DNA of 26,674 nucleotides from a virus. A program made the position numbers and the translations under genes. Location of the stretch: positions 1 to 26,674 of the IMG/VR virus record IMGVR_UViG_3300010155_000075; one strand, 5' to 3'. The notes under the pieces were generated by a model that worked only from the letters and a program-made list of their open reading frames with translations, was not told where the DNA came from and made no database searches. This document shows, in pieces, positions 1 to 26,674 of the stretch (position 1 is the stretch's first letter; each line of letters begins with the position of its first letter).

Positions 1-213
1 AGGATGCTAATCTGCATCGTGCTAATCTGAATGGTGCTGATCTGAATGGTGCTGATCTACAGCATGCTAATCTACAGCGTGCTTATCTGAATGGTGCCAA
101 TCTACAGGATGCTAATCTGAATGGTGCCAATCTACAGGATGCTAATCTGCATCGTGCTAATCTGAATGGTGCTGATCTGAATGGTGCTGATCTACAGCAT
201 GCTAATCTACAGC
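1..213 (+). repeat. 78-bp perfect direct repeat inside the pentapeptide gene
   Basis: Bases 1-78 and 136-213 are identical. The offset is 135 bp, exactly nine 15-bp units, so the frame is kept. Most other units in the gene differ at several positions. A perfect 78-bp copy therefore points to a recent block duplication by slippage or recombination, on top of the older 15-bp tandem structure. Confidence 0.9.
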
Positions 214-422
214 ATGCTGATCTATATTTTGCTGATCTACGGGGTGCTGATCTGCTGTATGCTAATCTGCTGTATGCTAATCTGCAGCGTGCTTATCTGA
301 ATGGCGCTAATCTGCTGTATGCTAATCTGCAGCGTGCTGATCTGAATGGCGCTGATCTGAGATATGCTGATCTGAATGGCGCTGATCTGAGATATGCTGA
401 TCTACAGGGTGCTATTAAGTGA
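1..422 (+). CDS. Pentapeptide-repeat protein, 3' part (start lies left of the window)
   Basis: The reading frame beginning at base 3 is open for 139 codons to a TGA at 420-422 and consists almost wholly of five-residue units of the A(D/N)LxX type, for example ANLNG, ADLQH and ANLQR. There is no in-frame ATG, so the start is outside the window. Pentapeptide repeats fold into a right-handed square beta-helix. Some family members (Qnr, MfpA) mimic DNA and act on gyrase, but most have no known role, and nothing here picks one. The sequence is built of 15-bp tandem units and looks richer in G+C than the genes after it, which suggests recent acquisition or expansion. It ends in AIK just after the last repeat, with no extra C-terminal domain. 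The family call is firm; the function is unknown. Confidence 0.9.
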   Translation, partial: DANLHRANLNGADLNGADLQHANLQRAYLNGANLQDANLNGANLQDANLHRANLNGADLNGADLQHANLQHADLYFADLRGADLLYANLLYANLQRAYLNGANLLYANLQRADLNGADLRYADLNGADLRYADLQGAIK

Positions 423-479
423 AAGTGAAAAAGATAAAAACTGGAGAATTAATAAAGAAGCTAAATAAGGAGTTAAAAA

Positions 480-878
480 ATGAGATGGTCATCAGACGTG
501 AAAGAAAAAGAGTTTAAATTATTGAAGCCTGGAAAAGCTCAGTTTGAAATAATTGAAGCAGATGAAGGAGTAACAAAGAAAGGGGATCCTAAAATATCAC
601 TTAAGATTCATTTGTGGGATTCAAACAATGATACTTGCCTAACTTTTGAAAACTTAACATCAGCTATGAACTGGAAAATAAAGCATTTGATGGAATCAAT
701 AGGGAGAGGAGACAAGTTTCAAAATGGAACTGACGATTTCTTTACTTGGATTGGCAAGAAAGGTGAATGTGAGATATACGTAGAGAAAAGTGAACAGTAT
801 GGGGATAGAGTAAAGATAAAGGATTACATAAAATCAGAAAAAGAAGATAAATTCATCGATGATGATGTGCCTTTTTAA
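480..878 (+). CDS. Single-stranded DNA-binding-like protein with acidic C-terminal tail
   Basis: 132 residues, preceded by AAGGAG at 467-472 with good spacing to the ATG. The N-terminal two thirds is a mixed beta-rich domain (KPGKAQFEIIEADEG, then KISLKIHLWD). The last residues are acidic and end in DDDVPF, nearly the DDDIPF tip by which bacterial SSB proteins bind partner enzymes. T7 gp2.5 also has an acidic tail with a terminal aromatic residue. The likely role is coating ssDNA during replication or recombination; a RusA-type resolvase gene lies in the same operon. It could instead belong to the related DUF669-type phage family, which is also linked to ssDNA work. The SSB role is inferred from the tail and general layout, not from a full fold match. 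Confidence 0.6.
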   Translation: MRWSSDVKEKEFKLLKPGKAQFEIIEADEGVTKKGDPKISLKIHLWDSNNDTCLTFENLTSAMNWKIKHLMESIGRGDKFQNGTDDFFTWIGKKGECEIYVEKSEQYGDRVKIKDYIKSEKEDKFIDDDVPF

Positions 879-896
879 GGGATATTGATAATGTAA

Positions 897-1079
897 TTGG
901 AAGATAACATTAAATGTTTAGATGAAAAAATAGATGAAATTAGGAATAGTTGCGAACAATTATTTAAAAATGGAATTATTCGTGATCGTGTAGAAAGAGC
1001 AGATTTTTATAATAGTTTAAGAAAAAGTGAAATATATAAATATTTTGACAAAGTTATTAATGGAGAAGTTTATGAATAA
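897..1079 (+). CDS. Small hypothetical protein, TTG start
   Basis: 60 residues, charged, mostly helical in appearance and without a membrane segment. I do not recognise it. The frame is closed by TAA at 894-896, so the first usable start is TTG at 897. An AAGGGA lies at 877-882, a little far upstream, and an ATG at 891 is followed at once by a stop codon, an odd arrangement that could allow restart. The end overlaps the next gene (stop at 1077-1079, next ATG at 1072). The compact operon setting supports it being real, but the weak start lowers certainty. Confidence 0.5.
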   Translation: MEDNIKCLDEKIDEIRNSCEQLFKNGIIRDRVERADFYNSLRKSEIYKYFDKVINGEVYE

Positions 1080-1251
1080 TTTAATATTAAGTATTCTGTC
1101 AATCATGCTTTCTTGTGTAGCTATTTGTTTGTCATTAGATGAATATAATATTGATACAAAGAAAAATAAAAAAGGTAATGATAGTTGTATTACATCATTT
1201 TATCCAAATTATAATTTTTGCAATGAAACAAATAAAAAAGGAACTAAATAA
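1072..1251 (+). CDS. Small single-pass membrane protein
   Basis: I chose ATG 1072 because GGAG at 1062-1065 lies just before it. An in-frame ATG at 1027 would overlap the upstream gene far more. The 59-residue product opens with a hydrophobic segment of about 20 residues (NLILSILSIMLSCVAICLSL) followed by a polar, lysine- and asparagine-rich tail with two cysteines. It could be a membrane-anchored peptide or have a cleaved signal. Its stop shares a base with the ATG of the following prohibitin-like gene (TAATG), so the two are probably translated together and may act together at the membrane. Function unknown. Confidence 0.55.
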   Translation: MNNLILSILSIMLSCVAICLSLDEYNIDTKKNKKGNDSCITSFYPNYNFCNETNKKGTK

Positions 1252-1682
1252 TGAATAACAATGATATTGGCGGTAAAGAAGTGTTTGGTATTGTAACAGC
1301 AATTTTTATTGGTTTGCTTTTTATAATAGGGGTTATATGGGGAATGGTCGCTCTTTATAATGTATACAGCGTTTGGTCTGGTAAAAAAGCAGGTGAAGCA
1401 CAGTTAGCGGAAGCTTCTTATAATAGACAAATAGCCGTAAAAGAAGCAGAGGCTAAGTCAGCAGCTGCCACTGAACTTGCAAAAGCTGAGATAATTAGGG
1501 CAAAAGGAGTAGCAAAAGCAAACAAGATAATAGGTCAATCACTTAATAATAATGAATCATATCTTACTTACTTGTGGGTTCAATCTTTAGAGAGCAAACA
1601 AAATAAGGTAATCTATGTTCCAACAGAAGCAAATCTTCCAATACTGGAAGCATCTAGACTAAAAAAAGGAACTAAAAAATGA
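1251..1682 (+). CDS. Prohibitin/stomatin-like membrane protein lacking the SPFH core
   Basis: 143 residues. Residues 12-39 form a long hydrophobic stretch, one or two membrane passes. Residues 45-100 are an Ala/Glu/Lys-rich coiled coil (AEAKSAAATELAKAEIIRAK, then GVAKANKIIGQSL). The tail at 105-135 reads LWVQSLESKQNKVIYVPTEA and NLPIL, closely like the C-terminus of prohibitin and HflK/HflC, where the pattern is roughly 'w-x-x-l ... vvyvPt-g-lPi'. The globular SPFH/Band 7 domain that normally lies between membrane segment and coiled coil is absent. Similar short phage proteins are often annotated 'membrane protease subunit'. In bacteria HflKC cages surround the FtsH protease, so a phage version could join or disturb host SPFH cages; that is inference. 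It sits between a small membrane protein and an unknown gene with 1- and 4-base overlaps. Confidence 0.7.
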   Translation: MNNNDIGGKEVFGIVTAIFIGLLFIIGVIWGMVALYNVYSVWSGKKAGEAQLAEASYNRQIAVKEAEAKSAAATELAKAEIIRAKGVAKANKIIGQSLNNNESYLTYLWVQSLESKQNKVIYVPTEANLPILEASRLKKGTKK

Positions 1683-2086
1683 AAAAATTAGAAGAAATAC
1701 CAGAAGTACAAGTTTTAATTTCAGAGATCATAAATGAATCTCGTGAAAATGAAAAATTGGAAAATGCTATTAGATGTTTATTAAGGGAAATGCCAGATAA
1801 ATCACTTTTTAAAAAAAATTTTATACGAGCACTTCCGTTGACTACTTTTCAAGAAAGGTTAAGAAAAGATATAGTATATAAAGTCATTGACGATTGTTAT
1901 CAAGATGTTATGGTTAAAGAACCAAAGGATAAAAATCATGATTATATTAAAGAGTTAATTGATGATTTTAAATATATATTAACATTTGCCACTATTAAAA
2001 CAAAAAAACCTGAAGAAGATGATTTATGTACAATGTTAAATGCATTTAATAAAAAACTAACAAAAAAACTAAAGGATACGTTATGA
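1679..2086 (+). CDS. Hypothetical protein
   Basis: 135 residues, charged and mostly alpha-helical in appearance, with no signal or membrane segment. The ATG overlaps the upstream TGA (ATGA) and its own stop overlaps the next ATG in the same way, so it is embedded in the operon and probably translationally coupled. No motif I recognise. Its lysine-rich C-terminus (KKLTKKLKDTL) is the only notable feature. Confidence 0.65.
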   Translation: MKKLEEIPEVQVLISEIINESRENEKLENAIRCLLREMPDKSLFKKNFIRALPLTTFQERLRKDIVYKVIDDCYQDVMVKEPKDKNHDYIKELIDDFKYILTFATIKTKKPEEDDLCTMLNAFNKKLTKKLKDTL

Positions 2087-2655
2087 AAAAGTTAATTACT
2101 ATCGCTGCTATTTCAGTAGCTTCACTTTCAGCAACTTGCGCTATGGCAACCAGTAAAAGTTCAAATAATGGATATTTCAACCACTGGGGCATATCCGTTG
2201 ATGCTATTACCTTGAATGACAATATTCCATCACAACTCAATGACTTTGATATGGGGTATAAACTAGGTCTACATTATAACTACAACAAATATCTCTATTC
2301 CTCTGTTTCTGTATTGGTAGGAAAGCATGAATCCTCTGAGTTGAGTGCCTCTGTTGGCGTTCAGGGTTATGTTGGACGCTTTATGCCTTATGCAGATCTT
2401 AATATCAATAATATCAACAAATTTGGAGATAGCTTAAGCGGTGCATTAGGATATGACTTTGGATCAAGCTATGTGGTTAATAAGTTCATCATTCCATTTG
2501 TTGAGTTAGATGATGTTACTAGCAAGAATAAACAAGCAGTATGTGTGGGAATGCATTCTAGTATCATGAAGAATGTATCAATGAAAATTCAATATTCACG
2601 ATATATCCAAAATAACAATGACTCATTGGATATTGGCATGTCTTATTATTTCTAA
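2083..2655 (+). CDS. Outer-membrane beta-barrel protein with signal peptide
   Basis: 190 residues. The N-terminus is a classic Sec signal (MKK, a hydrophobic core ITIAAISVASLSA, then AMA before the cut near residue 22). The mature part of about 168 residues alternates polar and hydrophobic residues in short strands (YKLGLHYNYNKYLYSSVSVL, LSASVGVQGYVGRF, MKIQYSRYI). It ends in IGMSYYF, a terminal phenylalanine as recognised by the BAM insertion machinery. The size suits an eight-stranded barrel of the OmpA/OmpX/Ail kind. It implies a Gram-negative host. Phage-encoded outer-membrane proteins are known to block receptors or change the host surface (Lom-like proteins, superinfection exclusion); that role is inferred here. 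The first base triplets overlap the upstream stop. Confidence 0.75.
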   Translation: MKKLITIAAISVASLSATCAMATSKSSNNGYFNHWGISVDAITLNDNIPSQLNDFDMGYKLGLHYNYNKYLYSSVSVLVGKHESSELSASVGVQGYVGRFMPYADLNINNINKFGDSLSGALGYDFGSSYVVNKFIIPFVELDDVTSKNKQAVCVGMHSSIMKNVSMKIQYSRYIQNNNDSLDIGMSYYF

Positions 2656-2674
2656 TGGAATGAAATGATTAAAG

Positions 2675-2973
2675 ATGAAAAAGATTGTGATAGAACTTCC
2701 AATACCTTTGCCAACCTGGAACAGGATTTTAGAAATGAACCATTGGCAAAGGATGGAGGTACGACATTTGATTCACTTGTTTGTATTGAAATTATCTCCT
2801 ACAGAAAAAGACTCGCAGATGTGGACGGTATCTCCGCAAAAGCAGTTATTGATGGACTCGTTAAAGCAAAAATACTTGAAGATGATTCGACCAAGTTCGT
2901 CGAGGAAATCAGGTACAAACAAATTAAATCGACGCATGAGAAAACGATAATTATTATAAGAGAGTGTGAATGA
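2675..2973 (+). pseudogene. rusA: RusA-type Holliday junction resolvase, split by a -1 frameshift
   Basis: RusA homology lies in two frames. From ATG 2675 the first frame reads MKKIVIELPIPLPTWNRIL and then MNHWQRMEVRHLIHLF, a typical start of phage RusA proteins. The other frame carries RLADVDGISAKAVIDGLVKA followed by KILEDDSTKF and a beta-strand end, with the DxD and later DD acidic residues that bind metal in RusA. The change of frame falls near the A5 run at 2805-2809: adding one A gives ...PTEKRLADVD... and a 99-residue protein of normal size for short phage RusA. No canonical slippery heptamer is present. The choices are a real inactivating deletion, a homopolymer sequencing error, or inefficient slippage. 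RusA cuts four-way junctions, helping phage recombination or packaging. The downstream gene starts in ATGA overlap with the stop at 2971-2973. Confidence 0.75.
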
Positions 2974-3827
2974 GGGAAATTATGATAACAATAAATGGTA
3001 AAAATGTTAAATGTTCAAAGTTCAATGGCGGTGAATGTCATGTTAAAATACCGAAAGTAAGATTTGGTTGTAATATTGTTGAATCTTATCTTTATAGTTC
3101 TGATGATATTATGTTTCTTATGTTAACAATTGATGCTATGCGAAGGGTTAATCAATTTGCTGAGATACATTTAATTATTCCTTACTTTCCATATTCAAGA
3201 CAAGACAGAGTCTGCAATATTGGGGAAGCATTAAGCGTAAAGATAATGGCTGATTTAATTAACATGCTTAAATTAAATAGCGTTTTAATATATGATCCTC
3301 ATTCATATGTTGTTTATCCATTATTAAATAATTGCTTAATGAAACCAATGCCAGAAATAATAAAAAATAGCTTATTAAAAGATATAATTATAGAAAATAA
3401 TTTAATTTTAGTTTCACCCGACTCTGGGTCTGAGAAAAAAGTTAGAGATTTGGCAAATATTATATCGCATGACAATATTTTATATGCCAGCAAAGTAAGA
3501 AATACTAAAAATGGAGAAATAACAGAAACTAAAGTAAGTGGTGTGGAAAATGGTAAAAAATATATAATTGTTGATGATATATGTGATGGCGGAAGAACTT
3601 TTATTGAACTTGCAAAGATTATTAAAAAACAAGGTGCTTCAAAAGTTTATTTATACGTAACACACGGAATTTTTTCTAAAGGACTTGATGTTTTAAAAGA
3701 ATATATTGATAAAGTATATTGCTATTATACATTTTTAAATAATATTGATTCAGAATATTTAACTATTTTAAGAGAATCATATTCAGATTATATTAAAATA
3801 CAAGAGGGTTTAAAAAATGAATATTAA
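2970..3827 (+). CDS. PRPP-synthetase-like enzyme, probable ADP-ribose pyrophosphate synthetase (Adps) of NARP1
   Basis: 285 residues. Conserved parts of ribose-phosphate pyrophosphokinase are present: PYFPYSRQDR at 71-80 (ATP site), DPHS at about 110-113 in place of the usual DLHA, SPDSGSEKKVR, a lysine in ASKVRN, and the PRPP loop IIVDDICDGGRTF at 199-211. The family transfers pyrophosphate from ATP to ribose 5-phosphate. In phages, versions beside a NAMPT-like gene have been shown to act instead on ADP-ribose, making ADPR-pyrophosphate, the first step of NARP1. This gene overlaps the NAMPT-like gene by 11 bases, so that role is favoured, though substrate cannot be read from the sequence. 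ATG 2970 overlaps the rusA stop; ATG 2982, after GAGGGA, is an equally good start. Confidence 0.85.
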   Translation: MREIMITINGKNVKCSKFNGGECHVKIPKVRFGCNIVESYLYSSDDIMFLMLTIDAMRRVNQFAEIHLIIPYFPYSRQDRVCNIGEALSVKIMADLINMLKLNSVLIYDPHSYVVYPLLNNCLMKPMPEIIKNSLLKDIIIENNLILVSPDSGSEKKVRDLANIISHDNILYASKVRNTKNGEITETKVSGVENGKKYIIVDDICDGGRTFIELAKIIKKQGASKVYLYVTHGIFSKGLDVLKEYIDKVYCYYTFLNNIDSEYLTILRESYSDYIKIQEGLKNEY

Positions 3828-5334
3828 CCCATTAACATCAATAGATTTCTACAAAGCAGGCCATATAAGACAATATCCAGAAGGAACAACAGAGCTATAT
3901 TCAAACTTTACTCCAAGAAGTTGTGCGTTATCTAATATTAATTATGAATTTTTTGATGGCAAAGTTGTTTTTTTTGGTATTCAGTATTTTATTAAAAGTT
4001 TTTTAATAGATTCCTGGAAAAAGGAATTCTTTTTTAAAGATAAAATCAAAGTAATAGAAAAATACAAAAGAAGAATGGATTGTGCTCTAGGCAACAACAT
4101 TGTTAGTACAGATCATATTGAAAGTCTGCATGATTTGGGTTACTTGCCTTTAAAGATAAAAGCGCTTCCTGAAGGATCAAGGGTTCCTATAGGAGTTCCT
4201 GTTTTAACTATTGTAAATACACATAAAGATTTTTTTTGGTTAACTAATTATATTGAAACAGTTATGTCATGTTTTTTATGGAAAGCAATAACTTCGGCAA
4301 CAACTGCTTTTCACTATAAAAAATTATTAACAGCATATGCTATTAATACTGGATCGCCTATTGATTTTGTTAATTTTCAAGCGCATGATTTTTCTTTTAG
4401 AGGAATGTCTGGATTACAGGATGCTTCATTAAGTGGGGCGGCACATCTCACTTCATTTTATGGAACAGATACAGTTCCTGCCATTGATTTATTAGAAGAT
4501 TATTATCAGGCAAACGTAAAAAATAATGTTATTGGGTGCTCTGTTCCTGCTACAGAACATTCTGTAATGTGCATGGGAGAAAAAGAAAATGAAATAAATA
4601 CATTTAAACACCTTATAAATAATATTTATCCTGAAGGTATAGTATCGATTGTTTCAGATACATGGGATTTCTGGAAGGTAATAAATGAATATATGAATAT
4701 CCTTAAAGAAAATATAATGTCAAGAAATGGAAAAGTTGTTATTAGGCCAGATAGTGGTGATCCAGTAAAAATAATATGTGGTGATAGTTATTCAGATAAA
4801 AATAGTTATGAATACAAGGGTGCTATTGAGTGTTTGTGGGATATATTTGGAGGAACTTTTACAGAAAATGGCTATAAAGTATTAGATTCTCATATAGGTT
4901 TAATTTATGGAGATGCTATTACGTTTGATAAAGCTAATTTAATTTTACTTGAACTTGAACAAAAAGGGTTTGCATCTTCAAATATTGTATTTGGCATTGG
5001 ATCTTATACTTATCAATATGTAACTCGTGATACTTATGGTTTTGCTATGAAAACAACAAGTGGTATTGTCAATGGAGAAAGAAGAGAAATATTTAAAGAT
5101 CCAAAAACAGATAATGGTGTAAAAAAATCTGCAAAAGGATTGCTTAGAGTTGAAAAAGAGAATGGCACGTTTGTTTTATATGATCAACAAACCGAAGATC
5201 AAGAAGAAAATGGAGAATTGAGATGTATTTTTCTTAATGGTCAAATACCATTTTACGATGATATAGATAGCATAAGAAATAATTTAGATAGGGGATTGAT
5301 TGAAGAATGTACAAATTTAGCAGAAATTCTTTAA
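3817..5334 (+). CDS. nadV: Nicotinamide phosphoribosyltransferase-like enzyme, probable NAD+-forming Namat of NARP1
   Basis: 505 residues, full length for the NAMPT/NadV family. Visible family signatures are DFYKAGHIRQYP at 10-21 (human DSYKVTHYKQYP), GTDTVP near 216-221, PATEHS with the phospho-histidine position H248, VSDTWDFW, IRPDSGDP with D312, and TRD at 403-405. All catalytic positions I can align to human NAMPT (D219, H247, D279, D313, R392) are kept, so the enzyme looks active. NAMPT joins nicotinamide to PRPP giving NMN. In the phage NARP1 pathway the homologue joins nicotinamide to ADPR-pyrophosphate giving NAD+ directly. The overlapping Adps-like gene and the absence of an NMN adenylyltransferase gene in this window favour NARP1; classical NMN salvage using host enzymes remains possible. 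Confidence 0.9.
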   Translation: MNINPLTSIDFYKAGHIRQYPEGTTELYSNFTPRSCALSNINYEFFDGKVVFFGIQYFIKSFLIDSWKKEFFFKDKIKVIEKYKRRMDCALGNNIVSTDHIESLHDLGYLPLKIKALPEGSRVPIGVPVLTIVNTHKDFFWLTNYIETVMSCFLWKAITSATTAFHYKKLLTAYAINTGSPIDFVNFQAHDFSFRGMSGLQDASLSGAAHLTSFYGTDTVPAIDLLEDYYQANVKNNVIGCSVPATEHSVMCMGEKENEINTFKHLINNIYPEGIVSIVSDTWDFWKVINEYMNILKENIMSRNGKVVIRPDSGDPVKIICGDSYSDKNSYEYKGAIECLWDIFGGTFTENGYKVLDSHIGLIYGDAITFDKANLILLELEQKGFASSNIVFGIGSYTYQYVTRDTYGFAMKTTSGIVNGERREIFKDPKTDNGVKKSAKGLLRVEKENGTFVLYDQQTEDQEENGELRCIFLNGQIPFYDDIDSIRNNLDRGLIEECTNLAEIL

Positions 5335-5741
5335 AGAATTTAGAAGGAATACACCCTAATTTGGTTAATGTATGTGTTCATGCTTTGAGCATGCAAAAGA
5401 TTGACTTTGGTGTTATTAAGAACAGTTTTAGAACAGTTGAACAACAAAAAGAAAATATGCGAAAAGGATTGTCTAAAACAATGGATAGCCTTCATCTGCC
5501 ACAATCTGATGGATATAGCCATGCGGTAGATCTTTTTTGGTATAAGGATGGCATTGATGTGTTTAAGCTCGAGAGAAGCCCTAATATTAGCTCTAAACAG
5601 ATTGATCATGGATGGAACACATTGACGTTCTGCATGTATCAAGCAGCTATAAAATATAAAATTCCATTAGGATGGGGTGGATTCTGGAAAGGAGCATGGG
5701 ATAAGCCACATTATTATATATTGAGAGATAGAGAAAAATGA
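5307..5741 (+). CDS. Endolysin, M15 family peptidoglycan peptidase (L-alanyl-D-glutamate peptidase type)
   Basis: 144 residues, the usual size for a single-domain M15 (VanY-like) phage endolysin. It opens with YKFSRNSLKNLEGIHPNLV, then FGVIKNSFRTVEQQ, the stretch before the metal site. Zinc ligands are likely H63 (SLH), D75 (SHAVDL) and H135 (DKPHYY), with D132 as the catalytic acid. There is no signal peptide, so it would need a holin to reach the wall. It overlaps the end of the NAMPT-like gene by 28 bases and so belongs to the plus-strand operon, while the holin candidate lies at 6053-6451 on the minus strand. It cleaves the peptide part of Gram-negative type murein, most likely between L-Ala and D-Glu, though D-Ala-D-Ala cleavage cannot be excluded. 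Confidence 0.85.
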   Translation: MYKFSRNSLKNLEGIHPNLVNVCVHALSMQKIDFGVIKNSFRTVEQQKENMRKGLSKTMDSLHLPQSDGYSHAVDLFWYKDGIDVFKLERSPNISSKQIDHGWNTLTFCMYQAAIKYKIPLGWGGFWKGAWDKPHYYILRDREK

Positions 5742-5800
5742 TATTGGCTGCTTATCTTGGTGAAGTAGTGTTTTTAACCATGGTATTTTTATTACAATAA
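5738..5800 (+). CDS. Possible 20-residue hydrophobic peptide
   Basis: The ATG overlaps the endolysin stop (ATGA), and GAGAGATAGAG lies just upstream. The product, MILAAYLGEVVFLTMVFLLQ, is almost wholly hydrophobic and about the length of one membrane span. Its place right after the endolysin would suit a small lysis-related membrane peptide. An ORF this short can arise by chance, so this is tentative. Confidence 0.3.
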   Translation: MILAAYLGEVVFLTMVFLLQ

Positions 5801-5816
5801 ATAGGATAGGATAAAT

Positions 5817-6023
5817 ATGATCATTTCAATTTTAATGATAATTATTTCTACTACTTTTATATCATTATCATACTCTTTGTATTGTGAGTATAAAAGAAAC
5901 AGCAAAAAAGAAATTATTGGAAAAGCTAAATATGTGATAAAAAACTTTTATCACATATTTATTATTGATATTTTACTATTAGCTGCAATAATAATTTTAA
6001 TTATAAAAAGTTATAAGTTATAA
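5817..6023 (+). CDS. Small two-pass membrane protein
   Basis: 68 residues, preceded by AGGATAGG shortly before the ATG. Two hydrophobic segments, about residues 2-22 and 46-64, are separated by a basic stretch (CEYKRNSKKEIIGKAKYVIK), the pattern of a helical hairpin with the charged loop probably inside. It is the last gene of the plus-strand operon, next to the endolysin, and could be a holin, antiholin or spanin-like partner; no family is recognised. The middle of the gene contains a perfect 16-bp inverted repeat (5927-5961), so its mRNA would fold strongly, which is unusual for coding sequence. Confidence 0.5.
   Translation: MIISILMIIISTTFISLSYSLYCEYKRNSKKEIIGKAKYVIKNFYHIFIIDILLLAAIIILIIKSYKL
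5927..5961 (+). repeat. Perfect 16-bp inverted repeat with 3-nt loop
   Basis: The left arm TAAATATGTGATAAAA (5927-5942) is followed by AAC and then the exact reverse complement TTTTATCACATATTTA (5946-5961). The hairpin lies inside a small membrane protein gene, about 60 bp before the point where the plus- and minus-strand operons converge. Possible roles are a transcription stop or RNase III site at the operon end, or an operator; no long U-tract follows directly. Confidence 0.85.
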
Positions 6024-6052
6024 TTGTAATTTATTAATTAACAATATCATTT

Positions 6053-6451
6053 TTATTTTTTGGAATTCTCTTTTTTGAACGCACCAACAATTCCCTGAAT
6101 GGTTGGTTTAAGTGCTGAAATGCCCCAGATTGTCCCTGTTATGCTCCCATATATTTTAATGTACCAAGGGGGCATAGACTGGATTGCAATCGTGAAGTAA
6201 TTGCGAACACTCTCTGGTGAAATTGCAGCAACTAGAAAAGGAAGAGTAAACATAATAAAAGATATTCTTTTAACCCAACGATCTGAATTTTCAATCACCG
6301 CCATTTGCCACTCGGCGTTGTGATCCTCTTTTGATTGAGCTAATCGCGTTCTTTGTTCTGCAGATGCTTTTTTGGTCTCTTGCTGGGCTTTTTTAGTCTC
6401 AAACCAGCCCTTTGCAAGAGAACCTATTGCTCCGACTATTGCACCTATCAC
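6053..6451 (-). CDS. Putative holin, 3TM (gene-transfer-agent type) family
   Basis: 132 residues from GTG 6451, with AGGAGAT just upstream. The layout is MIGAIVGAIGSLAKGWFETK, then a charged helical stretch (about 17-60), then hydrophobic segments about 62-79 and 86-118 around SMPPWYIKIYGSITG. This matches phage proteins assigned to the 3TM holin family PF11351, which typically show 'G-W-E', a charged middle and 'MP-WY' before the last segment. A holin makes inner-membrane holes that release the endolysin. It is the last gene of the late operon, a common place for lysis genes. The start overlaps the stop of a 50-residue membrane protein gene (GTGA). Family assignment is by memory of pattern; the lysis role is inferred. 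Confidence 0.55.
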   Translation of the reverse strand: MIGAIVGAIGSLAKGWFETKKAQQETKKASAEQRTRLAQSKEDHNAEWQMAVIENSDRWVKRISFIMFTLPFLVAAISPESVRNYFTIAIQSMPPWYIKIYGSITGTIWGISALKPTIQGIVGAFKKENSKK

Positions 6452-6600
6452 TTATATCTCCTATCTGAAAACGTAAAAAACAAAATAATCGATAAGTCAA
6501 TGCTTCCAAAAACAAATTCAAAAATATCATTATGCATCCTACCAAAAATACAAAGAATAATGCTGTTAAAAATGATCAAAATAAAACATATAATCAACAT
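6448..6600 (-). CDS. 50-residue two-pass membrane protein
   Basis: ATG at 6598-6600, stop TGA at 6448-6450 overlapping the GTG of the holin candidate in a 4-base GTGA junction. The product has two hydrophobic stretches, residues 2-20 (LIICFILIIFNSIILCIFG) and 33-45, separated by a short polar turn, and ends SDRRYK. It fills what would otherwise be a 160-bp gap in a compact operon, and the overlap strongly supports it. Small two-span proteins before a holin are often antiholins or class II holins; no family match is claimed. Confidence 0.55.
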   Translation of the reverse strand: MLIICFILIIFNSIILCIFGRMHNDIFEFVFGSIDLSIILFFTFSDRRYK

Positions 6601-6610
6601 TATTTTTCCA

Positions 6611-7129
6611 TTATTTGTTATCATTCATTTCACCATGATTTATAAAATTTTCATAAGTCCTTAGCAATGCCTTTCCAACCCCAAAAATTGATATAGAACA
6701 CCAGATAATTCCAAAAATTTGTATCATAAAAATTTCTGAATAAGCTGGATTTTTAGACATTGAATCTACGAATAGCCAGAGAATTGAAAAAATAAAAGAC
6801 AAGGTTAAACATAAAAACTCTAACTTTGTTCTAATGCTTTTTTCTTGTATCGCATAAATATAGTATATAACGGTAGATAATTCAGCAAAAATAAATATTG
6901 TTACCCATACCGGATCATTTTGCATAAGATAATGTCTGAAAAAAACGTATGGTATTGACATGCCAAAAGCTACTGTGCTATAACTAATAACACAGACCAT
7001 ACCAACAATAAAAGTTATTATTGTATTGTCACCTTTCTTTTTCATAAGGAAAAGTCCTATTGGTATCATCATCTCAATGAGTCTTAATATTGACTCTTGA
7101 AGATTGAAAAGTTTACGAATTCTATACAT
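6611..7129 (-). CDS. Multi-pass membrane protein of unknown function
   Basis: About 172 residues from ATG 7129. An in-frame GTG at 7174 would overlap the upstream gene by 40 bases, so the internal ATG is preferred although its ribosome site (AGAGGGA) is rather distant. About five hydrophobic segments are visible near residues 13-28, 36-60, 72-92, 103-121 and 131-152, with short charged loops and a polar tail ending MNDNK. No family recognised. Position between virion and lysis genes might suggest an inner-membrane role late in infection. The ATG spacing leaves the exact start uncertain. Confidence 0.55.
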   Translation of the reverse strand: MYRIRKLFNLQESILRLIEMMIPIGLFLMKKKGDNTIITFIVGMVCVISYSTVAFGMSIPYVFFRHYLMQNDPVWVTIFIFAELSTVIYYIYAIQEKSIRTKLEFLCLTLSFIFSILWLFVDSMSKNPAYSEIFMIQIFGIIWCSISIFGVGKALLRTYENFINHGEMNDNK

Positions 7130-7134
7130 ATTAA

Positions 7135-7368
7135 TTAGATAAAAATCCCTCTTTGCTTCTGTATTGAAAAGCACTCAAGAGTATCTGTGTAAATTAAATC
7201 TACGTTAAGTTGATATATAACACCATCCATCACCTGAGGGAAAGCATTATTTATAACAAAGTCATTTTCAGAATCCGGTATTAAAACTGCAATTGCTTCT
7301 TTACCTTCACCCTCAAAAATATCTTTTTCAACTGAATTTTCAAAGACTATATAAGATGAATCATACAT
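7135..7368 (-). CDS. Hypothetical protein, 77 residues
   Basis: Started at ATG 7368 because AGGGGG lies about nine bases upstream. A TTG at 7389 would overlap the previous gene. The product begins MYDSSYIVFENSVEKDIFEG and has beta-strand-like stretches (AIAVLIP, VIYQLNVDLIYT). It directly follows the spike-base-like gene, only 2 bases away, so it may be a small virion or assembly protein. No domain recognised. Confidence 0.55.
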   Translation of the reverse strand: MYDSSYIVFENSVEKDIFEGEGKEAIAVLIPDSENDFVINNAFPQVMDGVIYQLNVDLIYTDTLECFSIQKQRGIFI

Positions 7369-7370
7369 CT

Positions 7371-7673
7371 TTAATAACCCCCTATCCAACTCATGTTGCT
7401 TGCAGTAGTAGATCTAGATATTCCTCTCACTGTAATGGGACCTTTCACTATTTTTGATGCAACTAATGGCAAAACAGCGCCTGTAGCAGCTCCTGAAATA
7501 AATTGAGTAACACCAGCATCATTTTCATAAACAATATCGCCACCAGTTCCAACAACAATATATTTTGACAATCCCTCTGGAAAATCAGTACCTATTATTA
7601 CTAAATCAGATAATCCACCATAGATTCCAAATCTCATACTTGGTTTACCAAGATTTGCTATTTCTTGAGCCAT
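7371..7673 (-). CDS. Spike-base-like virion protein
   Basis: 100 residues, preceded by AAGGAT. The sequence has YIVVGTGGDIVYENDAGVTQ, then GAVLPLVASKIVKGPITVRG and a C-terminal TTASNMSWIGGY. This resembles the 'spike base' family (RCAP_Rcc01079 type) of gene transfer agents and phages, whose members read 'lyVGtgGdv.v ... g.vlPv.v..V.atgTtAtni.aly'. Such proteins form a small beta-sandwich in tail or spike structures. It lies directly after the large terminase and near the tail fibre. Homology is by pattern and moderately sure; the place in the virion is inferred. Confidence 0.55.
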   Translation of the reverse strand: MAQEIANLGKPSMRFGIYGGLSDLVIIGTDFPEGLSKYIVVGTGGDIVYENDAGVTQFISGAATGAVLPLVASKIVKGPITVRGISRSTTASNMSWIGGY

Positions 7674-7683
7674 AAAAATATCC

Positions 7684-9129
7684 TTAATTTTTGTTATAAT
7701 ATACTATACCATAATCTTTAATATTGATTAAACTATTATCAATAGCAATCGTTAATGTTTGAAACGCATCAACCCCATGTGATGCCCAATCATGCCTTGG
7801 TTTATTTTTATAATCGCCCATTTTTTTATCATATTCTTTGCTATAGTTGCTCAAGCACGTAATCAATCTCTTGCAACACTTGTCAATTGTAGTGCTATAG
7901 AGCATATTTCTCATATTTTGAACTTCCATTAATTTATTTGAAGGTTTTTCGCATGCTTTAACATCAAATCCAGCCAATCTAACCTCATTCAACAAATTGA
8001 CTGTCGTATTATTTGCGTTTTTAGCATCATGTGGTGCAAAATTCTGCAATAATATAAGATTATTTTTTGTACAAAACTCTTTTGCATCATTTAGAAACTT
8101 AACATAAGGCGTATATCTTCCAGAAATAGAATGGATTATGTTGGGCTTTTTATAGTCAACTAGCTGAAATAGAATAATAACAGTTTCGTCATTTTGACCA
8201 AGATCAGATGAAGTATAAACCGGTTCTCCAGGAATAATGCAGTTCTCTCTTATCCTATTATCATCGTACATTTGATTAATGGCTTTAGCAAAATACATGG
8301 ATTCTTCATTCAAAGATACTACATTATAGTATTCTTGTTGAATCTTAAACTCAGCCATGCCATCTCGTCTATCTGCATCAACTTTTTCCTCAGAGATATA
8401 ACGCTTTCCTTCAGAATCAACCAGATTTTCAACGGACTTTATTCTTGTAAACCACTCAGGATTATCTTTAACTTCCTGCATATAGTTATAAGCATGGTTC
8501 ATTCCATTAAATGTTGTTTGCAAAATTATCCAACCATCATTATTACGAACTGCAGGCATCATTGCCTCAAGCATACCAGGATCTTCATAAGCAAACTCAC
8601 TAAAAACCATACCTCTAAAATTTGTTCCCCTATATTTATCAACATCTCTGTCACTTCCTAAAATATGTATTACAGAACCATTCCATAAGCAAATTGTTAA
8701 ATCTACAGAGTTTGGTTTTCCTGAAATAATAAACTTTGGTATCATATCTTTAAAGGACATCAAAGAATCATCTTCTAATGTTATTCCTCCCTTCCAAATA
8801 ACCTTTTCTCCTTGGGCTCTAGTTGGGTAAACAATACCATATATTCCAGGCTTTCTTATCGAACATTCTATAATTATTTGCCAAGATTCAACCTCTTTTC
8901 CAGCACGCCTTGGCATAACATCAAATACACGCTTTATTTTCCCATTAACAATAAGATCTCTTACTTTTTGCTGATACGGTCTTAACTTAACAATTGGAAC
9001 ATCGACACCATCCAATCCATTTCTGCATATTGTTTTATCATCAAGCTTTTCAATAGTTATCTTTGAATCATAAATATAATTATATTCATCTTCTATTTTT
9101 TTAATTTTTGTTTTTAATGAGCTTAACAT
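7684..9129 (-). CDS. terL: Terminase large subunit
   Basis: About 481 residues from ATG 9129; an earlier start at 9156 would overlap the fibre gene. The ATPase half has RPYQQKVRDL, a Walker A variant MPRRAGKE at 72-79, IVYPTRAQGEKVIW, and a Walker B with catalytic glutamate (MVFSEFAYE, S177-E178), then an LQTTFNG coupling motif. The nuclease half shows SSDLGQNDETV, NFAPHDAKN and a late HDWASHGVDAF, giving the acidic residues of an RNase H-like fold. It cuts and pumps phage DNA into the prohead through the portal. It follows the tail fibre gene, as gene 19 follows 17 in T7, whereas the small-terminase candidate is about 15 kb upstream at the operon start. Confidence 0.9.
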   Translation of the reverse strand: MLSSLKTKIKKIEDEYNYIYDSKITIEKLDDKTICRNGLDGVDVPIVKLRPYQQKVRDLIVNGKIKRVFDVMPRRAGKEVESWQIIIECSIRKPGIYGIVYPTRAQGEKVIWKGGITLEDDSLMSFKDMIPKFIISGKPNSVDLTICLWNGSVIHILGSDRDVDKYRGTNFRGMVFSEFAYEDPGMLEAMMPAVRNNDGWIILQTTFNGMNHAYNYMQEVKDNPEWFTRIKSVENLVDSEGKRYISEEKVDADRRDGMAEFKIQQEYYNVVSLNEESMYFAKAINQMYDDNRIRENCIIPGEPVYTSSDLGQNDETVIILFQLVDYKKPNIIHSISGRYTPYVKFLNDAKEFCTKNNLILLQNFAPHDAKNANNTTVNLLNEVRLAGFDVKACEKPSNKLMEVQNMRNMLYSTTIDKCCKRLITCLSNYSKEYDKKMGDYKNKPRHDWASHGVDAFQTLTIAIDNSLINIKDYGIVYYNKN

Positions 9130-9134
9130 ATATG

Positions 9135-10430
9135 TTATCCGAAAGAATCTTCCCAACCTTTAGTATTAATTCTTAAGTTGGTTCCAGGAGTTGTAGAAAC
9201 AGAGTCTATCTGAATGGTTCTACTTGTATTTGTTTTAACATTAACTTCTGATGAAGAAATTGAAGCTATAATTCCGCCAGAATCAAATGATAGAATATTG
9301 CCAACTTCATTAGTATCAAAACCAACTGTTTGAGATGTGGTTGATGAAGATCTAACATTATAACATGGCTCTTGACCTGCTGAAAAAGACAATGAAATAT
9401 TCAAGTTTGCCAAAACACTCAAATCCGGAGGAACAGACAATACAGCACTTGTTGGTGATTCAGAATTTAAATCAAATTTCTGAGTATCCCATAAAAATTT
9501 ATCTTTAAATTGACTAAATTTAATTATATCTGATGTTGCATCTGTAAGAACAGAACCGATCCTATAAAAATCAACATAATTTGATGCTGAAACAAGTAAA
9601 TTTTCTGCAGTAAAACTTGTATCAAATCCATAATCAGTAGAAGCTGGTGAAATTGATTTATATATAGCAAATACATGATACCAAGTATTTGGTGTTAATG
9701 ATAAACCAGATCCTAAACCACCAAAACCAGATCCTTCAGCCCAAGGTTGATCTATTATTTTTGAAAAAATAGAATTTCTCTCAAAAACTGTATTAGAGAA
9801 TAGCTTTTTTGAAACTCCAATTGATATATCAATTGTATCATCTGGACTTGATAAATTATTACTTAAATTAAATCCATCTTTATAGCTTATAGCGGTAGAT
9901 ATAACAGGAGCTTGAGTTAAATCAAGTGCAACAACACTTCCCCCTGATTTTGCCCAAAATTGATTATCACCTAAAACGGGTACAATGCTTTGCTGATTAT
10001 TTGGCAATATAGCATTAATCGCATATTTAATTGAATTAAAATCAAGATCAGTTTTATTTTGTTGTATTAATGTTACTTCTCTTTCTAATGAATTATCTAA
10101 ATTTGCGCCATTAAATGTAGTGGGATTTGAAAATTCACTAGTTAAACTAGCTGGAACAGATCTTATTAATGTAACTGTAGATAGATTTGCTGGTATTTTA
10201 CCAGGTTGAAATACAACATTTCCTCCTGCCGTCACCCCAACGCCAGTTAACGTATAATCAGTAGTCAAAACTTTTATATCATTAGAAGGATTTGGGTTTT
10301 GTCCATTTAATGTAACATAAACATCTATATCACCTTCTGCAAATATTTTAAATGTATATGCAAATGTATCTTGAACTCCATTACCTACGTATTGATTTCT
10401 TGTAATCTGTTCTGGTAAATTAATAGCCAT
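9135..10430 (-). CDS. Tail fibre/spike protein with T7-type virion-anchoring N-terminus
   Basis: 431 residues, preceded by GGGAGATAGAG. The first 130 or so residues (QITRNQYVGNGVQDTFAYTF, then DIDVYVTLNGQ, VVFQPGKIPANLSTVTLIRS) are the widespread podovirus fibre N-terminal domain of T7 gp17 type, which attaches the fibre to the tail. A helical stretch FNGANLDNSLEREVTLIQQ ends that domain. The remaining 300 residues are Ser/Thr/Asn-rich and beta-like, probably the receptor-binding part; no enzymatic motif is visible. It would set host range. It is rather short for a fibre, so a second fibre or adaptor may exist elsewhere; the 100-residue spike-base-like gene two genes downstream may add to the structure. 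Confidence 0.85.
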   Translation of the reverse strand: MAINLPEQITRNQYVGNGVQDTFAYTFKIFAEGDIDVYVTLNGQNPNPSNDIKVLTTDYTLTGVGVTAGGNVVFQPGKIPANLSTVTLIRSVPASLTSEFSNPTTFNGANLDNSLEREVTLIQQNKTDLDFNSIKYAINAILPNNQQSIVPVLGDNQFWAKSGGSVVALDLTQAPVISTAISYKDGFNLSNNLSSPDDTIDISIGVSKKLFSNTVFERNSIFSKIIDQPWAEGSGFGGLGSGLSLTPNTWYHVFAIYKSISPASTDYGFDTSFTAENLLVSASNYVDFYRIGSVLTDATSDIIKFSQFKDKFLWDTQKFDLNSESPTSAVLSVPPDLSVLANLNISLSFSAGQEPCYNVRSSSTTSQTVGFDTNEVGNILSFDSGGIIASISSSEVNVKTNTSRTIQIDSVSTTPGTNLRINTKGWEDSFG

Positions 10431-10432
10431 CT

Positions 10433-12847
10433 CTATCTCCCAAATATAATATGTTGTCCATGAGGAACATAAACTTTATCACCCATTGCTTTTTTTAAAT
10501 ACACTTGAATCCAAGGAACGGTAGATATTGGCAGTGTATATTGTAATGACCTCTTTAAATTTGATTTTGCCTTTTTACTATTAAGCTCTAATGCCGCTCC
10601 TGATGCAGACATTAATGAGCTGGCTAGACGTGCCGATGGTGAGCCCCCCAACATATCTGCTAATAAGTCAGAGTTTTGAGAGTTAGGGTCTAATCCCATT
10701 GCCAACACACCAAATGGAGATGCTAATAACTGTGCTCTTTCTTCATTTGTCATATCTAAGATAGACGGTGTTGATAAACCTTTTGATAAATTAAAAAAGT
10801 AAGTTGACATATAGGCTAATGGCATCATATAACCAAACAGCTGAGTCATGAATAGGCTTTTCTTAACAAATCCATCTCCTGCATTTTTCCATCCATCTGC
10901 CAGAGATCTGTTTACAAAAGATACAGCAAATCCCTTAAACTGCATTATAGTTCTCATTATTTCCCCGGTAACAGATCCAGGTTTAGTTCCTTGTAATAAT
11001 ATTGCATTTTCATAAGCACCTGGAGATAAAACAGCATTATTTGATGAAACGTCAAATAAGGTATGTATTTTTCGATAGAGTTGATTTTTTATATCAGCCA
11101 ATAATGAATCATCTTCTCCTAAAGAAGATCTTATTTTTTTATAATCTTCATCGCTTATTTTATCAACAATATCTAATGTTAAATGCTTATCTTTTATTTT
11201 TTTCCTTAAAATGTCCCATTCTGTAGAATTTATATTAAAATTATCCAATTGTGATTTTAATTTTTGATCTAAGTTTTTAAAAGAAATATCTTTGTTCTTA
11301 TAAAAATTCCTAGATATGGTAGACATTATTCCTAATCTATTTCCATTATCCCATGCTTGCATTGCCACATATTGATAATATTTGCTCGTTATCTTAGAGC
11401 TCACATTTCCTAAATTTTGAGCTTCTATAAACTTTCCTATATAGCCCATATGATGACGCATATCCAAATGCATCATCTCACCAAGCTGCTTAAGCTCTGG
11501 AGAAGTAAATTGAGATAATAATGCAGTAATCTGGTTGGAAAACGATTGGCCATAAGACACGCCAAATCGCGTTGCATAACTTGCAGCAATATTGGTGTCT
11601 GTTAAAGATTGGAGTGCAACTCCGCCTAACCTGGCCATTGAGGTTACTGCTCTGATGTTTGAGAATATTGTGGCAGCTGTCATGTTTACAGCAATCTTAG
11701 ATTCTCCGCTAACCCATTTAAAGATATTATTAGTATTTTTATGCCATATAGATCCTCTTGTTATTCCTTCATTTTCTTGAAATCTTTTTAATGCTTCATA
11801 CATTTGCTCTGGAGCAGGTCCCATGATTTCAGACATGCCAATCTTATTGGAGCTTCCATGTATGTCCGACATTAATGCACTAAAGATGTCTCCAGTACCA
11901 TACTGTTCATTATATTCAGACCAGTTTTTGAAATCCTTCCAGTGAAAAAACATTCTTCTTCTTTTTTTCAAGGATTCTATATCTTTCAATATACCTGTTT
12001 TCTGAAATATATCAGTTTTTCCTTCTGTAATATTTATGTATATATTGCTTAATATTTTATCAACCTTAACATGGTCTATATCACCATTTGGTAAAAAGGC
12101 ATCTACTTTTTTAAAGGTTTCATCTAGATCTAATTTATCTTTAATAAAATCAATCCATTGTTTCTTTGCATTGGCTTTAAAATTAGACTGCCTTCTTATA
12201 GATCTGAGGGGCGCTTTTGAAAATTGTACCATCCTATCTTTAAGGCTAGCTGGATTGATTAATCTTGATCTGTCATGTATAGACCTCAGCCATCTATCAC
12301 TCTGAATTTCATCAATGGATAATGCATCAGATAATATCATTTTAGAGTTTCTGGTTATAATGTAGTCATTCATTGCTTTTCCAATTCTATTAGCAACTTC
12401 TGACATATTGTTACCATCAACTGCCTCAGCAATTTCTAATCTATTATTTTTATCTTGTAAGAACTTTACTTCATCTTTTGTAATAGGATTGAAAAAGCTA
12501 TCCATCAAGCTATTTGTGTTTGATAATTGAGCAGATTCAACGTTGTTGCCAATGTTTCTGGATCCTCTTGCCAGAAAATCTCTAGTAGTGAATTTATTGT
12601 CAGCTATAGATTTTGATATTTTACTAAATTTAGCGACACTGTTAGACATTATTATAGCATTGCTGCCAATTTCGTTTAATGATGAATTGTAGGTAGCATT
12701 CTTTGCATTACTTATTGCTGCCTTTCCAGAAAGACCGCTTTTTTTTGCATTTTCTAATGTATCTTTAACGTATTTTTCAATATCATCAATAGACAATTGA
12801 GCTAATTGTTTAATTGCATTTAATACACATTTTCTAAATTTTGCCAT
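10433..12847 (-). CDS. Internal virion (ejected) protein, large, probable gp16 counterpart
   Basis: About 804 residues from ATG 12847, whose A-G-G-A site lies about nine bases before; the upstream stop shares one base (TAATG). It is long, mostly helical and basic. The C-terminal part has short hydrophobic segments (FGYMMPLAYMSTYFF near 690, LASPFGVLAMGL). No transglycosylase motif is apparent. In T7-like phages the gene just before the tail fibre encodes the largest core protein, which is ejected into the cell wall and inner membrane to carry DNA in; position and size fit that. Homology cannot be shown from the residues alone. Confidence 0.65.
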   Translation of the reverse strand: MAKFRKCVLNAIKQLAQLSIDDIEKYVKDTLENAKKSGLSGKAAISNAKNATYNSSLNEIGSNAIIMSNSVAKFSKISKSIADNKFTTRDFLARGSRNIGNNVESAQLSNTNSLMDSFFNPITKDEVKFLQDKNNRLEIAEAVDGNNMSEVANRIGKAMNDYIITRNSKMILSDALSIDEIQSDRWLRSIHDRSRLINPASLKDRMVQFSKAPLRSIRRQSNFKANAKKQWIDFIKDKLDLDETFKKVDAFLPNGDIDHVKVDKILSNIYINITEGKTDIFQKTGILKDIESLKKRRRMFFHWKDFKNWSEYNEQYGTGDIFSALMSDIHGSSNKIGMSEIMGPAPEQMYEALKRFQENEGITRGSIWHKNTNNIFKWVSGESKIAVNMTAATIFSNIRAVTSMARLGGVALQSLTDTNIAASYATRFGVSYGQSFSNQITALLSQFTSPELKQLGEMMHLDMRHHMGYIGKFIEAQNLGNVSSKITSKYYQYVAMQAWDNGNRLGIMSTISRNFYKNKDISFKNLDQKLKSQLDNFNINSTEWDILRKKIKDKHLTLDIVDKISDEDYKKIRSSLGEDDSLLADIKNQLYRKIHTLFDVSSNNAVLSPGAYENAILLQGTKPGSVTGEIMRTIMQFKGFAVSFVNRSLADGWKNAGDGFVKKSLFMTQLFGYMMPLAYMSTYFFNLSKGLSTPSILDMTNEERAQLLASPFGVLAMGLDPNSQNSDLLADMLGGSPSARLASSLMSASGAALELNSKKAKSNLKRSLQYTLPISTVPWIQVYLKKAMGDKVYVPHGQHIIFGR

Positions 12848-14778
12848 TATACATTTTCCTGCATGCAATTATTTAATTCATCAAATATACCTTTGTTATC
12901 TTTCATCTCTTTGTATTGCCTAATTGATTTATTAGCACTATTTAACATTTCTTTTGCTTTATCATCTTCAAATGCTTTATCTGATGGTATTTCATTTTCT
13001 GGAATCTCTTTTTGAGATTTTGACGATTCCTTTTCTATGTCTTCTGGCTTTGTTTCATGTGAAACAAAGTTTTTCTTTAATATAGCGTTTCTAGTGTATT
13101 TTATAGCGTTATCACTTTTATCAAAATTAGCACTTGCATTTTCACCTGCATCTAATAGGCTCTTAGCAATGTCTGAGAATCCTTTATGAGAATTTAAATC
13201 GGCATGCAATTGGATTTTTGCTGCCAGCTTTCTTGCTTCTGTGCTCTTTATATCCGCCGGTATCATTTCCTTTAATCTAATATAATCAGGAGACTTGTCA
13301 TAGTCCTGTACTAGATTGCCGCTCCTAAACAGATTGTTCTGTATTTTATCAATTTCATCACTGTACTTTAATAGATCTATTTTGTCTAAATTTTCTTTGC
13401 TTGTTTTTATGTCATTATTTATGGATTCTTTTAATCTATTCCTTAATGATTTATCTTGTATGTCTGGAACTTTGTTCAAAAGTTCATCATTGAGGTTTTC
13501 TATATGATCAGTCAGTCTTATTTTGTCTAGCACATTTTTTGGCAATATGCCAGGATAATCTTTATCTAATGCTCGCTTGAAAACAGCCGATTGAGAAACT
13601 GATGCAGTGTCCTCAGGAAGCTCTTTAATGCTTCTTACAACGTCTTTAAGAGTATTTGATAAAACCCTGTCAAAAGACTTAGATTGTCTCTCTACGTGAT
13701 GAATTATGCCCTCTAACGAATCATTAACATCATAGTTATTGACAATCTCGCCAAGTTTAGACGAAATTAATGCGTCTGATAAGGGCGTTTTTTGAATTGG
13801 GTCAAGATCATTTGACATTTCTGAAATCATATTGTCATTCAGAACCTTTATCTGATGTGTATCAGATAAAAGAATGTTCATTTTTCCGTCTTTATTCAAT
13901 ATATTGGGAGACTCCTCTCTAGCAACTTGATTTGCCAACGTATTCAATTTTTCTTTGCTTTCTTTTTCAACATAAGCTTTTGTGAGTTTTTGCTCACTAT
14001 CCGTTAATGCATTAGCTTCTTCTGCTCCTTTGACAACAGAAGAATTGATATCATCAGATGTTTTGTTTATTAATCCTTTGAGCTTTAGTTTTTTTAATAT
14101 TTTCCCAAATATAGGAAAAAATGGCTCAACTGCCATGCCAATGCCAAAATTTTCACCAGCAGACTTAATGGTGCTTGGCCAATTGATGCTGTCTGTATCT
14201 TTGTTGTAAGTTTCAGCAACATCAGATGGAAGCGATCCTCCCGCCATAAAAGCGCCAGCCTTAATTGATCTAGGAAGAACTTGTGTTAGAACTTTTGTAG
14301 AAAATTTTCCGCCAAGATTTGTTGCAATTTTTGGAACAACACTTTTAGCAACAACTCCTGTCACGCCTAATCCAATATCTGCTGCACCACCTGTTATAAT
14401 GCCAGCTCCCAAGAATACAGGGTTTAAAAAATTACCAAGTAAATTTCCTGCCCCAGCAGAAAATCCTTTTTCTTGTGACTTGATATCATTGTAAGTATCA
14501 ATTTTATTCTGAAGCTGATCTAATTCTTCTTTTTGAGATTGATGAGAAATCTTAAATTCACCATTCTGAAAGGCAACTGGTGGAATCATTGTATTATCAT
14601 TATTAATATGTAAAGCATTCTGCAAATGATTCAAACCAAGCAACGCACTATCTGTACTTTGCTCAAATCCTAACTTTACGGATCGCCAAAAACCAGGATG
14701 TATTTCTTGTGTTGAATCCTCCATCTGCTTTAAAGGATTGTCAGAGTCAAAAGGATCTGGATTAGATAATAATGTCAT
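12847..14778 (-). CDS. Internal virion protein with glycine-rich hydrophobic region
   Basis: 643 residues. The first 90 are polar (GFWRSVKLGFEQSTDSALLG). Residues about 103-150 are Gly/Ala-rich and hydrophobic (GAGNLLGNFLNPVFLGAGII, then GGAADIGLGVTGVVAKS), the type found in proteins that enter membranes after ejection. The rest is charged and helical with likely coiled coils and an acidic, lysine-rich end. It lies between two other large internal virion proteins, with a one-base overlap to the next gene. The T7 core has gp14, gp15 and gp16; here four genes occupy that slot, so one may be a split or an added part. The coding region contains a parS-like 16-mer at 13051-13066. Confidence 0.6.
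   Translation of the reverse strand: MTLLSNPDPFDSDNPLKQMEDSTQEIHPGFWRSVKLGFEQSTDSALLGLNHLQNALHINNDNTMIPPVAFQNGEFKISHQSQKEELDQLQNKIDTYNDIKSQEKGFSAGAGNLLGNFLNPVFLGAGIITGGAADIGLGVTGVVAKSVVPKIATNLGGKFSTKVLTQVLPRSIKAGAFMAGGSLPSDVAETYNKDTDSINWPSTIKSAGENFGIGMAVEPFFPIFGKILKKLKLKGLINKTSDDINSSVVKGAEEANALTDSEQKLTKAYVEKESKEKLNTLANQVAREESPNILNKDGKMNILLSDTHQIKVLNDNMISEMSNDLDPIQKTPLSDALISSKLGEIVNNYDVNDSLEGIIHHVERQSKSFDRVLSNTLKDVVRSIKELPEDTASVSQSAVFKRALDKDYPGILPKNVLDKIRLTDHIENLNDELLNKVPDIQDKSLRNRLKESINNDIKTSKENLDKIDLLKYSDEIDKIQNNLFRSGNLVQDYDKSPDYIRLKEMIPADIKSTEARKLAAKIQLHADLNSHKGFSDIAKSLLDAGENASANFDKSDNAIKYTRNAILKKNFVSHETKPEDIEKESSKSQKEIPENEIPSDKAFEDDKAKEMLNSANKSIRQYKEMKDNKGIFDELNNCMQENV
13051..13066. other. 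parS-like palindrome (15 of 16 bases match the ParB-site consensus)
   Basis: The plus strand reads TGTTTCATGTGAAACA. The bacterial chromosomal parS consensus is TGTTTCACGTGAAACA, so only one central base differs. The palindrome extends to CTTTG on the left and CAAAG on the right (13048-13069), giving two perfect 10-bp arms around TG. It lies inside a virion protein gene, coding for F-V-S-H-E-T-K, so chance cannot be excluded. Confidence 0.45.
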
Positions 14779-14780
14779 TA

Positions 14781-16868
14781 CTATTCCTTTTTAACCTGAT
14801 GAAATAAATCTTTTGGCTCTATCGGTATTAAAGGATGGTATTCATCCCACAAAGAACTTTTTTCTTGATCTGTTAGTAATTTATCATTTATCTTATTTTC
14901 CCATCCTTCTGCTTTTGCCATAAGTTCAGATGTATATAAAAATTTCTTTCCTATTTGGAAATCTTTACTATTCATTACCATCAAATTTCCATCAGGAGTA
15001 TCTATAAGCTTTACTGGGGATAGATCAAATAATTTATTTGCATGAGAAGAAGATGAGTTTTTTACTATCTGCTGTTTAACTTCTTCAATCAAGTAGTCCG
15101 CAAGCGCTTTGTTTTGCGAATGGGTGGTTGGAATATTATCATTATTAATGCTGAAATTTGTTCCAGTATCTAATGCTATTGATTTTGAAAAAGATTCATT
15201 AAAACTATTTTCATAATCACTTATATTTTCACCACCAAGATCATTATTTTTTTGAGATAATAATTTAACATATCTCACAGAGGCTTTTAATATATCTGAT
15301 ACCCTCTTTTGACCATTTGGCTGTGATCCTATATAAGAAAATAAATCATTGTTTTCAGACATAATGGCTTGCTTTATTGTATTGTTACTAACTCCTTCTT
15401 GAAATTTTATATCACTAAAGTCAGCTTTTTTTGAAGTGGCTAAAATAAGATCTTTTGAAAATCCATCCTCTTTTTTGCCCTTTAAATTATTTGCAATCAA
15501 AAGAGATTCTTGCTGCATTGTATCCTTCATTGAATTTGCCAAATAAACTGCATTTTTATTGGTATATTTATCAAAAAAAGATAACACTTTTGATGGATCA
15601 ACTTGCTCATTATAAGAGCTGTTCAAGTTTTCTGCTAACGAATCTGGTATTGGGTTAATTTTATCAGAGGGTATTCCAAGCGATTGAGCATATGAGACCA
15701 TGCTATTTGTAAATTTTGAAAATTCATCAGAAAACTGATTTTGCTTTTCTTGATCTGATATTGCCCCATTACTTTTTATTGCATTAATTGAGTCATTATA
15801 TTGACCAAATATTGAAGCACCATGAGATGTTTTTTCTAATGCATCAAGCATCTTTTTATTATTGATGTTTTTTATAAAAAACGACAGTTGATCTCTTGTT
15901 GCTTTTTCTGATGTTGATAGTTCAGATGCTTTCTTTTGGTCAAGTGAATCAAATGCTTTTTGTACAAATGAATAATGATTTCCACTATTTATTGTAGCTT
16001 GAGCATTGTCTATTCCTTCGGCTGATAATAAATATCGATTAAAATCTTTTGGAGATAATGAAGAGATAACACCAGCATCTACCTTTCCTCTATGCAACTC
16101 TGCTATAGCATCTTCATATGATACATTTTGGTTCAACAAAGAGTAATGAAAAAATGTACCTGCTTGAGTAGGAAGATTTTCATTAGATTCACCATGAATA
16201 TTTGTTAAGGCGTGTAACCCATCAATTGGAGATGCACCACCTTTAACAAAATTTAACAGCCTTTCATGCTTGGACAAAACTGAATCAATTACTTTTTTTG
16301 AATTTGCTGCCTCTGAAGGAGTAACAAACCCATTAATTAATCCATCTGCTATTAATTTATCTGTAGATTCTATTTCAGCTTGAGCTGCCTTTGGATTTGA
16401 TTGAAGATTGCTAATTATGCTATTTACTGTATTAGGAAAACTTCTCCTAAAATTCATTGACTCCTGTATTCTAATCTGTTTTCCAGCTGCTAATAAACCT
16501 TTGTTTGTTACTTCATTAACAGCAGATGATGACATAGTGGTAAACTTTTCATTGTCTTCTTTAGATAAAGAAACATTACTATTCATCAAGTCCACTGTTT
16601 TTCTAAAGTTATTTACTACAGAGTCTTGATTTGATGGATTTAGCTGTATTTGAGTTAATGCATTGTTTTTTTCATTTGTTAACATTGAATTCTGAGAAAA
16701 CAGAGCTGCATTACTAACTGTTTTTTTTGCAGATAATGCATCTTTTATTATACTGCTTGACACAGATCCAAGAATGTCTGAAATTTTTGTTCCTCCTTGT
16801 CCCTCAGGATTCAAAGGTAATGATTCTATAACAGGATCCTGATTTGCAAAAGTGGGTATTTTAGCCAT
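14781..16868 (-). CDS. Internal virion protein, probable gp15 counterpart
   Basis: 695 residues, mainly helical, rich in Ser, Asn, Lys and Gln, with no membrane segment or recognised enzyme motif. It starts MAKIPTFANQDPVIESLPL, the kind of proline-containing extended N-terminus often seen in podovirus core proteins. Middle regions have repeated helical segments (NPSNQDSVVNNFRKTVDLMN, SNPKAAQAEIESTDKLIADG) typical of gp15-like tube-forming ejection proteins. It lies between the small gp14-like gene (8 bases upstream) and the membrane-active protein gene, matching the T7 order 14-15-16. Assignment is by position and composition only. Confidence 0.65.
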   Translation of the reverse strand: MAKIPTFANQDPVIESLPLNPEGQGGTKISDILGSVSSSIIKDALSAKKTVSNAALFSQNSMLTNEKNNALTQIQLNPSNQDSVVNNFRKTVDLMNSNVSLSKEDNEKFTTMSSSAVNEVTNKGLLAAGKQIRIQESMNFRRSFPNTVNSIISNLQSNPKAAQAEIESTDKLIADGLINGFVTPSEAANSKKVIDSVLSKHERLLNFVKGGASPIDGLHALTNIHGESNENLPTQAGTFFHYSLLNQNVSYEDAIAELHRGKVDAGVISSLSPKDFNRYLLSAEGIDNAQATINSGNHYSFVQKAFDSLDQKKASELSTSEKATRDQLSFFIKNINNKKMLDALEKTSHGASIFGQYNDSINAIKSNGAISDQEKQNQFSDEFSKFTNSMVSYAQSLGIPSDKINPIPDSLAENLNSSYNEQVDPSKVLSFFDKYTNKNAVYLANSMKDTMQQESLLIANNLKGKKEDGFSKDLILATSKKADFSDIKFQEGVSNNTIKQAIMSENNDLFSYIGSQPNGQKRVSDILKASVRYVKLLSQKNNDLGGENISDYENSFNESFSKSIALDTGTNFSINNDNIPTTHSQNKALADYLIEEVKQQIVKNSSSSHANKLFDLSPVKLIDTPDGNLMVMNSKDFQIGKKFLYTSELMAKAEGWENKINDKLLTDQEKSSLWDEYHPLIPIEPKDLFHQVKKE

Positions 16869-16876
16869 TTAAAAAC

Positions 16877-17296
16877 TCATTTAAATTTATTAATTAAAGC
16901 AGAACTTTCTGCAGCACCTGCAACATCACCAAATAATTGTGAAAATAATGATTTGTCAAGATTGCTTTTTGCCGATGATATAGCAGCCTGCTTGCTTGTT
17001 TCTTCTATATCCAAATTCTTTTGTTCTTTTTGACTGATATTAACAGTACTTCTTGCAATAGCATTAAAACTTGCGCTTCCTAGGTTAAGACCTGTAGTTG
17101 TCTCAACCGCTTGTTGTTTAGCAAGTAAATTTTGCAATTGAGACAATCTTGAATTTGATTTTTGCAAATACTGTAATTGACTGTTTTTGCTTTGCTCATC
17201 TAATGCATCTTTTTCTCTACTAACTGAAACAGCTTGTTCAACACCTTTTGCGGCTGAAACTGCAATAGTTAAACCAATTAAAGCTCCTACTCCCAT
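16877..17296 (-). CDS. Internal virion protein, probable gp14 counterpart
   Basis: 139 residues. The N-terminus is Gly/Ala-rich and hydrophobic (MGVGALIGLTIAVSAAKGVE), followed by a long helical, glutamine-rich coiled coil (DALDEQSKNSQLQYLQKSNS, LQNLLAKQQAVETTTG). This is the form of T7 gp14-like proteins, which are ejected first and make a pore in the outer membrane. The start overlaps the stop of tail tube protein B by one base. A motif 'TGLNLGSASFNAIARSTV' in the middle resembles sequences in other podovirus gp14 proteins, but this is by memory. Confidence 0.65.
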   Translation of the reverse strand: MGVGALIGLTIAVSAAKGVEQAVSVSREKDALDEQSKNSQLQYLQKSNSRLSQLQNLLAKQQAVETTTGLNLGSASFNAIARSTVNISQKEQKNLDIEETSKQAAISSAKSNLDKSLFSQLFGDVAGAAESSALINKFK

Positions 17297-19272
17297 TAGA
17301 TTAAATCTCCTTGTATCTGATATGATATGGATAATATAGAAAGCGGTAATGGACTTGATTGTGTTATTTCAATATCTTGGGTTATCCGCCATCCCTTTGC
17401 TGTGGATATCTTCGCTGTGCCTGTTTTTGGCATCAATTCATCTCCTGCTTGTATCTCTGCAAATGTCTTATATGGGACAAGCTTACCATTTACATTAAAA
17501 TTTAAACTATTAAAATAATCTATATATATAAAACTTGTCTTTTTAAAAGCGTCTGTAAGTTTTGCACCGTCAAAAGGAGATAGTGGCTTTATTTCTACAT
17601 TATATGTTAAGCCAACAGTGCAATCACCTGTATCCATATCAGGATTATCAACCGTAATCTGACCGCTACTAACGACGTAATCCCCAAACCCTTGTCCTTC
17701 AAAAACTACTGATACCGTGTATCCCTCATAATCTGTTAATCCTGTGATAACGCCATTAGCAGGTAATGTTTTTACTTGATAGAAATCGTGATAAAAATCT
17801 TCATCAAATCTTGCTAATATATATTTTGATGATGTTTTTAGAAAAACAAGCATATAAAATTTATTATCAATATCTATTATATCAATAATATTAACATTAG
17901 TTTCATCACCAAATGTTAAAGGTGTAAATGAATTTATAGCAGCCGCATCACTGAATTGATAACACGTTAATGTTGAGTCATTGTTTAATAAAAATAAATA
18001 ATTTTCTTGAGAGTTTATTGTTGATTGCACAACAGCACTTGATGTTGGACTCTTTATCAAATGACTTGATACAAATGAAATATTTTCACTCGCATAGGAT
18101 TCTCCTAATCCTTGAAACTCAAATTTGAATAAACTTTTCCCACCTCTTCCCATATAATAACTGTTATTACCATAATTTATAGGTTGAAAATCTTTACTTA
18201 CGCCATAAGAAGATTGCAGTCTTGCTGTGAAAGAGCTCGGTGTAAGAGCAATACCATTTGGTTGAGGAGAAACATATTCAAAATTTCTAGTATATATCTC
18301 AATCTGTTTTCCAGAATTTAAAAACTCTATCTCTCCAGCATTCGTATCACCCAACGTATCTATAATTGCATCATTGTCTCTACCAATACCTACATCAAAA
18401 TTATCAAATTGATTTATTTTTGATCCAGCAATAGTGTTCTTTAATGTTTTTGTATTAGCAAACCATAATCTATTTTGAAATAAAATAACAGCAGATGGAA
18501 ATCCTAATGTTGCTGAATAAATAGGTTTTCTAATAGAGAAATCACTTCCAGAAAAAGTTCCATCTTTAAAATCAATTTTTACAGTGCCTGTAAATACAGT
18601 ATTTGCACCCACTACCACACTCGTAATAACACCATATCCAATTGGATCATTAATATTGTTGCCACCACCTATAACTAATCCACCAACCCAATCAGTTGTG
18701 AATGTAGTCACACCAGTTACAGTTAATGTAAATGTAACTGTAGTTCCTCCAGCCATAGTTGTAACGGCAGAGTTATAATTTACGTCACCAAAATCATATA
18801 CTGGCTGTTGAGCAAAAGAAAAAGGAGTATAAGTAAAAGTTCCTGCTGATTCATCAAGCCTTGCTTGAATATTGTCCGGATGAACAAATATAATATTGTT
18901 TTCACCATTTGTATCTTTAATGTTTTTTAACTCAGCATTAACATATGGAGTTGCAATTGGTGTTACAAATGATCCATCTGATACTTTATAAAAACTAAAC
19001 TCTAAATTTGTTGCAAATATAATATAATATTCATTATCTTCTGCAAAAAACCCAAACATTCTTGTATCTGCTGTTAATTTTGGTCCAATTGTTTCATCAG
19101 ACAATGATTTTATATTCTTAAATCCTGTTCTCTTCACTAATTTAGCCGTATTACTGACTAACATATTTTTTGCAGACTTTAATGACTTCAAATAGAAAGG
19201 CGAACTTGTTTCATTGAAGTTTATTTCATCAATCTCACCAAACTGAAAAGAATCTTGACGTACATATGCCAT
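17296..19272 (-). CDS. Tail tubular protein B (nozzle, gp12-like)
   Basis: 658 residues, beta-rich throughout. The N-terminal pattern (YVRQDSFQFGEIDEINF, then LKSAKNMLVSNTAKLVKRTG and later GFPSAVILFQNRLWFANTK) is that of podovirus nozzle or stabilisation proteins, which open with 'sfs-GeisP...rv-l.ky..a.....N.......G.l.rRpGt.fi' and carry 'fhqnRL.fag'. The middle region (residues about 160-270) is Thr/Val/Gly-rich, an inserted beta domain. The protein closes the lower end of the short tail and holds the fibres. The one-base overlaps with both neighbours suggest coupled translation at matched levels. Confidence 0.8.
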   Translation of the reverse strand: MAYVRQDSFQFGEIDEINFNETSSPFYLKSLKSAKNMLVSNTAKLVKRTGFKNIKSLSDETIGPKLTADTRMFGFFAEDNEYYIIFATNLEFSFYKVSDGSFVTPIATPYVNAELKNIKDTNGENNIIFVHPDNIQARLDESAGTFTYTPFSFAQQPVYDFGDVNYNSAVTTMAGGTTVTFTLTVTGVTTFTTDWVGGLVIGGGNNINDPIGYGVITSVVVGANTVFTGTVKIDFKDGTFSGSDFSIRKPIYSATLGFPSAVILFQNRLWFANTKTLKNTIAGSKINQFDNFDVGIGRDNDAIIDTLGDTNAGEIEFLNSGKQIEIYTRNFEYVSPQPNGIALTPSSFTARLQSSYGVSKDFQPINYGNNSYYMGRGGKSLFKFEFQGLGESYASENISFVSSHLIKSPTSSAVVQSTINSQENYLFLLNNDSTLTCYQFSDAAAINSFTPLTFGDETNVNIIDIIDIDNKFYMLVFLKTSSKYILARFDEDFYHDFYQVKTLPANGVITGLTDYEGYTVSVVFEGQGFGDYVVSSGQITVDNPDMDTGDCTVGLTYNVEIKPLSPFDGAKLTDAFKKTSFIYIDYFNSLNFNVNGKLVPYKTFAEIQAGDELMPKTGTAKISTAKGWRITQDIEITQSSPLPLSILSISYQIQGDLI

Positions 19273-19832
19273 TATAATACCTGAGATTTTCTATCATATT
19301 TATTACGAATAACATCCCTAAATCCTTCTCTATTTGAATTGTCATATATAGCATTATTCTTTTGAGATAATGCTTCTTTTTTTAAATATTCAGTTAAAGA
19401 AACATCATTAGTTAATACAAGGGATGATTCAGATGCTACCTTATAGATAATATAAGACTCAAACTCTGATGGCCAAAGATTAAATGATATCTGGCTTTCA
19501 ATATAAAATATATTAATGGAAGTATCTTGGATAGAATATATTTTATCCTTTAAAATTGTATAATCTGTTAAATTATCTGTTTTTACTAATCTTTGAAATC
19601 CAACAGGAAGTTGATATACAAAAGGAAAGTTTGGAATACCGGTATCTGTAGTTTTTGCCAACGATACAAACTCTTGAGCAAAAGTCCAATTAGTATCTGT
19701 TAGAGATCTTCTATAAGCTAAATCAACTTTTTGATCTATAATAGTCGCATGTTCAGAATCACTGATATTACTAACAGCTGTTTCGCCAAGCTCATTTAAA
19801 ACACCATTAACAATACTTAATTGTGTAGCCAT
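19272..19832 (-). CDS. Tail tubular protein A (adaptor, gp11-like)
   Basis: 186 residues. It begins MATQLSIVNGVLNELGETAV and continues with DLAYRRSLTDTNWTFAQEFV, the known form of gp11-like adaptor proteins ('lsivN..L..lGe..v.sl.d......a...y...r...L....W.FA'). The middle FVYQLPVGFQRLVKT is also typical. It forms a ring of copies under the portal to which the nozzle binds. It lies directly before the nozzle gene, as in T7. A preceding intergenic hairpin separates it from the capsid genes, which may lower its expression compared with them. Confidence 0.85.
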   Translation of the reverse strand: MATQLSIVNGVLNELGETAVSNISDSEHATIIDQKVDLAYRRSLTDTNWTFAQEFVSLAKTTDTGIPNFPFVYQLPVGFQRLVKTDNLTDYTILKDKIYSIQDTSINIFYIESQISFNLWPSEFESYIIYKVASESSLVLTNDVSLTEYLKKEALSQKNNAIYDNSNREGFRDVIRNKYDRKSQVL

Positions 19833-19883
19833 AAATCATATCCAAATAATTATTATTTATTGCTACTACATACTATTAATAAT

Positions 19884-19923
19884 GAAAGATTGACCAACTA
19901 TATAAATAATAGATCAATCTTTC
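19884..19923 (-). promoter_or_regulatory. Intergenic stem-loop between capsid and tail genes
   Basis: The arms GAAAGATTGA (19884-19893) and TCAATCTTTC (19914-19923) are exact reverse complements around a 20-nt AT-rich loop, which itself can pair at CTAT/ATAG. It lies in the 104-bp gap after the capsid accessory gene. No U-tract follows on the minus strand, so it is more likely an RNase III or stability element, or a partial terminator that cuts down tail gene transcription after the highly expressed capsid genes. Confidence 0.55.
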
Positions 19924-19936
19924 AAGGAAACACCTA

Positions 19937-20665
19937 TTATGATGCTGCATTAAAAACAGTATACATAATAACCGCATCATTCGATGTATTAGCAGCAGAA
20001 AGCTCAAATGTAATAGTGTCAGTAGTAGGAACTGCAGCAACAAGATAACTTGCTTCTGTTGCTTTAGTCTTCACTGTCGCCATTACTAAATCAGCTGCAG
20101 CAACACCGGTTACAGTAGCAGCATACGTTGTACCAGCGCCTGCCCACGTAGTTGTTCCACCAAATCTAGCAACATGAGATGGCGTAATGCCCGCTCCAAG
20201 CATTGCTAACAATACTTTTGCAGAACCAATTGCCGTGACTCCTGCATTCGTTGCTTTCACATCACCTGTTAAAGCAACTGAAGTAACAGTCGTACCATTA
20301 CCGATAATAAATGCATTATCCGTTGAAGCATCTAAAGCGGTCCCTACATTAGATGCATTACCAACAATGATATTACCTTCTGTTAAATCTAAATCAGACG
20401 GTGAATTTTCAGAGGTATCTAATGTCAAAATAGGCGCTGAAGCAGTTCCCGTATCAACAATTTTACCTCTAGCCAAAGCCGGTGTTCCGTCTTCATCAAC
20501 AATAATATTTACAAAATCATTACCATTAATAAAATCTGATTTATCAGTGAAATAACCTGTTACTACAACTGCTGACAATAAATCATTCGTATTTGCTACC
20601 CAAGTTTGAGGAGCACCATCTAGTGTTCCATTAGCCATAGGGTATAACCCAATTAAATTACTCAT
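19937..20665 (-). CDS. Capsid-associated (decoration-like) protein
   Basis: 242 residues from ATG 20665; AGGAG lies eight bases before, so this start is better than the TTG two codons upstream. The sequence is Gly/Ala/Thr/Val-rich and acidic, with no charged coiled coil. It opens MSNLIGLYPMANGTLDGAPQ; the middle contains GNGTTVTSVALTGDVKATNA and the end is AANTSNDAVIMYTVFNAAS. It resembles beta-sandwich or fibre-like virion proteins. Lying 11 bp after the major capsid gene, with its own strong ribosome site, it is probably made in quantity and may decorate the head. It could also be a small head fibre. No family match is certain. Confidence 0.55.
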   Translation of the reverse strand: MSNLIGLYPMANGTLDGAPQTWVANTNDLLSAVVVTGYFTDKSDFINGNDFVNIIVDEDGTPALARGKIVDTGTASAPILTLDTSENSPSDLDLTEGNIIVGNASNVGTALDASTDNAFIIGNGTTVTSVALTGDVKATNAGVTAIGSAKVLLAMLGAGITPSHVARFGGTTTWAGAGTTYAATVTGVAAADLVMATVKTKATEASYLVAAVPTTDTITFELSAANTSNDAVIMYTVFNAAS

Positions 20666-20676
20666 TATCAATTCTC

Positions 20677-21558
20677 CTAAGGTGTGATTATGACGTTAGC
20701 CACGATGTTCTTGATCGCAGCAGCCTGAATAACACCTGCTCTAGCCGTTAGGCTTGTAACAAGCTCCCATCGATCATCCTGAGGAACCCAGGTAATCGTG
20801 CTAGTTAATTCACGGTTGAATACCATACGACATGAATCTTCAGCTAATACCAAAATATTATATACAAATGGATCGCCTGTGGTTCCAGTACCCGTTCTAG
20901 GAAGGGCATTAGCACCAGCAGTACCAACTGCATAAAATGCAACATCAAGATAACTCGGTAATTTATTTTTCATTAAGGGACGATCCATATTGTAATCCCA
21001 AGAGGAAAACTGAGGATCTTGCTTTAATGAAGTTCTGGCTAGTGCAGGAACTAAGGCATTCTTTTTGGACATTAACGAAACACCAGAATCCAATAAACGA
21101 TCTGTAGCACTTGATAACTTGTCCACACTTAACCCTGCGATAGAACCAAAGTTAACGGGAACTGATTCAAATCGTGAGATACCACCACCAATATTATAAA
21201 GAGAATCAACAAGAAGTTTGTCCAATTGACGAGCTCCAGCCAACGCATGCTCTTTCGCATTCTCAGTGATCTTGTCATAAGAAAATAACGTCTTATAACC
21301 ACCACTAATACTGGTCTTATAATGAAAGTTTCCAACTGAAATTTGAACATTGGTTTCATTTAAATCTGATACGGGAATATCACCACCACCGAAACCAGTT
21401 TCGGCCATCTCACCAATGCCGCCGACAGGAAAGTTTGCTGTTTGCCCTTCTAAACCATGTTTTTCTGTTACTGCACCAGCAAAGCTTCGATTATTTTGTA
21501 CTTGCTCTTGAACCTCTGTAACAAAAAGCTCACTCGCAGTTGCTAAATCAATAGCCAT
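20677..21558 (-). CDS. Major capsid protein
   Basis: 293 residues. Position after the portal and scaffold genes and before tail tube A is that of the major capsid gene. The sequence has an N-arm (LATASELFVTEVQEQVQNNR), a GFGGGDIP loop, helical spine-like stretches (ENAKEHALAGARQLDKLLVD) and a late beta region (CRMVFNRELTSTITWVPQDD, then TARAGVIQAAAIKNIVANVI). Similar capsid proteins in other podoviruses have 'l...a.....i' ends like this; an HK97-type fold is expected. The upstream untranslated region contains a strong promoter and a hairpin that overlaps the ribosome site, consistent with special control of this most abundant protein. The stop TAG is part of the next gene's ribosome site. Confidence 0.8.
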   Translation of the reverse strand: MAIDLATASELFVTEVQEQVQNNRSFAGAVTEKHGLEGQTANFPVGGIGEMAETGFGGGDIPVSDLNETNVQISVGNFHYKTSISGGYKTLFSYDKITENAKEHALAGARQLDKLLVDSLYNIGGGISRFESVPVNFGSIAGLSVDKLSSATDRLLDSGVSLMSKKNALVPALARTSLKQDPQFSSWDYNMDRPLMKNKLPSYLDVAFYAVGTAGANALPRTGTGTTGDPFVYNILVLAEDSCRMVFNRELTSTITWVPQDDRWELVTSLTARAGVIQAAAIKNIVANVIITP

Positions 21559-21564
21559 AAATTT

Positions 21565-21603
21565 ACTCCTAATTAATGAATAATTTCTTATTTATCAATT
21601 AGG
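21565..21603 (-). promoter_or_regulatory. 5'-UTR hairpin with GAAA loop overlapping the capsid gene ribosome binding site
   Basis: On the minus strand CCTAATTGATAAATAA (21603-21588) is followed by the loop GAAA and then TTATTCATTAATTAGG (21583-21568). The 16-bp stem has one G-U pair and one A-C mismatch. The last AGG of the stem is the start of AGGAG, the ribosome site of the capsid gene (ATG at 21558). The fold would partly hide this site, or make an RNase III site at the mRNA 5' end. Confidence 0.75.
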
Positions 21604-21686
21604 TACCCACTGATTAAGTTATGGACTAATTATAAAGCGATAAAATATCTCGTACCATTATAAATGGAAGACATCATATAACATAA

Positions 21687-21715
21687 AAAATACACAAATA
21701 ACAATCATTTGTCAA
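21687..21715 (-). promoter_or_regulatory. Sigma70-type promoter before the capsid gene
   Basis: Minus strand: TTGACA (21715-21710), 17-bp spacer, TATTTT (21692-21687, four of six consensus bases). The -35 box overlaps the scaffold gene stop codon. The transcript would begin near 21680 and carry a 120-nt leader with the capsid hairpin. Two further TATAAT hexamers lie downstream at about 21620-21665, so the true start is not certain. Confidence 0.5.
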
Positions 21716-22413
21716 CTATCTCGTTTATTGCTTGCTGCTTTTTTTGACAATAGCTCTAAATATTGATCTTTTAATTCCAATCTGTGTGGGTTATTATTCA
21801 TTTCCTTTCTAACCTTTAATAACTCATCCATATTAAACGGTTTATCAATAGGCGTCCCGGATGGAATATCAGAACTCTGAACTTTTGATTCTCTTTCTTC
21901 CCACATATCCATAAAGAAATCTGGATTTTTTAATCTTTCTTTTATGACATCTCCAGAAGATTTTGAGAATTTCTGGTCAATGTAAATATCAATTTTTTCC
22001 TTCTTTTCTTTATAATTATCAATAGCTTCTAGTGCTTCTTGCTGTTTCTTTAAGTTTTCTTGAGAAGCTAATGCTTGCTTTTGACTTTCACTAAGGTGTT
22101 TATTAATTAACATATTGTACTGTTTTTGACTAAGCTCACCTGATTTCGCTATATCATCCATCTTTAACTTTATTTCATTATCTAGCTCTATTCCTGATGG
22201 AAGGTCATATGAGTCCGGAGATCCGTACTCATTTTTAATTAATAATAGGTCATTATCATGCTTTTTCTGCATTTCCTTCATGTCAAAGTCTTTTTTTCCC
22301 AATAATTTCTCTAATTCAGAATAAGCTTGCTCAGCTTCTTTTTGACCTTTATATTTGAAGTCTATTTCTTTTGTATTTTCATTTTCTTGATTATTTTCTG
22401 ATCCTTCTCTCAT
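21712..22413 (-). CDS. Scaffolding protein (capsid assembly)
   Basis: 233 residues, very hydrophilic, rich in Glu, Lys, Asp and Gln, with long predicted coiled coils (QKEAEQAYSELEKLLGKKDF, HLSESQKQALASQENLKKQQ) and a basic C-terminal helix (LELKDQYLELLSKKAASNKR). A flexible acidic start, central coiled coil and basic end are typical of podovirus scaffolds, in which the C-terminus binds the capsid protein. It is directly before the capsid gene. AAGGAG precedes the ATG, which overlaps the upstream stop (ATGA). The segment GSPDSYDLPSGIEL is a pattern also seen in other phage scaffold-like proteins ('.G.P..Y.lp'). Confidence 0.75.
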   Translation of the reverse strand: MREGSENNQENENTKEIDFKYKGQKEAEQAYSELEKLLGKKDFDMKEMQKKHDNDLLLIKNEYGSPDSYDLPSGIELDNEIKLKMDDIAKSGELSQKQYNMLINKHLSESQKQALASQENLKKQQEALEAIDNYKEKKEKIDIYIDQKFSKSSGDVIKERLKNPDFFMDMWEERESKVQSSDIPSGTPIDKPFNMDELLKVRKEMNNNPHRLELKDQYLELLSKKAASNKRDS

Positions 22414-22649
22414 TGCTGCTCCTTAATCAATTGTTCAATTTTTTCTAATACATATTCAATTTCTTTTATTACGTTTCTATTTCCTTCTAAAAAAGCTAAA
22501 GAACCAATATCATTTCTTACGGAAACTTTAAATAATTCATCTTTTTTTTCTTTTAACCAAATAGCACCATCATCATTTAAACTATATAATGTATAAATTC
22601 TATACTCTGATAATTTTATTTTTCCATCTTTTAATAATTTTTTTAGCAT
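22410..22649 (-). CDS. Hypothetical protein, 79 residues
   Basis: Lies one base after the portal gene and overlaps the scaffold gene by four bases. Sequence begins MLKKLLKDGKIKLSEYRIYT, is charged, and ends with a helix EIEYVLEKIEQLIKEQQ. Many podoviruses have a small unknown gene between portal and scaffold; it may serve in head assembly, but no motif is recognised. Confidence 0.6.
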   Translation of the reverse strand: MLKKLLKDGKIKLSEYRIYTLYSLNDDGAIWLKEKKDELFKVSVRNDIGSLAFLEGNRNVIKEIEYVLEKIEQLIKEQQ

Positions 22650-22650
22650 A

Positions 22651-24189
22651 TTAAATCAACGTTTGCGGTGAGGCTACTGGCTCTGCCGATATTGGCTGTA
22701 CGGGTTGTTGCTGTTGCTGCTGTGATTGTTGCAATACTTTCTCTATTCCGGATTGTATGTCATCACCAGAATTAATAATATTATGAGGCAAATTAAAGTT
22801 CTCATTAATAAAAGGAATCAACTCTTTTAAATTGAATGCTGAAAGCACCGCATTTTCGCCAAATGATTTTTGTATATACTCTGTAAGTTGCTCCAAAGAA
22901 GCTAGATTGCTTTGTTTCTGAATATCTAATAGTGGTGATGTGTAATTAAATCTAAGCCTCTTATCATTGATATCAATTTTATTTCCGAGTAACTGCCTAT
23001 CATTTAATATATGTGCAGATGTTTTGTAAATTTCTTTAGGAAATTCCAGTATTAATCTTGCAATATTGGTAGCGCTGGTCCTTTGAGCTCTATTCTCTCT
23101 AATGCTAACTTCTGTTGCACTTCTAACGGGAGACTGAATATCACCAAGCTCATCTATTTTAAATCCTTCTAATATTGCATTTCTCATATCGCGAATAATT
23201 TCAATAACTTCAGGAGCCTCAGGTGTTTGCATAGCCTCAATAGGAGGTCTTCCGTTAACCATTGGAAGATAAGCACCTGAAATACTGTTTTGCACGGCAT
23301 ACGGGTTGAACTTGCTTGATGTATCATAAAACATAGGAGGATTTGCTTTATAATCCATAACTTTCTTAAAGTCGCCAACCAAAGTATTTAGGTCTCTTAT
23401 ATGAGGAAATAAATCCATAGCAATTCCTCTGCCTTGAACTTCTCCTGGCCTTACTCTATCTCTAAAAATAGTAAATCTTTTATAAGACTTTTCCTCTTCA
23501 AACAATGGAGTTAGTCTATCAGAATCTAATACAGTATAAGTAAAGTATTTATCTTTCTCTTTTACTTCTCCAATCCATACAAAAAAAACATCTTCTGGCT
23601 TTGATAGTAATACGGATTTTTGGGTTCCCTTATACTTTTTATAATTGTCTAATATTTGACGACCCGTTAATGCATGTTTTGTCCATACAGTATCAATTAG
23701 ATTTTCTGTTGTAAATTCAGGATAAACAGCTAAAGAAGATATAGCTTTAAACGATAATGGTATCTCATCGCTTGGAGATCTGGCATACAATGCGCCCATA
23801 CCGATGGTAAGATCTAAAAAAGCACCTCCAGAAGCAACCTGCAAATCAGAAGAATTGAGAGCATCATTAATTTTTGAATTAAAATCATCTAAATCGATTT
23901 GATTTATTGGATTAGAAATATTTTTTGCTACCTCAAAATTTCCCCAGGTTCTTGATTCAGGAATAATAAGACCTTGTAATTCATTAGCTCTTTGATAAGC
24001 AGCCAGCATTGCCGTTGGATCATGAATGTCAATTGTTCTTGATTTTGCATCATTGACATAATCCCCGTATAAATTTCTATCATCTCGATTTGGAGTAACA
24101 TACCGATAAACATCAAGATAAGTTTCTAACCACAATTCTTTAATATTGATAGCTGAATTAAGACGTCTATCTAATTCTTCAAAATTCAT
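22651..24189 (-). CDS. Portal (head-to-tail connector) protein
   Basis: 512 residues, the normal size of the podovirus head-tail connector family (T7 gp8 type). Recognisable parts are the helical N-terminus (LDRRLNSAINIKELWLETYL, DVYRYVTPNRDD), then a LAAYQRANELQGLIIPESRTW stretch (shortened here), the QGRGIAMDLFPHIRDLNTL region and RSATEVSIRENRAQ. It forms the twelve-copy ring through which DNA enters and leaves, and binds the terminase and tail tube A. The C-terminus has a glutamine run of CAG/CAA codons (QQSQQQQQQPVQP), a flexible tail and a simple-sequence DNA tract near 22695-22730. The ATG overlaps the stop of the preceding 58-residue gene (ATGA). Confidence 0.9.
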   Translation of the reverse strand: MNFEELDRRLNSAINIKELWLETYLDVYRYVTPNRDDRNLYGDYVNDAKSRTIDIHDPTAMLAAYQRANELQGLIIPESRTWGNFEVAKNISNPINQIDLDDFNSKINDALNSSDLQVASGGAFLDLTIGMGALYARSPSDEIPLSFKAISSLAVYPEFTTENLIDTVWTKHALTGRQILDNYKKYKGTQKSVLLSKPEDVFFVWIGEVKEKDKYFTYTVLDSDRLTPLFEEEKSYKRFTIFRDRVRPGEVQGRGIAMDLFPHIRDLNTLVGDFKKVMDYKANPPMFYDTSSKFNPYAVQNSISGAYLPMVNGRPPIEAMQTPEAPEVIEIIRDMRNAILEGFKIDELGDIQSPVRSATEVSIRENRAQRTSATNIARLILEFPKEIYKTSAHILNDRQLLGNKIDINDKRLRFNYTSPLLDIQKQSNLASLEQLTEYIQKSFGENAVLSAFNLKELIPFINENFNLPHNIINSGDDIQSGIEKVLQQSQQQQQQPVQPISAEPVASPQTLI

Positions 24190-24362
24190 AATTGATCATC
24201 TTCATTAGGTTTTTTCTGGATAGTATTCCATATAGGCGCTCCTTCAGACTTTATAATCTGAAATCGTTGCTGCTCAAGCGATTTTAATTTATCAGAACGC
24301 TTTTGTTTTTCTTGTGCAATTTGCTGATCTTGAGCACTCGTATCAATTCCGCCTCCGCCCAT
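24186..24362 (-). CDS. Small glycine-start protein before the portal gene
   Basis: 58 residues, ATG at 24360-24362 and TGA at 24186-24188 overlapping the portal ATG (ATGA). It begins MGGGGIDTSAQDQQIAQEKQ and ends WNTIQKKPNEDDQL, hydrophilic and helical in the middle. It overlaps the end of the upstream gene by 20 bases. Small proteins with a run of N-terminal glycines are common near phage portal genes; the role is unknown. The tight overlap at both ends is good evidence that it is translated. Confidence 0.65.
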   Translation of the reverse strand: MGGGGIDTSAQDQQIAQEKQKRSDKLKSLEQQRFQIIKSEGAPIWNTIQKKPNEDDQL

Positions 24363-24795
24363 TTTTCACCTCATGCTTAATAATTTTATAATTACTTTTT
24401 ATGTCATATTTCAATAGTGACTTGTAAAATCCATGCACACTGATACAGGATCCACATTTAACACCCATAAAACCTTTAACAACTTCAATACAAGTTGGCA
24501 ATATAAGAGGAGAAACGGGGCTTCCTGGTTCTTGAACTAAAACTTTCATCCAGCAAAAACAATTTTTTATCAAAAATATATGCTTTTCAAAATCTTTGGA
24601 TGCCATTAATTCTAATTCTTCAAATCTCCAATAATTAGGGTGGGGATTGATCATATACCAACCTAACTTTCTTTTAAAGAATAGAGCAATATGCCTGTAT
24701 TTGCTTCCTTTCCAAAGAAACTTATCAAAAAATCCTTCACCTTTATCAAAGAAAGCAACGATCCATTCTTGTGGTTCAAACTGTTTATTTGCCAC
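24343..24795 (-). CDS. Permuted NlpC/P60-like (papain-like) protein, unknown role
   Basis: 150 residues from GTG 24795 with AGGACG upstream. H35 in KYRHIALFF, N50-P51 in MINPHPNYW, and C102 in LPTCIEVVKGFMG give the order His-then-Cys, as in circularly permuted NlpC/P60 cysteine enzymes. The stretch 'TCIEVVKGFMGVK' followed by 'SVHGFYKSLLKYD' recalls a phage family with 'CvevvKr.lGi......tP..LykyL'. Whether it is an active peptidase, an amidase, or only has the fold is unclear. It lies between the small-terminase candidate and portal genes, so a role in head assembly or packaging is possible. Confidence 0.5.
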   Translation of the reverse strand: MANKQFEPQEWIVAFFDKGEGFFDKFLWKGSKYRHIALFFKRKLGWYMINPHPNYWRFEELELMASKDFEKHIFLIKNCFCWMKVLVQEPGSPVSPLILPTCIEVVKGFMGVKCGSCISVHGFYKSLLKYDIKSNYKIIKHEVKNGRRRN

Positions 24796-24804
24796 AATAA
24801 CGTC

Positions 24805-25323
24805 CTATTTATTCTTAATCTTCTCTTCAAGATTAGCGACAGATTCAGCTAATTTATTGAGTTCTTCTTGGTTAATGATGGAGGCATATTTAGAAATAGA
24901 CTCTATAACCAAGTTCATCACTTTTGTACTAATTCTACCTTGTGCATTATCTTTCATGACGGCGACAATCTTTTGTCTTGGAGAGTAGTCATCGGATGAC
25001 ATTATTTCAAGTGTTTCTTCTGAGTACAGAGGATACTTTCCATCAATTTTTTCTTGTCTATTCAAACTTAGTGCTAGACAAGTGACGGCATTTTTGTCAT
25101 CCTTGTCTTGCATTTCTTTTATTCTTCTCAGGGTATCTTCGCGGTATTTAGCATCTCCTTTTTTAAGCGCCTCAGAAAAAGCTGGGTCTCTTTTTATCAA
25201 GGAATAGAATGTATCAGCTGAAATATTTAGCGAAAAGAATATATGCTTATGATTTAATCCTAGGGCGGATTGTTCATAAACAAAATCCAACATTTTTTTG
25301 TCTGCGATGATTAATTTAGCCAT
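24805..25323 (-). CDS. Probable terminase small subunit
   Basis: About 172 residues from ATG 25323; a GTG at 25338 is also possible and neither has a clear ribosome site. The N-terminal part has a helix-turn-helix pattern (LGLNHKHIFFSLNISADTFY, SLIKRDPAFSEALKKGDAKY) close to the 'G.t...iA..lGis..Tly.Wkk..peF..al..gk' of small terminases. The rest is helical with a C-terminal coiled coil (INQEELNKLAESVANLEEKI). It is the first protein gene of the late operon, just after tRNA-Pro. The small subunit binds phage DNA and guides the large subunit. A plain transcription regulator with the same helix-turn-helix is the alternative. Confidence 0.65.
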   Translation of the reverse strand: MAKLIIADKKMLDFVYEQSALGLNHKHIFFSLNISADTFYSLIKRDPAFSEALKKGDAKYREDTLRRIKEMQDKDDKNAVTCLALSLNRQEKIDGKYPLYSEETLEIMSSDDYSPRQKIVAVMKDNAQGRISTKVMNLVIESISKYASIINQEELNKLAESVANLEEKIKNK

Positions 25324-25375
25324 TTTTTGAACATACACGAATGTTTTTGAATAATCAAGTTTTTTTTAGAAGAGA

Positions 25376-25452
25376 TGGTCTGGATAGATGGATTTGAACC
25401 ACCGACTTCCTGGTTCCAAACCAGGCACACTACCGGGCTGCGCTATATCCAG
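25376..25452 (-). tRNA. tRNA-Pro (anticodon UGG) with encoded CCA
   Basis: The minus strand folds as a full 77-nt cloverleaf. Acceptor CTGGATA pairs with TATCCAG, the D-arm is GCGC/GTGT, the anticodon stem CCTGG/CCAGG encloses the loop TTTGGAA (anticodon TGG), the variable loop is AAGTC, and the T-arm is GGTGG-TTCAAAT-CCATC. Discriminator A and CCA are encoded (25376-25379). It would read proline codons, mainly CCA, a frequent choice in this AT-rich genome. It lies 53 bp upstream of the small-terminase candidate on the same strand. Confidence 0.95.
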
Positions 25453-25494
25453 ATATAGTAAAATTAGCTGATACTGTTTGTAATTGAACCAAAG

Positions 25495-25567
25495 CTATAT
25501 TAGTTAACATATGTTACCCGATGCACTCTGGCTACGGAGCTCTACCACTGATCTACAGATCAACTAA
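25495..25567 (-). other. tRNA-like or degenerate tRNA element
   Basis: On the minus strand TTAGTT pairs with AACTAA at the two ends, and the inner sequence GATCAGTGGTAGAG is very like a tRNA D-arm (usual GCTCAGTGGTAGAG). No standard anticodon arm or T-arm can be drawn, and the 12-bp palindrome TAACATATGTTA (25505-25516) fills the place of the T-arm. A T-arm-like TTTGGTTCAATTACAAA follows further down at 25472-25494. It may be a decayed tRNA or a transcript of another kind. A TATAAT box sits just upstream. Confidence 0.35.
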
Positions 25568-25570
25568 TAT

Positions 25571-25599
25571 ATTATAACAAATTAATATACTATTGTACA
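25571..25599 (-). promoter_or_regulatory. Candidate promoter of the late operon and tRNA
   Basis: Minus strand: TGTACA (25599-25594, four of six bases), 17-bp spacer, perfect TATAAT (25576-25571). Transcription would start near 25564, at the tRNA-like element, and read into tRNA-Pro and the head genes. Confidence 0.45.
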
Positions 25600-25628
25600 T
25601 TGAAATTAAAATAACATAATGATATTCT
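25600..25628 (+). promoter_or_regulatory. Candidate rightward promoter
   Basis: TTGAAA (25600-25605, five of six), 17-bp spacer, TATTCT (25623-25628, four of six). A transcript would begin near 25635 and meet the terminator at 25683-25714 after about 80 nt. Confidence 0.4.
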
Positions 25629-25634
25629 ATATTA

Positions 25635-25714
25635 GTTGGTTACCATCCCTCGTCCCATTAATACCCTGCCAACAAATATGAAGGCCCTCAGTTTCTCTGG
25701 GGGTCTTTTTTTTT
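25635..25714 (+). ncRNA. Candidate 80-nt small RNA
   Basis: Between the rightward promoter and the strong terminator there is no ORF. The sequence begins AGTTGG-like bases that can pair with CCAAC at 25669-25673 (GTTGG 25635-25639), giving a first stem around a C-rich loop, then a short linker, then the terminator hairpin. This could be a phage small RNA or an attenuator leader for the RNA ligase gene 100 bp further on. It is inferred only from promoter, fold and terminator. Confidence 0.35.
25683..25714 (+). terminator. Rho-independent terminator
   Basis: Stem GGCCCTCAG (25683-25691), loop TTTCT, stem CTGGGGGTC (25697-25705), with nine base pairs including two G-U, followed by nine T residues (25706-25714). 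It is the clearest terminator in the window. It works on the plus strand, where no protein gene lies upstream, so it must end a small RNA or form part of a leader before the RNA ligase gene. Confidence 0.9.
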
Positions 25715-25811
25715 GTTATTTATATGTTAGAGCATGGTATTGTAGGTATAATTTTCGTGGGTTCGATGCATGAAGGATACAATATCATTATTATAAACAA
25801 AAGAGAATGTT
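25715..25811 (+). other. Leader region of the RNA ligase gene
   Basis: This stretch between the terminator and the ligase start contains a TATAAT at 25747-25752 without a good -35 box. It also holds tRNA-like fragments (TTAGAGCATGG at 25727-25737 and GGTTCGATGC at 25760-25769) that do not form a cloverleaf. AAGAGA lies just before the ligase ATG. A promoter at 25747 is possible but weak. Confidence 0.3.
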
Positions 25812-26513
25812 ATGGAATACCTTACTGATTTCCCAAAGATTCAATGTCCTTTCATTAGAGAAACTTTTTCTGTTAATAAGGAGCAACATAAAAGAAACGG
25901 ACGCCAATTACAGTTACGCAAACCTGAAGTTTATCTTGTGGTTAACAAAATCAATCCTGGTTATGAGTGGGTATTTGATGATCCTGATACGATTGCGGTT
26001 GAGAAGCTTGACGGCACTAATGTCAAGATTAAAACAGAAGAGGGTCGATTAGTGGCGTTGCAGAACAGGAAGAACGTTATTAATCCTTTACTGATTATGA
26101 AGGGGAAGAGTTTTATCATAGAGGGTGTATTTCAGGCAATACAGAAGGGTTACGTTGAAGATAACTTAGAACAGGCAGGCGAAATCATTGGTCCTAAATT
26201 ACAGGGCAATCCTTATAATATAGCCAATCACATTTGGTATCCCTTTTTAAAGTCTGTTAAACATTTAAAATACCGATCTTTTCATGAGCACGATGTTAAT
26301 TTTAAAAATCTTAGTGATTGGTTTGAGCATTACTTAAAAAGTTTATTTATGGCAAAACAGGTTGGACATGATAAAGCGGGGTTTGCAGAGGGTGTGATAT
26401 TTTACAATTTAAGGCGTAAAGCTGAAAACCAGACTTACATGGCAAAATTACGTCGAGACATGTTTGAATGGTATTACAGTGATATGATAGAGATTTATGA
26501 TTATCCTAAATAA
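25812..26513 (+). CDS. RNA ligase (nucleotidyltransferase superfamily)
   Basis: 233 residues. Motif I is VEKLDGTNVK with K65 as the lysine that takes AMP. ALQNRKN follows at about 83-89, then a motif III-like FIIEGVF and GEIIGPKLQGNPYN, motif IV AEGVIFYN near 193-200, and a motif V-like MAKLRRDMF near 212-220. This order is that of ATP-dependent RNA ligases of the Rnl2 type and phage 'RNA ligase domain' proteins. The short length means only the adenylation core is present, without a large C-terminal domain. T4 RNA ligase 1 repairs host tRNA cut by anticodon nucleases; the neighbouring tRNA and tRNA-like genes make tRNA repair the favoured role here, by inference. Its codon use looks less AT-rich than the virion genes. 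A leader with a strong terminator lies upstream. Confidence 0.8.
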   Translation: MEYLTDFPKIQCPFIRETFSVNKEQHKRNGRQLQLRKPEVYLVVNKINPGYEWVFDDPDTIAVEKLDGTNVKIKTEEGRLVALQNRKNVINPLLIMKGKSFIIEGVFQAIQKGYVEDNLEQAGEIIGPKLQGNPYNIANHIWYPFLKSVKHLKYRSFHEHDVNFKNLSDWFEHYLKSLFMAKQVGHDKAGFAEGVIFYNLRRKAENQTYMAKLRRDMFEWYYSDMIEIYDYPK

Positions 26514-26515
26514 AA

Positions 26516-26576
26516 TGGTCGCCCAGCCGGGAATCTAACCTGGAAAATGTCTCAAATAACTTTCTGACACAAGGCG
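26516..26576 (-). other. 61-nt tRNA-like gene with encoded CCA
   Basis: The minus strand gives acceptor CGCCTTG with CTGGGCG (one T-T mismatch, one G-U), T-arm CCAGG-TTAGATT-CCCGG (one mismatch), and an encoded ACCA end. Between acceptor and T-arm there is only one hairpin, TGTC...GACA with a 14-nt loop, instead of D- and anticodon arms. It is too short for a normal tRNA. It is either a decayed tRNA or a minimal tRNA-like RNA. A promoter lies directly upstream at the right distance. Confidence 0.5.
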
Positions 26577-26584
26577 ATAATATA

Positions 26585-26613
26585 ATTATACAAAATATCA
26601 ATCAATTTTTAAA
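26585..26613 (-). promoter_or_regulatory. Candidate promoter of the tRNA-like gene
   Basis: Minus strand: TTTAAA (26613-26608, four of six), 17-bp spacer, perfect TATAAT (26590-26585). The expected start near 26578 is two bases before the 5' end of the tRNA-like sequence (26576), which supports both calls. Confidence 0.45.
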
Positions 26614-26635
26614 TAACTTTTTGTTACTTTTTTTC

Positions 26636-26674
26636 TTAACATGCACCATTGTCTAAATATTTTTTCACACTCAT
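26636..26674 (-). CDS. Possible 3' end of a minus-strand gene (cut by the window edge)
   Basis: The minus-strand frame entering at 26674 is open for 12 codons (MSVKKYLDNGAC) and stops at TAA 26636-26638. The first codon at the edge is ATG, so this may also be a chance 12-codon ORF. Too little is visible to judge. Confidence 0.2.
   Translation of the reverse strand: MSVKKYLDNGAC

Follow-up and report, generated by a model that had tools for sequence, protein, structure and literature searches.

The window analysed here, a stretch of 26,674 bases that is the whole virus record, carries on its minus strand at positions 26516–26576 a degenerate tRNA gene with proline-type ends. This remnant is probably a tRNA pseudogene derived from an imported cassette of tRNA and RNA ligase genes, its parent most likely a proline tRNA. 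The remnant is real; on the simplest reading it is no novel type of RNA, just a tRNA gene that has broken in the usual way.

Read from 26576 to 26516, the 61-nt remnant is composed of CGCCTTG, a middle of 26 nt, CCAGG-TTAGATT-CCCGG, CTGGGCG, the discriminator A and CCA. The acceptor strands CGCCTTG/CTGGGCG form six of seven pairs, with U6–U67 failing, and the T-arm forms four of five, with A51–C63 failing. The T-loop TTAGATT need not be damage, since it recurs in the annotated tRNA-Met of Aeromonas phage Aes012. Among the parts of a tRNA described by Rfam RF00005, the acceptor and T-arm with CCA are thus present, and the D-arm and an anticodon arm with U33 are not recognisable. ARAGORN called no tRNA at the remnant, and the covariance search recommended in the preliminary description came out empty, RF00005 reporting no tRNA match there at E values up to 10 and the gathering score not being reached. 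The one Rfam match obtained with the short stretch, to a plastid intron, was taken as chance.

The best supported part is the tRNA 3′ half (26516–26543, minus strand), comprising the T-arm, the acceptor 3′ strand, A73 and CCA. A plain descriptor with its stringency set to the level of the remnant (CCA, T-arm with at least four of five pairs, T-loop, acceptor with at least six of seven) matches two places in the contig, an intact tRNA-Pro and the remnant, compared with 0.14 per shuffled contig. A 3′-half score combining weight matrix and pairing, devised with the candidate already known, was trained on 39 of the 42 tRNAs called by ARAGORN in ligase-related loci L002, L016, L019, L020 and L026 (only tRNAs with a terminal CCA were kept, which removed three), a set that excludes both the remnant and the tRNA-Pro of the window. 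The remnant scores 38.6 and the intact tRNA-Pro 37.2, and nothing elsewhere in the contig exceeds 16.6; none of 1000 dinucleotide-shuffled contigs reached 38.6, their maximum being 30.9. With the CCA columns removed, the remnant scores 31.9 and the maximum in 300 shuffled contigs is 31.4. Its score is above those of four of the 39 training tRNAs. Because this score lies so far beyond the shuffled contigs, the 3′ half is tRNA-derived, and the earlier claim of a recognisable acceptor and T-arm with an encoded CCA holds; over the whole length, derivation from a tRNA is marginal.

A C1–G72 pair with A73 is the signature of bacterial proline tRNAs. It is present in the tRNA-Pro of the contig and in one of the 39 CCA-ending tRNAs of the related loci, itself a tRNA-Pro, and judging by these residues the parent of the remnant was most likely a proline tRNA.

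Upstream of the 3′ half the tRNA character fades. A 5′ acceptor partner matching CTGGGCG equally well occurs in a fraction of 0.046 of shuffles and 0.070 of random contig stretches. The 26-nt middle (26544–26569, minus strand) replaces tRNA positions 8–48, contains a possible TGTC/GACA hairpin and gave no convincing match among a set of 43 tRNAs; alignment of the whole remnant to these 43 (26.5, compared with a shuffle 95% level of 25.0 and a maximum of 31.0) yielded no usable parent. Within the middle lies CAGAAAGTTATTTGA, a near-copy of CAAAAAGTTATTTAA at a distance of 57 nt on the upstream side (uncorrected P between 0.006 and 0.017), which hints at, without proving, the possibility that the middle was acquired by local copying. 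The fold of the remnant does not stand out from chance (z −1.07; equalled by 29 of 200 shuffles), and the tRNA-like fold with the middle hairpin is calculated at −11.7 kcal/mol compared with −14.5 for the best fold, so that the hairpin is unsupported. Of the proposal that one hairpin had replaced the D- and anticodon arms, the loss of recognisable arms stands and the hairpin is not supported. Likewise, the coordinates of the proposed 61-nt RNA were reproduced, and its length and the description 'one arm besides the T-arm' are backed only modestly, because the figures for the 5′ partner, the promoter and the fold are weak.

In front of the remnant is a sigma-70-like promoter sequence, TTTAAA-17-TATAAT (26585–26613, minus strand). 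The TATAAT ends at 26585, eight bases before the remnant 5′ end at 26576, and the −35 box, matching four of six consensus positions, lies 17 bp further upstream, exactly as first described. A promoter of such strength and spacing ending 4–12 nt before the 5′ end was found in 1.35% of 2000 local shuffles (P 0.0135), and one anywhere in the 98 nt upstream at a frequency of 0.079. The surrounding 1,875-nt region (24800–26674) holds 12 promoter-like sites, compared with 8.4 ± 3.1 expected, and two terminator-like sites, both on the plus strand. Taken with the 5′ acceptor partner, the promoter placement makes a 61-nt gene with its own promoter likely, not certain. The further argument that a well-placed promoter implies function does not follow, because a once-working single tRNA gene would leave the same TATAAT on decaying, and a second, probably degenerate unit nearby has a nearly identical arrangement. 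A role of the remnant as terminator of the ligase gene was rejected, there being no terminator-like site at that position.

About 1 kb from the remnant and on the same strand is an intact tRNA-Pro (TGG) with encoded CCA (25376–25452; ARAGORN and Rfam). Just upstream of it, at 25469–25561 (minus strand), is the second unit, probably a degenerate tRNA without CCA, seen as an alignment to RF00005 below the cut-off (13.1 bits, E 3.3, gathering score 29), the unrelated FasX model scoring slightly better. In this alignment the acceptor, D-arm and T-arm are matched, the D-arm reading being our own, and 41 nt instead of 18 occupy the anticodon region; the fold is unremarkable (z −1.37). A sigma-70-like promoter, TGTACA-17-TATAAT with TG before the −10 box (25571–25599, minus strand), stands in front of this unit and the tRNA-Pro, its TATAAT ending at 25571. 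The idea that the two degenerate units are halves of a split tRNA was set aside, as their acceptor strands, compared by eye, do not fit each other.

Two further observations concern this region. Positions 25565–25597, over the promoter of the second unit, are 91% identical to positions 1501–1533 of locus L013 (on the L002 contig) across 33 nt (E 2.4e-5); the shared stretch is AT-rich and perhaps represents a common promoter sequence or chance. On the plus strand, 25600–25716 could encode a small RNA, with a promoter-like TTGAAA-17-TATTCT followed by about 80 nt in which a TTGG/CCAA stem precedes a strong intrinsic terminator made of a 12-pair stem and a T run; its fold has a z-score of −4.2, one of 200 shuffles being as good, and it lies upstream of the ligase gene, diverging from the tRNA promoter.

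The adjoining gene (25812–26513, plus strand) encodes an RLIG1-like RNA ligase with the motif KLDGTNV, as indicated by PHROG, Pfam and the structure model. Matches to PHROG RNA ligases have E values of 3.8e-7 and 1.1e-6, and those to Pfam fall below the curated cut-offs (RLIG1, 23.9 bits with a cut-off of 25; RNA_ligase, 20.9 with a cut-off of 27). Thirteen of 15 aligned sequences (the ligase of the window and 14 homologues) match Pfam RNA_ligase, and a profile of the 15 finds T4 RNA ligase 2 in the PDB (E 0.0015). The structure model (pLDDT 91.7) is most similar to Yasminevirus RLIG1 (PDB 9c6l; E 3.8e-7, TM 0.50), followed by other RNA ligases. Ligase gene and remnant converge: the stop codon ends at 26513 and the remnant, with its CCA, at 26516, which leaves two bases between them; the RNA that had been described as antisense to the 3′ end of the ligase would thus be antisense to the untranslated tail only.

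The contig belongs to a short-genome podovirus infecting bacteria. PHROG matches were obtained for nine of ten window proteins scanned, identifying portal (head–tail adaptor), capsid, endolysin, RNA ligase, PRPP synthetase, nicotinamide phosphoribosyltransferase and one protein of unknown function, with weak matches of two proteins to terminase. The portal is 21–27% identical to the portals of 57 phage records, including Pelagibacter phage Hodr, Methylophilales phage MEP301 and Vibrio phages of 31–35 kb. One identical copy of the capsid protein is present on a 4.3-kb contig that does not reach the region of the remnant. Elsewhere in the window, the PRPP synthetase and nicotinamide phosphoribosyltransferase genes adjoin as an NAD salvage pair (2970–5334, plus strand), and the contig begins with a reading frame (1–422) that we refer to as pentapeptide-repeat-like, built of about 27 copies of a 15-base tandem repeat. 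In the records of Pelagibacter phages Hodr and Baldr (L029 and L030; OQ414635.1 and OQ414636.1), the locus tags carry each other's name.

Ligase relatives were found in 15 viral loci. In the flanks retrieved, ARAGORN called nine tRNAs in L014 and 22 in L016; L019, L020 and L026 have a single one apiece, and the other ten loci have none. The ligase thus lies inside tRNA arrays in two of 15 loci (L014 and L016), and in three (L014, L016 and L020) the distance from ligase to tRNA is no more than about 100 nt; in all three the nearby tRNAs are co-directional with the ligase, unlike the convergent remnant. The arrays around the ligase are very dense (L016, 1–6555; L002, a longer stretch of the L014 contig, 1–12690). 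The descriptor matches 19 places in L002 and 25 places in L016; all are at least 72 nt long, apart from one sub-match of 50 nt that falls within a tRNA-Gln of L016. They include tRNA-like genes missed by ARAGORN at 450–523, 981–1055 and 5666–5743 of L016 and at 2157–2246, 3213–3299 and 8451–8529 of L002. The descriptor also matches four places in a repeat of L018, taken as chance, and a 57-nt tRNA-like stretch in L021 (8419–8475) that scores below 26 and looks like chance. The 3′-half score scan covered loci L003, L004, L009, L015 and L017–L036, leaving aside L002, L014 and L016.

On another ligase-relative contig, L025, positions 2330–2470 hold tRNA pieces out of order, at which ARAGORN called no tRNA: a T-arm (ATGGG-TTCGAAT-CCCAT) comes first and is directly followed by TGCTC-GTAA-GAGTA, a D-arm and a TTG anticodon arm, with an outer C8/G7 stem enclosing the whole. 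The element has a fold z-score of −3.17 and a sub-threshold Rfam tRNA match over 2382–2469 (25.5 bits, E 0.0017, cut-off 29). Circular permutation of a tRNA-Gln would be one explanation, replacement of the T-arm in a tRNA of normal order another.

No tRNA was found in the eight annotated portal-related records retrieved of the 57 matching, where no 3′-half score reached 26, nor in 23 portal-related IMG/VR stretches among the matches listed (205 kb), where none reached 28. For this reason the island of tRNA genes and ligase looks imported.

No second copy of the remnant was found in the viral, phage, plasmid and bacterial collections, from which its near relatives may be missing. A DNA search for the locus in four ligase-relative records did not find it; two of them matched, over the ligase and its near flanks plus one 33-nt AT-rich piece. 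As to the refutation named in the preliminary description, relatives with an ordinary tRNA at this place, L014 and L016 show the ligase surrounded by normal tRNAs. The remnant pattern has no second instance in viral contigs, and four viral matches to a looser pattern, in DNA where ARAGORN calls no tRNA, are probably fortuitous. Similarity searches of phages and plasmids gave nothing usable, the E values being 0.7 to 10 among the matches listed (30 of 40 phage and 20 of 77 plasmid records); the sole annotated tRNA under these is a tRNA-Met found in five records of Aeromonas phages (32 nt at 84% identity, E 3). The sequence GGTTNRANTCCCGGCTGGGCGA, with or without CCA, has no exact match in the bacterial and archaeal genome collection, from which the host may be absent.

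Several lines of evidence argue for a pseudogene. The 3′ half is beyond chance and on par with the intact tRNA-Pro, with proline-type ends; a second, probably degenerate tRNA, albeit below the cut-off, is 1 kb away on the same strand; the ligase sits inside tRNA arrays in two of the 15 ligase loci and close to a tRNA in three, and the tRNA pieces of L025 are disordered. The stem mismatches, the failure of ARAGORN and Rfam to detect a tRNA and the missing fold signal point to decay, as does the length of the array matches in L002 and L016, none below 72 nt apart from the one L016 sub-match, and in the accessible text tRNA pseudogenes are reported for T4-like phages (PMC1524935). Against this, the promoter is near consensus and well placed, and CCA, A73, the T-loop and most acceptor pairs exceed what old neutral decay would leave. 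Moreover, no relative appears to carry an intact parent at the place of the remnant, the middle seems traceable to no tRNA, and the predicted gene converges with the ligase while the tRNAs of L014, L016 and L020 run with it.

As a pseudogene, the remnant would have arisen as follows. The source of the small island of tRNA genes and the RNA ligase gene was probably a tRNA-rich phage. While the tRNA gene still worked, its own promoter would have driven transcription from a start at, or adjacent to, the 5′ end of the tRNA; the product would have been trimmed and may have been used in translation or have replaced host tRNAs cut by a defence nuclease; the ligase, to judge from T4 and RLIG1-type ligases, would reseal cut tRNAs. 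With an intact tRNA-Pro (TGG) nearby, a second proline tRNA may have been dispensable, and an internal deletion with replacement of the middle could have removed the D- and anticodon arms, the loss of which is seen. A present-day transcript, if any, would be short, unstable and of no use in decoding.

It is unlikely that the remnant is a working, expressed, anticodon-less tRNA-like RNA serving as a decoy, whether for a tRNA-targeting nuclease, for the CCA enzyme, for RNase P or for the ligase next to it. Such an RNA would retain the acceptor and T-arm read by enzymes and shed everything else, and it is in keeping with the promoter at the 5′ end, the retained CCA and T-arm, the adjoining RNA ligase and the second unit, which is likewise altered at the anticodon region and has its own promoter-like site. 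However, the patterns and searches used brought up no second instance in any of the viral, phage, plasmid or bacterial collections, the acceptor and T-stem each have a mismatch, a fold signal is lacking, and anticodon nucleases act at the anticodon, which is gone from the remnant. The roles as decoy, guide or packaging RNA proposed in the preliminary description thus found no positive sign, there being no second copy and a middle without clear structure or parent. The T4 'species 1/2' stable RNAs are non-tRNA products of its tRNA cluster; the literature search returned nothing on them. An RNA decoy against tRNA-cutting defences was not met in that search either, 'decoy' denoting spacers and DNA decoys in two articles that use the word.

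Quite unlikely is the reading that only the tRNA 3′ end is real, as a recombination leftover or an old attP, with the 5′ strand and hairpin arising by chance. The weak significance of the 5′ acceptor partner (P 0.046–0.070) and the integrase or XerD-like recombinase annotated in two of the eight portal-related records fit this, but an attP copy must restore a working tRNA end, and the T-stem carries a mismatch. Nor did the PHROG or Pfam scans of 15 window proteins show an integrase; the looser-pattern matches look like chance, and identity to a host tRNA 3′ end, as expected of an attP, was not seen in the bacterial and archaeal collection, again with the reservation that the host may be absent from it. 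It is very improbable that the remnant and the second unit, the one shortened and the other enlarged at the anticodon region, are two promoter-driven tRNA-like RNAs kept as acceptor/T-arm baits for host enzymes acting on tRNA, with the RLIG1-like ligase repairing the real tRNAs. Hardly credible is a minus-strand promoter producing an antisense RNA into the ligase gene that regulates the ligase, the tRNA remnant being incidental: the promoter-like site is there and both terminator-like sites of 24800–26674 are on the plus strand, but promoter-like sites are expected by chance in AT-rich DNA, as the count given above illustrates.

The pseudogene reading has its closest counterpart in T4-like phages, for which the accessible text describes both tRNA pseudogenes and tRNA genes preceded by early promoters (PMC1524935). 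Common to both are a degenerate tRNA, intact tRNA genes in the same phage genome and promoters before tRNA genes; different are the short-genome podovirus, the position beside an RNA ligase and, relative to the pseudogenes as described in that text, a remnant that can be strongly recognised in its 3′ half only. According to the accessible part of one report (PMC11494293), tRNAs cleaved in the anticodon loop have their halves joined by ligases of the RLIG1 family, and in T4 a kinase and a ligase repair tRNA-Lys. The window shares with the T4 Pnk and RNA ligase 1 system and with RLIG1-type 5′–3′ ligases an RNA ligase accompanied by tRNA genes, its model being closest to a viral RLIG1; it differs in that no kinase or phosphatase is found among the 15 window proteins scanned (PHROGs, Pfam) and in that the remnant has no anticodon loop to cut or join. 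Phage tRNAs have been proposed or shown to evade tRNA-targeting defences (PMC10264068, PMC11555353), and such phage-borne tRNA genes suggest a possible reason for the island; the tRNAs described there replace or resist, and the accessible text of the two articles contains neither 'decoy' nor 'truncated'.

If expressed and kept, the remnant would be an RNA decoy against tRNA-cutting defences. On the simplest reading the cassette is decaying, with one tRNA intact, one clearly and one probably broken, and the ligase intact. The window would then show such a cassette in the course of its decay, in a lineage in which the relatives examined are without tRNAs, and provide a small data point on the gain and loss of tRNA genes by phages.
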